64,000 nt of DNA from Bacteroides caccae (GTDB lineage: Bacteria; Bacteroidota; Bacteroidia; Bacteroidales; Bacteroidaceae): contig NZ_CP022412.2 of NCBI RefSeq assembly GCF_002222615.2, forward strand, positions 1,798,001 through 1,862,000, written 5' to 3'. Below, one piece after another: positions 1 through 64,000 of this stretch (position 1 is its first letter; each line of letters starts with the position of its first letter). Both the position numbers and the translations under genes were made by a program. The notes under the pieces are model-generated. The model saw nothing but the letters and a program-made list of their open reading frames with translations, was not told the DNA's origin and did not search any database.

Positions 1-1
1 C

Positions 2-1519
2 TGTTCGGATGAACAGGCAACAGAAAAACAGTTGACAGATGAATCGGGGCTACCGGAATATCCTATCCCCGACCGTACCACCATTGTTGCTTTTCCGGGA
101 GCTTATGGTGCCGGAAAGTATACAACAGGAGGTGCGGGAGGTACTGTATATATAGTGACTTCATTAGCTGATGATGGGGTGGTGGGTACTTTACGTCATG
201 CTATACAGCAGAAGGGAAGACGTACAATAGTCTTTGCAGTCGGAGGAGTGATCGAATTGCAGAAACAACTAGTTATCACCAACGATGACATTACTATTGC
301 AGGTCAAACAGCTCCGGGTAAGGGAATCTGTTTGAAGGACAACACTTTGCGGGTGAATGCCAATAATGTAATTATTCGTTTCCTCCGTTGTCGTATGGGA
401 GATGAAAAACGAATAGAGGATGATGCGATGAATGGTTATCAGAATAATTATCCCGGAAAGCAGAATATTATTATTGACCATTGTTCCATGAGTTGGAGCA
501 CTGATGAATGTGCCTCATTTTATGGGAATACTAATTTTACAATGCAGTGGTGTATTCTCAGCGAAAGCTTGTGGCATTCGATACATGAAAAAGAGGCTCA
601 TGGTTATGGTGGAATATGGGGTGGCTCACCTGCCACATTCCATCATAATTTGTTGGCTCATCACAGTAATCGGACTCCGCGTCTTTGTGGAAGTCGTTAT
701 TCGAATCGGGCAGATGTGGAAAAGGTGGACTTATGTAATAATGTAATTTATAATTGGACTAATGAAGGTGCTTATGGAGCTCAGGGAGGTTATTACAATA
801 TTATGAATAACTATTATAAACTAGGTCCTGCTTCCGCCAAGGATAAAACCCATGCACGTTTTTTCACCGCTTATATAGATGATGGAAAGAATGCCCAAGA
901 TGCCGGAGTATTTGGTTACTTTTATGTGAATGGCAATATAATGGACAATACATGTGTGGACTTGTCAGGCGAACAGCAGAAGGAGATTGCCAGCGCCAAC
1001 GCCAATAATATTTCTTCTACTGCATTCAAGGTAAAGAATGACGAAAGAACATCTTCTGACTTATTGTTGGACATGCGCATTGATATCCTTTCTGATTACA
1101 GTTTTATGCAATCTGCTACAGACGCTTACGAAACTGTGCTGGCGTATGCAGGGGCATGGACATGTGGCTGGAAGGATAATAAGTATATCATTCCGGAGCG
1201 AGATAAGATTGATAGGCGTATTGTAAGTGAAACTGCTAATGGCACTTATAGTACTAATGCATCTAAAGGTGGTGGATATGGTTTGATAGACAGTCAGGAG
1301 GATACTATAGAAAAGTGGGACGAATATATAACTGCAACCTCTTCTCTTGTCGATACAGACAAGGACGGTATACCGGACGAATGGGAAATAGCAAAAGGCT
1401 TAAATCCTAATGATGCGTCTGACGGGGCGAAGTATAATTTGAGTGCTGCTTATACAAATCTAGAGGTGTATCTGAATGGCTTGGTGGAGAATACTTTTCC
1501 GGCAAGTCATTCCAAATAA
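2..1519 (+). CDS. Pectate lyase, PL1-type lipoprotein (5' end cut off)
   Basis: The frame is open to the first base, so the gene starts before the window. The first in-frame codon (2-4) is Cys followed by Ser-Asp-Glu, which is what follows a lipobox, so this is almost exactly the mature N-terminus of a surface lipoprotein. The body has the parallel beta-helix pattern of polysaccharide lyase family 1: a Gly-rich GGAGGTVYIVTSL start, then ITIAGQTAPG, then the acidic, probably Ca-binding IIIDHCSMSWSTDE (about 472-513), then SNRTPRLCGSRY carrying candidate catalytic arginines. The C-terminus (about 1354-1420) holds a DTDKDGIPDEWE acidic repeat of thrombospondin type-3 kind. It should cleave pectate or a related galacturonan by beta-elimination. 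It probably closes a pectin PUL lying upstream. The TTG at 32 is not a real start. Confidence 0.85.
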   Translation, partial: CSDEQATEKQLTDESGLPEYPIPDRTTIVAFPGAYGAGKYTTGGAGGTVYIVTSLADDGVVGTLRHAIQQKGRRTIVFAVGGVIELQKQLVITNDDITIAGQTAPGKGICLKDNTLRVNANNVIIRFLRCRMGDEKRIEDDAMNGYQNNYPGKQNIIIDHCSMSWSTDECASFYGNTNFTMQWCILSESLWHSIHEKEAHGYGGIWGGSPATFHHNLLAHHSNRTPRLCGSRYSNRADVEKVDLCNNVIYNWTNEGAYGAQGGYYNIMNNYYKLGPASAKDKTHARFFTAYIDDGKNAQDAGVFGYFYVNGNIMDNTCVDLSGEQQKEIASANANNISSTAFKVKNDERTSSDLLLDMRIDILSDYSFMQSATDAYETVLAYAGAWTCGWKDNKYIIPERDKIDRRIVSETANGTYSTNASKGGGYGLIDSQEDTIEKWDEYITATSSLVDTDKDGIPDEWEIAKGLNPNDASDGAKYNLSAAYTNLEVYLNGLVENTFPASHSK

Positions 1520-1675
1520 TTGTTTTTTAATGATTAGATTTCTTAGTTCTATTTGCTTGTGAAAGCAGGTAAAACAATGAGTATTATGATAAGTTTCATC
1601 GTTTTTTATCCGGTATTCATCGGATTATTGACCGTAAATCAGCAGAAAAGCCTGTAAAAGCATAAAGAAATGGCG

Positions 1676-1683
1676 TATCTTTG
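1676..1683 (+). promoter_or_regulatory. Bacteroides-type -7 promoter element (TATCTTTG)
   Basis: TATCTTTG matches the Bacteroides -7 consensus TAnnTTTG and lies 28 bp before the ATG of the LiaF-like gene. I see no clear -33 TTTG at the expected distance, so only the -7 element is supported. Confidence 0.45.
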
Positions 1684-1711
1684 AACCATTAATCAATTAA
1701 TAATAGAAATA

Positions 1712-2494
1712 ATGGAAGAGAAACAAAAAACTTTGTCTGCTACAGGCTTTTCCGGTAAATATCTGGTAGCTTCACTTTTTATCCTTTCGGGGATACTACT
1801 GTTTGCCCGCAATATGGGATGGATTACTGCTGAATTGTTTAGCACGATAGTATCTTGGTATTCTCTTTTTATTATATTAGGTATATATTCGATGATACGT
1901 CGCCATTTTGTAGGAGGAATAATTCTTTTGTTGATTGGTGTCTATTTCTTATTGGGTGGGCTTTCATGGTTGCCTGAGAATTCTCAGGCAATGGTCTGGC
2001 CTCTTGCTTTGATAATAGCGGGTGTTTTGTTGATTTTCAAATCCCGAAGAAGAGGGCCTTGGTCTCATAGCCATATGGCACATCATCGCAAGGAATGGAT
2101 GAAACGGAGAGGTCTGGGTATGAACTTTAAAGAAGAACAGCAACAATGCGAGTCTGTCGATGGCTTTTTGCATTCGGAAAATGTTTGGGGAGCGGCACGT
2201 CATGTCGTACTTGATGAGCTATTCAAAGGAGCTATTGTTCGTACTTCGTTCGGGGGTACAGTTATTGATTTGCGTCATACCCATATTGCGTTGGGAGAAA
2301 CTTATATCGATCTGGACTGTAGCTGGGGAGGAGTTGAGATTTATGTTCCTTCCGATTGGAAAGTAGTATTCAAATGTAATACTTTCTTCGGTGGCTGTGA
2401 TGATAAACGTTGGCATAACGGGGATATTAACCATGAGAGCATATTAGTAGTTCGAGGTACGCTTTCTTTTGGAGGTCTGGAGATAAAAGACTAG
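1712..2494 (+). CDS. LiaF-like transmembrane protein
   Basis: 260 residues. The N-terminal 105 residues form about four hydrophobic helices, followed by a basic loop (KSRRRGPWSHSHMAHHRKEW). From about residue 170 a soluble beta-rich domain follows, with FKGAIVRTSFGGTVIDLRHT, SWGGVEIYVPSDWKV and a final GTLSFGGLEIKD, the pattern of the C-terminal domain of LiaF / cell-wall-active-antibiotic-response proteins. In Firmicutes LiaF modulates an envelope-stress two-component system. Here the partner is the LytTR regulator that starts 3 nt downstream, so the pair probably senses membrane state and regulates genes. The ligand is unknown. Confidence 0.7.
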   Translation: MEEKQKTLSATGFSGKYLVASLFILSGILLFARNMGWITAELFSTIVSWYSLFIILGIYSMIRRHFVGGIILLLIGVYFLLGGLSWLPENSQAMVWPLALIIAGVLLIFKSRRRGPWSHSHMAHHRKEWMKRRGLGMNFKEEQQQCESVDGFLHSENVWGAARHVVLDELFKGAIVRTSFGGTVIDLRHTHIALGETYIDLDCSWGGVEIYVPSDWKVVFKCNTFFGGCDDKRWHNGDINHESILVVRGTLSFGGLEIKD

Positions 2495-2497
2495 CGT

Positions 2498-3310
2498 ATG
2501 AAAGCACATCCAATTATAGATTACCCTTATCGTTGGATTCCGATACTGCTGCTTTTGCTGGTGTTGGTTGCGGCTCAGGTAGCATTGGTCTGCCTATACA
2601 CCGGAGCTGATTACCTTCCTGCCTTGGTAGATGGGATAGCAACGATGGGTTGGTTAGCTGCCTTAGCCTATCTGGCATGGTATGTTGTCGGGTTCGTTTC
2701 GTTATTGCAGACAGATATTATCATGATAGTGGTAGGAAGTCTGCTTTGGCTGGCAGGTTGTTTTATGGTTTGTGATAGTATGGTACGGATAGCAGGTATA
2801 TCCTATATCCCTTTTACACAGACAATCCCTTTCCGGTTATTGTTCGGGTTACCGGTTCTGATTGCGGTAACTCTTTGGTATCGTTTGATTACCGCTAAAG
2901 AAGAAGTTTTGAATCAGGAACTTGAAAAAGAACTGATTGCGCATCAGGTAGTTGAGGCACCGGTGGAAGTTCCGGCTGGATTAATTAATCGAATCACAGT
3001 GAAAGACGGTTCACGTATTCATTTGATTAAAGCGGATGAACTAATCTACATACAAGCTTGTGGTGATTATGTGATGTTAATCACTCCTTCAGGAGAATAC
3101 CTGAAAGAACAAACTATGAAATATTTTGAAACGCATCTGCCGCCTGAAACATTTGTTCGTGTTCATCGTTCAACTATTGTCAACGTGACACAGATATCAC
3201 GGGTTGAACTGTTCGGGAAAGAAACATATCAATTATTACTAAAAAACGGGGTTAAGCTCCGGGTAAGCCTTTCCGGTTACAGATTATTGAAAGAAAGACT
3301 GGGATTATAA
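2498..3310 (+). CDS. Membrane-bound LytTR-family transcription regulator
   Basis: 270 residues. Four or so hydrophobic segments fill residues 15-130 (YRWIPILLLLLVLVAAQVAL, then others). A linker leads to a LytTR DNA-binding domain at about 165-270, recognisable from IKADELIYIQACGDYVMLIT, a TFVRVHRSTIVN core and LLLKNGVKLRVSLSGYRLLKERL. There is no response-regulator receiver domain, so the membrane part, not phosphorylation, probably carries the signal. It follows the LiaF-like gene with a 3-nt gap, which indicates co-transcription and probably coupled translation. A terminator follows at 3396-3440. Confidence 0.82.
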   Translation: MKAHPIIDYPYRWIPILLLLLVLVAAQVALVCLYTGADYLPALVDGIATMGWLAALAYLAWYVVGFVSLLQTDIIMIVVGSLLWLAGCFMVCDSMVRIAGISYIPFTQTIPFRLLFGLPVLIAVTLWYRLITAKEEVLNQELEKELIAHQVVEAPVEVPAGLINRITVKDGSRIHLIKADELIYIQACGDYVMLITPSGEYLKEQTMKYFETHLPPETFVRVHRSTIVNVTQISRVELFGKETYQLLLKNGVKLRVSLSGYRLLKERLGL

Positions 3311-3697
3311 AACTGATTTTATGACTGAAGATAAAACTTTCATTTATTAATCAAAAATAAGCATACATATACTATTGTTTAGTATCCTCATATAAAATCC
3401 TCTTTATATTCTGGTTAAAGAATACAAAGAGGATTATTTTATTGACGTGAGTTGCATGGGGTATGGTGAGATGAAATCATAATTGGGGAATAAATTGCAC
3501 AATACTTTCACAAGTGTCCTCCCGTCAATGCCTAAAATCAAGACAAATCTAGTTAAATAGTTTCTCCTTTTGCAATATTTATTAATTTATCTTATGGTAT
3601 TTATGATTATTTTAATATATTGAAGATATTTTGTGGCATCTTTTTTTACCTCGCTAATTTTTCTTATGTTTGTAGATTAAATAATGAATGAACAGTA
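3311..3697. other. Intergenic region, LytTR to YhcC-type gene
   Basis: The 387 bp hold the terminator at 3396-3440 and, near the 3' end, TATGTTTG (3665-3672), a match to the TAnnTTTG -7 element 26 bp before the next start. The middle part (about 3441-3640) is AT-rich with no open frame or structure that I can support. Confidence 0.6.
3396..3440 (+). terminator. Rho-independent terminator after the LytTR gene
   Basis: A 16-bp stem (3396-3411 with 3420-3435, one mismatch) closes an 8-nt loop and is followed by ATTTTATT. It ends the LiaF-like/LytTR operon. Confidence 0.75.
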
Positions 3698-4678
3698 ATG
3701 AATATGTCAACTCATCTTCTATATAATGATTTTCCAACTTTTCTGCGTAAGTATTTTCCCTATAAAGTACAAAAGATTTCGTTGAACGCGGGTTTCACTT
3801 GTCCTAACCGTGACGGGACGAAAGGGTGGGGCGGTTGTACCTATTGTAATAACCAGACCTTTAATCCTGATTATTGCCGGACAGAGAAGTCGGTCACTGC
3901 TCAGTTGGAGGAAGGTAAATGTTTCTTTGCCCGTAAATATCCTGAAATGAAATATCTGGCCTATTTTCAGGCATATACTAATACATATGCAGAGTTAGAA
4001 GGATTAAAACGTAAATATGAGGAAGCGTTGGAAGTAGAAGACGTAGTGGGGTTGGTGATTGGTACTCGTCCGGATTGTATGCCGGAAAGGTTGTTGCGCT
4101 ATCTGGAGGAATTGAACAAACACGCTTTTCTAATGGTAGAATACGGTATTGAGAGTACTTGTGATAGAACTTTGCAGCGCATAAACCGCGGACATACTTA
4201 TGAGGATACCGTAGAAACTGTCGGGCGGACGGCTGCTTGTGGCATTCTCGTAGGCGGACATATCATTCTAGGACTTCCGGGAGAAACATCTGACGCTATG
4301 GTGGCGCAAGCGGGAATCCTGTCTGACCTTCCTTTGTCAACTCTTAAAATTCATCAGTTACAGTTGATTCGCGGGACCCGTATGGCGCACGAATATGATA
4401 TAAACCCGGCGGATTTTCATCTGTTCACGGAGGTAAACGAATATATTGATCTGGTGATTGACTATGTCGAACATCTTCGTCCGGATATGGTTGTAGAACG
4501 TTTTGTCTCTCAATCTCCTAAAGATTTATTAATAGCTCCGGACTGGGGATTGAAAAATTATGAATTTGTAGTACGTTTGCAAAAAAGAATGAAAGAAAGA
4601 GGTGCTTATCAAGGGAAGAAGTACAGGGATTCGGAAAAAAGAATTATTTTTGCAGGTGATAAATTTGCCACTGAATAA
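3698..4678 (+). CDS. TIGR01212/YhcC-type radical SAM protein
   Basis: 326 residues. The N-terminus carries the family's longer-spaced cysteine cluster, CPNRDGTKGWGGCTYC, instead of the standard CxxxCxxC, and binds the [4Fe-4S] cluster that cleaves SAM. Later motifs include GTRPDCMPERLL, VEYGIESTCDRTLQRINRGH and GGHIILGLPGET, typical of Elp3/MiaB-like radical SAM barrels. The precise substrate of YhcC-type proteins is not known to me. An in-frame ATG two codons downstream (3704) is an equally possible start. The FprA gene follows after 55 bp, probably in the same operon. Confidence 0.85.
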   Translation: MNMSTHLLYNDFPTFLRKYFPYKVQKISLNAGFTCPNRDGTKGWGGCTYCNNQTFNPDYCRTEKSVTAQLEEGKCFFARKYPEMKYLAYFQAYTNTYAELEGLKRKYEEALEVEDVVGLVIGTRPDCMPERLLRYLEELNKHAFLMVEYGIESTCDRTLQRINRGHTYEDTVETVGRTAACGILVGGHIILGLPGETSDAMVAQAGILSDLPLSTLKIHQLQLIRGTRMAHEYDINPADFHLFTEVNEYIDLVIDYVEHLRPDMVVERFVSQSPKDLLIAPDWGLKNYEFVVRLQKRMKERGAYQGKKYRDSEKRIIFAGDKFATE

Positions 4679-4733
4679 TTACCTGTTTTTTAGAGGAAGC
4701 CGGTGGTGAAAGTGAAATTAATAAAGTTGAAGA

Positions 4734-5927
4734 ATGGAGAAAACAAGAATTAAAGGAAATGTCCACTACGTGGGAGTGAATGACCGTAATAAACACCGTT
4801 TTGAAGCGATGTGGCCGTTGCCCTATGGAGTTTCGTATAACTCTTATCTGATTGATGATGAAATGGTGGCATTGGTGGATACAGTAGACATCTGTTATTT
4901 TGAAGTATACCTGCGTAAGATCAAGCAAGTGATCGGTGAACGTCCTATCAATTATTTAATAATAAATCACATGGAACCGGACCATTCCGGATCTATCCGA
5001 TTGATAAAACAGCATTATCCGGAGATTATTATCGTGGGTAATAAGCAGACATTCGGCATGATTGAAGGTTTCTACGGTGTGACCGGGGAACAATATCTGG
5101 TGAAGGACGGAGATTTTTTGGCTTTAGGTCGCCATAAACTGCGCTTTTACATGACCCCTATGGTGCATTGGCCGGAAACGATGATGACATTTGATGAGAC
5201 TGACGGAGTTCTTTTCTCCGGCGATGGCTTCGGATGTTTCGGTACAGTAGACGGTGGCTTTCTGGATACCCGTATTAATCTGGATAAGTATTGGGGAGAA
5301 ATGGTTCGTTACTATTCTAATATCGTAGGTAAATACGGAAGTCCTGTACAAAAGGCTTTGCAGAAACTTGGCGGACTTCCTATTTCTGCTATTTGTTCTA
5401 CTCATGGACCGGTGTGGACAGAAAATATAGCTAGAGTGATCGGTATATATGATCGTTTGAGCCGTTATGACGCTGATGAGGGAGTAGTTATCGCATACGG
5501 AAGTATGTATGGAAATACAGAACAAATGGCTGAGGCTATTGCCGAAGAACTTTCTGCACAAGGAATCAAGAATATCGTAATGCATAATGTTGCTAAGAGC
5601 CATCCTTCCTATATTATAGCAGATATTTTCCGTTATAAGGGATTGATTATCGGTTCTCCTACATATAGCAATCAGATTTTCCCGGAGGTAGAATCATTGC
5701 TTTCAAAGATTCTGGTGCGTGAGGTGAAAGGACGTTATCTGGGTTATTTCGGTTCTTTCGCATGGGCAGGTGCTGCGGTGAAACGTATGGCAGAGTTTGC
5801 AGAAAAGAGCAAATTTGAACTGGTAGGCGATCCGGTAGAGATGAAGCAGGCGATGAGGGATATTACCTATACTCAATGCGAGAATCTGGCACATGCCATG
5901 GCAGAGCGCTTGAAGAAAGACCGTTAA
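4734..5927 (+). CDS. FprA-type flavodiiron protein (O2/NO reductase)
   Basis: 397 residues, the usual length of a class A flavodiiron protein. The N-terminal metallo-beta-lactamase-like domain (about 1-250) has the diiron ligands HMEPDHSGS (HxExDH), an Asp in FSGDGFG and a His in STHGPVW. The C-terminal flavodoxin domain (about 255-395) begins with the FMN phosphate loop YGSMYGNTEQMA and contains IIGSPTYSNQIFPEVE. Such enzymes reduce O2 to water or NO to N2O in the cytoplasm and protect anaerobes. There is no fused rubredoxin, so an external electron donor is required. Confidence 0.92.
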   Translation: MEKTRIKGNVHYVGVNDRNKHRFEAMWPLPYGVSYNSYLIDDEMVALVDTVDICYFEVYLRKIKQVIGERPINYLIINHMEPDHSGSIRLIKQHYPEIIIVGNKQTFGMIEGFYGVTGEQYLVKDGDFLALGRHKLRFYMTPMVHWPETMMTFDETDGVLFSGDGFGCFGTVDGGFLDTRINLDKYWGEMVRYYSNIVGKYGSPVQKALQKLGGLPISAICSTHGPVWTENIARVIGIYDRLSRYDADEGVVIAYGSMYGNTEQMAEAIAEELSAQGIKNIVMHNVAKSHPSYIIADIFRYKGLIIGSPTYSNQIFPEVESLLSKILVREVKGRYLGYFGSFAWAGAAVKRMAEFAEKSKFELVGDPVEMKQAMRDITYTQCENLAHAMAERLKKDR

Positions 5928-5979
5928 AACAGTGAATAAGATTATTAATTTATTAACTAACCTATAAAACAATCGACTT

Positions 5980-6792
5980 ATGAGACTTATTATTCAGCCG
6001 GACTATCAGTCCGTATCTCAGTGGGCTGCACATTACGTTGCTGCAAAAATAAAAGCTGCCAATCCAACCCCTGAAAAACCGTTTGTATTGGGTTGTCCTA
6101 CCGGATCTTCTCCTCTGGGCATGTACAAAGCTTTGATCGATCTGAATAAGAAAGGAATCGTTTCCTTCCAGAATGTAGTAACATTCAATATGGATGAATA
6201 TGTAGGACTGCCGAAAGAACATCCGGAAAGCTATTATTCTTTTATGTGGAATAACTTCTTCAGTCATATTGATATCAAGGCTGAAAATACGAATATCCTG
6301 AATGGCAATGCTCCTGACCTGGATGCAGAATGTGCACGTTACGAAGAAAAGATTAAGTCTTATGGCGGTATCGACTTGTTCATGGGTGGTATTGGTCCTG
6401 ATGGACATATCGCTTTCAATGAACCGGGTTCTTCATTGACTTCACGTACTCGTCAGAAAACATTGACTACGGATACAATCATTGCTAACTCTCGTTTCTT
6501 TGACAATGATATCAATAAAGTGCCTAAAACTGCTTTGACAGTAGGCGTGGGTACTGTTCTTTCTGCCAAAGAAGTGATGATTATCGTGAATGGACACAAC
6601 AAGGCCCGTGCACTGTATCATGCCGTAGAAGGTTCTATCACTCAGATGTGGACAATCAGTGCATTGCAGATGCATGAAAAAGGTATTATCGTATGTGATG
6701 ATGCTGCGACTGAAGAATTGAAAGTAGGAACTTACCGTTATTTCAAGGACATTGAAGCTGGTCATTTGGATCCGGAATCTTTGATTAAATAA
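5980..6792 (+). CDS. nagB: Glucosamine-6-phosphate deaminase
   Basis: 270 residues, the normal length for NagB. It starts [17 protein letters not shown] and has [16 protein letters not shown] (phosphate-binding loop), [20 protein letters not shown], the [18 protein letters not shown] active-site segment and [16 protein letters not shown]. It converts glucosamine-6-P into fructose-6-P and ammonia, the last step in using GlcNAc from host glycans or cell wall. It stands alone, with a 52-bp gap after FprA and its own terminator at 6817-6856. Confidence 0.95.
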
Positions 6793-6816
6793 TATAGAAC
6801 AGACTCTATAAAGAAT

Positions 6817-6856
6817 GAAGGTGTGTCGTAATACACGATGCGCCTTCTTTTTTTTC
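6817..6856 (+). terminator. Rho-independent terminator of nagB
   Basis: A 12-bp stem with three G-U pairs (6817-6828 with 6835-6846) is followed by an unbroken run of nine to ten T. Its GGTGTGTC...ATGCGC.CCTTC sequence recurs in mirror orientation at 8622-8654, on the other side of the insertion sequence. Confidence 0.85.
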
Positions 6857-6884
6857 ATTGACTATAAAAATCGGTTCATTTTCT

Positions 6885-8540
6885 TTAAGCTGCGATATTT
6901 TGAGGATTTCTTTGGTTTATGTGTTCGCAACATCTAAATAGAGCAACTGTAAGCTCATAAAACGGTCTAATCAGCCAATCCATACCTTCTTTAGTCATTT
7001 TTGCACACATCTTTTTTATATTGAAGGCAATGGCAAAGAAGGAAAAGTCCATGAAGACCTTATCCTTTCCAAAATGGCGGAAACGTTTGTAATTCATATT
7101 GTTTTTCATTTGTCCGAACACGGCTTCCGGTTCTATGCATCTCTGTCCTCTGTGTTTCAGTCCTTCCTCTGAGCAGAGCAACTCTTTGGCTTTTTGCTTG
7201 TATCTTCTGAGTCTGTGATTCAACTCTATCGTTCTGTTCCCCTTTGCTTTAAAACATCGGCATCTTAGCGGACAGCCTTCACATCTGATGGCTCTGTACG
7301 TGGCATTTTCGCTGACATATCCGGATGCTGTTTTCACATGTCTAGTCCCTATCCTTTGCATCTTCTGTCCCATGGGGCAGATACAAAAGTCTTGTTCTTC
7401 ATTGTAGTAGAAGTTTTCCGCCCTGAACGGGTCCGGTTTGAATCTCGGCCGCTGTTCCATGTGGAAGTAGTTGTATTTGACGTAGCCCGCCATACCGTTT
7501 TCTGACATGAAGCGGTAATTCTCCTCAGAACCGTAGCCGGAATCGGCCACCACCGTATGGGCCAACCTGTCATATCTGCTTGAGAAGGATTGCAGGAAAG
7601 GTATCATGGTCAGTGTATCCGTAGGGTTCGGAAAGAGTGCAAAATCGGTAATGAACTGGTTCTCGGTGCCGATCTGGAGGTTGTAACCGGGCTTTGTCTG
7701 GCCGTTACGCATGGCATCCTCCTTCATTCTCATGAAAGTAGCGTCCTTGTCCGTTTTGGAATAGGAGTTCCTGTCCTGTAGCGTGTTCAGACGGTTGTCG
7801 TATTCCTGCAGCTTGTCCCTGTGTTCTTCCAGTTCCTTCAGCTGTTTGCGTTTCTTTTTCAACGCAGTCTTTTCCTCTTTCGTGGAGGGCTCAGGAACCT
7901 GTTCAAGTGCTTTCCGCAATTCTCCAGCCATCTCAGTCAGCATGGCCGGAGTGAACTCAATCTCCTCATTGCTTTCCGATGAGTTCTCCTGGGCGATGAC
8001 ATCGTCTATCTGCCCTAACAGGACATGTATCTTCTTCATCAGGCGTTCACAGTTCCGCTCAACCGTTTTTCGCCAGACGAAAGTATACTTATTGGCTTTG
8101 GACTCAATCTTTGTCCCGTCAATGTATTCCACATTCAGCCTGATGAAGCCTTTGGAAGAGAGAAGGAGTACGGTTTGGGTAAATACCTCGTTGATTTCCT
8201 TTTTCACCCGGTTGCGGAAACGGTTGATGGTAATGAAATCAGGTTTCTCATATCCGGCAAGCCAGATATAATGGATGTCACGATGAAGGAGCTTTTCAAT
8301 TTTCCGGCAGGAATAGACGTTGTTCATATAGGCATAGAGAATGACCTTGAGCATCATCCTGGGATGGTAAGGGCTGCGGCCGCATTCCTTATACAACTTC
8401 CTGAAACTTTCAAGGTTCAGGCTCTCAACCAGAGCGTCAACCATCCGAACTGGATCATGCTCTGCAATATCCTCGTCAATTCTTTGAGGAAAAAGCACTG
8501 TTTGGTTGGAATTATAAGGACGAAAATGTATCTTTGTCAT
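6885..8540 (-). CDS. IS1182-family transposase
   Basis: 551 residues, complete. The N-terminal DUF772-type region (about 45-110) reads YHPRMMLKVILYAYMNNVYS and CRKIEKLLHRDIHYIWLAG. The catalytic DDE triad is visible: Asp in VEYIDGTKIES, Asp in VADSGYGSEENY and Glu in EPEAVFGQMKNN, which precedes the RRFRHFG-like stretch YKRFRHFGKDKVFMDF. A lysine-rich coiled segment (about 215-255) and a Cys cluster (CEGCPLRCRCF) lie between catalytic residues. The gene faces nagB and runs parallel to the yciO-like gene. Confidence 0.92.
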   Translation of the reverse strand: MTKIHFRPYNSNQTVLFPQRIDEDIAEHDPVRMVDALVESLNLESFRKLYKECGRSPYHPRMMLKVILYAYMNNVYSCRKIEKLLHRDIHYIWLAGYEKPDFITINRFRNRVKKEINEVFTQTVLLLSSKGFIRLNVEYIDGTKIESKANKYTFVWRKTVERNCERLMKKIHVLLGQIDDVIAQENSSESNEEIEFTPAMLTEMAGELRKALEQVPEPSTKEEKTALKKKRKQLKELEEHRDKLQEYDNRLNTLQDRNSYSKTDKDATFMRMKEDAMRNGQTKPGYNLQIGTENQFITDFALFPNPTDTLTMIPFLQSFSSRYDRLAHTVVADSGYGSEENYRFMSENGMAGYVKYNYFHMEQRPRFKPDPFRAENFYYNEEQDFCICPMGQKMQRIGTRHVKTASGYVSENATYRAIRCEGCPLRCRCFKAKGNRTIELNHRLRRYKQKAKELLCSEEGLKHRGQRCIEPEAVFGQMKNNMNYKRFRHFGKDKVFMDFSFFAIAFNIKKMCAKMTKEGMDWLIRPFYELTVALFRCCEHINQRNPQNIAA

Positions 8541-8555
8541 AGTGAAAATCTTATG

Positions 8556-8617
8556 CCTAAAGATACAAAATCTTTAGGTAATAACAAAGCCCCAGCTTGT
8601 GAAAGTCGGGGCTTTGT
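8556..8617 (-). promoter_or_regulatory. Leader palindrome and hairpin upstream of the transposase
   Basis: Two structures lie just before the transposase start. CCTAAAGAT/ATCTTTAGG (8556-8564 and 8570-8578, 5-nt loop) is a perfect 9-bp inverted repeat. ACAAAGCCCC/GGGGCTTTGT (8584-8593 and 8608-8617) is a perfect 10-bp GC-rich stem. In well-studied IS elements such hairpins hide the transposase start from read-through transcripts; that role is inferred here. Confidence 0.5.
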
Positions 8618-8621
8618 GCTT

Positions 8622-8655
8622 AAAAAAAAGAAGGTGCGCATTTTGACACACCTCC
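8622..8655 (-). terminator. Rho-independent terminator of the yciO-like operon
   Basis: Read on the minus strand, GGAGGTGTGTC...GCGCACCTTC forms a hairpin followed by eight T. It lies between the insertion sequence and the end of the YciO-like gene at 8683. Confidence 0.75.
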
Positions 8656-8682
8656 ATTTTGTAATGAATTCTGTCGAAGAAA

Positions 8683-9297
8683 CTAACTTTCTTCTAACCA
8701 ACCTTTTCCCTGACGAACAATTTCCGGTTCATCCTCTGTGCATTTTACTACCGTTGAAGGTTCTATTCCTCCGATACCTCCGTCAATAACTAGATCCACT
8801 ATATCGCCAAACTTTTCATCGATTAGTTCGGGATCGGTTATATATTCCAGATCCTCATCTTCATCGTATGGCAAGGTGGTGGTCATTATCGGAGCGTCCA
8901 GCAGACGGGCAATTTCCCGGATGATATTGTTGTTCGGCATACGGATGCCTACCTCTTTCCGGTTACGGAAGATTTTGGGCAATCGGTTTGTTCCGTTCAG
9001 GATGAAAGTAAACGGTCCCGGAAGATTATGTTTCATAAGTTTGAAGACGTTATTGTCCACCTTGGCATATTCACTGATACTACTCAAGTCATAGCAGATG
9101 ATAGACAGATTGTTTTTACGTGGGTCTATCTCCTTGATACGGCAGATGCGTTCGATAGCACGCTCTTTCAGTCCATGACAGCCGATAGCGTACATCGTAT
9201 CAGTAGGATAAATAATAAGTCCGCCATCATTCAGAATGTCGATAATCCGTTGTAAGTCCTGCGGATTGTTATTTTTATCATATAGCTTCAGAAGCAT
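8683..9297 (-). CDS. YciO/Sua5/YrdC-family protein (threonylcarbamoyl-AMP synthase type)
   Basis: 204 residues with the single YrdC domain: GGLIIYPTDTMYAIGCH (ATP/threonine site), KEIDPRKNNLSIIC, NLPGPFTFILNG, VGIRMPNN and PSTVVKCTEDEPEIVRQGKG. Members of the Sua5/TsaC group make threonylcarbamoyl-AMP for tRNA t6A; the YciO subgroup has the same fold but its role is less certain. The KNNLSI segment and the short length fit YciO better than Sua5. It lies 21 bp after the AsmA-like gene, probably in one operon. Confidence 0.85.
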   Translation of the reverse strand: MLLKLYDKNNNPQDLQRIIDILNDGGLIIYPTDTMYAIGCHGLKERAIERICRIKEIDPRKNNLSIICYDLSSISEYAKVDNNVFKLMKHNLPGPFTFILNGTNRLPKIFRNRKEVGIRMPNNNIIREIARLLDAPIMTTTLPYDEDEDLEYITDPELIDEKFGDIVDLVIDGGIGGIEPSTVVKCTEDEPEIVRQGKGWLEES

Positions 9298-9318
9298 AAT
9301 CTCTTTTCCTTATTTTTC

Positions 9319-11841
9319 TTATTTAAGTTTCTTCTTCAAGAAGTCCAATGCCTTCTCGGCCGCCTTTTCCGTTACTTTCTGTTTGATAGAATCTTTGTTG
9401 GCACTGGCAGCAGAGTCAAGTCCGAGTTTCTGGCCTAATTTGCTGATAGCCTCATCGGCTACTGCTTCCACAGCTTGATTGGCCATACTCTTGGTATCGA
9501 CACTGACTTTAGGTGAAGTGAACGAACCTCCGATTCTCAAATCAAGAGTCATTAGTTTGGAGATATTACCGGCAGATGCAGGAAGTTTAATCTTTCCTGT
9601 GTAATCGATAGTCTGGTCGAGACCCGTGCTACCGGAAAGATTCAGGTTGTAGTCTCCCATTTGAATATCGAACGGTTTTGTTTCTACCCGTCCATCTTTG
9701 ATGATGAAGTCCAGTGTCATATCTTTTACTTTCATCTCTTTCAGGTTGGGTTGCTTAATCGCATCAGCTATTTGATCGATAGCTTTCACACCACTTAGGC
9801 TAAGGTCGCGTGTGGAGAGGCTGCCGTCTCCCTGCATTGTATCCAATATGGGGCTCATGGCTGCGTCCAAATCCGTCAACACGTTGATACTGCCGGAGAA
9901 GTTCCCTTTCAGATTTTCAAAGATAGGAGCCATTTTCTGCACCATATCCAGTTCCTTGTAAGCTTGGGCAAAACCTATATTCGTCAGTTTGAATCCAGCT
10001 TTCAACTCAGGTTTCTTGGCATCGGCAGTGGAATAATATCCGTTCATCACAACATTTCCTCCCATAGTGCTCATAGACAGATTTTTCATGTCTACTTTAC
10101 CGTCTTTGACAGTAAGCTTACCGTTCATATTGTTGAAGGACATCTTGTCAAACAGTACTTGTTTCAGATTAGCGTCCATTTGGAAGTCGATGTTGCGGGG
10201 AACTTCAACAATTCCCGTGGAACTAACGGAATCCGTAGTTGTTACATCACCGGACGAAGACATTTCTTCACCCGTAGCCGACATGAAATCGTTCAGATTG
10301 AAGTAGTTGGAACGGATATTCAGACTTCCTTTCAAGGTAGTGCCTTTCAACGCATAACCGATATAGTTTTCGAACCGGCTGTCGGCAGTAATGTCATTCT
10401 TACCGATGTTGACGGTTGTTTCGCTCAACTGAAGATATTTGGGTGTAAACGTAAAGAGTGATTTCTTAATTTCTACATCCGGCATATCTTGCATTTTAAG
10501 TTTCATGTCTGTTAAACCAATCGTTCCAGCAGCCAGTATGCGGTCGTATTGTTCCTTTTCGATAGATGAAAGGCGCCCGGACATTTGCATATCAGCGTCG
10601 ATTGTTCCGTTTAGTTCCATATCTCCAAGCGGATATACTTGTTTGATCATACCAAGGTTAAGAATTCCTTTTGCTTCCACTTTGAAGTCAGGATCGCTGA
10701 CCGGCGTTTTCACGTAGGCAGTCAGACTGAACGGGTTACCTGCCAGACGGAAGCTAAACGGGTTAATATCCACCGTCGTCAGGTCGATATTTCCTCCCGG
10801 ATTCTGTACGTTGGCATTGATGTTAATTTGGTCTACTCCTGCCGGTAAAGCCGGATAGCGGAACATGGCATTTTTGACTTGCATATCGACATTGAACGCA
10901 GGTACGGTATCTCCTAGCAGGGTGCCTTTGGCTGTTGCGTTCAGTGTGGCGGTTCCGTCGGTTTTCAGGCTGGAAAATTCGGTGGCATAGATAGCCGGGA
11001 TTAGCGAAAGGATTTCTTTGAAACCTATATCGTTGGTATTGAGTTTCAAGTCCATGTCGATAGCCGGGTCTTTCAAGGCTACCCAGCCGTCAATACCTGC
11101 CTGAATAGCGTTGAGGCGAATGGTGTTATCCTTTAATGTGTACTTGTTATTGGCCAGATCGGCGTCCACATCCATTTCAGCGGAGATGTTGGCATTCGCC
11201 AAGAAAGGAATCCCGTTCATCTTGTAAGTCAGGGATTTTGTTTCCGCTTCCAGTTTCAGTGTGGTGCGTTCACTGCCTAAGTCTCCGGCGCAGGTTGCGT
11301 TAAAGTCTTGGATGTCAGCATACATCTTTCCTTGTTGGTCATCATAAATCAGATTCATGTTTTTTATGACGAAACGTTGGAGTTTCACTTTGAAAGGGGA
11401 AGATTCTTCTTCTGCAGCGGGAGTCTCGGCAGAGGCTGTCGTATCCGGCTCCATAATGTTCCAGTTGGCACGTCCGTCCGGCAACACAATGGCATGCAGC
11501 TTTGTGTCTTCGATGAATATTTTGGAAATATCGTAACCGCTATCTCCGAAAAGAGAGAATAAGTTGATGGCGGCAGTAACTTCTCCGGCTTGTACAAGGG
11601 TATCATTGGCAAATTCACCAGTGCCTTTTAGCCAGAAATCTTCGAGAGTGACAGAAGCCTGTGGAAAGTTACGGAACAGGCTAATGTTAAGTTTCTTAAA
11701 GTCAAATTGCGCATTGAGCATCTTGTTGCCTTCTGTTTTTACAATATCGGCTATCTTACCTTGGAAGGCGAAAGGAAGAAGGAGCATTAGAATGATAATT
11801 ACTCCTACGGTGATAGCTGCGATTTTCAAACCTTTTTTCAT
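9319..11841 (-). CDS. AsmA-like outer-membrane-assembly/lipid-transfer protein
   Basis: 840 residues. A single N-terminal membrane anchor (residues 6-27, IAAITVGVIIILMLLLPFAF) precedes LNISLFRNFPQASVTLEDFWLKG, the AsmA N-terminal signature. A long beta-rich region of short repeats follows, and an AsmA C-terminal domain (about 640-790: GDGSLSTRDLSLSGVKAIDQIADAI, KDMTLDFIIKDGRVETKPFDIQMGDYNLNLSGSTGLD). It ends in a Lys-rich helix. AsmA/YhdP/TamB proteins span the periplasm and move lipid between membranes; a role in envelope biogenesis is inferred. A TAGTTTTG promoter element lies upstream (11886-11879). Confidence 0.85.
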   Translation of the reverse strand: MKKGLKIAAITVGVIIILMLLLPFAFQGKIADIVKTEGNKMLNAQFDFKKLNISLFRNFPQASVTLEDFWLKGTGEFANDTLVQAGEVTAAINLFSLFGDSGYDISKIFIEDTKLHAIVLPDGRANWNIMEPDTTASAETPAAEEESSPFKVKLQRFVIKNMNLIYDDQQGKMYADIQDFNATCAGDLGSERTTLKLEAETKSLTYKMNGIPFLANANISAEMDVDADLANNKYTLKDNTIRLNAIQAGIDGWVALKDPAIDMDLKLNTNDIGFKEILSLIPAIYATEFSSLKTDGTATLNATAKGTLLGDTVPAFNVDMQVKNAMFRYPALPAGVDQININANVQNPGGNIDLTTVDINPFSFRLAGNPFSLTAYVKTPVSDPDFKVEAKGILNLGMIKQVYPLGDMELNGTIDADMQMSGRLSSIEKEQYDRILAAGTIGLTDMKLKMQDMPDVEIKKSLFTFTPKYLQLSETTVNIGKNDITADSRFENYIGYALKGTTLKGSLNIRSNYFNLNDFMSATGEEMSSSGDVTTTDSVSSTGIVEVPRNIDFQMDANLKQVLFDKMSFNNMNGKLTVKDGKVDMKNLSMSTMGGNVVMNGYYSTADAKKPELKAGFKLTNIGFAQAYKELDMVQKMAPIFENLKGNFSGSINVLTDLDAAMSPILDTMQGDGSLSTRDLSLSGVKAIDQIADAIKQPNLKEMKVKDMTLDFIIKDGRVETKPFDIQMGDYNLNLSGSTGLDQTIDYTGKIKLPASAGNISKLMTLDLRIGGSFTSPKVSVDTKSMANQAVEAVADEAISKLGQKLGLDSAASANKDSIKQKVTEKAAEKALDFLKKKLK

Positions 11842-11878
11842 TTGCTTCTATTTTAAGAGTCTGATAATATGTAAGGAA

Positions 11879-11886
11879 CAAAACTA
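11879..11886 (-). promoter_or_regulatory. -7 promoter element (TAGTTTTG) for the AsmA/yciO operon
   Basis: TAGTTTTG on the minus strand fits TAnnTTTG and is 37 bp before the AsmA-like start. No convincing -33 element was found. Confidence 0.4.
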
Positions 11887-12082
11887 ATAAAACTTTTTGA
11901 TAATAAGGGATAAAAGAGATTTTTTTAGGGATTCTTATTTTAAAATTAGGGGAATCCAAAGCACGGAATTATGGCAGGGAGTGGTTGAGGCAATGGCTCT
12001 TCAGGGGTTGTAGTGGAGGAGATTCGTTCTTTGGTGAGCAACGGTCTCTTTCTCGGTGAGGAACAGTGTATTGGTCAGTGAG

Positions 12083-12112
12083 GGAAAAACGGTCGGTTCC
12101 CGTTTCCTCCCT
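12083..12112 (-). terminator. Possible terminator after the helicase gene
   Basis: On the minus strand GGGAGGAAACGG pairs imperfectly with CCGTTTTTCCC about 10-40 bp after the helicase stop. There is no long U-run after it, so the call is weak. Confidence 0.35.
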
Positions 12113-12123
12113 TTTGTATATAT

Positions 12124-14124
12124 TTATTGTTTTTTCTTTTTCTTCAGTTCCTCTGCAATTCTCCATTGTAACGCAGCTTCCACTTCCTTTCCGGCTTTCA
12201 GCAAAGCGTCTCCAAAAAGTTCGTGTGCACCGGCGTGTTCCGGTTTCAGACTTGTAGCCTTATCCAGATCGGCGATTGCACCTTCTGTGTTTTCTGTTTT
12301 CAACCGGAGTTTTCCCCGGTTATAGACAGCTTTAAAATTTGCCGGATGAAGGTTTACTGCGGTATTAAAGCAATTTTCAGCGTCGAAATAATCTTTATTA
12401 TTGAATAAAGTAATTCCTTTACGTATCCATGCGTCTATGTAGTTTGGATCGAGGCTGAGCGCTTTATCGTAGTTGGCAAGGGCAGCACGTATATCATGTG
12501 CTTGGGTGATACATTCGTTTCCCATTAACAGATACTCATGGGCGTATTGGCGTAGGCGTTCCTGTTGTTCCCGCATCTGTTCCTTGAGTTTTTTATTCTG
12601 TTCTTTCAGGGTGTTGATAATGCCGAGTTTTCGGCGAATCAGACGGCGGGGAACAGGTTTTTCAATATCATAGCGGGAATGGATGGCACGGAAGAATTGT
12701 TCCAGACATTCCTCCATATCACCTTTATTGAAAGCGCGGGCGGCTGCGGCATATTGCACATCGGCCTGTGCCTGTTTCAATGCCTTGTCAATGGCTTGCC
12801 GGTTATTAAATCGTCCGGCGAAGTTGACGATTTCCGGACGGACGAAAATATCTGCCCGGTTAATAGGCTTTTTAAGTTGGATACCATCCAGAGAAGTACA
12901 ACGGCTGAGTGCGACATACGCTTGTCCACCGGCAAATACTCCTCCAGTGAAGTCGATTACCACCCGGCTGAAAGTCAGGCCCTGGCTCTTATGAACTGTA
13001 ATTGCCCAAGCCAACCGGATAGGATATTGAGTGAAACTACCTAATACTTCTTCCTCGATCTCTTTCGTTTTTTCGTTGTAGCGATAACGGATATTGCGCC
13101 ATGAATCCCGTTTAACGTCACATTCTTTCCCGTCATCAGTGATAACGTATATCGTTTCTTCTTCTTCATCAATACCGGCAATGACGCCAATAGTGCCATT
13201 TACCCAACGACGGTCAAAGTCATTCTTGATAAAGATAATTTGTGCACCGGGTTTTAGCACTAGCTCTTGTGAGGTGGGTAAACTACTTTCGGGAAAATCT
13301 CCTTCGATAACTCCTTCAAAAGTAATCGATTCTCCCGGAAGCTCGGCCAGTTTTTTTTCGTTGATTGAATCTACCGTATCTCTTCGGGTAGCAAGCGTGA
13401 TATACATATCTGCTTCCGATTCTTCAATCTGGCTTCCATATCGGGTATTCAACAGTTGGAGGTCGGCTGCTCCGGCAGTATTAGTACGAATGTGGTCAAG
13501 TACACCGACAAAAACCGGATCAGTCTGCCGGTAAACCTTTTGCAGTTCGATAGAAACTAAATCTATCTGACCGAATACTCTTGCTGAGAAAAAGTAAGGA
13601 GTAGGATAGAAACGGTTCAGTATTTCCCGTTCATCATTCTTCACGACAGGTTCCAATTGGAAAACGTCGCCTACCAATAGTAACTGTTTTCCGCCGAAAG
13701 GTTCGCGCAGATTATGAGAATATACTCGTAAGATGCGGTCGATTGCATCAATGATATCCGCCCGTACCATGGAAATTTCGTCAATGATGACCAGTTCTAT
13801 CTGTTCCAATAATTTGCGGTGCGGCTTCGTATATTTGAAGAACTCATGGATACGGCCGCGTTGCAGACTTAAATTTGGATCGTCCGGCAATAGCGGATAA
13901 AAAGGGAGTTTGAAGAAACTATGCATCGTACTTCCTCCGGCATTGATTGCAGCAATTCCGGTCGGAGCAAGTACAACATATTTCTTTTTGGTATGCTCGC
14001 AGACATAACGCAGAAATGTAGATTTTCCCGTACCCGCTTTCCCGGTCAGAAAGACCGACTGTCGGGTGTACTGAATCAGATTCAGTGCATCCTGAAATGC
14101 AGCATTGTCAGTGTCTACGCTCAT
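12124..14124 (-). CDS. PIF1-like helicase/AAA ATPase with C-terminal TPR repeats
   Basis: 666 residues from the ATG at 14124; a TTG at 14145 would add seven residues but overlaps the preceding stop codon. The SF1 helicase core has Walker A LTGKAGTGKST (about 26-36), VVLAPTGIAAINAGGSTMHSFF (motif Ia), Walker B LVIIDEISM, and near the middle AWAITVHKSQGLTFSRVVID with AYVALSRCTSLDGI, the late helicase motifs typical of PIF1/RecD-like enzymes. The last 150 residues hold a coiled-coil (LKEQNKKLKEQMREQQERLRQ is the start) and about three TPR units ending in NYIDAWIRKGITLFNNKDYF and FKAVYNRGKLRLK. It should unwind DNA 5'-3'; the TPR tail presumably recruits a protein partner. Confidence 0.85.
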   Translation of the reverse strand: MSVDTDNAAFQDALNLIQYTRQSVFLTGKAGTGKSTFLRYVCEHTKKKYVVLAPTGIAAINAGGSTMHSFFKLPFYPLLPDDPNLSLQRGRIHEFFKYTKPHRKLLEQIELVIIDEISMVRADIIDAIDRILRVYSHNLREPFGGKQLLLVGDVFQLEPVVKNDEREILNRFYPTPYFFSARVFGQIDLVSIELQKVYRQTDPVFVGVLDHIRTNTAGAADLQLLNTRYGSQIEESEADMYITLATRRDTVDSINEKKLAELPGESITFEGVIEGDFPESSLPTSQELVLKPGAQIIFIKNDFDRRWVNGTIGVIAGIDEEEETIYVITDDGKECDVKRDSWRNIRYRYNEKTKEIEEEVLGSFTQYPIRLAWAITVHKSQGLTFSRVVIDFTGGVFAGGQAYVALSRCTSLDGIQLKKPINRADIFVRPEIVNFAGRFNNRQAIDKALKQAQADVQYAAAARAFNKGDMEECLEQFFRAIHSRYDIEKPVPRRLIRRKLGIINTLKEQNKKLKEQMREQQERLRQYAHEYLLMGNECITQAHDIRAALANYDKALSLDPNYIDAWIRKGITLFNNKDYFDAENCFNTAVNLHPANFKAVYNRGKLRLKTENTEGAIADLDKATSLKPEHAGAHELFGDALLKAGKEVEAALQWRIAEELKKKKKQ

Positions 14125-14141
14125 CTTCGTATTTGCTTGTC

Positions 14142-14927
14142 TCAAATAATTCCGAAATGTTTCATTGCTTTGCTGATTCCGTCTTCGTCAATCGGAGCCG
14201 TCACATAGTCGGCGGCAGCTTTCACATCCTCTTTGGCTTGTCCCATGGCAATTCCGATAGCAGCATGGCGAAGCATACTGATGTCATTGCCTCCGTCACC
14301 GAATGCCATAGTCTCTTCCAGTTTCATATCGAAGTAACGGATGATTTTGTCAATGCCTTTCTGCTTGGTATCCCCTTTGGCCGTAATATCGGCAAATGCC
14401 GGGAACCAACGCCCTACTTCACAAGTAGGGATAGACGGACGGATCTCCTTTTCTTCTTCTTCCGTGATAAAAGGTGTCATCTGGATCACCTCCTTGCTTG
14501 TTGCTTCCTCGAACGAAACAGTCGGAATAACATTCACGTGCAGGAAATCATAGAATATCTTTTTTACCATGTCGTTAGGCTGGCAAACGGATATGTTGTG
14601 TTCCTCCACAAAGATACACGGTACTCCTTTTTTCTCGCAGAAAGCAGCCATTGCTTTTACTTCCTCCTGTGGAATAGCGCTTTTGTAAATAACTTGTTCT
14701 CCGACAAAACAATAGGCTCCGTTCATGGTTATATATCCATCAATGAGATTTCTGTCTTGCAATTCGGAAAGGTTGTTGATAATGGCTTTCGGGCGTCCGG
14801 TAGCGATAAATATCTTGAGCCCTTTTGCGTGGGCTGCCTCCAATGCCTCAATGGTAGAAGGCGGGATACGGTGAGTTTCAAAACTGACCAGCGTTCCGTC
14901 TATGTCAAAAAATAGAGCTTTCGTCAT
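14142..14927 (-). CDS. Cof-type HAD-IIB family phosphatase
   Basis: 261 residues. HAD motif I is FFDIDGTLVSF (Asp nucleophile at residues 8/10), motif II FIATGRP, motif III is the Lys in TAKGDTKQKGIDKII and motif IV MAFGDGGNDISML. The large cap between motifs II and III is of type IIB. Such enzymes dephosphorylate sugar phosphates or cofactors such as FMN and pyridoxal-P; the substrate cannot be told from sequence. It heads an operon with the helicase, 17 bp apart. Confidence 0.9.
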   Translation of the reverse strand: MTKALFFDIDGTLVSFETHRIPPSTIEALEAAHAKGLKIFIATGRPKAIINNLSELQDRNLIDGYITMNGAYCFVGEQVIYKSAIPQEEVKAMAAFCEKKGVPCIFVEEHNISVCQPNDMVKKIFYDFLHVNVIPTVSFEEATSKEVIQMTPFITEEEEKEIRPSIPTCEVGRWFPAFADITAKGDTKQKGIDKIIRYFDMKLEETMAFGDGGNDISMLRHAAIGIAMGQAKEDVKAAADYVTAPIDEDGISKAMKHFGII

Positions 14928-14949
14928 AAATTCCTTTTTGAATTGAGTA

Positions 14950-14957
14950 CAAATGTA
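14950..14957 (-). promoter_or_regulatory. -7 promoter element (TACATTTG) for the HAD/helicase operon
   Basis: TACATTTG on the minus strand matches TAnnTTTG and lies 22 bp before the HAD start. Confidence 0.45.
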
Positions 14958-15290
14958 CTACTTTTATTCCAAAAGTTAAAATATAACCATATATTTTATA
15001 TATAATTCTGATAATCAGCTATTTGTTTAGGGTGTGCCACCTTTAATCCTGAAAAATAACCATAATAATTAACCCTGAAAATTAATCATTATGCTGAATT
15101 ATGAGTAAATATTTTTTTGATTTTAGACCGGATTTTAATCTGTTTAATTCGGATACAAAGAGAGCGACTACAATTTATTATACTGTAGTTTATTTTATCT
15201 GTAGTATGGTATATGATGGTCTAAGATGGAAATTGTTGCAATAAAAAACAAAAAAAACATGTTTAAACGTTTTTAATACTATATTTTTTC

Positions 15291-15298
15291 TAATTTTG
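15291..15298 (+). promoter_or_regulatory. -7 promoter element (TAATTTTG) for the DUF3575 operon
   Basis: TAATTTTG fits TAnnTTTG. The implied 5' leader is about 80 nt, longer than for most genes here, and contains GGACAGTAGCCCCTTTTTG. Confidence 0.4.
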
Positions 15299-15385
15299 TG
15301 GCTTTCTGCCCAAGGAGTGTATAAATTGGACAGTAGCCCCTTTTTGTGGGGAAATATTGAGTGGGAAATATTTAGTGGGAAATAA

Positions 15386-15946
15386 ATGATGGTATATGTG
15401 ATGAGAAATGGTCGCAGGGTAATAGTTGCGTTATCATTTCTGTTATTATGTTGTGGTGTACATGTGCACGCACAACGGGTGGCTGTGAAGACAAATGCAT
15501 TGGGTTGGCTGACCGCCAGTCCGAATGTAGAAGCAGAATTTGTATTGGGTAGTCATGTCTCCTTGAACATAGGGATTGCTGCGAATCCAATCAGTACAGA
15601 CAACTTTAAAACGACTTTCACGCATTTTCAGCCTGAAGTTCGTTACTGGCTAAATCGTCCGATGGTGAGCCATTTTCTTGGAATCACCGCTTTCGTGAAT
15701 AATTTTAATATGATGGTAAAAGATGTGCATCACAAAGGTGATGCATACGCCGCCGGTTTGACCTATGGATATGTATGGGTGCTGGGCGATCATTGGAATA
15801 TCGAAGCAACTGCCGGAGTGGGTGTGTTGCGTTACCGTCAGTTCAAGTATGATAAGGGTATTCCGAAACCGGATGTGGTCAACGATAGTAAGACCACCAT
15901 TGCACCTGTTAAACTGGGGGTATCCTTTGTGTATATTATTCGATAA
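15386..15946 (+). CDS. DUF3575-family outer-envelope protein
   Basis: 186 residues from the first ATG; the Met at 15401 (MRNGRRVIVAL) is an alternative start giving a cleaner signal peptide that ends in HVHAQ. The mature part reads VAVKTNALGWLTASPNVEAEF, then alternating beta strands (HFQPEVRYWLNRP, YAAGLTYGYVWVLGDHWNIEATAGVGVLRYRQF) ending in an aromatic VSFVYIIR, the DUF3575 pattern. This is likely a small outer-membrane beta-barrel. In Bacteroidales such proteins often sit in loci for surface appendages, but no fimbrillin gene is seen here. It is first of three genes spaced 24-26 bp apart. Confidence 0.75.
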   Translation: MMVYVMRNGRRVIVALSFLLLCCGVHVHAQRVAVKTNALGWLTASPNVEAEFVLGSHVSLNIGIAANPISTDNFKTTFTHFQPEVRYWLNRPMVSHFLGITAFVNNFNMMVKDVHHKGDAYAAGLTYGYVWVLGDHWNIEATAGVGVLRYRQFKYDKGIPKPDVVNDSKTTIAPVKLGVSFVYIIR

Positions 15947-15972
15947 CGAACATTAGCTAGTCAGAAAAGAGA

Positions 15973-18006
15973 ATGAAAATCAATTTGAAACGTGATAGAT
16001 TAACAGGTATACTTCTCGTGGCGATGATGTTCGTCGGCATGAATGTATCCGCCCAACGGATCCGTGTGCAGGGGCATATCACAAACCCGCAGGGAAAAAG
16101 TGTTCCGAATGTGAATGTGCTGAATCCGGTCAATGACGAACGTATAGAAATGTCCGACGAGGATGGCCGTTACAGTGTCTTAGTTGAGAAAAACGGCTCG
16201 TTGAAGTTTACATGTGTCGGTTATGAAGACAAAACAGTGAAGGTGGCAGGAAAGCAGATTTTGAATGTAGTATTGAAAGATGCCGTCATCGAGCTGAACG
16301 AAGTAACGATTACTTCCAAAGTGAAGGACAAAGTGATTCCGGAACCTACGGACATCGAAATCAAGGGTAATTATTTCCATCTGAAAACCCGTGTCCCGGT
16401 GCCTAAGGAGATGTTTAACTCGCATCGTCGCTTGGTATTGCAGCCTTCCATTTATGATGTGACACTGAAAAAGCGTCTGTTGATGCGTCCTGTTGTATTC
16501 GATGGGGATACTTATGATACAACGCAAAATCGAATGTACGATTATGATATAGATAAAGACCCTTTACATGATTACATCCGTGTGAAAACGACTTCTTCAC
16601 GCAAGGGGGATATTATTGCTTACCATGATTCTATCTATATAGAATATCTGCAACATGACTACCGTGCAGATGTGCATTTGGCAATGGAGAATTACAGGAA
16701 TATCATTTATCGTGACTCTTTCTCCATTGCACGCGGAACGGTCAACCCACTTCGTTTTTTGGAGTATAAATTCTCCGCTTTCAGCCTGACGGATGAGAAA
16801 TATCTTCCGAAACCTGTGATGCAGTTGCGGGATACGAAAGGCGAGGTAAACTTGACCTTTTTGGTAGGTAAAGCCGACCTGGATGATAAGAATCCACAGA
16901 ATCAAGTGGAACTAAACCGATTGAATCAGGAATTACGTAGTATTGAGACGAACCCGGATGCCTCTTTGAAGAGTTTTCATATTACGGGGGTGGCTTCGCC
17001 GGACGGTTCTTACGAGACGAATCTTCGTCTGGCAAAATTGCGTACGGATAAAGCCCTGGGACGTATACTGGCACAACTGGACCCGGAAACACGTAAACTG
17101 TTGGAAGTGAAATCGGATGCATCGGTTGCCTCCTGGAAGGAGGTAGCAGAATTGCTGAAAAAAAACTCCAAGCCGGAACTGGCTAAAGAAGTAGAGGATT
17201 TAATCAAACAATACGCAGCTACTCCTCACCGATTGAATGGGGTCTTGAAATCGAAACCTTTCTACAAGGAACTTGCGGCTACTTATTTGCCTAAATTGAG
17301 AAAGGTGCAATATACCTATGGTTATTCAATTTTCCGTTCTTTAACGGACTACGAGATTGGAGAACTTTACAGAAAGAATCCGAAGGAACTTACCCGTTTC
17401 GAATATTACCGTATGATTACGACGGCAAAAACTCCCGACGAGAGGGAAAAGTATTGTAGGGAGGCTCTTGAACTTTATGGTAACTTTACGTATGCAGCCA
17501 ATGAACTGGCAGTAGTAACGATACAGAAAGATACTCCGGATTCAAATATTCTCGAACCGTTTGTCAGTAAATCGGCACCGGTGGAGTTATTATCCAATCA
17601 GGCTATTGCCTTGCTGCATGAAGGCAAATATACAAAAGCAGATTCAGTCTTGACATTGGTTCCCGAAGAAGTGGTTTCTGAAGATTTGCAGGCCATCGTT
17701 CAGGCATTGGCCGGTTATTATAATGATGCTTTCGAGAAGGTGGCGGCTACTAGTCCTTTCAATGAGGTGGTGATGCTATTGGCAATGAAGAAAAATCAGG
17801 AGGCATGGGATAAGATTTCTACCATGGAGGTAGAGACCGCCCGCGAATATTATATAAAAGCGATTGCCGCCAACCGCCTGGAGAAAATAGGTGATGCGAT
17901 TATGAGCATTGAGAAGGCCCTTGAACTTGATCCTTCCTTATTGGAAGTAGCGAAGGTGGATGGTGATATTATTGACTTGCTGCCAGAAGAGCAGAAAATT
18001 AAATAA
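15973..18006 (+). CDS. Envelope protein: carboxypeptidase-regulatory-like, OmpA-like and TPR regions
   Basis: 677 residues with a signal peptide ending NVSAQ (residue 28). Residues 29-112 form a carboxypeptidase-regulatory-like beta sandwich (RVQGHITNPQGKSVPNVNVLNP, GRYSVLVEKNGSLKFTCVGYEDKTV, LNEVTITSKV), as in TonB-dependent receptors but with no barrel attached. Residues about 290-365 contain FHITGVASPDGSYETNLRLA, which resembles the peptidoglycan-binding OmpA motif. The last 250 residues are helical TPR-like repeats ending in GDAIMSIEKALELDPS. It could tie an outer-membrane assembly to peptidoglycan. I do not recognise a named function. Confidence 0.65.
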   Translation: MKINLKRDRLTGILLVAMMFVGMNVSAQRIRVQGHITNPQGKSVPNVNVLNPVNDERIEMSDEDGRYSVLVEKNGSLKFTCVGYEDKTVKVAGKQILNVVLKDAVIELNEVTITSKVKDKVIPEPTDIEIKGNYFHLKTRVPVPKEMFNSHRRLVLQPSIYDVTLKKRLLMRPVVFDGDTYDTTQNRMYDYDIDKDPLHDYIRVKTTSSRKGDIIAYHDSIYIEYLQHDYRADVHLAMENYRNIIYRDSFSIARGTVNPLRFLEYKFSAFSLTDEKYLPKPVMQLRDTKGEVNLTFLVGKADLDDKNPQNQVELNRLNQELRSIETNPDASLKSFHITGVASPDGSYETNLRLAKLRTDKALGRILAQLDPETRKLLEVKSDASVASWKEVAELLKKNSKPELAKEVEDLIKQYAATPHRLNGVLKSKPFYKELAATYLPKLRKVQYTYGYSIFRSLTDYEIGELYRKNPKELTRFEYYRMITTAKTPDEREKYCREALELYGNFTYAANELAVVTIQKDTPDSNILEPFVSKSAPVELLSNQAIALLHEGKYTKADSVLTLVPEEVVSEDLQAIVQALAGYYNDAFEKVAATSPFNEVVMLLAMKKNQEAWDKISTMEVETAREYYIKAIAANRLEKIGDAIMSIEKALELDPSLLEVAKVDGDIIDLLPEEQKIK

Positions 18007-18030
18007 TGATATATACAACAAGAGTAAACG

Positions 18031-20397
18031 ATGAATATCTTCAGAATCAACAATAAATATGTAGCAGTGGCAATCTTCCTGATGCTTGCTGTTACCTTAC
18101 GGGCACAGGATTATGGTGCATTGCAATATATGTTACAGAAACGCCCTGCAAATGAAAAGTTCGAGAGTAATAGATTCAATGAACATCTCTTTTTCTCTGC
18201 CGGAATAGGACCATACAGCTTGTTAACAAGTGGAGATAGTCAGGATGGAATGGGAATGACCGCTCATCTCTTTATGGGAAAGTGGATTACTCCGGTTCAC
18301 GGACTTCGGATAGGGGTGAATTTGGGTTATCTGCCGTCGAGTATCTACGATTCTAAAATAAAAATGGGTGGCGGCAGCTTGGACTATTTGTTGAATATGT
18401 CCTCCCTGGCATACGGATACAATGCAAATCGTTGTTTTGAGTTAGTAGGGATTGCAGGTATAGAAGCCGGTTATTCTAAGGTGGGTGACAATAGCGATCG
18501 TTCCGAAAAGTATCCGGATTTGAAAGGTGGTGGTCAGCTTTATTATGGTGCTCATCTCGGTTTACAGGGAAATGTACGTCTTTCTTCTACATTGGATTTG
18601 TTTGTAGAGCCACGGATCGGATGGTATAATGACAGTTTTGCGTATACGGAAAATTGGAGAAACTATAAAATGGCTGGTTCAGTTCTGGTAGGTCTGACCT
18701 ATATGCCTGGTGCTCCAATGGGAACTAAGATACATTTCGATGGTTTCGATAATAGCTCCTTCCTGAATCATATGTTTATCTCTTTATCCGGTGGTATCAG
18801 TACACTGAAAGTTCCGGGAATCAAGAATACGATTAAAGGATTAGGTCCCCAGTTCTCTGCCGGAATCGGTAAATGGTTCAGTCCTTCTTCCGGCCTGCGT
18901 TTGTCCGGGACAGTTGGGTTTTCGGACACCCCTTCGGGCAGCGCAAGCGGTTACTTTAAACATGTTGATCTGCATGCTGACTATCTGTTGAATATCAATA
19001 ATGTTCTTTGGGGATATGATGAAGACAGAATATTTAGTCTGATCGGTATTGCCGGAGTTAATCTGGCAGGTACGAAAGGAGTGGATGAAACCGCCAAGTA
19101 TGCTCCGGGAATAGGAGTCGGTGTGCAGGGAAGTTTCCGTATCAACCGTTCTGTGGATTTATTTATAGAACCTCGCCTCAATGTGTATAGTAAGAGATAT
19201 GCAGGAGGTCGTGGAGTAGGTCGCAATACAGATCAGCTCAGAGAGTTGAATTTTGGCTTGACTTATCATACGATTGACCGTGCAGCACGTCCGAAGAACA
19301 GATTCTCAAGCAATCACATCGCAGACAATCTGTTTATGACTTCGGGAATTGGTGTGCAAATGTTCTTGAATAAGACGAACCTTGAAAACTTTGGTTCTTT
19401 AGGTCCGCAGGCTTCTGTTTCTATAGGTAAGTGGTTGAGCCCTTATTCCGGTTTGCGCCTCGTGGGTACAGGTGGATTTTTTACGAACTATGTAGTTCCA
19501 GGAAGTGTTAAAGCGGGCAAACTTAGACATGCCAGCGTCAGTGGCAGTCTTGATTACTTGTGGGGCATAATGTCTACCATGAGTGGATACAATCCCGATC
19601 GTATCTTTGATTTAATAGGTTCGGTAGGTATCAACCTTGCTTATACTTCCAAATCAGACCATAAATTCCAACCGGGTGTTAATGCAAGCATACAGGGATT
19701 ATGGCATGTGAATGATTTTCTCGGTTTGTACATTGAACCGCAGATTCGCTTTTATGGAGATAAATTTATTGAAGGTAATCTGGGCTTTATGCAGAAAGAC
19801 GTGATGGTAGGAGTCAATGCAGGTTTTCACTATCGCTTTGTTCCTTATTCAAAAACAGCCAATCGTAGCGTGTTTGGTCTGGATGACAAGCGTTACTTCA
19901 TTTCCGGTGCACTTGGATTGGGTAGCTTGCTTGTAGCCAACAAAGACTTGGTGAAGAATGCAGGTGTAGAAGCAAAGGGAAGCATTGGTAAATGGTACAC
20001 TCCGTTATCTGCATGGCGGGCAAATGGAACAATTATGTACAAGGCCAAAACGTCGTCAAAGATGAATCTCCATTATGCTGGTTTGGGTATGGATTATATG
20101 ATAAGTCTGGCCACATTGGCAAAAGGATACAGCCCCAATCATGTGATAGATGTTGTTCCTTTTATGGGAGTTACGGCCGGACTGGTACGCCGTTATGGTA
20201 AGTTCCGAGCAGTGCCGGGACTGGATGCTGGTGTGCAGGTAAAACTGAAGGTGGCTTCTTCTTTGTATCTGTACGCCGAACCTAAAATCGGTATCCGTAC
20301 CGATACATACGATGGCTCCGAACAGGGAAGACCTGACCGTGTAACTTCCATGGTAGGTGGATTATTATACAGATTCAAAATGCCTACTTTTCAGTAA
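18031..20397 (+). CDS. Fourfold-repeat outer-membrane beta-rich protein, function unknown
   Basis: 788 residues. A signal peptide ends at RAQ (residue 26). The rest is four copies of one domain of about 165-180 residues, at roughly 50-225, 244-413, 430-603 and 619-782. Each copy has the same landmarks: a GKW(I/F/L/Y)(T/S)P turn (residues 83, 280, 466, 653), an (L)DYL/ADYLL strand, a GY(N/D/S)xxR/H segment, and an L(F/Y)(V/I/A)EP strand end (191, 378, 567, 748), then a closing strand ending in Y, H or RF. The spacing is 181-197 residues. The aromatic, alternating pattern suggests outer-membrane beta-barrel strands: either four small barrels or one very large one. It is the last gene of the operon and ends at a strong terminator. 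I know no named homologue. Confidence 0.7.
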   Translation: MNIFRINNKYVAVAIFLMLAVTLRAQDYGALQYMLQKRPANEKFESNRFNEHLFFSAGIGPYSLLTSGDSQDGMGMTAHLFMGKWITPVHGLRIGVNLGYLPSSIYDSKIKMGGGSLDYLLNMSSLAYGYNANRCFELVGIAGIEAGYSKVGDNSDRSEKYPDLKGGGQLYYGAHLGLQGNVRLSSTLDLFVEPRIGWYNDSFAYTENWRNYKMAGSVLVGLTYMPGAPMGTKIHFDGFDNSSFLNHMFISLSGGISTLKVPGIKNTIKGLGPQFSAGIGKWFSPSSGLRLSGTVGFSDTPSGSASGYFKHVDLHADYLLNINNVLWGYDEDRIFSLIGIAGVNLAGTKGVDETAKYAPGIGVGVQGSFRINRSVDLFIEPRLNVYSKRYAGGRGVGRNTDQLRELNFGLTYHTIDRAARPKNRFSSNHIADNLFMTSGIGVQMFLNKTNLENFGSLGPQASVSIGKWLSPYSGLRLVGTGGFFTNYVVPGSVKAGKLRHASVSGSLDYLWGIMSTMSGYNPDRIFDLIGSVGINLAYTSKSDHKFQPGVNASIQGLWHVNDFLGLYIEPQIRFYGDKFIEGNLGFMQKDVMVGVNAGFHYRFVPYSKTANRSVFGLDDKRYFISGALGLGSLLVANKDLVKNAGVEAKGSIGKWYTPLSAWRANGTIMYKAKTSSKMNLHYAGLGMDYMISLATLAKGYSPNHVIDVVPFMGVTAGLVRRYGKFRAVPGLDAGVQVKLKVASSLYLYAEPKIGIRTDTYDGSEQGRPDRVTSMVGGLLYRFKMPTFQ

Positions 20398-20704
20398 GAA
20401 AGAACTTTAATTTCTAGGTAAATCTCCTTTATTGTTCGTAATAGTCAATAAAGGAGATTTTTGCATTGGTTATTTCTTCTATATTTTCCGTTATCAGTTT
20501 GTTAACTTGGGTGGAATAGAAAGTGTAATGAATAATAATTTTTCCCTTTTTCGAACTATACAATTCAATGGAAATCTCTATTTTTGTTCCCGGTTAGCAA
20601 AATGGGTTAAGTTCTGATTTAATTCTATGTAAGTGATTAATAATCAGTATTAATTATAAATATGCTACTTCTGTCTCACATAATATAAAAAAACATCATG
20701 CAGT
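20398..20704. other. Intergenic region before the MalY/PatB-like gene
   Basis: The 307 bp contain the terminator at 20421-20463 and then AT-rich DNA. TACTTCTG (20666-20673), one base away from TAnnTTTG, lies 32 bp before the next start and may be its promoter. Nothing else is supported. Confidence 0.5.
20421..20463 (+). terminator. Rho-independent terminator of the DUF3575 operon
   Basis: A perfect 14-bp stem (20421-20434 with 20446-20459) with an 11-nt loop is followed by TTTTT. It lies 24 bp after the stop of the repeat protein. Confidence 0.88.
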
Positions 20705-21874
20705 ATGAACTATAATTTTGATGAAATAATAAACCGTAAAGGTACGGATTCCGTAAAATGGGATGCTGTGGAAGGTCGTTGGGGACGCAATGACCTGATT
20801 CCGATGTGGGTGGCCGATATGGATTTCCGTACGGCTCCTTTTGTGATAGATGCTTTGAAGAAACGTTTGGAACACGAAGTGCTCGGATATACTTTTGCCT
20901 GCAAGGAATGGGCGGAGTCTATCATTAACTGGCTGAAAGAACGCCACGGGTGGACGATTAGCGAAGATATGCTGACATTTACTCCCGGCATTGTGCGTGG
21001 ATTGGCTTTTGCCATCCATTGTTTCACGGAGAAAGGAGATAAAGTAATGGTCATGCCTCCTGTTTATCATCCTTTCTTTCTGGTGACACAGAAGAATGAG
21101 CGCGAAGTCGTGTTCAGTCCGCTGATATTGAAAGACGGCCAGTATCATATAGACTTCAACCGTTTCCGCAAAGATGTGCAAGGATGTAAACTGTTGGTTT
21201 TGAGCAATCCTCATAACCCGGGCGGACGTGTATGGACGAAAGAGGAACTTTCTCAAATCGCTGATATCTGTTATGAAAGCGGCACATTGGTTATTTCTGA
21301 CGAGATTCATGCCGATTTGACCTTACCTCCTTACAAGCATTCCACCTTTGCTTTGATTTCAGAAAAAGCACGGATGAATTCACTTGTCTTTATGTCTCCG
21401 AGTAAAGCATTCAATATGCCGGGGCTGGCAAGTTCTTATGCAATTATTGAGAATGACGAACTTCGTCACCGTTTTCAGACCTATATGGAAGCAAGCGAGT
21501 TCAGTGAAGGGCATTTGTTTGCTTATCTTAGTGTGGCTGCCGCTTACAGTCACGGAACAGAATGGCTGGATCAGGTCATTGCCTATATACAGGGAAACAT
21601 TGATTACACCGAACACTATCTGAAAGAACAGATTCCCACTATCAAGATGATCCGTCCGCAAGCTTCTTATCTAATCTTTCTTGATTGCCGCGAATTAGGA
21701 TTGAACCGGGAAGAACTGAATCGTCTGTTTGTGGAAGATGCTCATCTGGCTCTGAATGAGGGCACTACCTTTGGCAAAGAAGGCGAAGGTTTTATGCGAT
21801 TGAATATTGCTTGTCCGCGTGCTACATTAGAACAGGCCTTGAAACAGTTAACGCAGGCGGTTAATAATAGATAG
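20705..21874 (+). CDS. MalY/PatB-family PLP-dependent cystathionine beta-lyase
   Basis: 389 residues, a fold type I aminotransferase-like enzyme. It has the subfamily start DSVKWDAVEGRWG and PMWVADMDFRTAP, then LSNPHNPGGRVWT (Asn168), ISDEIHADL (Asp199, PLP ring nitrogen) and SPSKAFNMPGL with Lys234 as the Schiff-base lysine. Members cleave C-S bonds in cystathionine or cysteine conjugates; in E. coli MalY also represses the maltose regulon. It stands alone, followed by two hairpins. Confidence 0.9.
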   Translation: MNYNFDEIINRKGTDSVKWDAVEGRWGRNDLIPMWVADMDFRTAPFVIDALKKRLEHEVLGYTFACKEWAESIINWLKERHGWTISEDMLTFTPGIVRGLAFAIHCFTEKGDKVMVMPPVYHPFFLVTQKNEREVVFSPLILKDGQYHIDFNRFRKDVQGCKLLVLSNPHNPGGRVWTKEELSQIADICYESGTLVISDEIHADLTLPPYKHSTFALISEKARMNSLVFMSPSKAFNMPGLASSYAIIENDELRHRFQTYMEASEFSEGHLFAYLSVAAAYSHGTEWLDQVIAYIQGNIDYTEHYLKEQIPTIKMIRPQASYLIFLDCRELGLNREELNRLFVEDAHLALNEGTTFGKEGEGFMRLNIACPRATLEQALKQLTQAVNNR

Positions 21875-21953
21875 GATTATAAAGTTATAATCCGGTTATG
21901 ATATTTTCAAAGTATTCTCACCGTTATGAGGGAATTTCATTGCGGTGAGAATA
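21874..21953 (+). terminator. Two inverted repeats after the MalY-like gene
   Basis: GGATTATAA/TTATAATCC (21874-21893, overlapping the stop codon end) is a perfect 9-bp palindrome with 2 nt between. An 11-bp perfect stem follows (21913-21923 with 21943-21953, 19-nt loop). Neither is followed by a T-run, so termination is only possible. Confidence 0.4.
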
Positions 21954-22001
21954 AAACTTGCCAGAATGGTTTGCAAAAAACGTCTTATGGGCAGGAAACT
22001 C

Positions 22002-22032
22002 TTGACAAAGCCTTTTTGATTTTGTATATTTG
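22002..22032 (+). promoter_or_regulatory. Promoter of a short transcript (TTG -20 bp- TATATTTG)
   Basis: TTG (22002-22004) and TATATTTG (22025-22032) are separated by 20 bp, matching the Bacteroides -33/-7 arrangement. It points at the short unit that ends at 22197. Confidence 0.55.
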
Positions 22033-22039
22033 TAGATCC

Positions 22040-22197
22040 AACTATCAATGGATAAAGGAAAAAATTAAAAATAATGAAAAATAAAATAGTGCAATATTAT
22101 AACAATATAATAGTAGTTTCTTGCAGTAGTTAAGCTGTGAGGGATGTCGTATAAACTAAAGGCTGCGAATCTTTATAGGGTTTGTAGCCTTTTTTGT
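22040..22197 (+). ncRNA. Candidate small RNA (about 155 nt) with tiny ORF
   Basis: A promoter at 22002-22032 and a rho-independent terminator at 22162-22197 frame a transcript of about 155 nt with no normal gene. It contains a possible 19-codon ORF (22074-22133, MKNKIVQYYNNIIVVSCSS). The next gene starts 340 bp further on and has its own promoter, so this is unlikely to be simply its leader. It may be a regulatory RNA, a small-protein mRNA, or the remnant of an attenuator. I do not recognise the family. Confidence 0.5.
22162..22197 (+). terminator. Rho-independent terminator of the candidate small RNA
   Basis: GGCTGCGAATC pairs along its length with GGTTTGTAGCC (three G-U pairs, 7-nt loop) and is followed by TTTTTTG. 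Confidence 0.75.
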
Positions 22198-22237
22198 TGC
22201 AAAAAATCATATTTCTATCCTTGATTTCGGAATTTAT

Positions 22238-22295
22238 AGTTTATAATAAACTTGAATACCGTTTATAATAAACTCTTCAATAGTTTATTAAAAAC
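22238..22295. repeat. Three palindromic boxes spaced 22 bp apart
   Basis: AGTTTATAATAAACT (22238-22252), CGTTTATAATAAACT (22260-22274) and AGTTTATTAAAAAC (22282-22295) start exactly 22 bp apart, two helical turns. The first is a perfect dyad. This is the layout of a cooperative operator. They lie 190-250 bp before the promoter of the sigma-factor gene. Confidence 0.55.
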
Positions 22296-22482
22296 GAAGA
22301 GATTGTTTTAATGAGAAGAGTCTGTTTTTTTCTTTTTTTGTTATGGACTGAGATGTCCTTTATGGGAGATTTATAATGAAAAGTAAATGATGCAGATATG
22401 AATGTAATAGATTTGCATCTTTTTAGTATATATTTTTATTGATTAAATTAATGATATTTGATGTTTGCTTAAAAAAGAAGTG

Positions 22483-22490
22483 TATATTTG
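22483..22490 (+). promoter_or_regulatory. -7 promoter element (TATATTTG) for the ECF sigma gene
   Basis: TATATTTG fits TAnnTTTG. TTTG at 22457-22460 lies 22 bp upstream and may be the -33 element. The start codon is 48 bp downstream. Confidence 0.5.
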
Positions 22491-22537
22491 CAAATTATAA
22501 ATAATTGTGACCTGAATCGTCTTAAAATGGCTAAGCA

Positions 22538-23140
22538 ATGTTGATAGAACCTGACATAGAACTGACGGTAGATGAGGATATAGTGCTGTGGCATTCTATC
22601 AGTAGAGGAGATAAGAAAGCCTTCGATGACTTTTTTATGAAGTACTATACCTTATTATATGGGTATAGCCGTTATTATGTGTCTGCAGAAGACGCCAAAG
22701 AAGTGTTGCAGGAATTGATGATGTGGTTATGGGAAAACAGGGCGACTTTTGTGCCGGATACGACTTCTTCTTTACGACAATATCTGATCACTTCTGTCAA
22801 ACGTAGGTGCTTCAATGTACTTCGGAGACAAGAAAAGGAAATACTTGAAGAATCATCGTGGTTTGAGCAAGAGCAGGATGATTATTATGAGTTTATAGAT
22901 TTATCCGTAGTCAATGAACTGCAATCACTTATCCAAGAGGCTATTGACGAATTGCCTTCTTCCTACCGCCAAGCTTTTACTATGCACCGTTTTCAGGACA
23001 AAACCCGTCAAGAGATAGCTGAGACATTGCAAGTGTCTATTAAAACTGTTGATTACCGCATTCAGCAGTCTCTCAAAATTCTGCGGGAGAGATTGAAAGA
23101 TTATCTTCCCATATTAGCTATCTACGGTTTTATATTATAA
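22538..23140 (+). CDS. ECF-type RNA polymerase sigma factor (PUL activator)
   Basis: 200 residues. Region 2 is at about 20-85 (ISRGDKKAFDDFFMKYYTLLYGYSRYY, SAEDAKEVLQELMMWLW) and region 4 at about 140-190 (ELPSSYRQAFTMHRFQDKTRQEIAETLQVSIKTVDYRIQQSLKIL), the helix-turn-helix that reads the -35 box. It should direct transcription of the downstream susC operon when released by the FecR-like anti-sigma factor encoded 124 bp downstream. The pair, with a SusC carrying an STN domain, is the sigma/anti-sigma control module seen mainly in Bacteroides PULs for host glycans. Confidence 0.93.
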   Translation: MLIEPDIELTVDEDIVLWHSISRGDKKAFDDFFMKYYTLLYGYSRYYVSAEDAKEVLQELMMWLWENRATFVPDTTSSLRQYLITSVKRRCFNVLRRQEKEILEESSWFEQEQDDYYEFIDLSVVNELQSLIQEAIDELPSSYRQAFTMHRFQDKTRQEIAETLQVSIKTVDYRIQQSLKILRERLKDYLPILAIYGFIL

Positions 23141-23264
23141 TCTCTCTCATTTTTTTCATCTGCTGATTTTTTTATCGGGTAGTTATAAAAAAAATCATTT
23201 TTTGTTTAGTACATCCTCCGGTTTCTGTGTATTGTATATGTAGGCGGGTAATAAAACGCTTACG

Positions 23265-24293
23265 ATGTCAATTATGCAAGAACAGAAAATGATAGATGAA
23301 TCTTTGCTACTCCGCTATTTTGAAAAAGAGGTCAGCGAAGAAGAGAAAAAAAAGGTAGAGGAATGGATACATAGTTCCGAGGCCAATAGCCGTATGGCTA
23401 AGCAAGTGGCGCGGATCTTTGTAGCTACACGTCTGTTGCATGGCTCGAAAGAGGCATCCCCTCAGCAGGCGTTACAAGATTTTTGGAGCCAGGTAGAACG
23501 GAAGAAACACAGACACATTTGGCGATATATAGGAAAGGTGGCTGCGATATTAGCTCTCCCCGTTCTTATTCTGACTACTATTTATTGGTTTTCAGATAAC
23601 AGTGAAGGAAATGATGCCATTGTGTGGATGGAAGCTCGCGGAAATGAAAGTGAAGTTTGTACTGTACTCTTGCCGGACAGCAGTACGGTTTATTTAAATT
23701 CTCAAGCGACACTAAAGTATCCCACTCACTTTACTAAGGAACGTAGGGTGTATTTAGATGGAGAAGCCTACTTCGTGGTGCGTAAGCAAAATGGTAAACG
23801 TTTCATTGTTCATACTGTTTCAGAGGCTGAAGTCGAAGTGTTGGGAACAGAATTTAATGTCAAGACTAACAGGCAAGGAGCAAGTACGACACTGGTTAGC
23901 GGGGCGGTTAAGTTTATTAGCCGAACGGCTGATAAAAAAGAAAGAGCTGTGTTGATACAGCCGGGACAAAAGATTTCTTATGATGCTAAAACGGGAAAAT
24001 CTAAAGTGGAGGAAGTTGATATAGAAAGAGAAATAGGATGGAAAGACGGAAAAATTGTTCTTGAAGATTGTCCGCTTCAAGAAGCACTTGATATCTTATC
24101 TAAAAAATACCACGTGACATTCCGTATTATCAATGACGAATTGCAAAATAGCCGTTTCACCGGCACAATTAAAAATCAGGGGGTGGAACAGATTATAAAG
24201 AATCTTTCTATTTCTTGTCGGTTTAATTATCGTATTGTAAAGAATAATAGTCCGGGAAACGACGGAGATAGAGCAACAATAGAATTATATTAA
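23265..24293 (+). CDS. FecR-type anti-sigma factor
   Basis: 342 residues; Met4 (MQEQKMIDESLLLRYF) is an alternative start. The cytoplasmic part (1-88) binds the sigma factor, and one membrane segment is at about 89-109 (YIGKVAAILALPVLILTTIYW). The periplasmic FecR domain (about 120-220) has SEVCTVLLPDSSTVYLNSQATLKY as its start and YLDGEAYFVV. A DUF4974-type C-terminal domain (about 255-335, LEDCPLQEALDILSKKYHV) follows; it resembles the STN fold and should contact the SusC N-terminal domain. It sits between sigma factor and receptor, as expected for the signal relay. Confidence 0.92.
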   Translation: MSIMQEQKMIDESLLLRYFEKEVSEEEKKKVEEWIHSSEANSRMAKQVARIFVATRLLHGSKEASPQQALQDFWSQVERKKHRHIWRYIGKVAAILALPVLILTTIYWFSDNSEGNDAIVWMEARGNESEVCTVLLPDSSTVYLNSQATLKYPTHFTKERRVYLDGEAYFVVRKQNGKRFIVHTVSEAEVEVLGTEFNVKTNRQGASTTLVSGAVKFISRTADKKERAVLIQPGQKISYDAKTGKSKVEEVDIEREIGWKDGKIVLEDCPLQEALDILSKKYHVTFRIINDELQNSRFTGTIKNQGVEQIIKNLSISCRFNYRIVKNNSPGNDGDRATIELY

Positions 24294-24340
24294 TCATCTT
24301 AATTATTGACGTACTATGAAAGCACCAACTTGAAAAAAGA

Positions 24341-24443
24341 AACAAAAAAATATAGAAAAGCACTGCCATGCTTTTCTATATTGAAAAAACGAGATCGCTT
24401 GTCTGCCAACAAGCAACAATCATTTTTTACCAATCTTAAATCA
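24341..24443 (-). ncRNA. Candidate cis-antisense RNA upstream of susC (DonS-like)
   Basis: A perfect 14-bp inverted repeat with a 6-nt loop (24349-24362 and 24369-24382) is followed by a T-run only when read on the minus strand, so it looks like a terminator for antisense transcription. About 65 bp upstream on that strand, TTTG (24480-24477) and TAACTTTA (24456-24449) are 20 bp apart, a 7/8 match to the Bacteroides promoter. The implied RNA of about 100 nt lies wholly opposite the susC leader. Antisense RNAs in this position (DonS of B. fragilis) repress sigma/anti-sigma PULs. Confidence 0.55.
24349..24382 (-). terminator. Minus-strand terminator in the susC leader
   Basis: Arms 24349-24362 and 24369-24382 are fully complementary over 14 bp. 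On the minus strand the stem continues into TTTTTTGTTTC; on the plus strand it continues into GAAAAAAC, which has no U-run. Confidence 0.7.
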
Positions 24444-24455
24444 CATTTTAAAGTT

Positions 24456-27400
24456 ATGTATTTATGTAATTACAACCAAAAAAATGTCCGAAAAAATACT
24501 TTTTTATGGGCAATTGGTAAAATACCTTTGTTTATGAGGTTCTTTATTATGTTTATGTTCATGTCCATTGGGATTTCGTATGCTGAGACCGTTCATTCTC
24601 AAAATGCGGCTATGGAATTCCGTTTTCAGGATGTGACTATTGAAAAAGCACTCAAGGAAATCGAAAAAAAGACGGGGTACAATTTCTTTTATAATACGAA
24701 AGATTTTAACGTTAAGCAGAAGATCTCTTTTTCTGCTAAAGGAATGAATTTGTCCGAAGTTCTTAATGGGATATTTGCGAATTCTCAGGTGGATTATGTG
24801 ATAAATGGCACAGATATCGTGTTGAAGCGGAGAGAAGAAGTAAGTAATGTAAGCAATGAGAAATACCAGATTAAAGGTACTGTCCGGGATGGAAATGGAG
24901 AACCCGTTATTGGTGCGTCCGTAGTTTTGAAGGGACATACTGAGACTGGTGTCATCACTGATATTGATGGTAACTTCGTGTTGACAGTACCTGCTAAGAA
25001 AGTGACGTTGAGTATCTCTTATATAGGATATGATCCGGTCAATGTGGAAGCTACGGTAGGCACGTTTGTTAAGGTAGTCATGAAGGAATCTTCACAAACG
25101 TTGAATGAAGTGGTCGTAGTAGGCTATGGTACGCAAAAGAAAGAATCAGTAGTTGGTTCGGTACAGATGGTGAAGCCTGACGAACTGAAAGTTCCCAGTT
25201 CCCAGTTGTCTACAGGTTTTGCTGGACGTTTGGCTGGTGTGGTTGCCGTACAGCGTTCCGGTGAACCGGGGGCTGATGGGGCCGACTTTTGGATTCGCGG
25301 TATTTCTACTTTCAATGGCACAAGGAGTCCATTGATTATCATTGATGGTGTGCAAGCTTCGAGCGGTGACTTGAATGCTATCGATCCGGAAGTTATTGAG
25401 AGTTTCTCCGTGTTGAAAGATGCAACGGCTACAGCGCTTTATGGTTCACGTGGTGCAAACGGTGTGATGATTGTCAAAACCAAATCGGGACGTGAAAGTG
25501 ACAAAGCTATCGTTAATATTCGTTTAGAAAACGCGTATTCCACCCATACCAAAACGCCGAAGTTTGTTGATGGTGTGCGTTATATGGAGATGTACAATGA
25601 AGCCGTGTTGACACGTGGTACAGGTGAGGTGCTTTATTCCGACAATAAGATTGCCGGTACAAGGGCAGGATTGGATCCGCTTATTTATCCTAACGTGAAT
25701 TGGTATGATGAATTGTTCCGTAGCGGGGCTATGAATCAAAATATCAATGTTACTATTCGCGGTGGTTCCAAAAAATTAGATTATTTTAGCAGTGTGTCTG
25801 TCAACCATGATAGTGGTGTGTTGCGTAATACCGATGATTTTAGTTATAAAAATAACCTCAACATCATGCGATATGTGTTCCAAAATAACTTCAATCTGAA
25901 TTTATCTAAATCAAGTAAACTGTCGTTGAACTTGAATGTGCAACTGAGGGACTATTCTGGTCCTACCTCTAATACGAGTGATCTGTTTGGTATGGTTATG
26001 GAATCCAATCCGGTTGATTTTCCGGTACGTTTCCCGGATGACCCAAATGTGGATTACATCCGTTGGGGTGGAAAATCCGGTGGTAAATATAATAGTGGCT
26101 TCCGTAATCCATACGCTGAAATGGCAAGAGGATATCAGTCACAATTTGAAAGTACGGTTATGGCCAACCTGAAATTTGAGCAAAAACTTGATTTCATTAC
26201 CGAAGGTCTTTCTGCAGAAGCTTTGTTCTCGTTCAAAAACTGGAGTAGTACTAACACCAATCGTTCGGCCGGTTACAATCAGTTTCAGGTAATAAACTAT
26301 AATACTGACAATTTATCGGACTACACGTTGAATCGAATTGGTTCTGAACAAAGTACTGTATTGCAGACCTCGAATAAATCGAGTGGTGACCGTCGACTCT
26401 ATATTCAGGCAATGATTAATTATAATCGTACGTTCAATACGGTGCACAATGTATCCGGAATGTTCCTCTACAATCAAGACCAATACAACGGTAACGCTCC
26501 TGAGGATCTCATTGAGTCGCTTCCGCAACGCAAGCAAGGATTTGCCGGTCGCGTCACTTATGCTTATGATTACCGCTATATGGCTGAATTGAACTTCGGA
26601 TACAATGGTAGCGAGAACTTTGCTAAAGGAAACCGTTTTGGTTTCTTCCCTTCCGTGGCAGTAGGATACAATATCAGTCGTGAAAAGTTCTTTGAAAAGT
26701 TCTCTGATGTGGTGAGTAATTTGAAACTGCGTGCATCTTGGGGACTTGTAGGTAATGACCAAATTGGAGGTGAACGTTACATTTATCTTTCAAACATAGA
26801 GTTGGAAAACGGTGATTTGGGATATACAACAGGCCGAGATCAAAACATTTCAAAAAATGGTCCGAAATATATCCGTTATGCCAACAATGATATTACATGG
26901 GAAGTAGGTAGCAAATGGAACTTTGGTATCGACTTGGGTATCAAGAATGAACTGAACATAACGTTCGATATCTTCAAGGAAATACGTAAAGATATCTTTA
27001 TGGAGCGTCAACAGATTCCGGACTACTGGGGTACGAATGGAAAGGATAAATGGATGAACCTTGCGACAAAAATGTATGGTAATCTTGGTAAAGTGGAAAA
27101 TAAGGGACTTGATTTCTCTATCGACTATGTGAAGAGGTTCAATAACGATTTCGATATGTCATTCAAGGGAACATTTACGTATGCCCATAACAAAGTGCTT
27201 GAATATGACGAGCCGGATTTCCAGAAATATCCCAATATCTCACGTGTGGGACATTCTGTTGACCAACAGCTTTTGTACATTGCCGAACGTCTCTTTATCG
27301 ATGATTCCGAGGTACAACGTAATCCGAAACAAAACCTTGGAGGCTGGGTGAGCGGAGGTGATATCAAATACAAGAACTTGCCGGACGTAAACGGTAATTA

Positions 27401-27908
27401 TGATAATGTTATCGATTCAAACGACCGTCAATATACAGGTATGCCGACAACTCCTGAAATAGTATATGGTTTCGGTCCTTCATTCCGTTACAAGAAGTTT
27501 GATTTCTCTTTCTTCTTTCAAGGTGCAGCTCGTGTATCTATTATGATGAATGGTATCCATCCTTTTGGTGCTGAAGGTACACGTAATGTATTGCAGTTCA
27601 TAGCTGATGACTATTGGAGTGAAACTAACCAAAATATCTATGCTGAATATCCGCGTCTCAGTAAACGTGACAATGAAAACAATACAAAAGCGTCTACATA
27701 CTGGCAACGTAACGGTGCATTCCTTAAGTTGAAAAACTTAGAGGTCGGATTCAACCATAAGTTTTTCCGTGTTTATCTGAGAGGATCTAACTTGTTGACA
27801 TTCTCTCCATTCAAATATTGGGATCCTGAAATGGGAAGCGGTAGTGGATTGTCTTATCCGACTCAACGAGTGTTTAATGTGGGTGTTCAATTTTCAATCA
27901 ATAAATAA
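24456..27908 (+). CDS. SusC-like TonB-dependent receptor with STN signalling domain
   Basis: 1150 residues from the ATG at 24456. The frame is open back to a TTG at 24306, but that stretch carries a terminator-like hairpin and lacks protein character. A long N-terminus leads to a hydrophobic signal (FMRFFIMFMFMSIGIS). Then come an STN domain (about 51-123, FRFQDVTIEKALKEIEKKTG), a carboxypeptidase-regulatory-like domain (about 137-222, KGTVRDGNGEPVIGASVVLKG), the TonB-box region NEVVVVGYGTQKKESVVGSV, the plug and a 22-strand barrel ending FNVGVQFSINK. It imports glycan fragments across the outer membrane and signals to the FecR-like protein. The susD gene starts 9 bp after it. Confidence 0.95.
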   Translation: MYLCNYNQKNVRKNTFLWAIGKIPLFMRFFIMFMFMSIGISYAETVHSQNAAMEFRFQDVTIEKALKEIEKKTGYNFFYNTKDFNVKQKISFSAKGMNLSEVLNGIFANSQVDYVINGTDIVLKRREEVSNVSNEKYQIKGTVRDGNGEPVIGASVVLKGHTETGVITDIDGNFVLTVPAKKVTLSISYIGYDPVNVEATVGTFVKVVMKESSQTLNEVVVVGYGTQKKESVVGSVQMVKPDELKVPSSQLSTGFAGRLAGVVAVQRSGEPGADGADFWIRGISTFNGTRSPLIIIDGVQASSGDLNAIDPEVIESFSVLKDATATALYGSRGANGVMIVKTKSGRESDKAIVNIRLENAYSTHTKTPKFVDGVRYMEMYNEAVLTRGTGEVLYSDNKIAGTRAGLDPLIYPNVNWYDELFRSGAMNQNINVTIRGGSKKLDYFSSVSVNHDSGVLRNTDDFSYKNNLNIMRYVFQNNFNLNLSKSSKLSLNLNVQLRDYSGPTSNTSDLFGMVMESNPVDFPVRFPDDPNVDYIRWGGKSGGKYNSGFRNPYAEMARGYQSQFESTVMANLKFEQKLDFITEGLSAEALFSFKNWSSTNTNRSAGYNQFQVINYNTDNLSDYTLNRIGSEQSTVLQTSNKSSGDRRLYIQAMINYNRTFNTVHNVSGMFLYNQDQYNGNAPEDLIESLPQRKQGFAGRVTYAYDYRYMAELNFGYNGSENFAKGNRFGFFPSVAVGYNISREKFFEKFSDVVSNLKLRASWGLVGNDQIGGERYIYLSNIELENGDLGYTTGRDQNISKNGPKYIRYANNDITWEVGSKWNFGIDLGIKNELNITFDIFKEIRKDIFMERQQIPDYWGTNGKDKWMNLATKMYGNLGKVENKGLDFSIDYVKRFNNDFDMSFKGTFTYAHNKVLEYDEPDFQKYPNISRVGHSVDQQLLYIAERLFIDDSEVQRNPKQNLGGWVSGGDIKYKNLPDVNGNYDNVIDSNDRQYTGMPTTPEIVYGFGPSFRYKKFDFSFFFQGAARVSIMMNGIHPFGAEGTRNVLQFIADDYWSETNQNIYAEYPRLSKRDNENNTKASTYWQRNGAFLKLKNLEVGFNHKFFRVYLRGSNLLTFSPFKYWDPEMGSGSGLSYPTQRVFNVGVQFSINK

Positions 27909-27917
27909 ACCGGATTT

Positions 27918-29723
27918 ATGAAAAACAAACTATACCAAGCTCTATTGCTTATTTTTCTGGTAGCAGGGATAAGTTCTTGCGACTATTTGGACATCGTTCC
28001 TGATGAACGTCCGACTGAGGAAGATGCATTTAAAGATAAAAATGCAGCTGAACGCTATTTGTATTCTTGTTATGCTTTTATGCCCAAAGAACGCGAGGGG
28101 TGCTATCTATATCAAGGAGGTGATTGTCTCACCGATTATGACCGGAAATTTCTTGAGGGAACTCATACTGCGGCCAATATAGGTGATTTCGCGTATTGGA
28201 GTCGTATGTATGCCGGTATACGTCGTTGTTATACGCTGATAAACAATGTCGATGCTGTGCCACGTATGGAAGAAGAACTGAAAATCATATATAAGGCAGA
28301 AGCTAATTTTTTGATTGCGTATTATCACTTCATGTTACTACGTGCGTATGGTCCGATTATCATTATGGATCACGAGGTTAGTGTAAGTAGCACGGAGAAA
28401 CTGAAGCGAAGTCCGTTTGACGTATGCGTAAAATGGATTGCCGACAAGTATGACGAAGCTTGCAACAACGGATTGCTTGCCGTTCAATCATCATCCTACT
28501 ACGGCAGAGCTACACAGCTGGCTGCTAAAGCACTGAAAGCAAGGCTTTATTTGTATGCGGCGTCTCCTCTTTTCAATGGCAATAGTTTTTATGCCAACTC
28601 ATCTCTTTACGATCCGGAGACAAATGAGCCATTGATGCCGTTGGATTATAATCCATCTAAATGGAATACTGCGCTTACGGCTTGTCAAGAAGCGTTGACG
28701 CTGGCGAATGAACAGAAATACACCCAGTTTCAGATTGCTAATGAAAGCGAAATTCCTGAAGAATGTTGGCCCAAGGATTTAATCCAATATGCTTTGAAGA
28801 TGCAAATTATGGATAAGAAAAATATGGAAGTCATTTGGGCGGATACCCGTACGGAAGGTGTTTATGGGCCACAAAACCAATCCGCTCCGCGTGATCCGGT
28901 GAATGGAGGTAATAGCTGGAATGGAGTAGGTCCTACATTGGATTTTGTGAAAGTATTCTATACAGAAAACGGACTCCCGATTGACGAAGATCCGAAATAC
29001 TACACTCCTGGTGATTATTTTAAGATAGGACAGTATGAAGGACGTACCACGTGTAACCTCAACTTGAAACGTGAACCTCGTTTCTATTCATGGGTTTCAT
29101 TCCATAACGGATATTTTGAAATGCAGCGTGAAGGATATAATGAAGGTAGAATTGTTACTATGTTCCGTAAATCAGACAATCATGGAAAACAAAACCGTTC
29201 TACGGACTTTTCATTGAGTGGATATTTAGTAAAGAAATGGTGCACGCCTACTTATGATACCCGCAACGGGTTCCAGAATTATCCGTGGCCTGTTATTCGC
29301 TTGGGTGAACTGTATTTGAATCTTGCAGAAGCTGCAGCAGAAGCAGGTGAATTAAACATTGCCAAGACAGCACTGAACAAGATAAGGGAACATGCCGGCA
29401 TACCGACTGTGGAAAAATCATGGGAAGGAATTGCTACGTTGACAAAAGATAAGCTAATTGAAATAATTCGTCAAGAACGTATCATCGAGTTGAGTTTCGA
29501 AGGACACTACCGTTGGGACATGGCAAGGTGGAAAGAATTGGAGCATGTCTTAGACCACAATCCGTCTGCTCTTAATACAGATGGTGTGTCGGATGAGGAT
29601 TTCTTCCGTCCAGTGGTAGTAGATCGTGCTTGGAAGTTCACTTCACCGACTCATTACCTGCTTCCGATTGCAGATTCGGAATTGAATAAGAATACGTTGA
29701 TTGTGCAAAATCCGGGTTATTAA
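27918..29723 (+). CDS. SusD/RagB-family glycan-binding outer-membrane lipoprotein
   Basis: 601 residues. The lipobox ends at Cys21 (LVAGISSC). SusD features include SCDYLDIVPDERPTEEDAF, an N-terminal TPR-like region (AERYLYSCYAF, YKAEANFLIAYYHFMLLRAYG, ATQLAAKALKARLYLYAASPLF) and the C-terminal PVIRLGELYLNLAEAAAEAG with RQERIIELSFEGHYRWDMARWK. It forms the lid over SusC and captures oligosaccharides. Confidence 0.95.
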   Translation: MKNKLYQALLLIFLVAGISSCDYLDIVPDERPTEEDAFKDKNAAERYLYSCYAFMPKEREGCYLYQGGDCLTDYDRKFLEGTHTAANIGDFAYWSRMYAGIRRCYTLINNVDAVPRMEEELKIIYKAEANFLIAYYHFMLLRAYGPIIIMDHEVSVSSTEKLKRSPFDVCVKWIADKYDEACNNGLLAVQSSSYYGRATQLAAKALKARLYLYAASPLFNGNSFYANSSLYDPETNEPLMPLDYNPSKWNTALTACQEALTLANEQKYTQFQIANESEIPEECWPKDLIQYALKMQIMDKKNMEVIWADTRTEGVYGPQNQSAPRDPVNGGNSWNGVGPTLDFVKVFYTENGLPIDEDPKYYTPGDYFKIGQYEGRTTCNLNLKREPRFYSWVSFHNGYFEMQREGYNEGRIVTMFRKSDNHGKQNRSTDFSLSGYLVKKWCTPTYDTRNGFQNYPWPVIRLGELYLNLAEAAAEAGELNIAKTALNKIREHAGIPTVEKSWEGIATLTKDKLIEIIRQERIIELSFEGHYRWDMARWKELEHVLDHNPSALNTDGVSDEDFFRPVVVDRAWKFTSPTHYLLPIADSELNKNTLIVQNPGY

Positions 29724-29743
29724 TCATTAAAATAGCAATTACG

Positions 29744-30622
29744 ATGAAAAAGAAATATTTTTTCATGGCATGTTTAGCCACCATATTTATGGTATCTGCT
29801 TGTAACGACGATGATGACAATGCAGCTGTCTTACCGTCGGCTATTAGCAATCTGACAGCAACGCCTCTTGAAGGAGGAGTGCTGCTGGAATGGGAAGTTC
29901 CCGTTGATTCCAACCTGTTCTATGTACAGATAGACTATACTCATCCTGTCACAGGCAAACGTGTGAATAAGAATGCCAGTGTTTTTTGCGATACCATGCT
30001 TATTGAGGGCATGTTGGCAAAAGATGGCGAATACACATTCCATGCCACACCTGTCAGCTCAACCCAAGATGTGGGTGAGAAGTTGGAAGTAAGAGCTTCC
30101 GCACTTCCTGTCCAGCCGGTGGTGAAGGAAATCACTGATAAAATTTTATTAAGTAAAGACAACTTGTTTTGTAATAAACCTGATCCGGATGAAGGAAAGT
30201 ATATAGAGTATTTGGTGGATGGTAATTACACTAACTTTTTTCATACTGATTGGCATGATGCGGGTACTGTTCCGCACTATATAGATATCACTCTCCCATC
30301 TCCTGTAGAGCAGTTTAAGATACAAACTTACTACCGTGGTGGAAAGTATGGTCAATGTCCTGTAGAGATTACCGTATTAGGAAGTAATGACGGTGAACAG
30401 TGGAACAAGATTGCAGAAATAGAAGATGAAGGTAAAGGTGGTGCTTCTTATACCACACCTACGCTGGGGACAGAAGGACAGCCTTATTCATACATCCGTT
30501 ATCGTGCAGATGAGACTTCCGGCAATGCTGTGTACTTTGCGTTAGCTGAGTTGGAATTCTATACTGTCAGAACTGAGATTTACGATCCGGAAGGTATTTA
30601 CCGACCCGAAGACAAGGAATAG
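29744..30622 (+). CDS. Surface glycan-binding lipoprotein (SusE position, discoidin-like)
   Basis: 292 residues. Lipobox Cys20 (FMVSAC) is followed by an acidic stretch NDDDDN, an outer-membrane export-type signal. Residues 33-125 form a fibronectin type III-like domain (ISNLTATPLEGGVLLEWEVP, GEYTFHATPVSS). Residues about 150-285 form an F5/8 type C (discoidin)-like domain (YLVDGNYTNFFHTDWHDAGTVPHYIDITL is its start; VEITVLGSNDGEQWNKIAEIE). It should bind the target glycan at the cell surface. It follows susD by 20 bp. Confidence 0.8.
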   Translation: MKKKYFFMACLATIFMVSACNDDDDNAAVLPSAISNLTATPLEGGVLLEWEVPVDSNLFYVQIDYTHPVTGKRVNKNASVFCDTMLIEGMLAKDGEYTFHATPVSSTQDVGEKLEVRASALPVQPVVKEITDKILLSKDNLFCNKPDPDEGKYIEYLVDGNYTNFFHTDWHDAGTVPHYIDITLPSPVEQFKIQTYYRGGKYGQCPVEITVLGSNDGEQWNKIAEIEDEGKGGASYTTPTLGTEGQPYSYIRYRADETSGNAVYFALAELEFYTVRTEIYDPEGIYRPEDKE

Positions 30623-30664
30623 CTGATATATAAGAATAACTGAAATTATTGCTTATTATTTATG

Positions 30665-30694
30665 GAAAGGAGGGGGCATGTCTCCCTCCCTTTC
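30665..30694 (+). other. Hairpin between the SusE-like gene and GH35
   Basis: A purine-rich arm (30665-30676) pairs with a pyrimidine-rich arm (30682-30694) with one bulged C and a 5-nt loop. No U-run follows, so it is more likely an mRNA stability or partial-attenuation element between the binding and enzyme genes than a full terminator. Confidence 0.45.
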
Positions 30695-30713
30695 GTCTAA
30701 ACAATAGAACTTC

Positions 30714-33485
30714 ATGAACAAATTGATAACATTGATCCTCGTATGTTGTTTTGCTTTTAACTTATATGCCGAACAACTTCCCGCTAAACAATTCTCACAT
30801 CCGGAACGTATTCGTTACGATCAGCATTGCTTCACGATAGAAGGTCGGGATATTTTTATCTTGAGTGCGGCTTTTCATTATTTTCGCGTTCCTCAAGAGT
30901 TGTGGCGGGATCGTTTCCGTAAAATAAAGGAGGCGGGATTCAACACTGTGGAGACTTATGTGCCGTGGAATTGGCATGAGCGCACCATGCCGCGTAATGT
31001 AAAGGACTATTCGCAATGTGACTTTGACGACCTGAAGGCGTGGCTCAAGATGGCTCACGAAGAGTTCGGACTGTATACCATTGTCCGCCCGGGGCCTTTT
31101 ATTTGTGCAGAATGGGCAGGAGGAGGTTATCCTAGATGGGTTGCCAAGTTTTGTCCGGCAAAATATGACACTAGCTTTTGGTTACGAAGTAACCATCCCG
31201 AACACATGAAATGGACCAAACATTGGTACGATGCTGTTTGTCCGGTTTTTGCCGAGGAGCAGCTTACACGTAAGAAATCCGGTGAGAAAGGAATTATCAT
31301 GGTGCAACTCGAGAACGAATACATTTACTTTGGCATGGAGTCAGAGAAAAAAGAAGAGGTGCTGCGCGACATGGCAGCTTATTGCACGAATAATGGAATT
31401 GAGGTACCGCTGTTTACCTGTGTTACACCTGAGGTAAGAGGCTCGAAAGATGCCGTTATCAGTCAGCTGTTCGATATGGACAATCAATATGTATGGTGGA
31501 ATATACAGGAGGCGAAAAGCCGCATTGAAGATTTAAAGAGACAACAGCCTAACGCGCCGGCTTTTGTGTGTGAATTGCAGGGTGGCTGGTTTTCCACGGT
31601 AGGTGGAGGATTGAGTGAGGACAGCTATTTGGATGGACGTCATGCGCGTGGAATGGCATTGATGGCAATGGCCGGAGGTTCTACCGGACTTAATTATTAT
31701 ATGTTTTTCGGAGGAACAAATCTAGCCGGTTGGGGCGCTCGCCGCATGACTACCAGCTACGATTACGGAGCTGCATTAAAAGAAAGTGGTGGTGTGAGTG
31801 AGAAATTCGCTGCCGTGAAAGGAGTCGGGGATTTCGTCAACCGTTTTGGTACTCAATTAGCGAGAAGTGAAGCGATAGAGTTTACTACATCGGACAACAT
31901 CAAGGATTTGACCGTTGGAGTACGCCGGACAAAAGAGGGAACTTTGTTTATTTTTATATTTAATAAAGATAAGAAAAAAGCATTCCGTGATAACGTTCAA
32001 TTTCATATAAAAGGTATGCCGGCATTCAATGTTTATTGCTCGGTTGAGCCATTGGACAGCAAGGTACTGGTACTCTCTCAGGCGAATGGACAATGTGAAT
32101 GGTATCCGAAAGAACAGACTTTGCCGGAACGTCCCGTCAATATGCCTATGCCGATACGGATTGCACAGGCAGAACGTTGTGATGAAACCTTTCAGGGGAA
32201 CTGGCGACCACTGCGTAAAGGTGTTTCTTTACCAGAAATTGGTGTGAACGATTGTCGTTACTCCATGTATCGTAGTGTAGTAAAACTATCGAAGAAAGAG
32301 GTAGAGGAATATGGAACATTGGTTTGTGAGATGTTTACGGCTGATCCGCTTTATGTACAAGTGAATGGAAAAATAGCTAAAAGGGCTTCTACCGATGAAC
32401 TGGATAATACATTTGTCATAGATGGGCTACTGCATGAGGGAAGCAATGAAATCGTAAGCATCTATGAAAATCGTGGACACGCTCATGGATATCGCCCGAT
32501 GGAGGAATTGAGCGGAATGAAATCTGCCGGATTGGGCAAGAAGCAATCTGCTATCCTTCCTATCGAAAAATGGGAAGTGAAAAAGGTGGAAAATAATGTC
32601 AAAGATATCAAGTCACTGCTGTCTAACAATGAAGGCTGGGAAACCATCATGCTTGATCAAAGCACTATCGCCAATCTTGCTACATTGCAAATAGCCGGAC
32701 TGGAGAAGCCGGAATGGCCTGCCGCATGGGTGTTGCAAGGGAAAGAAGGAACGGCTATTTATCGTACTTCTATTGATATGACACGTCAGATGTTGACCGA
32801 AGGGCAAACAATGATAGAATTCGCTTGCGTGGATGATGCGGGTACGCTTTTTGTAAACGGTAAGGAGGTGGCAAGCCACGATGCTTGGGACAAGCCGTTT
32901 GTAGCCAATATGAAAGATTTTCTGCATGAAGGAGAGAATAAAGTGGCTATTGTGGTGCGTAATAGTAGCGGTGCAGGAGGATTGTTAAAGGGAATCCGCT
33001 TGTTCAGTGAACTGAAAATACTGAAGCCTCTGAAGTGGGAAGTAGCGCTTGATCTTGGAGGAGTGACACAAGGATATTGTGGAGGGAAAACCGCCGGCAG
33101 TGACAATTGGAAGGTGGTGACATTGAAAACCGATGGTACATTGCATCGAAAAGGAAACAATATACAGCCTAAAGGTAAACAAGATGCCTTATTCACTTGG
33201 TATAAAGTAACATTTGATCTGCCCAAAACGGAAAAAGAATGCTGGATTCCTTGGAGAGCCATTATCAATGCTTCAGGTACAGGATATATGTGGTTGAATG
33301 GGCATAATATCGGACGTTATTGGGAAGAAGGTCCGCAACGGGAGTTTTTCTTACCGGAATGTTGGTTGAATATGGGAGGAACGAATACATTGGTGCTCGG
33401 ACTTCGACAATCAGAAACTTGCGGGGCCGTGTTGGAAGGGATAGAAGTAGCTCCTTATTATGAGGATGCAGAGTTTATTGAGTAA
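30714..33485 (+). CDS. GH35 beta-galactosidase
   Basis: 923 residues with a signal peptide ending LYAEQ. The TIM barrel (about 30-370) has the GH35 signature: AFHYFRVPQELWRDRFRKIKEAGFNTVETYVPWNWHE is its first part, then RPGPFICAEWAGGGYPRW, then VQLENEY with the acid/base Glu202, and CELQGGWF with the nucleophile Glu287. C-terminal beta-sandwich (jelly-roll) domains follow, with YMWLNGHNIGRYWEEGPQ and PECWLN at the end. It removes non-reducing beta-linked galactose in the periplasm or at the surface. It is the first enzyme of the PUL. Confidence 0.93.
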   Translation: MNKLITLILVCCFAFNLYAEQLPAKQFSHPERIRYDQHCFTIEGRDIFILSAAFHYFRVPQELWRDRFRKIKEAGFNTVETYVPWNWHERTMPRNVKDYSQCDFDDLKAWLKMAHEEFGLYTIVRPGPFICAEWAGGGYPRWVAKFCPAKYDTSFWLRSNHPEHMKWTKHWYDAVCPVFAEEQLTRKKSGEKGIIMVQLENEYIYFGMESEKKEEVLRDMAAYCTNNGIEVPLFTCVTPEVRGSKDAVISQLFDMDNQYVWWNIQEAKSRIEDLKRQQPNAPAFVCELQGGWFSTVGGGLSEDSYLDGRHARGMALMAMAGGSTGLNYYMFFGGTNLAGWGARRMTTSYDYGAALKESGGVSEKFAAVKGVGDFVNRFGTQLARSEAIEFTTSDNIKDLTVGVRRTKEGTLFIFIFNKDKKKAFRDNVQFHIKGMPAFNVYCSVEPLDSKVLVLSQANGQCEWYPKEQTLPERPVNMPMPIRIAQAERCDETFQGNWRPLRKGVSLPEIGVNDCRYSMYRSVVKLSKKEVEEYGTLVCEMFTADPLYVQVNGKIAKRASTDELDNTFVIDGLLHEGSNEIVSIYENRGHAHGYRPMEELSGMKSAGLGKKQSAILPIEKWEVKKVENNVKDIKSLLSNNEGWETIMLDQSTIANLATLQIAGLEKPEWPAAWVLQGKEGTAIYRTSIDMTRQMLTEGQTMIEFACVDDAGTLFVNGKEVASHDAWDKPFVANMKDFLHEGENKVAIVVRNSSGAGGLLKGIRLFSELKILKPLKWEVALDLGGVTQGYCGGKTAGSDNWKVVTLKTDGTLHRKGNNIQPKGKQDALFTWYKVTFDLPKTEKECWIPWRAIINASGTGYMWLNGHNIGRYWEEGPQREFFLPECWLNMGGTNTLVLGLRQSETCGAVLEGIEVAPYYEDAEFIE

Positions 33486-33500
33486 TAATTCAATAGGTAT

Positions 33501-35087
33501 ATGAATATATATAAATCACTTTTTTTAGGATTGGTGTGTAGTGCAGGAATGCACTGCACCTTCGCTCAAACAACTGTTTGGAATCCGGATAATCAGAATG
33601 GAACATTTACGAACCCTATCATGTGGGGAGACTGGCCCGATCCGGATCTGATCCGGGTTGATGATAAGTTTTATCTCGTGTCTACCAGTATGCACTATGT
33701 GCCGGGATGCCCTATTGCTGTATCGGAAGATTTGGTAAACTGGGAAATGGCAGGATATGCTTTGGATCGTTATGATGAGGATCCGAAATATGATATGCAG
33801 GGTGGCAATCTTTATCTGAATGGGGCGTGGGCAACTACGATACGGCATCATAACGGAAAATTTTACGTTGGTTTCTGTACACCCTATGGTTGGGGACGGG
33901 AAACCGGGCATTTCTCTATTTGTATAGCCGATGATGTGAAAGGACCTTGGGAACGTACTATATTTCCTGAATATTTATATGATCCGGGGTTATTCTTTGA
34001 TGAAGATGGAAAGGTTTACGTAGTTCACGGGCAAGGTACACTATACTTGACAGAGTTGAACTCGGACGTGAAATCCGTTAAAGGGAAACCTGTGAAGATA
34101 TGGCAGGGCGGTTTTAAAAATGCACATGAGTTAGGAGGCGGTTTTGGTATGGAAGGATCTCATATGTATCGCATCAATGGAAAATATTATATTACTTGTC
34201 CTGCCGGGGGAACGGGAGGATGGCAAATCTGCTTGCGGTCGGATAATATCTATGGTCCCTATGAACATAAACTCATAATGAACGATTGGAGTTCATATCC
34301 CGAAAACGGACTTCATCAAGGTGGGATGGTACAGTTGAAAAATGGAGACTGGTGGTTTATGATTATGCAGGACAGAGGACCGATAGGACGTGTTCCGTGT
34401 CTTGTGCCCGTGAAATGGATAAACGGTTGGCCTATGCTGGGTGATGAAGGAAAAGATCTTATCACTTATCCTAAACCTGCTACCGGGAAAAAATCGAAGA
34501 TAAAGAGTCCGGCTACTACCGATGAGTTCAATGCTTCTCAATTAGGTCTGCAATGGCAATGGAATCATAATCCGGATAATAGCAGATGGAGTTTGAAGGA
34601 ACGTAAGGGATATATGCGTCTGTATGCTTCCCAAGCTTCTACATTGAAAGATGCTCGTAATACATTGACACAACGTGTTCAGGGACCGAGTTGCGAGGGT
34701 TCGGTAGAAATGGAAGTGACCGGACTTAAAGATGGCAATATTGCCGGATTCGGAATCTTCGAGTTTCCTTATGCCTATGTTGCGATACGACAAGAATCCG
34801 GTAGACGCAAAATTGTGATGTGTAATGACGGTAAGGATATCGAAACCGTAGAGCATTTCAATGGAGATAAACTGTGGATACGTGTACGTGCTACAGACAA
34901 AGAATTTAAGGCTTTGTTCTATTACAGTCTGGATGGTGTGAATTATAAACGCATTGGTAATGAATTGCAGATGGGATTGGGATTGCCGTGGACAGCCAAT
35001 CGTTTTGCATTGTTCAATTTCAATACTGCGCCGCAAGGAAATAACGGATATGCCGACTTTAATTGGTTTAGATTTACGAATAAGTAA
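33501..35087 (+). CDS. GH43 glycosidase (arabinofuranosidase/xylosidase type)
   Basis: 528 residues, signal peptide ending FAQ. The five-bladed propeller carries the three GH43 acids: Asp47 (WPDPDLI), Asp161 (YDPGLFFDEDG) and Glu218 (GMEGSHMY). The C-terminal domain (about 345-528: FNASQLGLQWQWNHNPDNSRW, GFGIFEFPYAYVAIRQ, ADFNWFRF) is the beta-sandwich common in GH43 beta-xylosidase-like enzymes. The expected substrate is a pentose linkage. The DUF5054 gene follows after 42 bp. Confidence 0.9.
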   Translation: MNIYKSLFLGLVCSAGMHCTFAQTTVWNPDNQNGTFTNPIMWGDWPDPDLIRVDDKFYLVSTSMHYVPGCPIAVSEDLVNWEMAGYALDRYDEDPKYDMQGGNLYLNGAWATTIRHHNGKFYVGFCTPYGWGRETGHFSICIADDVKGPWERTIFPEYLYDPGLFFDEDGKVYVVHGQGTLYLTELNSDVKSVKGKPVKIWQGGFKNAHELGGGFGMEGSHMYRINGKYYITCPAGGTGGWQICLRSDNIYGPYEHKLIMNDWSSYPENGLHQGGMVQLKNGDWWFMIMQDRGPIGRVPCLVPVKWINGWPMLGDEGKDLITYPKPATGKKSKIKSPATTDEFNASQLGLQWQWNHNPDNSRWSLKERKGYMRLYASQASTLKDARNTLTQRVQGPSCEGSVEMEVTGLKDGNIAGFGIFEFPYAYVAIRQESGRRKIVMCNDGKDIETVEHFNGDKLWIRVRATDKEFKALFYYSLDGVNYKRIGNELQMGLGLPWTANRFALFNFNTAPQGNNGYADFNWFRFTNK

Positions 35088-35129
35088 TGTATTTATACCA
35101 TTCAATCTTCTTAAAACACATGCAATGAC

Positions 35130-37115
35130 ATGAAACGAATATCACTTTTTACTTTTTTCATCTTCTTAGGTATAGCCGGTTGTATGGCTCAAGCATCCGG
35201 TGAGAAGATCGAGAAAGTTTACGTTGCATTCAAAACTCACCTTGATGTGGGATTTACTGATCTTAGTTCCGTTGTGACCGAAAGGTATGTGCATGATTTT
35301 ATTCCGAAAGCCATAGAAGTTAGTGAACGCTTGCGCGCTGACGGCTCTGGTGACCGGTATGTATGGACAACCGGCTCATGGCTTATCTGGAAATATCTTC
35401 GCACGGCATCTCCTGAGGCTGTGAAGCAGTTGGAGGAGGCCATTGGTCGTGGCGATATCGTATGGAATTCCGTTCCCTATACTGTGGAATCGGAGACAAT
35501 GACGCGTGAACTGTTTGAAACCTGCTTGTTGCTTTCCAAACGTTTGGATAAGAAATACAACAAGCAGACTATTGCTGCAAAGATGACTGATGTGCCGGGA
35601 CACACTCGTAGTATCATCGATCCGATGTATGACGCAGGCATTCGTCTTTTGCATGTGGGAATTAATTCAGCTTGTCCGTTACCTTCGGTGCCTACTTTCT
35701 GTCGGTGGCGCAGTCCTTCTGGCAATGACTTGTTGCTGGTTTATCAGAAAGATTATGGAGAAGATGAAGTATTGCCGGATGGAAAGACAGTTGTCAGTAT
35801 TAATTTTACGGGCGACAACCACGGACCGCATAGCTATGAACGTGTGAAAAAGATTTATGCCGATTTGCGTAAGCGTTATCCTCAAGCTCAGCTTGTAGGT
35901 GCATCGTTCAATGATGTCGCCCGGGAACTGTTGCTGATAAAGAAGGATTTGCCGGTTGTTACTTCTGAGATTGGTGATACGTGGATATTTGGTTATGGTG
36001 GAGCACCGATACGTATGGCTAAATTTCGTGCTGTTTCGCGGTTGTATTCTCAATGGTTGAATGAAGGGAAAATCAAAAAAGATAGTGACGTTGCTTTGGA
36101 CTTTGCAGCCGAATTAGGTCTGATAGCAGAACATACGCAAGGTGTGGATGTGAAAACACATCTTCGTCAATGGGACAAATATGATATGGATAAGTTTCTC
36201 AAAGGTCGTTCCGAAGGAGTATTCAGTATGGCTGAGGCTTCATGGAAAGAGATTGATAATTATATCGACAGTGCTATCGCTTTCCTTCCGGCTTCCTTGC
36301 AAAAAGAGGCGCGTGAAGTAGTCGCAGAAGTGGATAAGGTTAAACTGGAGGATAACTCAAAGATGAAACCAATGGCACGGAAGCGTTGGGAACAACCGAT
36401 AGCCGGTGGAATGACGTTGGCGGGATTGTCTTATCAAATGTTTGATGGAGATGATTATGATGATTTTCAAAATAGATATCTTCGTGCACGGTATGAATGG
36501 GCATTGGATGACTTGGGTAAACGAGGTCTGAAAGAATCACATGCAGTGAGTGTAACGCTTTATGCACAGACAATGGCGCAATCGGTACGTAAAGAGAAAA
36601 AGGGGACACGTATTATTACTGAACTGAGGTTTCCTGAAAATGAGAAAGTGGACAAACGCGTATATCCCGAACGAATACAGGTGAACTGTTTTACGACAAA
36701 GAATGGAAAACGGTCGGAAGTGGCATTGACCGTTTATGGTAAACCGGCAGTACGTTTGCCCGAATCTTATTGGTTGTCGTTCACGGTGCCCGGTATTGAA
36801 TCGGTGATAGCCGAGAAGATGGGTGAACGGGTGGATCTGATGGATGTGGTGGAGAAAGGTAACCGGCAAATGCATGGGATAGACCGTTATGTCGATTTGA
36901 TAACCTCCGGGGAAACGATACGTATCAGCAGTAAAGAAGCTTTCTTGCTCAACGTAGGAGAAGCTCAGGGGTTGAATTATTCTACCAACTATCCTGATAA
37001 ACATAAAGGAGTGCATTTTAATCTGAACAACAATTTGTGGGGAACGAATTTCTCCATGTGGAATGAAGGCTCGCTGACTTATCATTTTGTGATTGAGACA
37101 TTGAATCACAAATAA
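35130..37115 (+). CDS. DUF5054 protein with GH38-like N-terminal fold
   Basis: 661 residues, with a possible lipobox at Cys18 (LGIAGC). The N-terminus reads VYVAFKTHLDVGFTD, an H-x-D motif (His37, Asp39) at the place where GH38 alpha-mannosidases bind zinc. WTTGSWLIWKY, GDIVWNSVPYTVESE and TDVPGHTRSIIDP also follow the GH38/GH57-like order. The C-terminal part (from about 510) is beta-rich. I infer a metal-dependent glycoside hydrolase, but no activity is certain. Confidence 0.7.
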   Translation: MKRISLFTFFIFLGIAGCMAQASGEKIEKVYVAFKTHLDVGFTDLSSVVTERYVHDFIPKAIEVSERLRADGSGDRYVWTTGSWLIWKYLRTASPEAVKQLEEAIGRGDIVWNSVPYTVESETMTRELFETCLLLSKRLDKKYNKQTIAAKMTDVPGHTRSIIDPMYDAGIRLLHVGINSACPLPSVPTFCRWRSPSGNDLLLVYQKDYGEDEVLPDGKTVVSINFTGDNHGPHSYERVKKIYADLRKRYPQAQLVGASFNDVARELLLIKKDLPVVTSEIGDTWIFGYGGAPIRMAKFRAVSRLYSQWLNEGKIKKDSDVALDFAAELGLIAEHTQGVDVKTHLRQWDKYDMDKFLKGRSEGVFSMAEASWKEIDNYIDSAIAFLPASLQKEAREVVAEVDKVKLEDNSKMKPMARKRWEQPIAGGMTLAGLSYQMFDGDDYDDFQNRYLRARYEWALDDLGKRGLKESHAVSVTLYAQTMAQSVRKEKKGTRIITELRFPENEKVDKRVYPERIQVNCFTTKNGKRSEVALTVYGKPAVRLPESYWLSFTVPGIESVIAEKMGERVDLMDVVEKGNRQMHGIDRYVDLITSGETIRISSKEAFLLNVGEAQGLNYSTNYPDKHKGVHFNLNNNLWGTNFSMWNEGSLTYHFVIETLNHK

Positions 37116-37164
37116 AGGAAAGTACTTGAATAACCTTATTTTATAACTAAAATGATTTTAAACC

Positions 37165-40020
37165 ATGAAAAAATATAGTATTATTATTTTGATATTATGT
37201 AGCTGGGCAATGAGTCTGTTTGCTATATCTTGTTCCGATCAGGAAAGCAAACCGCAACCTTTTTTGGAAATAAAGAAGGACACTGTGGTGTTTGCACAAG
37301 AGGCTGCAAATACTTCTATTGTAGTGAATACAAACATCGCGTGGCAGGCCAATGTGCTTTCATCCGGGAATTGGTGTACGGTTCAGGGAGCAGATGATTT
37401 GTTGTCTATTTCGGTAGAAAAGAATACGGGAAGAGACTTGCGTGAAACAGACATTGTTGTTAAAGGAGAAGGCCTTGAACAAAAAGTACACGTGAAACAA
37501 TTGGGAGAGCAACCGGATATTTTGTTGGAAAATGAGCGTCTCAATTTGAACTATACAGATACGGTAGTTACCGTCAAGGTGGTAAGTAACGTAGAATATG
37601 AAGTGGAAATTCCGCAAAACGCTGATTGGATTAAGGAAATGAAGCAACAAGTACAGGTACGGGCTATGGCGGAATCGGAACGTACTTTCAGCATTGAAAG
37701 AAATGAAGATGATACGGTGCGCTATATCTCTGTCGTATTCCGTTCTGTGGATCAGAAGGTCGAACGCTCATTGATGTTTCGCCAGGGACATCGGGATAAA
37801 GAATACAAGCCCGGTGATCCGTCTGAACTCGGCGATATATTCTTGCCTATCGCCAGTGGAAAGGCAAGTGAATTTAATTCGGATGATGAGAGTATTGAAA
37901 AGTCATTTGACGGGACTGCGTCCACTTGGTATCACTCACGGTGGTACGGTACAGTTTTGCCTGTGAAACTTGAGTACACTTTTGAAGCTCCTCAAGACGT
38001 GGATTATTTTGTATATAAACCTCGAGGTTCAGGTGATAATGGTAATTGGAAGAAGTTCGACTTATATGTTTCCACAGCGCAGAAAGAAAATTATGAAAAG
38101 ATAGCATCGTATGATTTTGCTGGTAGTTCTTCTTCGTCGAAAATAAGTTTCGCTGAACCGCTGAAGGGGGTAAAGTCCTTCCGATTTGAGGTGAATGAAG
38201 CTGTCGGTGGAGTGGTGAGTTGTGGTGAAATGGAATTTTATAGGAATGCTGCTCCTGTAGCAGGACTTACGGAAGTATTTGCCGACGAACTCTGTTCCGA
38301 ACTTCGTGCAGATGTGGATCAACGCAAGATAGACGGATTGGAAAATAGCTTTTTCAGAATGATAGCGCAAAGTTTGTATGACAAGACCTATGATTTGGAG
38401 TACCGTGTGCAAACTTATGAACCTTATCGTGAAATTAACGATTTGGCGGCAGAGATGAAAACTAGTGGATATAATCCGTTTGAGAACCCCACAGGTATTT
38501 ATTTTAAGGATGGCGAGGAGGCTGTCGTAATTTTAGGTAATACCAATGGAGAACAAGTGAATTTGAAAGTGTACGATTTCGATGCAATAAGACAAGGACA
38601 ACGTACACCGGATCCGACTTCATATCCTTTAAGTGAGGGTATTAACAAGTTGAGGATTGCACATGGAGGATTGAGTTATATTGAGTATTATACTCCGAAT
38701 TGGAAAACTGCACCAGCTCTTAAATTGCATATCGCTTCCGGTAAAGTGAACGGATATTACGACAAACATCGGGATGTATCGGCCGACTGGCGTGAAATTT
38801 TGAATAAAGCTACTTATGGTTGCATAGATATTAAAGGCGATCGTGTTAATCTGGTGTTTGGGGTGAACAGTATAAAGACTTATTGTGACAATTTAGGAAA
38901 ATTGATACAGAACTATGACGATATAGTGGAATTGGAACATGAACTCATGGGATTAGATAAATGGGGGCGTCGGCCTAAAAACCATATGTTTGCTCGTGTA
39001 ACCAAAGACGGATTGTTTGCTGATGGTTGGGGAGCCGGATGGTATGAAGGTTGTATGAACGAATTGGCCAGTACTACCAAATCTTTGCGTGAAGGAGTTT
39101 GGGCCATTGCGCATGAGTTCGGACATGTCAATCAAATCAGACCGGGATTGAAATGGGTATCAACCACTGAAGTGACGAATAATGTATATTCTGTATGTGC
39201 ACGATATAAATTCTATCGGGAGAATATGCCGTTGGAACATGAAAGGTGTAACGATGGAAATGATAATAATGTCCGGGGAGGGCGTTTTAATTCTTATCTC
39301 AATTATGGCATCATTAAAGGAGAGCAGTGGCTCTGTCAAAAAGGCCAGGATAATATGGATCCTTCTAAGTATCCTTACGGAGGCGATCACTTTGTGAAAC
39401 TCTGTCCGCTATGGCAGTTGCTGCTCTATTATCGTGAGATTGTGGGAGGAGAAAAACGCGATTGGTACGGTGATGTGGCTGAGATTGTACGCAATACGGA
39501 TGAATCACAATTGACTAACGGGCAACTCCAGCTCAATTTCATGCGCAATACTATGGATGTTGTGAAAGAGGATTTGACCGACTTCTTTATCAAGGCAGGT
39601 ATGCTGAAACCTATTGATAAGGAATTGGACGACTATGCACGTGGACAAATGACTATTACCCAAACAGATTGCGATGAGTTGGTGAAGTATGCTTCCAAGT
39701 ATTCTAAACCGGCTACTCCTGTACTTTATTATTTATCAGCCAATAGTCAGAAGGCATTTAAGGACAAATTAGCAGTAGAAGGAACTTATAATGAAGGTGT
39801 CAAGGTAAGAAATAATGGTTGGATTGTCATCGATCACGATGTGTGGAAAAATGCTGTAGTCTTTGAAACCTATCAGGGAGATGAATTGAAATATGCTGCC
39901 ATTGTGGGAACTGATTCTCCTGACCTGAGTGAAACAAAGGTTTGCTATCCCGAAGGTTCCACACGCATTGAAGCTGTTTCTTGGGATGGAAAGAGAAAAT
40001 TAGTCTATGGAGAAAAATAA
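37165..40020 (+). CDS. M60-like (enhancin) metallopeptidase with BACON and discoidin domains
   Basis: 951 residues, lipobox Cys23 (LFAISC). In order: two BACON-type domains (about 33-118 and 122-208; NTNIAWQANVLSSGNWCTV, SNVEYEVEIPQNADWIKEM), an F5/8-type domain (about 225-362; IEKSFDGTASTWYHSRWYG), then the M60 catalytic domain. The zinc motif is HEFGH at 650-654 (AIAHEFGHVNQ), with a candidate third ligand Glu669 (TTEVTNN). M60-like peptidases of Bacteroides cut O-glycosylated proteins such as mucins, and BACON domains are often found with them. Its presence among glycosidases suggests that the PUL's substrate is a glycoprotein. Confidence 0.88.
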   Translation: MKKYSIIILILCSWAMSLFAISCSDQESKPQPFLEIKKDTVVFAQEAANTSIVVNTNIAWQANVLSSGNWCTVQGADDLLSISVEKNTGRDLRETDIVVKGEGLEQKVHVKQLGEQPDILLENERLNLNYTDTVVTVKVVSNVEYEVEIPQNADWIKEMKQQVQVRAMAESERTFSIERNEDDTVRYISVVFRSVDQKVERSLMFRQGHRDKEYKPGDPSELGDIFLPIASGKASEFNSDDESIEKSFDGTASTWYHSRWYGTVLPVKLEYTFEAPQDVDYFVYKPRGSGDNGNWKKFDLYVSTAQKENYEKIASYDFAGSSSSSKISFAEPLKGVKSFRFEVNEAVGGVVSCGEMEFYRNAAPVAGLTEVFADELCSELRADVDQRKIDGLENSFFRMIAQSLYDKTYDLEYRVQTYEPYREINDLAAEMKTSGYNPFENPTGIYFKDGEEAVVILGNTNGEQVNLKVYDFDAIRQGQRTPDPTSYPLSEGINKLRIAHGGLSYIEYYTPNWKTAPALKLHIASGKVNGYYDKHRDVSADWREILNKATYGCIDIKGDRVNLVFGVNSIKTYCDNLGKLIQNYDDIVELEHELMGLDKWGRRPKNHMFARVTKDGLFADGWGAGWYEGCMNELASTTKSLREGVWAIAHEFGHVNQIRPGLKWVSTTEVTNNVYSVCARYKFYRENMPLEHERCNDGNDNNVRGGRFNSYLNYGIIKGEQWLCQKGQDNMDPSKYPYGGDHFVKLCPLWQLLLYYREIVGGEKRDWYGDVAEIVRNTDESQLTNGQLQLNFMRNTMDVVKEDLTDFFIKAGMLKPIDKELDDYARGQMTITQTDCDELVKYASKYSKPATPVLYYLSANSQKAFKDKLAVEGTYNEGVKVRNNGWIVIDHDVWKNAVVFETYQGDELKYAAIVGTDSPDLSETKVCYPEGSTRIEAVSWDGKRKLVYGEK

Positions 40021-40051
40021 TATTGAATTCAACGAGATATAAAATAGGACG

Positions 40052-42511
40052 ATGAATCATAACAGACTTTATTTTTTACTATTGCTGTTTGCGTTTAGCC
40101 TCGGGACTCCGGGGCTTGCGCAGAAGCGTTGTATCAGTCAGTATTGGAATTTTTGTCGCATTTCCGATGAAACGTCGAAAGCGGAAATCAAGAATCAGGG
40201 AAGTGACTGGAGTTCACAATACAATGTGCAGCACATGGATATGAACGGAAATAGCGAATTGGCTGTTCCGCAAAATACTTTGGGAGCGGAACTGCGGCAG
40301 TTGGAGAACAAACAATGGGAACAAATTACTCTTCCGCATACGCCATTTGTAGAACCATTGACTGTGCTGCATCAATGGCAAGGTATCTGCTATTACAAAA
40401 AAAAGATTACCATTACACCGGAGGAGGAGAAGAAGCATATTTGGATAGAGTTTGAAGGCGCGATGCACTTGGCCGATGTGTGGATTAACGGTAAGCATGT
40501 CATGCAACATGCCGGAGGATACACCCCATTTGTGGTAGACGCAACCGGATTGTTGAAAACGGATAAAGAAAATGAATTATTAGTCCGTTTGGACAACCGT
40601 AACAATTCGTTGATTCCTCCCGGAAAACCGTTGGAAACACTTGATTTTTGTTATTATGGGGGAATTTATCGGAATGTACACTTGATAGCGAAAGCTGATG
40701 TACATATTACTCATCCCATTCTTGACGGACATCCGGCAGGAGCAGGTATATTTATTACCTATCCGAAGGTGTCGCAGGAGCTATCGGTAGTGGATGCGAA
40801 AACTGAAATAAAGAATACTTCTGATAAGGAAAAAGTGGTGGAACTTAGACACACGCTTTATACTTGGAAAAAGCAGAAAGGAAAGGATAAAAAAGTACAG
40901 AACATTTCAGAAACACTCACATTGCACCCTGGCGTAACAATAGAAAACAATCAGCGCATGGAGGTGAAACATCCGGCTTTGTGGAGTCCGGATGAACCGA
41001 ATTTGTATGTGTTGTCGACAGAAGTCGTAGAAAATGGGAAAGTGGTAGATAAGGAAGAAACTCGTATAGGAATACGTCATATAGAAATGAGTATTGAAAA
41101 AGGGTTTGTCATCAACGGAAAACCGCTTAGGTTGGTAGGTAGTAACCGACACATGGAATATCCGTATGTAGGTAATGCTATTTCCGATCAGGCACAATAT
41201 CGTGATATGTATCAAATTCGTTCAAACGGATTCAACATTGTTCGTTTGGGACATTATCCGCAAGCTACTGCTGCATTGGATGCTTGCGATGAGTTGGGAC
41301 TTCTTGCCATAGAACCGATACCCGGATGGCAGTTTTTCAATAAAAATCCGTTGTTCATATCGCTCACGCACCGGGATGTGCGTGACATGATTCGTCGTGA
41401 TCGTAATCATCCATCCATTGTGATGTGGGAAACAACGCTTAATGAGTCATGGCCTCCGGCCGAGTGGAAAGACGGAGTAGTCAAGATTGCCCATGAGGAA
41501 CTGCCGGGAGATCAATGTTTCACATCAGGCGATTCGTATGGTTATAAAGGATTTGATGTCTGTTACAATGACTGGGAAGAAGGCTTCAAACGTCCCAATA
41601 ATAGTGGTAAACCGGGATTTATACGCGAATATTATGATTATGAGTTTGGCGGGCATTACAGCACAACACGTATCAGACGGGGAGACGGAGAAAAGGCTCA
41701 ACTTCAGAACGCATGGAATGCGCAATGGTCGCACAACCGATACCGTATTTATTATCCAAAGACAATGGGGGATGCGGTATGGAGTATGTATGATTACAAT
41801 CGGGGATGTTGCGATAATATTTGTTATAGTGGTGTGGCCGACATCTTTAGATTACCTAAATTCAGTCTTTCTTTTTTCAGAACACAGATTGCGGAAGGTA
41901 GCATGCTACCTTCGGGAAAGATGCCTTATGAGGTATTTATTCCGGCGTATAGGGACGAAATTTTATCCGATACAGTAATGGTGTACGGTAATGTGGATGA
42001 GGTAGAACTGGTTTTAAATGGCAAAACTATCAGACGGCAAACAGCTGATAAAGGCCCGGATAGTGACTATATTCCCGTACCGAATGGAGGCAATGGCAAG
42101 AATCTTCATTTCCCACCGTTCACGTTTTATGGAGTATCTAAGGAGAGAGGGGTATTGAAAGCTGTCGGTTATCATCAAGGGAAAAAAGTGGCAGAATATA
42201 CGGTGAAGACTCCCGGGGTCCCGGAACGTCTGGATATTACTTATTTTGAGAGTGGCAAACCGGCTACAAAGAATGACTTGCTGATTGTATATGTCAGAAT
42301 GCTGGACAAACAAGGAGTACTTTGTCCTGTTAACGGAATTCCTGTAGAATTGTCGGTACAAGGAGGAGAAATCGTAGGTCCTACTTCGTATCCACTAGAA
42401 GCAGGAGTCGCTTCATTTTTGGTGAGAACCGGTGAGATTTCGAAAATCAATATAAATGCTACGGGTAAAGGTTTTTCTACCCGTAAAAGTTTAAAGGTAG
42501 GGAAGGAATAA
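40052..42511 (+). CDS. GH2-family glycosidase (beta-galactosidase type)
   Basis: 819 residues, signal peptide ending GLAQ. An N-terminal sugar-binding domain (ITLPHTPFVEPL, WIEFEGAMHLADVWINGKHV, GGYTPFVVDAT) is followed by an immunoglobulin-like domain and the TIM barrel: RLVGSNRHMEYPYVGNAIS, then HPSIVMWETTLNES with Glu465 as acid/base. REYYDYEFGG probably supplies the nucleophile region. Further beta domains end the protein. Family GH2 includes beta-galactosidases, -glucuronidases, -mannosidases and arabinosidases; which one applies is not clear. Confidence 0.88.
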   Translation: MNHNRLYFLLLLFAFSLGTPGLAQKRCISQYWNFCRISDETSKAEIKNQGSDWSSQYNVQHMDMNGNSELAVPQNTLGAELRQLENKQWEQITLPHTPFVEPLTVLHQWQGICYYKKKITITPEEEKKHIWIEFEGAMHLADVWINGKHVMQHAGGYTPFVVDATGLLKTDKENELLVRLDNRNNSLIPPGKPLETLDFCYYGGIYRNVHLIAKADVHITHPILDGHPAGAGIFITYPKVSQELSVVDAKTEIKNTSDKEKVVELRHTLYTWKKQKGKDKKVQNISETLTLHPGVTIENNQRMEVKHPALWSPDEPNLYVLSTEVVENGKVVDKEETRIGIRHIEMSIEKGFVINGKPLRLVGSNRHMEYPYVGNAISDQAQYRDMYQIRSNGFNIVRLGHYPQATAALDACDELGLLAIEPIPGWQFFNKNPLFISLTHRDVRDMIRRDRNHPSIVMWETTLNESWPPAEWKDGVVKIAHEELPGDQCFTSGDSYGYKGFDVCYNDWEEGFKRPNNSGKPGFIREYYDYEFGGHYSTTRIRRGDGEKAQLQNAWNAQWSHNRYRIYYPKTMGDAVWSMYDYNRGCCDNICYSGVADIFRLPKFSLSFFRTQIAEGSMLPSGKMPYEVFIPAYRDEILSDTVMVYGNVDEVELVLNGKTIRRQTADKGPDSDYIPVPNGGNGKNLHFPPFTFYGVSKERGVLKAVGYHQGKKVAEYTVKTPGVPERLDITYFESGKPATKNDLLIVYVRMLDKQGVLCPVNGIPVELSVQGGEIVGPTSYPLEAGVASFLVRTGEISKININATGKGFSTRKSLKVGKE

Positions 42512-42513
42512 GT

Positions 42514-44319
42514 ATGAGTTTTATGAAGGTTATTGCTACTTATGCAATGCTATATATGTGTGTCTTTGCACAAGCCAAAGAGGTGAAGTCTTTACAATCA
42601 CCTCGGCAGTGGCATGTTTCTATTAGTGGAAATGATAGTGCCGATGGCTCTGCGACAGCTCCATTGCGGCATATTCAGACTGCGGCCGAACGGGCATACC
42701 CGGGAGATGTTGTCATCGTACACGAAGGTGTTTACAGGGAGAGAGTTGCTCCACCGCGGGGAGGAGAATCTAAAGAGCGACCGATAACCTATCAAGCGGC
42801 TGAAGGAGAAAAAGTGGAAATCAAAGGTTCCGAAGTCATTAAAAATTGGAGACGGCTGAACAATGAGACATGGGAAACGGTGATCCCTAATAGTTTGTTC
42901 GGCGACTTCAATCCGTACAATGATACGATACATGGTGATTGGTTGGCAAGAGGACAATGGTCGCATACCGGAGAAGTATATTTGAATGACCGTGCCCTTG
43001 CGGAAACGGAACGGTTGGAAGATGTGCTTCTGAATAAAGGTAATCGTCAGTTGTGGTATAGTAAAGTAGGAAATGACAGTACATGGATATGGGCCAATTT
43101 TCCGGGATGCGATCCGAACCGTGAACTGGTGGAGATTAATGTACGCCCGACGGTATTCTATCCGGAGAAACCGTTTGTCAACTACATTACAGTAAGAGGT
43201 TTTCACGTCAGTCAAGCTGCTACGCCATGGGCACCGCCCACTGCTGAACAAATAGGGGCTATCGGTACACATTGGAGTAAAGGATGGACTATAGAGGACA
43301 ATGTGGTTACTCATTCAAAATGTGTGGGCATTACTTTAGGTAAATACGGAGATGAATGGGATAATAAGGCAGAAAGCGTAGAAGGATATGTCGGCACTGT
43401 CAAAAGGGCATTGGACAACCAATGGAACAGGGAGCATATCGGCAGTCATTCGGTACGCCACAATCGTGTTTCTTTCTGTGGACAAGCCGGTATCGCAGGT
43501 AGTTTGGGAGCAATCTTCAGTACCATTAGCGACAATGTGGTTCATGATATCGGAGGTTCTTCATTTTGGGGATACGAATTGGCCGGTATCAAACTGCATG
43601 CGGCTATAGACGCTGTGATAGAACACAATCACATTTATCGGACGGAGGGCGGCATTTGGCTGGACTGGATGACACAAGGTACAAGGGTGACACGTAATCT
43701 CCTTCACGACAACAGAGTACAGGATTTCTCCTTGGAAGTGAACCACGGTCCCATCATTGTGGATAATAATTTATTTTTGTCGCCCGAACTGGCGCAAGTC
43801 AAACTTTCACAAGGAGTTGCTTTTGTACACAATACAATTGCTTGGAAAATATGGCCTACAGGCGATGTGGATGAACGGCAAACTCCTTATATGTTTCCTC
43901 ATGACACTCAAATTAAGGGATACCATGATTGTCCTTGCGGGAATGTGTGTTACTTCAATAATTTGCTCTTACGGGAAAATTTGAGTATGTACGAGAATAG
44001 CAAATTACCGACAAAGATAGAAGGGAATGTAGTAGATACACTGGTGCAATATAGAGTAGAAGAAATGGCTGATGGTTGGTATTTGGAGTTCATCCCTACG
44101 AAATCATTGAGCAAGGAATGTACTAAAGCATTGGTCTATTCGCAGCAATTGGGAGAAGCTGTTATTCCCCGACAGCGGATTGAGTTGCCGGATGGAAAGA
44201 AGGCTTTCGATAAAGACTATTTGGGGAGAAAGCGTAAAAAAAGAGGGAACTTACCCGGCGCTATTGAATTTAAAGGAGATTCCAGGGTGCGGGTTAAGGT
44301 ATATGATATATGGAATTAA
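42514..44319 (+). CDS. GH120-type beta-helix glycosidase (beta-xylosidase family)
   Basis: 601 residues, starting 2 nt after the GH2 stop. A signal peptide is followed by a right-handed parallel beta-helix. The sequence fits GH120: WHVSISGNDSADGS, VVIVHEGVYRERVAPPRGG, GSEVIKNWRRLN, FGDFNPYNDTIHGDWL, AATPWAPPTAEQ, YELAGIKLHAAID. The two acids known from the GH120 xylosidase XylC are kept: Asp384 in GGIWLDWMTQGTR and Glu408 in LEVNHGPIIVDNN, 24 residues apart. It should release xylose or a similar sugar from non-reducing ends. Confidence 0.82.
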   Translation: MSFMKVIATYAMLYMCVFAQAKEVKSLQSPRQWHVSISGNDSADGSATAPLRHIQTAAERAYPGDVVIVHEGVYRERVAPPRGGESKERPITYQAAEGEKVEIKGSEVIKNWRRLNNETWETVIPNSLFGDFNPYNDTIHGDWLARGQWSHTGEVYLNDRALAETERLEDVLLNKGNRQLWYSKVGNDSTWIWANFPGCDPNRELVEINVRPTVFYPEKPFVNYITVRGFHVSQAATPWAPPTAEQIGAIGTHWSKGWTIEDNVVTHSKCVGITLGKYGDEWDNKAESVEGYVGTVKRALDNQWNREHIGSHSVRHNRVSFCGQAGIAGSLGAIFSTISDNVVHDIGGSSFWGYELAGIKLHAAIDAVIEHNHIYRTEGGIWLDWMTQGTRVTRNLLHDNRVQDFSLEVNHGPIIVDNNLFLSPELAQVKLSQGVAFVHNTIAWKIWPTGDVDERQTPYMFPHDTQIKGYHDCPCGNVCYFNNLLLRENLSMYENSKLPTKIEGNVVDTLVQYRVEEMADGWYLEFIPTKSLSKECTKALVYSQQLGEAVIPRQRIELPDGKKAFDKDYLGRKRKKRGNLPGAIEFKGDSRVRVKVYDIWN

Positions 44320-44333
44320 TATCATCAGTAACT

Positions 44334-47300
44334 ATGAAGAAGCATGTTTTAATCTGTGGATTAGGAATATTATTGGGATTTTTGCTAAATACAGGTGTCT
44401 TGGCTGCCGCTAATTCTTCTATCGGTCGTTGGACTATCTGGTCGAAGAACCCTGCATTGCAATGGGAGGACGCTTTCGTGACCGGCAATGGGAAGATTGG
44501 CAGTTTGATAGCGGGACGTCCGCAGGAAGAACGAATCACTTGTGTTCATGAAGAATTGTTTATCCGCGGATGGGACAGGCATAAAGTGACTGTTCCGCAA
44601 ACTGCACAATTGATGCCATACGTTCGTCAACTAATGGAAAAAGGTAAATCGGATGAAGCGGCTTGGCTGTTGACGGATGAGGCAGAAAGACAATTGCGTG
44701 CAATGGGAGCTAATCAACGATGGCCGTTAATTCCGCATCCGGCTTTCGATCTTTGCATCCGTCAGTTGGACAAGTTGCCTCTTCCGGTAGCAGATTACCG
44801 GCGGCAATTGAACTTGGAGACGGGGGAAGCGACTGTTGTCTGGAAGCAAGGTGCAGGCAGTTTTACAGAATCGGTTTTTTCTTCAAGGAAAGACAATGTG
44901 AATGTCATTCGCCTGAAAGCAAGCAACAAAGGGAAAATAAATGTGGAACTTAGTCTGGAGGAAACTCCCGGACGGGAAGGAGAACACTTTGAACACGATT
45001 TGGATCATGCCTTTTCTGAGGTAAATCGGGAAGCTTCCGGGCATTGGCTCACTTATCATGCCGCATACGACAAAGATCCCGGCGGATATGATGGAGTGGC
45101 GAAGGTTACTTTGAGAGGAGGAAACATACAGACGAAAGGTAAATCGTTGGTAGTCAGAAATGCAGAAGAAGTATTAATTATAGTGAGTATTGTCCCGCAG
45201 GAAGATGCCCGAAATGCTTCGTTGGATGCTGTCAAAGCCGGGCTGGATAAGTTGGCTGCAAACTATGACAAGTTGTTGCGGCCTCATGCGCAAAAACACA
45301 GCGAACTATTTCACCGTATGCAGTTGGATTTAGGTTGTGGTGAACAATGGACAGTGACGCCTACTGAACAGATGTTGGCACAGATCAAAGAAACAGGGCC
45401 AACACCCTTGTTCCTTGAACAACTTCATGCCATGGGACGTTATCTGTTGATTTCTTCGTGTGGAAAATTCCCTCCTCCTTTACAGGGAATATGGAGTGGA
45501 GGATGGAAACCTGCATGGATTGGAGGTTTCGTCTGGGATTCCAATCTTAATCTGGCTATATCCGCCACAACGATGAGCAACCTGCCCGAATGTGCCGAAA
45601 GTTATAACCGACACATAGAAAGCCTGCTGCCGGGATGGCGACTGAACGCCCGCAATTATTTAGGTTGCCGCGGCTTTGTCGTTGCTCATTACAATGATCC
45701 TACCAATGGCTACCTGACACACTTCGGTAGTTCCTTTCCATGGATGTTTTGGGCAGGTGGGGCAGGATGGAATTTGCGTCCTTTGTATGAATATGCCATG
45801 TTGACCGGCAATGTGACATATCTGAAAGAGAAAGTCTATCCTTTATATAAGGAAATGGCTGATTTTTACGAAGACTATTTGGTGGAAGGTACTGACGGAT
45901 TATATCATATCACAACCTCTATTTCTCCGGAAAACGCTCCGAAAGGTACGAATACCTGGCTAAGTAAAGATGCTACTATGGATGTGGCGATAGCCCGTGA
46001 AGTGTTTACTTTCCTTTGTGACATGGGCCGACGTTTCCATGCTTCTTCTGCTGAGATGGAAAGATGGAATGCTATACTGCAGAAATTGCCGGCTTACCGC
46101 ATTAACAATGACGGCGCTTTGGCTGAGTGGGTGGATCCGGCTTATCCCGATATCTATAATCACCGCCATAATTCCCACCTTTATCCTGTCTTCCCGGGGA
46201 TTGACTTGGTTGGGCCGGATGCCGATCCTGCATTGCAGAAGGCGGCAAAAGTGGCGTTGGACAAACGTTTCGGATTTGATACAAGTTCTGCTCACGGTTT
46301 GATTCATCTGGCGCTTCAGGCCGCCCGTTTGGGAGATGCGGATAAGGTGCGGCAAAACATAGAGCGTTTTAGTAAGCGGAACTATCTTTACGACGGATTA
46401 ATCACTTCCCATGAGCCGGGACGTGCTATCTTCAATCTAGATGCGATATTGAGTTTTCCTCGTTTGTTGATGGAGATGTTGGTGTTTACAAAATCCGGAT
46501 ATATCGAATTCTTGCCCGCCTGGCCCGTCGGATTTCCCGATGGTTCGCTCAAGGGAATGCGTATTTATGGTGGGCACACACTGGACATCTGCTGGAAAGC
46601 AGGCAGACTTGAATCGTTTACCATTCACGCTGTTGCTGATGAGACTTTGGAATGGGCACACGATGGGATGAAAGAATGTCTGGAATTGAAAAAGGATAAG
46701 CCGTTTCAGTGGAGACGGCAGGCGGTCGGGGCTCAAATGCAGAGGATGGAGTCTATGTATGATGAACAAAAAGACGAAGCGTTTTTCGCCGGAAAGCGGA
46801 ACTTGCTGACTGCCAAATGGGAAGAACCTTTCTCTTACGAAAGTATACGGAGCAAGCATGCACCTATGGGACCTTTTATGGGCAATGGAGATGTGGGATG
46901 TGTCAGCCATACAACTGCCAATAGCCAGACCATTCGTATATCGAAAGTCGATTTCGTGACGGATGGTTGGGAGGATTGGACGGGCAGGGGACCGGCGGCC
47001 CTTCCGATAGGAGGAATAAAAGTATCGGTTGATGCTCCTTCTGCCGAAGGGTTCCGTTACGAAATGGATATGTTGGGTAATGAATTGCGAATGACAAGCG
47101 GGACATTGCCGGCTGTGGAGATGACAAGCTGGATGGGCAGAGGCTCCAACGTGATAGTGACGGAACTTGTCACTGCTTCCGAACACCCTGTTACCATCAC
47201 TGTAGATACTTATGCAGGCGGAACAACTTCAAATTATGAGGATAAGGCGATTGTGAAAGGTACTATTGCCCAAGCATATCGCCGGACGTTGACAGACAGT

Positions 47301-48965
47301 GTACGTTGGATTTCGCAAGCAGGTGTCTCTACCCGTATTTTCGGGGCAGTCTCGTCGGTGAAGCAGGATGCAGAAAACAATGTAAAAAGTACTTTCACGT
47401 TGAATGCAGGTGAGAAGGTGTATGTAGTCACTTATGTATCGGGCGGAGGTACTGAAGATAACGCGCGTCTTGATGAAGCCTACGTCCGGTTAACCTCTTT
47501 GTCGGTAAAAGATCTCCGTCGGTTGAAACAGCAGAAAGATCTTTGGTGGACAGAGATGTGGCGACGTTCGTATGTGGAGACCGGCGATGACCTGATTGAC
47601 AGGCAATATCTTGTCTCTGTCTATTTACAGGCTTCGGCTTATGACGAACACTCTCCTGCTTGCGGAGGAATGTATGGTGTATGGAATATGGATGACGAAA
47701 TGAACTACCACGGAGATATTCATCTGAATTATAATAGCCAAGGTGGATTTTACAGTATGTTTTCATCTAACCGTCCCGAGCTTGCCATGCCCTACTACCG
47801 TTTTCTTGAAGGGATGATTCCGGAGGGTAGAAGGCGGGCAAAGGAAGAATTGGAATTGGTACACCCTTCGCTGAAAGGAAAATCGTGCAGGGGGCTTTTA
47901 TTTCCTGTCAGTGCGTTGGGAATTGGTGGCTTTTATTGTACCTACTGGCAGCAAACAGTCAATGCTCCTTTCAATGTACCGTTGTTTAGCTGGTATTACG
48001 AATACACCGGTGATGAAACTTTTCTACGTGAAAGAGCCTATCCTTTTATCAGGGAGTGTGGGGATTTTTACGAAGATTACATTCAAAAAGAACGATACGG
48101 TAATTCCTACCGATATACGATTACCACCGGGGGACATGAAAACTCGTGGGACCTGAATCCGCCGTCGGATGTGGCTTTTGTGGAACAGACATTCCGGCTC
48201 CTGCTGCGTTATAGCCAAATCCTGAACATGGATGCGGACAGACGAGACAAATGGCAGGATATTGTGGATCATCTTCCGGCCTACAAAGTGATTATGCCTA
48301 CCCGGCAACCGAACCAGGGACTACCTGTTTATGCCAAGAATGAAGCCGGATGGGATGCGCCGAATCACATGATACAGTTACATGCCGCTTATCCATGTGA
48401 AGTCTTGAATCTGGCATCATCTCCTGAAGCTCTTCAGATTGCACGCAATACGGTCCACTATTATTTTGTGGCACAGGAGGGCTATAAACTCATGAACGAA
48501 TTGGGCTTGAGTGCTTATGTGATGGGAGCCCGCGTAGCTTTCGACCCGGAAATACTTATCGACAAGATGAGGTATCAGGCTGAAACTGCGGGAAAGAACT
48601 TCTTGATTACGGATGGGCACCATTGTCTGGAGAAGAGTGCGATTATGGAGGCGGTACATTCCATGATGCTACAAACGGTAGATGATGTGCTTTACCTTTT
48701 TCCCGACTGGATGAAGAAACCGGCATCCTTTACACGTCTTCGGGCTAAAGGAGGTTTTCTTGTGTCAGCTTCGTATGATGGGGCTCAAGTGACCGAGTTG
48801 AAAATTCAGGCAGGCAAAGCACCTGTTTGCAAGATCCGGAATCCGTGGTCGGACCGGGAGATAGAAGTGACAGCTAATGGAAGAACAGTGCCTGTTACTA
48901 TATATCGTGATTATTGTGCTTTTTCTGTCAGGGAGAATGAAGTCTATCATGTAGTATGCAAATAG
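44334..48965 (+). CDS. Double GH95-like glycosidase (two catalytic modules in one chain)
   Basis: 1543 residues from the ATG at 44334 (MKKHVLICGLG); an upstream ATG at 44310 would overlap the previous gene. Module 1 (about 30-800) begins with FVTGNGKIG and has PPPLQGIWSGGW, SNLNLAIS (Asn404/Asn406), SISPENAPKG (Glu533) and FNLDAIL (Asp703), matching the order of the catalytic residues of GH95 alpha-L-fucosidase. Module 2 (about 830-1543) repeats the layout: FMGNGDVG, GMYGVWNMDDEMNY, HLNYNSQGG, TGGHENSWDLNP. Its last acid is apparently Glu in CLEKSAIMEAV, not Asp. Module 2 may therefore differ in specificity or be inactive. Family activities include alpha-L-fucosidase and alpha-L-galactosidase. 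Confidence 0.8.
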   Translation: MKKHVLICGLGILLGFLLNTGVLAAANSSIGRWTIWSKNPALQWEDAFVTGNGKIGSLIAGRPQEERITCVHEELFIRGWDRHKVTVPQTAQLMPYVRQLMEKGKSDEAAWLLTDEAERQLRAMGANQRWPLIPHPAFDLCIRQLDKLPLPVADYRRQLNLETGEATVVWKQGAGSFTESVFSSRKDNVNVIRLKASNKGKINVELSLEETPGREGEHFEHDLDHAFSEVNREASGHWLTYHAAYDKDPGGYDGVAKVTLRGGNIQTKGKSLVVRNAEEVLIIVSIVPQEDARNASLDAVKAGLDKLAANYDKLLRPHAQKHSELFHRMQLDLGCGEQWTVTPTEQMLAQIKETGPTPLFLEQLHAMGRYLLISSCGKFPPPLQGIWSGGWKPAWIGGFVWDSNLNLAISATTMSNLPECAESYNRHIESLLPGWRLNARNYLGCRGFVVAHYNDPTNGYLTHFGSSFPWMFWAGGAGWNLRPLYEYAMLTGNVTYLKEKVYPLYKEMADFYEDYLVEGTDGLYHITTSISPENAPKGTNTWLSKDATMDVAIAREVFTFLCDMGRRFHASSAEMERWNAILQKLPAYRINNDGALAEWVDPAYPDIYNHRHNSHLYPVFPGIDLVGPDADPALQKAAKVALDKRFGFDTSSAHGLIHLALQAARLGDADKVRQNIERFSKRNYLYDGLITSHEPGRAIFNLDAILSFPRLLMEMLVFTKSGYIEFLPAWPVGFPDGSLKGMRIYGGHTLDICWKAGRLESFTIHAVADETLEWAHDGMKECLELKKDKPFQWRRQAVGAQMQRMESMYDEQKDEAFFAGKRNLLTAKWEEPFSYESIRSKHAPMGPFMGNGDVGCVSHTTANSQTIRISKVDFVTDGWEDWTGRGPAALPIGGIKVSVDAPSAEGFRYEMDMLGNELRMTSGTLPAVEMTSWMGRGSNVIVTELVTASEHPVTITVDTYAGGTTSNYEDKAIVKGTIAQAYRRTLTDSVRWISQAGVSTRIFGAVSSVKQDAENNVKSTFTLNAGEKVYVVTYVSGGGTEDNARLDEAYVRLTSLSVKDLRRLKQQKDLWWTEMWRRSYVETGDDLIDRQYLVSVYLQASAYDEHSPACGGMYGVWNMDDEMNYHGDIHLNYNSQGGFYSMFSSNRPELAMPYYRFLEGMIPEGRRRAKEELELVHPSLKGKSCRGLLFPVSALGIGGFYCTYWQQTVNAPFNVPLFSWYYEYTGDETFLRERAYPFIRECGDFYEDYIQKERYGNSYRYTITTGGHENSWDLNPPSDVAFVEQTFRLLLRYSQILNMDADRRDKWQDIVDHLPAYKVIMPTRQPNQGLPVYAKNEAGWDAPNHMIQLHAAYPCEVLNLASSPEALQIARNTVHYYFVAQEGYKLMNELGLSAYVMGARVAFDPEILIDKMRYQAETAGKNFLITDGHHCLEKSAIMEAVHSMMLQTVDDVLYLFPDWMKKPASFTRLRAKGGFLVSASYDGAQVTELKIQAGKAPVCKIRNPWSDREIEVTANGRTVPVTIYRDYCAFSVRENEVYHVVCK

Positions 48966-48974
48966 TTCCTTCAT

Positions 48975-49073
48975 CCTTATTGTTGCACTCTGGTAAACAG
49001 ATCGGTGCACTCAGGTGGATAGCCCTATTCACTTCAGTGCACAAGCCTGTTCACTGGAGTGCAACGATAAAGG
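48975..49073. repeat. Long imperfect hairpin between convergent genes
   Basis: Two arms of about 48 bp (48975-49022 and 49025-49073) pair along most of their length around a tiny loop. Each arm holds two copies of a TGCACT-type unit, giving four in total. It lies between the end of the GH95-like gene and the end of the convergent HAD gene, so it could terminate both transcripts. Confidence 0.6.
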
Positions 49074-49213
49074 TTTCTTATTGAAAATCGACTGATTATG
49101 GTGGTATAATCTTTCATTGTCTGTTAGTTATGATGAGAATGAACGATAGTTTTGCTACAGTTCATTAAGCGTTGATGATTAAGTTATGAGAATAACATTT
49201 GCAATAGGTCATT

Positions 49214-49873
49214 TTAGCAAGTCGATGATACCAGTTTTTCAATCTCTTTTGCAGAGTCCACTATATACGCCGGATTAAACTTTTCCAATTCTGTTCGAGG
49301 TCGGAACCCCCATGTTACACCACAGGCTGTTACATTTGCATTAGCTGCCGTTTGCATATCGACTCCTGAATCCCCGACATAAAGAACATTTTCTTTTTCT
49401 ACATCGGCTAATTTCAAAATATCAAAGACGACTGCCGGATCGGGTTTGACGTTCACTCCTTCCCGTTGGCCGAAAACGGCAGTGAAGCGGATCTTTGGGA
49501 AATAGTAGGCTATCAGTTTCTCGGTAGCTGCCTGATATTTGTTCGAAGCTACTGCAAGCTGTATACCTTCGGATTGCAAATAGGATAAAAGTTCTGAAAT
49601 ACCCGGATAAGGACGGCTGTCATCTGCATTGTGAACGTCATAGTAAGGAATGAACTCCTTTCTTACACGGAGTACATTTTCTTCTGTTTTTTCTCCTTCG
49701 GGCAGAGCACGCTCAAAAAGCTTGTTGATACCGTTTCCCACCATAAAGTTATACTTCTCAATGTCATGGGTAGGATATCCTAATTTGTTTAATGCGTAAT
49801 TGGTGCTATGGGCCAGATCGGCAATGGTGTTTAGCAATGTACCGTCCAAATCGAATATAACTAGTTTCTTCAT
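49214..49873 (-). CDS. HAD-IA phosphatase, phosphoglycolate phosphatase-like
   Basis: 219 residues from the ATG at 49873 (MKKLVIFDLDGTLLNT). The open frame extends to 49954, but the promoter element TACCTTTG (49931-49924) lies inside that extension. Motif I is DLDGT, motif II VASNKYQ, motif III the Lys in VNVKPDP and motif IV YVGDSGVDMQTA. The small helical cap (YALNKLGYPTH, MVGNGINKLFERALPEG) is that of Gph. It probably hydrolyses 2-phosphoglycolate. Confidence 0.88.
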   Translation of the reverse strand: MKKLVIFDLDGTLLNTIADLAHSTNYALNKLGYPTHDIEKYNFMVGNGINKLFERALPEGEKTEENVLRVRKEFIPYYDVHNADDSRPYPGISELLSYLQSEGIQLAVASNKYQAATEKLIAYYFPKIRFTAVFGQREGVNVKPDPAVVFDILKLADVEKENVLYVGDSGVDMQTAANANVTACGVTWGFRPRTELEKFNPAYIVDSAKEIEKLVSSTC

Positions 49874-49923
49874 TGAGCTTTCTGTTTTATAATTAATCTT
49901 GCTATCTTGGATCTTTTCGTTTA

Positions 49924-49931
49924 CAAAGGTA
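49924..49931 (-). promoter_or_regulatory. -7 promoter element (TACCTTTG) for the Gph-like gene
   Basis: The exact TAnnTTTG match is 51 bp upstream of the chosen ATG and just downstream of the terminator at 49939-49980, which fits a separate transcription unit. Confidence 0.55.
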
Positions 49932-49938
49932 GAAAAGA

Positions 49939-49980
49939 AAAGACGCTCCTGCAAGATTTTTATGATGCAGGAGCGTCTTT
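49939..49980 (-). terminator. Terminator of the GH43/DUF4861 operon
   Basis: A perfect 15-bp stem (49939-49953 with 49966-49980) with a 12-nt loop. It is U-rich on both exits and lies 20 bp after the GH43 stop, so it ends the minus-strand operon. Confidence 0.85.
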
Positions 49981-50000
49981 TTGTATTTGGTTACTCTTTT

Positions 50001-51677
50001 TTATTTCTTTGTAATCCGAAACCAATCCACATCTGCCCAACCGCCGTCGTTAGTAACAATGGCAGGACGAGTACAGAACATACCAACCTTGGCACCGATC
50101 CATTGTCCTTCTCTTGCCCGGAAAGGAGCACCGAATGATTCAAACTTTTTCCCGTCAAGGCTATAACTGAAATTACACATTGCAATGAGGTCGTGCCCGC
50201 CTTCACTGCTCTTGATTTTCTTTCCGTCACAACTGAAACGTACCTTCAGATAAACCGTATTTTGAGAAAGGGGAACGGAGGCTCTCACTTCTTCCGGTTT
50301 TCCTTTATCCGCTCTTAGGCATTCAACTTGCGACAGCACAAGACCTTTATCTGTATTTTCAAGAATCAGTCCGGCATAGTCCCTGCCCATAACGACAAGT
50401 CCGGTACGTTCACCCTTGTTTTTCAGGTTAGGGCTGAACGTCAGCTTCATCGTTGCGCTGAAATTATCGGAAGAGGTTTTCTGTAGCAAGAGGTTAGCTA
50501 CATCCCACAGGTTTTTATACTCTTCTACCACCGGGTAAGAGTATAACCTGACATGACTTTTGTCTCCCGCATAATACGCCCATTTTTCGTTGATGTTAGC
50601 GTGCCATTGCCATTGTGGCGAAAGGGTATAACCGTCAAACTCATCACTTTCCTGTGGAGTACAAATGGGATATGTCTTTCCTACATTCGGTTTCCTGTAA
50701 GTCAAAACAGGCTCACTGCAACCGTCACCGTCTTTGTCTGTTCCGATGACAGGCCAGTCGTTTACCCATTTCATCGGTTGCAGATGCATGATACGGCCGT
50801 AAGCGCCTACATCCTGGAAATGAAGGAACCAGTCTTCTCCGGTAGGGGTATCTACCCAAGCTCCCTGATGAGGCCCGTTGACGGGAGAGTTGCCTTGTGC
50901 CAATACCGTTTTCCACTCGTAAGGACCGTAAATGTTTTTGGAACGTAACACGACCTGCCAGCCTGTCGGTACGCCGCCTGCCGGATGAAAGATATAGTAA
51001 TAGTCATTTCTCTTATACATTTTGGGACCTTCGCAAGTCTGGTGTGCCTCGTGTCCGTCAAATATGATACGGGAAGGAGTGGTTGCTTTCGTTGCCTCTG
51101 CATTCAGTTCGCAGATTGTGATTACACTTTTCAGTCCGGCACGACTTCCTGCGTATGCATGTACCATATATACTTTTCCGTCCTCATCCCAAAACGGGCA
51201 AGTGTCGATAATCCCTTTTCCCGGCTTTACAAGAACAGGCTCACTCCACGGACCTTTCGGATCTTTTGCTTTCACCATGAAAGCCCCCTGGTCAGGGTCT
51301 CCCCAAAAGATATAAAATTCACCGTTGTGGTGACGAATGGCCGGTGCCCATACACGGTTACCGTGTTCCGGTCGTTCCGGAGTTTCAATAGGAGTAAGGG
51401 CATTGGGGATGGCAGCGCCGATAATTGTCCAGTTCACCAAATCCTTGGAATGCAGAATCTGCAATCCGGGCAGGCAGTTGAAACTGGATGAAGTCATATA
51501 GAAATCATCTCCTACACGGCAAGCGTCCGGATCGGAATAATCGGCATAGAGTACCGGATTTTTGTATTTGCCGTTTCCGAGATCGGAAACCCATACTTCG
51601 GATACATAGTTTTTCTGTGCTACTGCGGTGAAAGCCGTAAGCAGGCAGAAAGCTAAAGTCTGTGTCAATCGTTTCAT
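50001..51677 (-). CDS. GH43 glycosidase (minus-strand pectin-type cluster)
   Basis: 558 residues, signal peptide ending AVAQ. GH43 acids: Asp49 (DYSDPDAC), Asp158 (IIDTCPFWDEDG) and Glu216 (TCEGPKMY). The C-terminal beta-sandwich (about 350-558: FDGYTLSPQWQWHANINEKW, GWADVDWFRI) parallels the one at 33501-35087 but is clearly diverged. It likely acts on arabinose or xylose linkages of pectin side chains. The start is 5 bp after the DUF4861 stop, so the two are co-transcribed. Confidence 0.9.
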   Translation of the reverse strand: MKRLTQTLAFCLLTAFTAVAQKNYVSEVWVSDLGNGKYKNPVLYADYSDPDACRVGDDFYMTSSSFNCLPGLQILHSKDLVNWTIIGAAIPNALTPIETPERPEHGNRVWAPAIRHHNGEFYIFWGDPDQGAFMVKAKDPKGPWSEPVLVKPGKGIIDTCPFWDEDGKVYMVHAYAGSRAGLKSVITICELNAEATKATTPSRIIFDGHEAHQTCEGPKMYKRNDYYYIFHPAGGVPTGWQVVLRSKNIYGPYEWKTVLAQGNSPVNGPHQGAWVDTPTGEDWFLHFQDVGAYGRIMHLQPMKWVNDWPVIGTDKDGDGCSEPVLTYRKPNVGKTYPICTPQESDEFDGYTLSPQWQWHANINEKWAYYAGDKSHVRLYSYPVVEEYKNLWDVANLLLQKTSSDNFSATMKLTFSPNLKNKGERTGLVVMGRDYAGLILENTDKGLVLSQVECLRADKGKPEEVRASVPLSQNTVYLKVRFSCDGKKIKSSEGGHDLIAMCNFSYSLDGKKFESFGAPFRAREGQWIGAKVGMFCTRPAIVTNDGGWADVDWFRITKK

Positions 51678-51682
51678 AATCC

Positions 51683-52924
51683 CTATTTAGTTATACAGAT
51701 ATCCTTAATTTTCACAGTGACGGGATGTGCCAGTTCTTCTTTCCATTGGCGGAGATAAGCAAACCACGCTTCCGGGGTTTTATATCCGAAAGTTTCTTTC
51801 ATGGAAGTGAACGTGGTGTGATACCGGAAGTAGTTACTTCCCGGAGCAGTAATTGTATAAAGGAAGTTCGCTTTATCTTTCTCCTCCGATTTCACATAAC
51901 GTTGAGGAATGCAGGTGCCGAGTCCTACTGTTTCTTTGGCATATTTCACTGTATCGTTTACGGGCCAGTCCGTACCCCAGCTTCCTACAAGACCTTGATG
52001 GTCGGAGAAAGATTTGGAATTACCTACAATATCCTGAACTCCTGTGCAGAATATCTCTTTTTTGAGCGGTTCGTCAAAGAAAGCCTCGATACGGAGATCT
52101 CGGTGTCCGGCATAGAGGGTATACCGTGTCGTCATATCCAGTTCCGAGCCTTGATATTGCCAGCCGGTCACTTCGATTTCTGCAATGACACGTACCGGTC
52201 CATAGGAGATGATACGTTCCGTGCGGGTCTCCACCGGAGTGACGTGTATTGCTTTCTGTCCATCCCAACCTTTCAAGGCACCCGGACCGCAGCTGTCAAA
52301 TACCCGCAGCACATCATCCCCGAATCCTTTGGTTAGCTGTTCATCCGTAGGATAGAATTGTGATTCCTTGATTTCCAGTCCTTTGTTGAATTTGCCATAT
52401 ATATCCGGCGTCTGCTTTTCATTGAAATAAAGACGATAGCCTACTAACTCCGATTCCAACACCGGACCGTGAGGACGTACCATACTATATATATTGCTGG
52501 TACCGGGAACGGTAATAGCCTGTACCCGTTGATGTTTCCCTTTGCGGTGGTCTGTGATAAACATATCAGCATAAACCCGTTCAGGATAAGTCTTCGTGCT
52601 CTTTTCCGAAGAAAGAGTAATCCGGAATGTTTTTCTGCTCTGGGCAGGGAGTTCGGTAACGAATGCCAATTCATCCATTTTGTGGTCCCTGTTCAAGTCA
52701 TCCAGTTGGGAAGGTATTTCATCGCTTCCTTCCATGACTACGGCAGACTTTACCTTGAACCCCATTTGAAGCTCGCGTAGGCTGATCACTACCGGTGCAT
52801 CCGTTTGTGGTTGGTTCCAGTTATTATGTACCTCTATCGTAATCGTCTTTTCCTGTTTCTGAGCCAAGGTGGGCAGGATGACGCTCCCTAAAAGGAAAGC
52901 GATAATAAGAATATTCTTTTTCAT
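51683..52924 (-). CDS. DUF4861-family protein
   Basis: 413 residues with a signal peptide ending TLAQ. ITIEVHNNWNQPQTDAPVVISL, LDDLNRDHKMDELAFVTEL, ISYGPVRVIAEIEVTGWQY and MTTRYTLYAGHRDLRIEAFF follow the DUF4861 pattern, a large beta-sandwich. Such proteins co-occur with pectin lyases and unsaturated-uronyl hydrolases. The biochemical role is not clear to me; carbohydrate binding or catalysis are both possible. Confidence 0.75.
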   Translation of the reverse strand: MKKNILIIAFLLGSVILPTLAQKQEKTITIEVHNNWNQPQTDAPVVISLRELQMGFKVKSAVVMEGSDEIPSQLDDLNRDHKMDELAFVTELPAQSRKTFRITLSSEKSTKTYPERVYADMFITDHRKGKHQRVQAITVPGTSNIYSMVRPHGPVLESELVGYRLYFNEKQTPDIYGKFNKGLEIKESQFYPTDEQLTKGFGDDVLRVFDSCGPGALKGWDGQKAIHVTPVETRTERIISYGPVRVIAEIEVTGWQYQGSELDMTTRYTLYAGHRDLRIEAFFDEPLKKEIFCTGVQDIVGNSKSFSDHQGLVGSWGTDWPVNDTVKYAKETVGLGTCIPQRYVKSEEKDKANFLYTITAPGSNYFRYHTTFTSMKETFGYKTPEAWFAYLRQWKEELAHPVTVKIKDICITK

Positions 52925-52963
52925 GCTTCTAAAGCTGATATTATACGTTGTATTTCTTTGTCA

Positions 52964-52971
52964 CAAAAGTA
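52964..52971 (-). promoter_or_regulatory. -7 promoter element (TACTTTTG) for DUF4861/GH43
   Basis: An exact TAnnTTTG match on the minus strand, 39 bp before the DUF4861 start and just after the GH28 terminator. Confidence 0.5.
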
Positions 52972-52977
52972 ACGGAA

Positions 52978-53024
52978 AAAATAGCAGACCGTCTATCTTT
53001 TAAGGATAAAATAGTCTGCTATTT
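52978..53024 (-). terminator. Terminator after the GH28 gene
   Basis: An 11-bp perfect stem (52978-52988 with 53014-53024) with a 25-nt loop runs into TTTTCC on the minus strand. It separates GH28 from the DUF4861/GH43 operon. Confidence 0.65.
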
Positions 53025-53082
53025 GAGCTTTTTACTCTATATAATGATATTGTGGTTTTCTTCTTTTTTTCTGGAATGTATC

Positions 53083-54702
53083 TTATTTGAGGCTCAGAAT
53101 CTGTCCTTTTGCACCCAGTTCTTCATAAACTTTTCCGTCGACAGTCAGGTTTTTGGCATTCTTGACATTTAATATATTGTTACCCTTTGCCGATTCTACA
53201 TAAACGTTTTCTAAAGTAACTCCGTCTACCTGGCTGATAACAACTCCATCCGTAGCTTCCGTCATAACAACGTTTTTAACCGTCACATTGCTGATTGGCA
53301 TTTCCGGAAGACCGTTGAAGAACATCGCACGCCCCGAACCTCTGCAAACAATATTTGAAATATGAATATTACGGAATGCCGGAGTTTCTTCCGTTACCGG
53401 AGGAATGGCAGTCTTCATACGATTCAGCAAATCTTCTTCCGATTCTTCTCCTGCACCTTTTCCGCCGTAGAACAAATCGAACAATAGCGGCTCGTTCGGT
53501 ATATTAATCATGTTGATGTTATTAATGTAGATGTTTTCTACCACACCGCCACGTCCGCGAGTGCTCTTGAAGCGCAAACCTACATCTGTACCCATGAATG
53601 TGCAGTCTTCTACATAGATATTCTTCACGCCTCCGGACATCTCGCTACCTACCACGAATCCTCCATGCCCGTGCAGTACTGTATTATTCTTCACAATCAC
53701 ATTCTGACAAGGTTCTCCGCGACGGCGACCATCTTCGTCTTTACCCGACTTGATACAAATCGCGTCATCTCCCGCATCAAATACGCTGTTGATAATCAGC
53801 GCATTCTTGCAAGATTCCAAATCAATCGCGTCACCATTCTGTGAGTACCATGGATTGATAACCATAATATTATTAACTGTGAAATCTTCGCAGGACAACG
53901 GATGCAGACACCAGCTCGGAGAGTTCTTGAAAGTTACGCCTTCCAACAACACTTTCTTGCTTTTCACAATGCTGAGCAACACCGGACGCAACCACGGACG
54001 GATTTCAGCCCATTCTTCATCTGTATTAATCCCTTCGGGTACGTTGAAATCTTTGCAAGCCATAGCCCCTTTCAGCGAACCTGCGGTGGGATACCATATC
54101 TCCTGTTTCTCATCCAGGACACCGCCCGAATTGACCAGTTTCTTCCACTGTGAAGCAGTCAGTTTCTCTTTCTTCACCGGACGCCAGCAATCTCCGTTAC
54201 CATCAAACGTGCCATAGCCGGTGACAGCGATATTCTCCGCATTCCGTGCCGAGATCGGTGACTGGCAACGACGGGTTTCCAATCCTTCAAAAGAAGTGTC
54301 GATGATAGGATATGCTTCGAAGTCGCCTGTGAAAAGTACCAATGCATTCTGTTCTGTATAAAGATTCACATTACTCAGCAACTCGATAGGACCGGTCAAC
54401 CAGATACCTTCAGGGATAATCACTTTCCCCCCACCACGTTGGTTGACGTCTTTGATCGCATCATTGATCGCCTTTGTATTCAGGAATAATCCATCTCCTT
54501 TGGCTCCGAATTTTTCGATGTTTACCTCATAAGCAGGAAAAGCCGGTTGTTGCACTTCGGGCATTTCAAAAGGTAAATTCCGGTAAAGTGCGTCGCTTAT
54601 TGCGTTCTTGCTTACTGCATTCTCATTGGGTTGTTTACATCCCGAGATAAACGGCAAACAGCATACGGCTATCCAGAGGAGTCTTTTTGTCAATGTGTTC
54701 AT
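53083..54702 (-). CDS. GH28 polygalacturonase-type lipoprotein
   Basis: 539 residues, lipobox Cys22 (LPFISGC). The right-handed beta-helix starts NIEKFGAKGDGLFLNTKAIN. Catalytic signatures are NGDAID (Asp291), AGDDAICIKSG (Asp312/Asp313), GHGGFVVGSE (His346) and RFKSTRGRGG. These are the invariant residues of GH28, which hydrolyses galacturonan or rhamnogalacturonan. The anchoring suggests work at the outer membrane. It has its own promoter and terminator. Confidence 0.93.
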   Translation of the reverse strand: MNTLTKRLLWIAVCCLPFISGCKQPNENAVSKNAISDALYRNLPFEMPEVQQPAFPAYEVNIEKFGAKGDGLFLNTKAINDAIKDVNQRGGGKVIIPEGIWLTGPIELLSNVNLYTEQNALVLFTGDFEAYPIIDTSFEGLETRRCQSPISARNAENIAVTGYGTFDGNGDCWRPVKKEKLTASQWKKLVNSGGVLDEKQEIWYPTAGSLKGAMACKDFNVPEGINTDEEWAEIRPWLRPVLLSIVKSKKVLLEGVTFKNSPSWCLHPLSCEDFTVNNIMVINPWYSQNGDAIDLESCKNALIINSVFDAGDDAICIKSGKDEDGRRRGEPCQNVIVKNNTVLHGHGGFVVGSEMSGGVKNIYVEDCTFMGTDVGLRFKSTRGRGGVVENIYINNINMINIPNEPLLFDLFYGGKGAGEESEEDLLNRMKTAIPPVTEETPAFRNIHISNIVCRGSGRAMFFNGLPEMPISNVTVKNVVMTEATDGVVISQVDGVTLENVYVESAKGNNILNVKNAKNLTVDGKVYEELGAKGQILSLK

Positions 54703-54793
54703 TTAGTAATCTAATTCTATAGGGTTATACATCTATTGTTTTTCTTGGTATATTGTTGATATTAATAAGGATGATTTCATAATTCTTATGTCC

Positions 54794-54832
54794 CTCCGCA
54801 GGCGATCTTTCGCAGGCAGCCTGCCGGAGCGG
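54794..54832 (-). other. GC-rich hairpin in the GH28 leader
   Basis: On the minus strand TCCGGCAGGC pairs with GCCTGCGGA (one bulged G), enclosing a GC-rich loop. It is an island of high GC in AT-rich DNA and falls inside the predicted 5' leader of the GH28 mRNA. No U-run follows. Confidence 0.4.
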
Positions 54833-54906
54833 AATAAGACGAATTCATGTTAACCTAATTCTAACCTTAAATAAATATTATGAAAAAACCTCTTAATTAT
54901 CATTCG

Positions 54907-54914
54907 CAAAGATA
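54907..54914 (-). promoter_or_regulatory. -7 promoter element (TATCTTTG) for GH28
   Basis: An exact TAnnTTTG match on the minus strand, about 205 bp before the GH28 start. A closer match was not found. Confidence 0.4.
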
Positions 54915-55020
54915 GGTGGGAAACTTCAAGAGGATGTGGACTAATTGATAGATTACGTGTATTTTTTGTCATTTCTGTCTATTATTTGCACACATCTCGT
55001 GTTTTTATGCAGAAAGTTCC

Positions 55021-55028
55021 TATCTTTG
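55021..55028 (+). promoter_or_regulatory. -7 promoter element (TATCTTTG) for fabI
   Basis: An exact TAnnTTTG match 24 bp before the fabI start codon. Confidence 0.55.
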
Positions 55029-55052
55029 CACAAAATTTAACGATTAAAAGAT

Positions 55053-55910
55053 ATGAGTTATAACTTGTTGAAAGGAAAAAGAGGTATTATCTTCGGTGCT
55101 CTGAACGATCAGTCTATTGCCTGGAAAGTGGCAGAGCGTGCCGTAGAAGAAGGTGCAACAATTACATTATCAAATACTCCAATGGCTATCCGTATGGGAG
55201 AAGTCAATGCTTTAGCAGAGAAACTGAATTGCCAGATTGTTCCGGCAGATGCAACGAGCGTAGAGGATTTGTCGAATGTGTTTAAGACCTCAATGGATAT
55301 ACTGGGCGGACAAATTGATTTTGTGCTCCACTCTATCGGTATGTCTCCCAACGTACGCAAGAAACGTACTTATGATGACCTTGACTATGGAATGTTGGAT
55401 AAGACATTGGATATTTCAGCCGTTTCATTCCATAAAATGATTCAGTCGGCCAAGAAACTGAATGCGATTGCAGATTACGGTTCAATCGTTGCATTGAGCT
55501 ATGTGGCTGCACAGCGTACTTTCTACGGCTACAACGATATGGCAGATGCAAAAGCATTGCTGGAATCTATTGCACGCAGCTTCGGCTATATCTACGGACG
55601 CGAGCATAGTGTGCGTGTGAATACAATTTCACAGTCGCCTACATTCACTACTGCCGGTTCGGGCGTGAAAGGTATGGATAAGTTGTTCGACTTCGCCAAC
55701 CGTATGTCTCCGCTCGGAAATGCGACTGCCGATGAATGTGCAGATTATTGTATCGTGATGTTCTCCGATCTTACCCGTAAGGTGACTATGCAGAACCTTT
55801 TCCATGACGGTGGTTTCTCCAGCGTAGGTATGAGTCTTCGTGCAATGGCTACCTATGAGAAAGGGTTGGATGAATATATGGACGAAAATGGTAATATCAT
55901 TTACGGATAA
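55053..55910 (+). CDS. fabI: Enoyl-[acyl-carrier-protein] reductase (NADH)
   Basis: 285 residues. The divergent short-chain dehydrogenase fold of FabI is clear: LLKGKRGIIFGALNDQSIAW (nucleotide loop), DFVLHSIGMSPN, SIVALSYVAAQRTFYGYNDMADAKALLE with the active-site Tyr and the Lys seven residues on, then VRVNTISQSPTFTTAGSGVKG. It reduces enoyl-ACP in the last step of fatty-acid elongation. The GldB-like gene follows after 6 bp. Confidence 0.95.
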   Translation: MSYNLLKGKRGIIFGALNDQSIAWKVAERAVEEGATITLSNTPMAIRMGEVNALAEKLNCQIVPADATSVEDLSNVFKTSMDILGGQIDFVLHSIGMSPNVRKKRTYDDLDYGMLDKTLDISAVSFHKMIQSAKKLNAIADYGSIVALSYVAAQRTFYGYNDMADAKALLESIARSFGYIYGREHSVRVNTISQSPTFTTAGSGVKGMDKLFDFANRMSPLGNATADECADYCIVMFSDLTRKVTMQNLFHDGGFSSVGMSLRAMATYEKGLDEYMDENGNIIYG

Positions 55911-55916
55911 AAGATT

Positions 55917-56924
55917 ATGAAACTACGGATTTCTCTTCTTGTTATATTAATAAGTATGCTTTTCGCCTCCTGCGGGATAAGCACAGGAAAAGGTACGGAG
56001 CAGAAAGGAGAAGAGATTTCTGTTCTGAGATATGATAAGCTGTTGAACGAATATGTTCGTTCCAACAGCTTTTCTGCTATGCAGAAGCTGACAATGGATT
56101 ACCGCCAGCCGACGAAAATTCTGATTGAAGATGTACTGGCTATCGGTACCGTGAAAGACGATACCATTTTTCAGCGTCTTCAAAAATTCTATTCGGATAC
56201 TACGTTAGTCCGCTTAGTGAGTGACGTGGAAGCTAAGTTCCCCAATCTTGATGAAGTGGAGAAAGGACTGAATAAAGGATTCCGGAAACTGAAAAAAGAG
56301 GTCCCCGGTACGAAGGTGCCGTTTGTCTATTCGCAGATATCCGCATTCAACGAGTCTATTATTCTTGTAGACACGTTGCTCGGTATCAGCCTCGATAAAT
56401 ATATGGGGGAAGATTACCCGCTTTACAAACGCTTCTATTACGACTATCAATGCCGTTCAATGCGTCCCGAACGTATTGTGCCGGATTGTTTTGTATTCTA
56501 TCTCCTCGACCGTTACGGAATGAGTTATCACGAGGGGACTTGCCTGATTGACCTGATGATGCATTCCGGGAAGATCAATTATGTAGTGCAGCATTTGTTG
56601 GGTTATGATAATATTGGTGATGCAATCGGTTATTCGGATGAGGAAAATGCCTGGTGCAAGAAAAACGAAAAGGCTATTTGGGAACATATTTGTTCCAACG
56701 ATCATTTGCATGCGCGTGACCCGATGATCATCCGTTATTATATGAAACCTGCCCCTGCTGTTGAAATGCTGGGTGGACAAGCACCTGCATCAGTGGGTAT
56801 ATGGATAGGCGCACAGATTGTTTCTTCCTATATGAAAAAGCATAAGGATATGAAGCTGAAAGATTTGTTGGAATTTACCGACTATCACGAGATGTTGAAC
56901 CAGTCCGATTATCTGGCTTCCTGA
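55917..56924 (+). CDS. GldB-like lipoprotein
   Basis: 335 residues, lipobox Cys19 (MLFASC). ISVLRYDKLLNEYV, then YGMSYHEGTCLIDLMMHSGKINYVV and LGGQAPASVGIWIGAQIVSSYMK near the end are features of the GldB family (gliding-motility lipoprotein in Flavobacteria). Bacteroides do not glide, so the protein is probably a general envelope factor. It is in an operon with fabI. Confidence 0.8.
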   Translation: MKLRISLLVILISMLFASCGISTGKGTEQKGEEISVLRYDKLLNEYVRSNSFSAMQKLTMDYRQPTKILIEDVLAIGTVKDDTIFQRLQKFYSDTTLVRLVSDVEAKFPNLDEVEKGLNKGFRKLKKEVPGTKVPFVYSQISAFNESIILVDTLLGISLDKYMGEDYPLYKRFYYDYQCRSMRPERIVPDCFVFYLLDRYGMSYHEGTCLIDLMMHSGKINYVVQHLLGYDNIGDAIGYSDEENAWCKKNEKAIWEHICSNDHLHARDPMIIRYYMKPAPAVEMLGGQAPASVGIWIGAQIVSSYMKKHKDMKLKDLLEFTDYHEMLNQSDYLAS

Positions 56925-56967
56925 TAGCTTCATTGGCAATTTTAATTCTCAATTCTCAATTTTAAAA

Positions 56968-57672
56968 GTGGAAACTGCTCTCTATTTACTACCTGTGACT
57001 CTAGGTGATACACCTGTCGAAAAGGTTTTGCCTTCTTATAATAAGGAGATTATCTCCGGTATCCGGCATTTTATCGTTGAAGATATTCGTTCTGCCCGCC
57101 GTTTCTTGAAGAAAGTGGACCGGGAGATTGATATTGATGCGCTGACGTTCTACCTGTTGAACAAGCACACTTCACCTGAAGACATTTCCGGTTATCTGAA
57201 ACCTTTGGTTGGCGGTGCTTCTATGGGAGTGATTTCCGAAGCCGGTTGTCCGGCTGTTGCCGATCCGGGGGCGGATGTGGTTGCTATCGCGCAGCGCAAG
57301 AAGTTAAAGGTTGTTCCTTTGGTGGGACCTTCTTCGATCATTCTTTCCGTAATGGCTTCCGGCTTTAACGGACAGAGCTTCGCTTTTCATGGTTATCTGC
57401 CGATTGAACCGGACGAGCGTACCAAGAAATTAAAAACTTTGGAACAGCGGGCGTATTTCGAAAGCCAGACGCAGCTATTTATTGAGACGCCTTACCGCAA
57501 TCATAAGATGATAGAAGATATTTTGCAGAATTGCCGCCCGCAGACCAAACTTTGTATTGCTGCCAATATTACTTGTGAAGGAGAGTATATACAAACGCGT
57601 ACGGTGAAGGATTGGAAAGGACACGTGCCCGAACTGTCTAAGATTCCCTGTATTTTTCTCTTATACAAATAA
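56968..57672 (+). CDS. RsmI-like SAM-dependent methyltransferase
   Basis: 234 residues from a GTG start; no ATG fits. The tetrapyrrole-methylase fold of RsmI is seen in LYLLPVTLGDTP, GGASMGVISEAGCPAVADPGADVV, VVPLVGPSSIILSVMASGFNGQSFAFHGYLP (split by short loops) and FIETPYRNHKMIEDI. RsmI modifies C1402 of 16S rRNA. This is a shorter relative lacking the C-terminal RsmI extension, so the target may differ. Its 3' end overlaps the convergent gene by 35 bp. Confidence 0.82.
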   Translation: METALYLLPVTLGDTPVEKVLPSYNKEIISGIRHFIVEDIRSARRFLKKVDREIDIDALTFYLLNKHTSPEDISGYLKPLVGGASMGVISEAGCPAVADPGADVVAIAQRKKLKVVPLVGPSSIILSVMASGFNGQSFAFHGYLPIEPDERTKKLKTLEQRAYFESQTQLFIETPYRNHKMIEDILQNCRPQTKLCIAANITCEGEYIQTRTVKDWKGHVPELSKIPCIFLLYK

Positions 57673-58759
57673 CTCCTTTTAAATGTTCGTATTCATCTTC
57701 GAAACAACTGCTGAAGAATCTTTTGCCTAAGTTTTCTTCAATCTGCTTGAAACTCCATAACTTGCTGTTCTTGAAGCGGGGAGTACAGAGGATTGCATCG
57801 TCTTTTATTTCAGCGATAAACAGATAGATCAGCCGGTTGGTCACTTCATTTTCAAAGTGATAAACAATATTGAACTCCGGCTTTATATTTTCTTTGGCAT
57901 GTGGAAAAGCATTGGTTAATAAACGATTAACACCGTCGGACAAGGATTCGCCGAAACGCAGGTAACATTCCAGAGGAATATCTGTCTTATTCTTATCCAA
58001 AATAGCTGTCGAAGGCCGGTCGCAGAGAAATAACATCCCATGTGTGGAGATAGCAATTCTTATGACCGGATTGATATATGCATTCTTGTAATTGATCGCC
58101 TCTACTGCAGGAGTCTTTCCAATGACGTCTCCTTTGGTGTTGACGATAGGTACGTACTCAGTGTGAGACATCAAGTGATTGAAGAAGCGAATGGCAATCT
58201 GGTTAAATAGAATGCTCATGACAAAGACGATGGGTGGTAGCACTTTATAAAGAGTAAGTTTGCTGGTAGAACTTAACGGGTTCTGGCAGATTATCACGAT
58301 ACTGATGATAATAAAGTGAAGTATACCGAAAATCAGAGCAATTCGTGCAGAAACAACAGCAGCCTCCGCCCCTTGTGCATACAGGCGTTTGTTGCAGGAA
58401 CCTATCTGTTTCAAGAAATGGTTGATGAATCTTTTCTTGTGCATATAGAGTATTAGCATCGGTATGAGAATGCTCACTTCCAATGTGAGAGGAAGTGCAC
58501 CTTCAGGAACATAATCGCCCGGAATAAGGGCTGCCAGAGAAAGAAGAATCAGTATTCCTGCCGATATATAAAGAATAAAGTTGGGTAGCAGTATTCCTTT
58601 ACGATGATAAGAAAGATATACACCTACGATACCTATGACTGTACCGATGTAAATAGCCGTGTCTTGCGTTATAAATTCGCACAATAAAATGGAAATAATA
58701 ACGGGGATAAAACCCAGTGACATGTTAAATGCGGAAGAAAGTATTCCTTTATGATCCAT
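57638..58759 (-). CDS. Polytopic membrane protein with C-terminal NUDIX-like domain
   Basis: 373 residues. About seven hydrophobic segments occupy residues 10-205 (FIPVIISILLCEFIT, IYIGTVIGIVGVYLSY, FILYISAGILILLSLAALIP, others). From about 212 a soluble domain follows, VPIVNTKGDVIGKTPAVEAINY and RIAISTHGMLFLCDRP, which resembles NUDIX hydrolases of the isopentenyl-diphosphate isomerase type. The canonical NUDIX box is not visible (only GESLSDGVNRLL), so catalysis is doubtful. It is probably co-transcribed with lipA. Confidence 0.6.
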   Translation of the reverse strand: MDHKGILSSAFNMSLGFIPVIISILLCEFITQDTAIYIGTVIGIVGVYLSYHRKGILLPNFILYISAGILILLSLAALIPGDYVPEGALPLTLEVSILIPMLILYMHKKRFINHFLKQIGSCNKRLYAQGAEAAVVSARIALIFGILHFIIISIVIICQNPLSSTSKLTLYKVLPPIVFVMSILFNQIAIRFFNHLMSHTEYVPIVNTKGDVIGKTPAVEAINYKNAYINPVIRIAISTHGMLFLCDRPSTAILDKNKTDIPLECYLRFGESLSDGVNRLLTNAFPHAKENIKPEFNIVYHFENEVTNRLIYLFIAEIKDDAILCTPRFKNSKLWSFKQIEENLGKRFFSSCFEDEYEHLKGVICIREKYRES

Positions 58760-58818
58760 CTCTTTATGTTTATTTGTCGGTTCTATCTATAAAACAAATA
58801 GTGCTTGTGTTTTGTTTG

Positions 58819-59667
58819 CTAACGGATATGTTTCTCAGCATGGTAGGAGGAACGGACAAGAGGAGCACTCTCCACGATATTGAATCCTTTTTTTAAGCCG
58901 ATAATCTTGTATTTTGCAAATTGTTGCGGGGTCACATATTCGGCAACGGGATAATGCCGGTGACTGGGTTGCAGATATTGTCCTATGGTGAGTATCTGGC
59001 AACCGGCTGCCAGTAGATCATCCATAAGTGTTTCCACTTCTTCGGGAGTTTCTCCTAAACCAACCATAATGCCGCTTTTGGACTTTACTCCGTTTTTGGA
59101 AATGTGAGAGATCACTTGTAAACTGGTATCATAATTTGCTGCACTGCGTACCAGGGGACTGATACGCCGGACAGTTTCCATATTATGAGAAATAATATCG
59201 GGATGCGCTTCAATGACCTGATTTAGCAGTTCTGTCTTTCCTTGAAAATCAGGTATCAGTACTTCGATAGTCGTTTGAGGATTCAAACGCTTAATCTCCC
59301 GGATAGTACGTGCCCAATGCTCTGCTCCCAGGTCGGGAAGATCGTCACGGTCTACCGAGGTGATTACTGCATGATCCAGTTTCATCAATGCGATAGACTC
59401 CGCCACATGAACAGGTTCATTTACATCCAATGGGTACGGACGTCCGGTTTGGGTGTTGCAAAACTTGCAACTACGGGTACAGATATCTCCGCCAATCATA
59501 AATGTGGCAGTTCCCTTTCCCCAGCATTCCCCCATATTGGGGCAACGCCCACTGCTGCATATCGTATGCAGGCAGTGGGAGTCGACAATCCGTTTGGTTT
59601 CGGTGTATCGTTCGTTGGCACCGATATTGATTTTCAGCCATTCAGGCTTACGTACTCTGTCAGCCAT
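58819..59667 (-). CDS. lipA: Lipoyl synthase
   Basis: 282 residues. The auxiliary cluster is C-x4-C-x5-C in TICSSGRCPNMGEC and the radical SAM cluster is CTRSCKFC. LMKLDHAVITSVDRDDLPDLGA, GLGETPEEV and IGQYLQPSHRHYPVAEYVTPQQF are all LipA features, and the C-terminal PLVRSSYHAEK supplies the conserved RSSYHA. It inserts sulfur into octanoyl groups on lipoyl domains. Its ATG overlaps the DPP4 stop codon as TAATG. Confidence 0.95.
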   Translation of the reverse strand: MADRVRKPEWLKINIGANERYTETKRIVDSHCLHTICSSGRCPNMGECWGKGTATFMIGGDICTRSCKFCNTQTGRPYPLDVNEPVHVAESIALMKLDHAVITSVDRDDLPDLGAEHWARTIREIKRLNPQTTIEVLIPDFQGKTELLNQVIEAHPDIISHNMETVRRISPLVRSAANYDTSLQVISHISKNGVKSKSGIMVGLGETPEEVETLMDDLLAAGCQILTIGQYLQPSHRHYPVAEYVTPQQFAKYKIIGLKKGFNIVESAPLVRSSYHAEKHIR

Positions 59668-61877
59668 TATAAATTATTCAAGAAGAAGTTGGTCAACCGT
59701 GTGTACAGATGATTGCGGGTGTTGCCACCGTATATGCCGTGATTACGGTTAGTATATACCTGCATATCAAATTGCTTGCCGAGTTGTACTAAATGTTCGG
59801 CATATTCCGTGCAATTCTGGAAGTGTACATTATCATCTGCCATGCCGTGTACCAGCAACAAATTACCGTGCAACTTGTCAGCACGGGTGAAAGCAGACGA
59901 TTCCTTGTATCCTTCCGCATTTTCTTTCGGTGTACGCATGAAGCGTTCCGTATAAATCGTGTCGTAGAAACGCCAGTCGGTTGGTGCGGCAACAGCTACG
60001 CCTGCCTTGAATACGGGGGTACCCTCACTCATGCTCATCAAAGTCATGTATCCGCCGTAGCTCCATCCCCAAATACCGATGCGATCTTTATCTACATACG
60101 CTTGTTTGCCTAGGTAAAGTGCGGTTTCCACCTGGTCTCTGGCTTCTTTTACACCGATTTTCAGGTAAGTACATTTCTCGAAAGCTTCTCCACGTCCTCC
60201 GGTTCCACGTCCGTCCACACAGACAACGAGGTAGCCGAGGCTTGCCATATACGTTTCCCAACTGATTCCCCATGTATCCAGCACCTGTTGTGAGCCGGGG
60301 CCGCTGTATTGGAACATCAGTACCGGATATTTTTTCGAAGCGGAAAAATTGACAGGTTTCATCATCCAACCGTTCAATGTCACTCCATCTGTAGTCTGAA
60401 AAGTGAAAAATTCTTTCTTGGGAACTGCGTATCCTGCCAGTTTTTGTTTCAACTGGTCATTTGTAACCAGCGTCTTTAATGTTTTGCCGGTATTATCGTT
60501 CAGCGTAATCTGCATTGGAGTATCCAAACTGGAATATTTATTCATATAATATTTCATCGATTTGCTGAAAAGCGGTGTGTTTGTTCCTGTCTGTTGAGAC
60601 AATTTGGTCTTTTTTCCTTTCTTATCCGTCTTGTAGACCGCCTTGCGCAGAGGACTTTCCTCATTACTGGTGTAATAGAACGAACCATCCTCCTCATCAT
60701 AACCCAAAAAGTCTTTTACTTCAAACTTGCCGTTAGTCACTTTCTTAATGAGATTACCTCCCATGCTATACCAATAGAGATGACTGTAACCGTCACGTTC
60801 GCTAAGCATACTGAAATAATCGGGATAGAAGTGAATATTGTCGAATATATTTTCCTTTATATAATAAGGTGATTCGTCACGCAATACTAATTTGCAAAGG
60901 GTGGAACGAGGATCGGCAAAGTAAAGGTCGAAACGGTCCTGATGGCGGTTCAGTGTCATGATTGCCAATTTGGAGGCATCTTTTGTGAAACGGATGCGGG
61001 GGATATACCCATCTGTATCCAACGGGAGCTTCATTGTACGTGTCACGTGTGATTTGATATCGTAGGTACGTACTTCAACTTTGGAATTCGGATATCCTGC
61101 TTTCGGGTATTTATAGGTATATTCGCCCGGATAATCTTTCAAGGCATTGATGTAGGGCGCTTGTCCTGCAAATATCGGGAAAGAGTAGGAGGGAACTTCA
61201 GACTCATCGAAACGGATAAAAGCAATCATGGTATTGTCCGCACTGAATTCCAATGCGCGGTTAAACCCGAACTCTTCTTCATATACCCAGTCAGGAATAC
61301 CGTTGATGATAGAATTTTGCTTACCGTCTTCAGTCACTTTGCTTTCGCTGTTGCCGTAGAGCAGTTTTACGAGGAATATGTTGTTGTCACGTACGAAAGC
61401 GATCATTGTTCCGTCCGGAGAAAAGACGGGGACCTGTTGAGGTCCGCCGTCGGACAGCCGTTCAATAATGTTGTTTGTCGTAACGCCCTTATCATTTCGT
61501 TTCAAAGGGTAGATATAATGTACAGCTGTATAAGAATGCCGGTAAATCGGAGTCGTTTTCGTAGCAATAAGCAATTTCTGACCGTCGGGTGAGAACTGGT
61601 AACTGTCGAAGTGTTTGAAATCACATTCGCGTGCAGTATTCACATCGAACACCACTTCCACTTTTTCACCTGTCTTGAAGGAATATTTAATAATTTGTGT
61701 GCCTTCGCCGTTCATCTGTGTGTAGTATTCACCGTCGGGCGTGGGGATTACTCCCTGAATGTTTTCCGGGCGGAAACGTCCGGAGGTGATATCTTTTAAA
61801 TCAAGAGCCTTTTGTCCTTGTGCCATTCCGGTAAGGCAGAGAAGGCAGAAGAGTAGAGCTAAACTTACTTTTCTCAT
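59667..61877 (-). CDS. Dipeptidyl peptidase IV (S9B family)
   Basis: 736 residues, signal peptide ending GMAQG. An eight-bladed propeller is followed by the alpha/beta-hydrolase domain from about 490. The catalytic triad is Ser606 (GWSYGGY), Asp682 (MADDNVHF) and His713 (RNHGIYGG). The EE pair that anchors the substrate N-terminus is in WVYEEEFGF (about 200-202). It removes N-terminal X-Pro or X-Ala dipeptides in the periplasm. A promoter element TATTTTTG is at 61937-61930. Confidence 0.94.
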   Translation of the reverse strand: MRKVSLALLFCLLCLTGMAQGQKALDLKDITSGRFRPENIQGVIPTPDGEYYTQMNGEGTQIIKYSFKTGEKVEVVFDVNTARECDFKHFDSYQFSPDGQKLLIATKTTPIYRHSYTAVHYIYPLKRNDKGVTTNNIIERLSDGGPQQVPVFSPDGTMIAFVRDNNIFLVKLLYGNSESKVTEDGKQNSIINGIPDWVYEEEFGFNRALEFSADNTMIAFIRFDESEVPSYSFPIFAGQAPYINALKDYPGEYTYKYPKAGYPNSKVEVRTYDIKSHVTRTMKLPLDTDGYIPRIRFTKDASKLAIMTLNRHQDRFDLYFADPRSTLCKLVLRDESPYYIKENIFDNIHFYPDYFSMLSERDGYSHLYWYSMGGNLIKKVTNGKFEVKDFLGYDEEDGSFYYTSNEESPLRKAVYKTDKKGKKTKLSQQTGTNTPLFSKSMKYYMNKYSSLDTPMQITLNDNTGKTLKTLVTNDQLKQKLAGYAVPKKEFFTFQTTDGVTLNGWMMKPVNFSASKKYPVLMFQYSGPGSQQVLDTWGISWETYMASLGYLVVCVDGRGTGGRGEAFEKCTYLKIGVKEARDQVETALYLGKQAYVDKDRIGIWGWSYGGYMTLMSMSEGTPVFKAGVAVAAPTDWRFYDTIYTERFMRTPKENAEGYKESSAFTRADKLHGNLLLVHGMADDNVHFQNCTEYAEHLVQLGKQFDMQVYTNRNHGIYGGNTRNHLYTRLTNFFLNNL

Positions 61878-61929
61878 TTTATGAATTGTTTTATGTTTTA
61901 CTGTTTATAGGTTTTAAATTCGTATCCTG

Positions 61930-61937
61930 CAAAAATA
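61930..61937 (-). promoter_or_regulatory. -7 promoter element (TATTTTTG) for DPP4/lipA
   Basis: An exact TAnnTTTG match on the minus strand, 52 bp before the DPP4 start. Confidence 0.45.
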
Positions 61938-62083
61938 GTAATAAACTTAAATACCTCAAAGAGCAAACTCTTTTTTTAGGTTCGGATAGCCGCTTATTTC
62001 CTTAACTTTTATATTTGTTTAGGAACAAGACAGGGCTGTTTAGTTAAAAATATGCCTTCTCATGGAAAAAAAGTCTCTTTTTG

Positions 62084-62116
62084 TTTGCTTTTTAATTTCT
62101 AAATTTGATATATTTG
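62084..62116 (+). promoter_or_regulatory. Promoter of the SPFH operon (TTTG -21 bp- TATATTTG)
   Basis: TTTG (62084-62087) and TATATTTG (62109-62116) are 21 bp apart, a full match to the Bacteroides consensus. A GATATCAAAATAATATCAAAA direct repeat follows at the expected start site. Confidence 0.6.
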
Positions 62117-62147
62117 TGATATCAAAATAATATCAAAATTAAATGCT

Positions 62148-63095
62148 ATGATTACAAAAGAAATTAAGTACGATGATGCGGTTGTTAATGGCTTTTTGGC
62201 CTTGTTTCTTAATTTGATCGTGTTGCCTTTGTTGGTTGTTGTGAGTTTTATGCTTTTCAAAGGAAGCATAATTATGTTTTTCTTGCTATTGCTTTTTCTT
62301 GCATTAGCTGTTCTAATGATTCCGGGTTATTTTTCGCAGGAACCGAACGAAGCCCGTGTCATGGTATTCTTCGGGAAATATAAAGGTACGTTTACTGAAA
62401 CGGGATTTTTCTGGGTTAATCCTTTTATGAATAAGAAGAAACTATCTTTACGTGCCCGTAACTTGGATGTGGAGCCTATTAAAGTAAATGACAAGATTGG
62501 TAATCCTATTTTGATCGGTCTGGTGCTTGTCTGGAAATTGAAAGACACTTATAAAGCTATGTTCGAAATTGATGCGCAGACAATGGCGGATAATAGAGGG
62601 AGCGGACAGATGACTGTGACTGTTGCCGGGCGAATGAATGCCTTTGAGGATTTTGTTCGTGTGCAAAGTGACGCTGCGCTTCGTCAGGTAGCGGGACTGT
62701 ATGCTTATGACGACAACGAAGCGGATTTGGATGAATTGACGTTACGTAGTGGCGGTGATGAAATTAACGAGCAGTTGGAACAAAAGTTGAATGAACGTCT
62801 GGCCATGGCAGGTATGGAGATAGTGGAAGCCCGTATTAATTATTTGGCTTATGCTCCGGAGATTGCAGCAGTTATGTTACGCCGTCAGCAGGCGTCGGCT
62901 ATCATCAGTGCTCGCGAAAAGATAGTTGAAGGTGCTGTTTCAATGGTACGTATGGCATTGCATAAACTTTCTGAAGAGGAAATTGTTGAACTGGATGAGG
63001 AAAAGAAAGCTGCCATGGTGAGTAATTTGCTAGTGGTGCTTTGTGCGGACGAAGCTGCGCAACCGGTTGTGAATACAGGTACGCTGAATCATTGA
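62148..63095 (+). CDS. SPFH/Band 7 membrane protein
   Basis: 315 residues. Two hydrophobic segments (about 16-42 and 44-62) are followed by the SPFH domain: EARVMVFFGKYKGTFTETGFFW is its start, then LSLRARNLDVEPIKVNDKIGNPI. A helical part has LNERLAMAGMEIVEARINYLAYAPEIAAVMLRRQQ as its end, the stomatin/flotillin-like coiled region. It organises membrane domains or controls membrane proteases. The ribbon-helix-helix gene follows after 29 bp. Confidence 0.88.
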   Translation: MITKEIKYDDAVVNGFLALFLNLIVLPLLVVVSFMLFKGSIIMFFLLLLFLALAVLMIPGYFSQEPNEARVMVFFGKYKGTFTETGFFWVNPFMNKKKLSLRARNLDVEPIKVNDKIGNPILIGLVLVWKLKDTYKAMFEIDAQTMADNRGSGQMTVTVAGRMNAFEDFVRVQSDAALRQVAGLYAYDDNEADLDELTLRSGGDEINEQLEQKLNERLAMAGMEIVEARINYLAYAPEIAAVMLRRQQASAIISAREKIVEGAVSMVRMALHKLSEEEIVELDEEKKAAMVSNLLVVLCADEAAQPVVNTGTLNH

Positions 63096-63124
63096 TAAAC
63101 TATAAATAAGAAGGTAAAATAGAA

Positions 63125-63346
63125 GTGGCTAAAAAGGAATCTTCAATAAAGAGTTTTGTTTTGCGAGTGGATACTGAAACAATGGACGCCATTGAAAAAT
63201 GGGCGGCTGATGAGTTTCGTAGTACAAACGGGCAACTTCAGTGGATTATTGCCGAAGCCTTGAGAAAAAGTGGCCGATTAAAAAAGAAGTCTTCTAAAAC
63301 CGGAAATAAACCGGAAGAATCTGAAGGAGAGCAAGTGGAGGATTAG
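63125..63346 (+). CDS. Arc-like ribbon-helix-helix small protein
   Basis: 73 residues from a GTG start. SFVLRVDTETMDAIEKWAADEF and TNGQLQWIIAEALRKSGRL form the strand-helix-helix pattern of Arc/MetJ-type DNA-binding proteins. The tail is charged and disordered. It may regulate the SPFH operon. There is no toxin partner. Confidence 0.75.
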   Translation: MAKKESSIKSFVLRVDTETMDAIEKWAADEFRSTNGQLQWIIAEALRKSGRLKKKSSKTGNKPEESEGEQVED

Positions 63347-63553
63347 AGTTTCATTGGTTTGGTGAAATATCTCATGATCCGTTCATTCCTTCATCTTTCC
63401 CTGTTCATCAGTGTTAGTGGATGAAGGAGCTCTGCCTTTCGTCTTGTGTCTGCTTGTTCATTTACTTTTGTAGTGACAGATAAAGGCAAGTAAAATATGT
63501 AATGATACTGATTTTTTGTATGGATTTGATAGAGGATATTTAATGAGATTCAA

Positions 63554-63561
63554 TATCTTTG
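63554..63561 (+). promoter_or_regulatory. -7 promoter element (TATCTTTG) for the small membrane protein
   Basis: An exact TAnnTTTG match 26 bp before the ATG at 63588. It lies inside a longer open frame, which argues against the upstream start. Confidence 0.45.
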
Positions 63562-63587
63562 TGAAAAGTACTTTAAATATTACCACT

Positions 63588-63890
63588 ATGAATTCAAAGA
63601 GAAAAGACTTGCAGTATGCTTCCGTCTTCTTGTTGGCCGTGGCATTGACATTCCTAATGGGAAAGGGTGATAACTTGTGGTTGGTGTCATGGGGTGACTT
63701 GATACCGAGCTTGTTTGTGTTGTTCATAGCAGGTGATTGCTTGCATAGCTCCTTGCTCCGTATCAAAAGCGGTGAAGAAAATGGGGGAGCTCGTTGGAGT
63801 ACCTGTTTCACTTTTCTGGTATTCAGTATCGTCTTTATGGGCGATTTATTCTTTATAGGGAATTTTATTGTTGATAAACTGTGGGGGTAA
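63588..63890 (+). CDS. Small membrane protein of unknown function
   Basis: 100 residues from the ATG at 63588 (MNSKRKDLQYAS); an in-frame ATG at 63516 lies upstream of the promoter element. Three hydrophobic segments are visible: SVFLLAVALTFLMG, LIPSLFVLFIAGDCL and FTFLVFSIVFMGDLFFIGNF. I do not recognise the family. Confidence 0.6.
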   Translation: MNSKRKDLQYASVFLLAVALTFLMGKGDNLWLVSWGDLIPSLFVLFIAGDCLHSSLLRIKSGEENGGARWSTCFTFLVFSIVFMGDLFFIGNFIVDKLWG

Positions 63891-63956
63891 AAGAATGAAG
63901 AATTTATCTTTGATAGAGCCTTTTACAGGCTTGTCATCTTTTAAACTATATCTTTT

Positions 63957-63991
63957 AGTTTATATTAACTAGAAAAATTAGTTTATAAACT
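63957..63991. repeat. Two AGTTTAT-type palindromes at the window end
   Basis: AGTTTATATTAACT (63957-63970) and AGTTTATAAACT (63980-63991) start 23 bp apart; a half-site TTAAACT is at 63941-63947. They resemble the boxes at 22238-22295 and may precede a gene beyond the window. Confidence 0.45.
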
Positions 63992-64000
63992 AAAACTTCT

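Follow-up and report, generated by a model that had tools for sequence, protein, structure and literature searches.

A predicted chain of four eight-stranded outer-membrane barrels in Bacteroides caccae belongs to a family with mostly ordered barrel types and a conserved three-gene operon

To our knowledge, nearly all known outer-membrane proteins carry one barrel per chain. A 788-aa protein of Bacteroides caccae, encoded on the + strand at 18031..20397 of the 64,000-nt stretch of contig NZ_CP022412.2 that we analysed (hereafter the window), contains a fourfold repeat, and an earlier note made from the sequence alone had proposed that each copy is a small outer-membrane beta-barrel, the whole being either a string of four barrels or a single very large one. 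The locus raises the question of which of these the chain forms, and of what several barrels tied together might do.

The four copies and their shared motifs described in that note were recovered from motif positions, pairwise alignment and profile matching. GKWxxP lies at residues 83, 280, 466 and 653, DYL/DYM at 118, 317, 508 and 688, GYxxx[R/H] at 129, 328, 519 and 699, and L-[FY]-x-EP with its EP at 193, 380, 569 and 750. The motifs are in place as described, but copy 4 has DYM and GY....H and copies 1 and 2 have LF-x-EP; the spacing is likewise regular, but measures 180-199 residues and not the 181-197 first given. BLAST found all six unit pairs, at 27-39% identity over most of the unit length and with E values from 8e-30 (units 2 and 3) to 4e-14 (units 3 and 4), and the repeat is therefore not a product of chance. 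A profile trained on these four units and related ones matches residues 49-225, 244-413, 430-603 and 619-782 at 151-185 bits. The 788-aa protein matched no Pfam family up to E 10; of three homologues scanned, P0079 and P0115 score above the PF13505 (OMP_b-brl) cut-off and P0110 just misses it. None of 177635 PDB sequences matched a sequence profile of the family at E up to 1.

Structure prediction of the whole chain gave four OmpA-type barrels: the model has 32 strands, exactly eight per unit, each unit is a complete barrel, and linkers of 19-23 residues interrupt the strand succession every eight strands. Each unit span of the model superposes separately on 8-stranded barrels of the PDB in a Foldseek-type structure match, and the proposal that each copy is a small outer-membrane barrel is to this extent borne out by the model. 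The strands of barrel 1 lie between residues 53 and 224 (18187..18702), those of barrel 2 in residues 248-413 (18772..19269), of barrel 3 in 434-602 (19330..19836) and of barrel 4 in 622-782 (19894..20376), all on the + strand; we refer to them as types A, B, C and D. The units are homologous to stand-alone outer-membrane barrels, as the unit profile finds one unit in each of L002, L003 and L008-L016, and the search for single-copy homologues that the note had proposed led, within the same genome, to two proteins (L002 and L003) of one barrel plus an OmpA domain. On the model together with homology, the 788-aa protein would almost certainly carry four separate 8-stranded barrels, and its predicted location is the outer membrane.

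The orientation of the barrels was set by assuming a periplasmic N-terminus, taken from a probable signal peptide at residues 1-26 (18031..18108, +) that was recognised by eye from the sequence and modelled as a helix over residues 2-25 at low confidence (pLDDT 44-56). On this topology the outward loops are short (2-15 residues) and variable, L2 and L3 above all, with a mean top-residue frequency of 0.39 against 0.63 in the periplasmic turns and 0.61 in the strands (Mann-Whitney p 2e-14, with columns treated as independent; 24 of 33 rows left after an 80% identity filter). The segment YGALxYMLQKRPANExF at residues 27-52 (18109..18186, +), periplasmic if the topology is right, has a mean top-residue frequency of 0.63, equal to that of the strands. 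Q26, L35 and Q36 are invariant in 33 of 33 rows, as is the closing-strand Gly of each barrel.

Homologues overall carry three to eight barrels. Unit counts in 121 proteins (the query and 120 of 173 homologues, those listed and typed) were three in 3, four in 45, five in 53, six in 12 and seven in 8, from a search whose candidates were held to 0.55-1.75 times the query length, a range that leaves short and very long proteins under-represented; the three 3-unit proteins, of 470-575 aa, may be partial. The barrel types recur mostly in the order A-B-C-D-E, and longer forms double B, repeat the C-D pair or multiply D. Among the 120 listed homologues, ABCDE occurs 50 times, ABCD 42, ABBCDE 12, ABCDCDE 7, BCD 3 and BBCD 2, with AADDDAD, ABBAE, ABBCD and ABCCD once each, though these order statistics are partly circular, since units of 12 multi-barrel proteins from the typed set itself served to train the type profiles A-E. 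Five proteins depart from the scheme (BBCD twice, ABBAE, ABBCD and ABCCD); AADDDAD is poorly typed and the three BCD chains are short. The 46 frames of the named loci, which include one locus (L051) split into two frames, comprise ABCDE 15, ACDE 11, ABCD 8, ABBCDE 6, ABDE 2, and ABCDDDDE, ABCB, ABC and A once each. Loci L001-L045, with the 788-aa gene counted twice, hold ABCD 14, ABCDE 12, single barrels 12, ABDE 4, ABC 2, AAC 1 and A 1; the ACDE, ABDE and AAC types were assigned in far relatives and are less sure.

A careful tree of units, built without two near-duplicate units (u5 and u6) of L072, placed types A, C and E each on one side of a branch, while B and D each need two changes; an earlier tree put the single OmpA barrels next to type E (92% SH-aLRT, not starred). 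Because its fourth unit groups in both trees with the fourth, and not the last, units of five-barrel chains, and no trace of an E barrel follows it, we read the 788-aa protein as ABCD. As a candidate remnant of barrel E, unit-profile matches in the three frames of 20398-20704 were rejected, at -0.6 and -2.7 bits. From its spread, we infer that ABCDE is the ancestral form. In all seven ABCDCDE chains the C copies are 52-87% and the D copies 52-76% identical, and in the first tree P0048 has both its C and its D copies, and P0036 its D copies, paired inside their own chain, suggesting that the duplication was repeated or that the copies were homogenised. The longest chain, of eight barrels and 1532 aa, is encoded at 7878-12473 of L072, a yak-colon metagenome-assembled genome; three adjoining D units of it are 77-88% identical in protein and 79-88% in DNA, from a recent expansion or an assembly effect. 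At the other end, homologues with three barrels (ABC), 589 and 616 aa long, adjoin the partner gene in other Bacteroidaceae (L006 and L045). Two Bacteroides genomes hold a second, diverged three-gene operon (L127, 2963-8929; L132, 2094-8064) with a five-barrel chain of 1011 aa, and among six further genome stretches in which units were counted, at least one unit match is weak (17-27 bits) in L130, L128 and L131. The note's view of an old, retained duplication gains support from the position-specific types, which recur in loci assigned by title to Bacteroides, Prevotella/Prevotellaceae, Barnesiella and Muribaculaceae.

The multi-barrel gene is the third of an operon on the + strand, which the earlier note had not remarked on. 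The first gene (15386..15946) encodes a DUF3575 protein of 186 aa (PF12099, E 6.6e-51), and the second (15973..18006) a partner protein of 677 aa, predicted to be periplasmic, in which an NTE domain like that at the SusC N-terminus (residues 28-108; 16054..16296), a beta domain, an OmpA-like domain (residues 282-453; 16816..17331) and a TPR-like superhelix (residues 455-677; 17335..18003) follow one another. Of 45 named loci, 42 have the complete set of three genes, and the remaining loci lie on short contigs. When the positions of what we take to be the Asp and Arg that hold diaminopimelate in E. coli OmpA are applied to the partner's OmpA-like domain, the Arg is kept (R357) and all 32 rows have Ser (Ser342) in place of the Asp, so that the pair of diaminopimelate-binding residues is incomplete; in an alignment with a paralogue that shares the partner's motif, a canonical domain reads GYADSATG. 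Downstream, a 15-bp perfect inverted repeat with an 11-nt loop and a T run (20420..20460, +) is a probable terminator, which the terminator scan did not list. Upstream of the DUF3575 gene, no full match was found to what we assume to be the Bacteroides promoter consensus (TTTG, 18-23 nt, TAnnTTTG), only a lone TAATTTTG at 15291, and an invertible promoter was rejected, as none of 13 inverted pairs has both arms inside 14966-15385. In B. reticulotermitis JCM 10512 (L051, 5345-10768) the DUF3575 and multi-barrel genes are each in two frames, through decay or sequencing error. The three-gene operon also occurs in assemblies titled Lachnoclostridium (L077) and Clostridium (L078, a metagenome-assembled genome), probably mislabelled Bacteroidales bins.

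A related gene pair occurs at type V pilus loci. Eight DUF3575 genes are present in the B. caccae genome, as are several genes paralogous to the OmpA-like part of the partner, and five of the seven paralogue regions taken hold a DUF3575 gene paired with an OmpA/TPR gene; the others hold a TPR protein with no DUF3575 gene (L112) and a DUF3575 frame (L113). Four of the pairs (L108, L109, L110 and L111) adjoin FimA, Fimbrillin_C or Mfa2 genes, and the fifth (L107, 1021-3082) lies beside a lactate permease with no pilus gene adjoining. Like these pairs, the present operon has a DUF3575 gene, whose product is 31% identical to that of L107, and a partner of the OmpA-like/TPR kind that shares their SP[ED]G-type variant and is 26% identical to that of L107 over 207 residues. 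In contrast, the partner N-terminus matches DUF3868 in the five pairs (in L111 just under the cut-off), with no NTE-type family listed, whereas here the 13 Pfam families listed for the partner up to E 10 do not include DUF3868, and an NTE domain takes its place; and where pilus genes stand there, no fimbrillin or Mfa2 gene lies beside the pair here, the next genes being the multi-barrel gene and then an aminotransferase. In the literature searched, which did not extend to subscription papers, we found no description of the role of the DUF3575/DUF3868 pair. The DUF3868/DUF3575 genes BT4233-36 and the Mfa1-like gene BT4227 are among the iron stimulon genes, according to the available part of one study (PMC10434189).

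The operon lies in a 5.68-kb insertion (14966..20648) between a HAD gene and the aminotransferase gene. In four of seven relatives (G646, which is B. xylanisolvens XB1A, and G644, G584 and G548; L120, L122, L125 and L126) the HAD gene is directly followed by the aminotransferase gene, G628 has another 1.8 kb of DNA between them, and G602 and G711 gave no aminotransferase match in the 10 kb taken. The four relatives with the empty site carry the operon elsewhere in the genome. The empty site holds TACTTTTG, which resembles what is presumably the Bacteroides -7 promoter box. An imperfect direct repeat marks the junctions (14942-14967 and 20649-20674, 19 of 26 identical in a hand count on the alignment), and no integrase gene was read inside 14966-20648. 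At the DNA level, block 15188-20400 shares 95.9% identity with its counterpart in XB1A (L050), compared with 88.9, 86.3 and 83.3% for L046, L047 and L048, 76.2% for L049 and 66.2% for the partial match in L051. The core stretches 12124-14927 and 53083-59667 are 85% and 84% identical to XB1A, respectively, and 82-86% to seven other close genomes and, in pieces, 67-78% to three more distant ones. From the excess of operon over core identity and the empty site in four relatives, we consider that the operon was probably acquired by horizontal transfer. With the window as query, nothing else matched in the 8-kb flanks of the relatives' operons except DNA like 20397-20527, which is displaced downstream, by 2.9 kb in L050 and by 4.3 kb in L046. 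Between the multi-barrel gene and this terminator-like DNA lie other genes (L050, 10587-13113, two frames; L046, Bacteroides sp. GM023, 10565-14689, one frame of 1375 aa), and the stretch is a possible cargo slot. At E 1e-60, a match was present in 18 of the 75 genomes taken from the genus, that of B. caccae itself included; at E 1e-10, a sample across the phylum gave 8 of 392, several of these only through single-barrel OmpA-type frames. Spread on plasmids was rejected, as 7 of 72,556 plasmid records match, two of them over at least 80% of the query. Further down the window, an ECF sigma factor gene of the Bacteroidetes subfamily TIGR02985 (22538-23140) is followed by large genes on the same strand.

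As to function, we favour with moderate confidence an explanation in which the four-barrel chain would serve, with its co-encoded partners, as a multivalent membrane platform. The four OmpA-type barrels would be strung on linkers of about 20 residues, each unit beginning and ending in the periplasm with its own closing strand and beta-signal-like G-x-x-Y, so that BAM could fold the barrels one by one. Since a barrel of eight strands should leave no open pore, the chain would be such a platform and not a transporter. The conserved periplasmic turns and N-terminal segment would dock the NTE/OmpA-like/TPR protein, the DUF3575 protein would join at the membrane, and the platform would be the counterpart of the DUF3575 and OmpA/TPR pair of type V pilus operons, with barrels replacing pilus genes. 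The four barrels, their ordered types, the conserved operon and the homology of the pair are supported by prediction and homology; complex formation, docking and function we infer. From gene association, a single complex of the 788-aa protein with both neighbour proteins is probable, and a role as an anchoring or assembly platform is suggested tentatively. The operon as a whole looks like a real, uncharacterised cell-envelope machine. More speculatively, the operon could specify a new kind of envelope machine. In it, unlike barrels of types A to E would stand in line in the outer membrane in a set order, the row growing as single barrels or C-D two-barrel cassettes are duplicated, and an NTE/OmpA/TPR scaffold in the periplasm would hold it from below. 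Such a machine would descend from the head module of type V pilus operons or have given rise to it, and its three genes would travel together from one Bacteroides to another.

The barrels might instead form a surface display array, holding variable outward loops as an adhesin, a phage receptor or an immune-facing surface, with copy number raising avidity or diversity. The variability of L2 and L3, the duplications of single barrels and of C-D pairs, and the patchy, probably horizontal distribution in the genus fit this reading, which we nevertheless regard as unlikely: the predicted loops are short, most chains keep the same types in an order that pure diversification would not need, and the conserved periplasmic partner is left unexplained. 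Equally doubtful is an accessory role in assembling or secreting a surface fibre or lipoprotein encoded elsewhere, in the way that DUF3575 and DUF3868 pairs possibly serve type V pili; no pilus gene adjoins this operon and the pair's own role at pilus loci is without description in the literature found. A single 32-stranded barrel, acting as one very large pore or secretion channel, is very improbable. The strand total would allow it, and the top whole-chain Foldseek rows are large barrels, mostly TonB-dependent receptors, but at a TM of about 0.1 and an rmsd of about 30, and therefore with no global match; on the prediction the strands would not close into one sheet, each unit matches closed 8-stranded barrels with linkers between, and units occur alone and are gained and lost as wholes. 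We thus rejected the large barrel on the model and on this whole-unit change in copy number, and of the two forms first proposed for the chain the string of four stands. A type IX secretion component of the PorT/SprT kind can be dismissed, as the NCBIfam match to NF052311 reaches 37.5 bits in two partial stretches, far below the curated 125-bit cut-off, and the common barrel fold would account for it.

A family of three to eight homologous barrels in mostly one order would be well suited to testing how BAM puts one barrel after another into the membrane from a single chain whose closing strands are internal, and why barrels should be tied together at all. For DUF3575 and its OmpA/TPR partner, two Bacteroidales modules that are still uncharacterised, a concrete lead comes from the conservation of the operon and its relation to the pairs at type V pilus operons.

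Among known systems, the Bacteroidales OmpA family is close in its barrel: L002 and L003 are 30-37% identical to the units in matched stretches, with GKWxTP and GYNxxR-like turns, and each unit here is by prediction the 8-stranded N-terminal barrel of that family. Those proteins have one barrel and an OmpA C-terminal domain, whereas here several barrels share a chain whose model has no C-terminal alpha/beta domain, the OmpA-like domain being on the neighbouring gene. PorT/SprT, with a model of 239 positions, would hold one barrel at most, against four here. Among multi-barrel outer-membrane chains, combinations with eight-stranded barrels reportedly prevail and arise by lineage-specific amplification, as Solan, Pereira, Lupas, Kolodny and Ben-Tal are said to have described in PNAS in 2021. 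In B. thetaiotaomicron, OmpA-family loci are listed among phage-responsive, phase-variable loci in the accessible part of one paper (PMC12118408), and the accessible part of another (PMC12045153) has nothing on the multi-barrel family; nor did the literature searched, subscription papers aside, yield a paper on the family, its ordered array, its copy-number evolution or its operon. The earlier claim that no described family has this layout holds for Pfam, but not for the class, as chains of several outer-membrane barrels have been proposed by Solan et al. and the two-barrel GfcD described, according to papers that cite their work (PMC8592465, PMC11494523). Like the YjbH/GfcD example, the 788-aa protein would place several complete outer-membrane barrels on one chain; GfcD, however, joins two unlike barrels of 12 and 13 strands, whereas this family strings together three to eight homologous barrels of eight strands, their types mostly in a single order, and its genes lie in a conserved operon. 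Relative to the published multi-barrel class, as it is known through citing papers, the ordered set of barrels, its copy-number evolution and its pilus-related operon look new.
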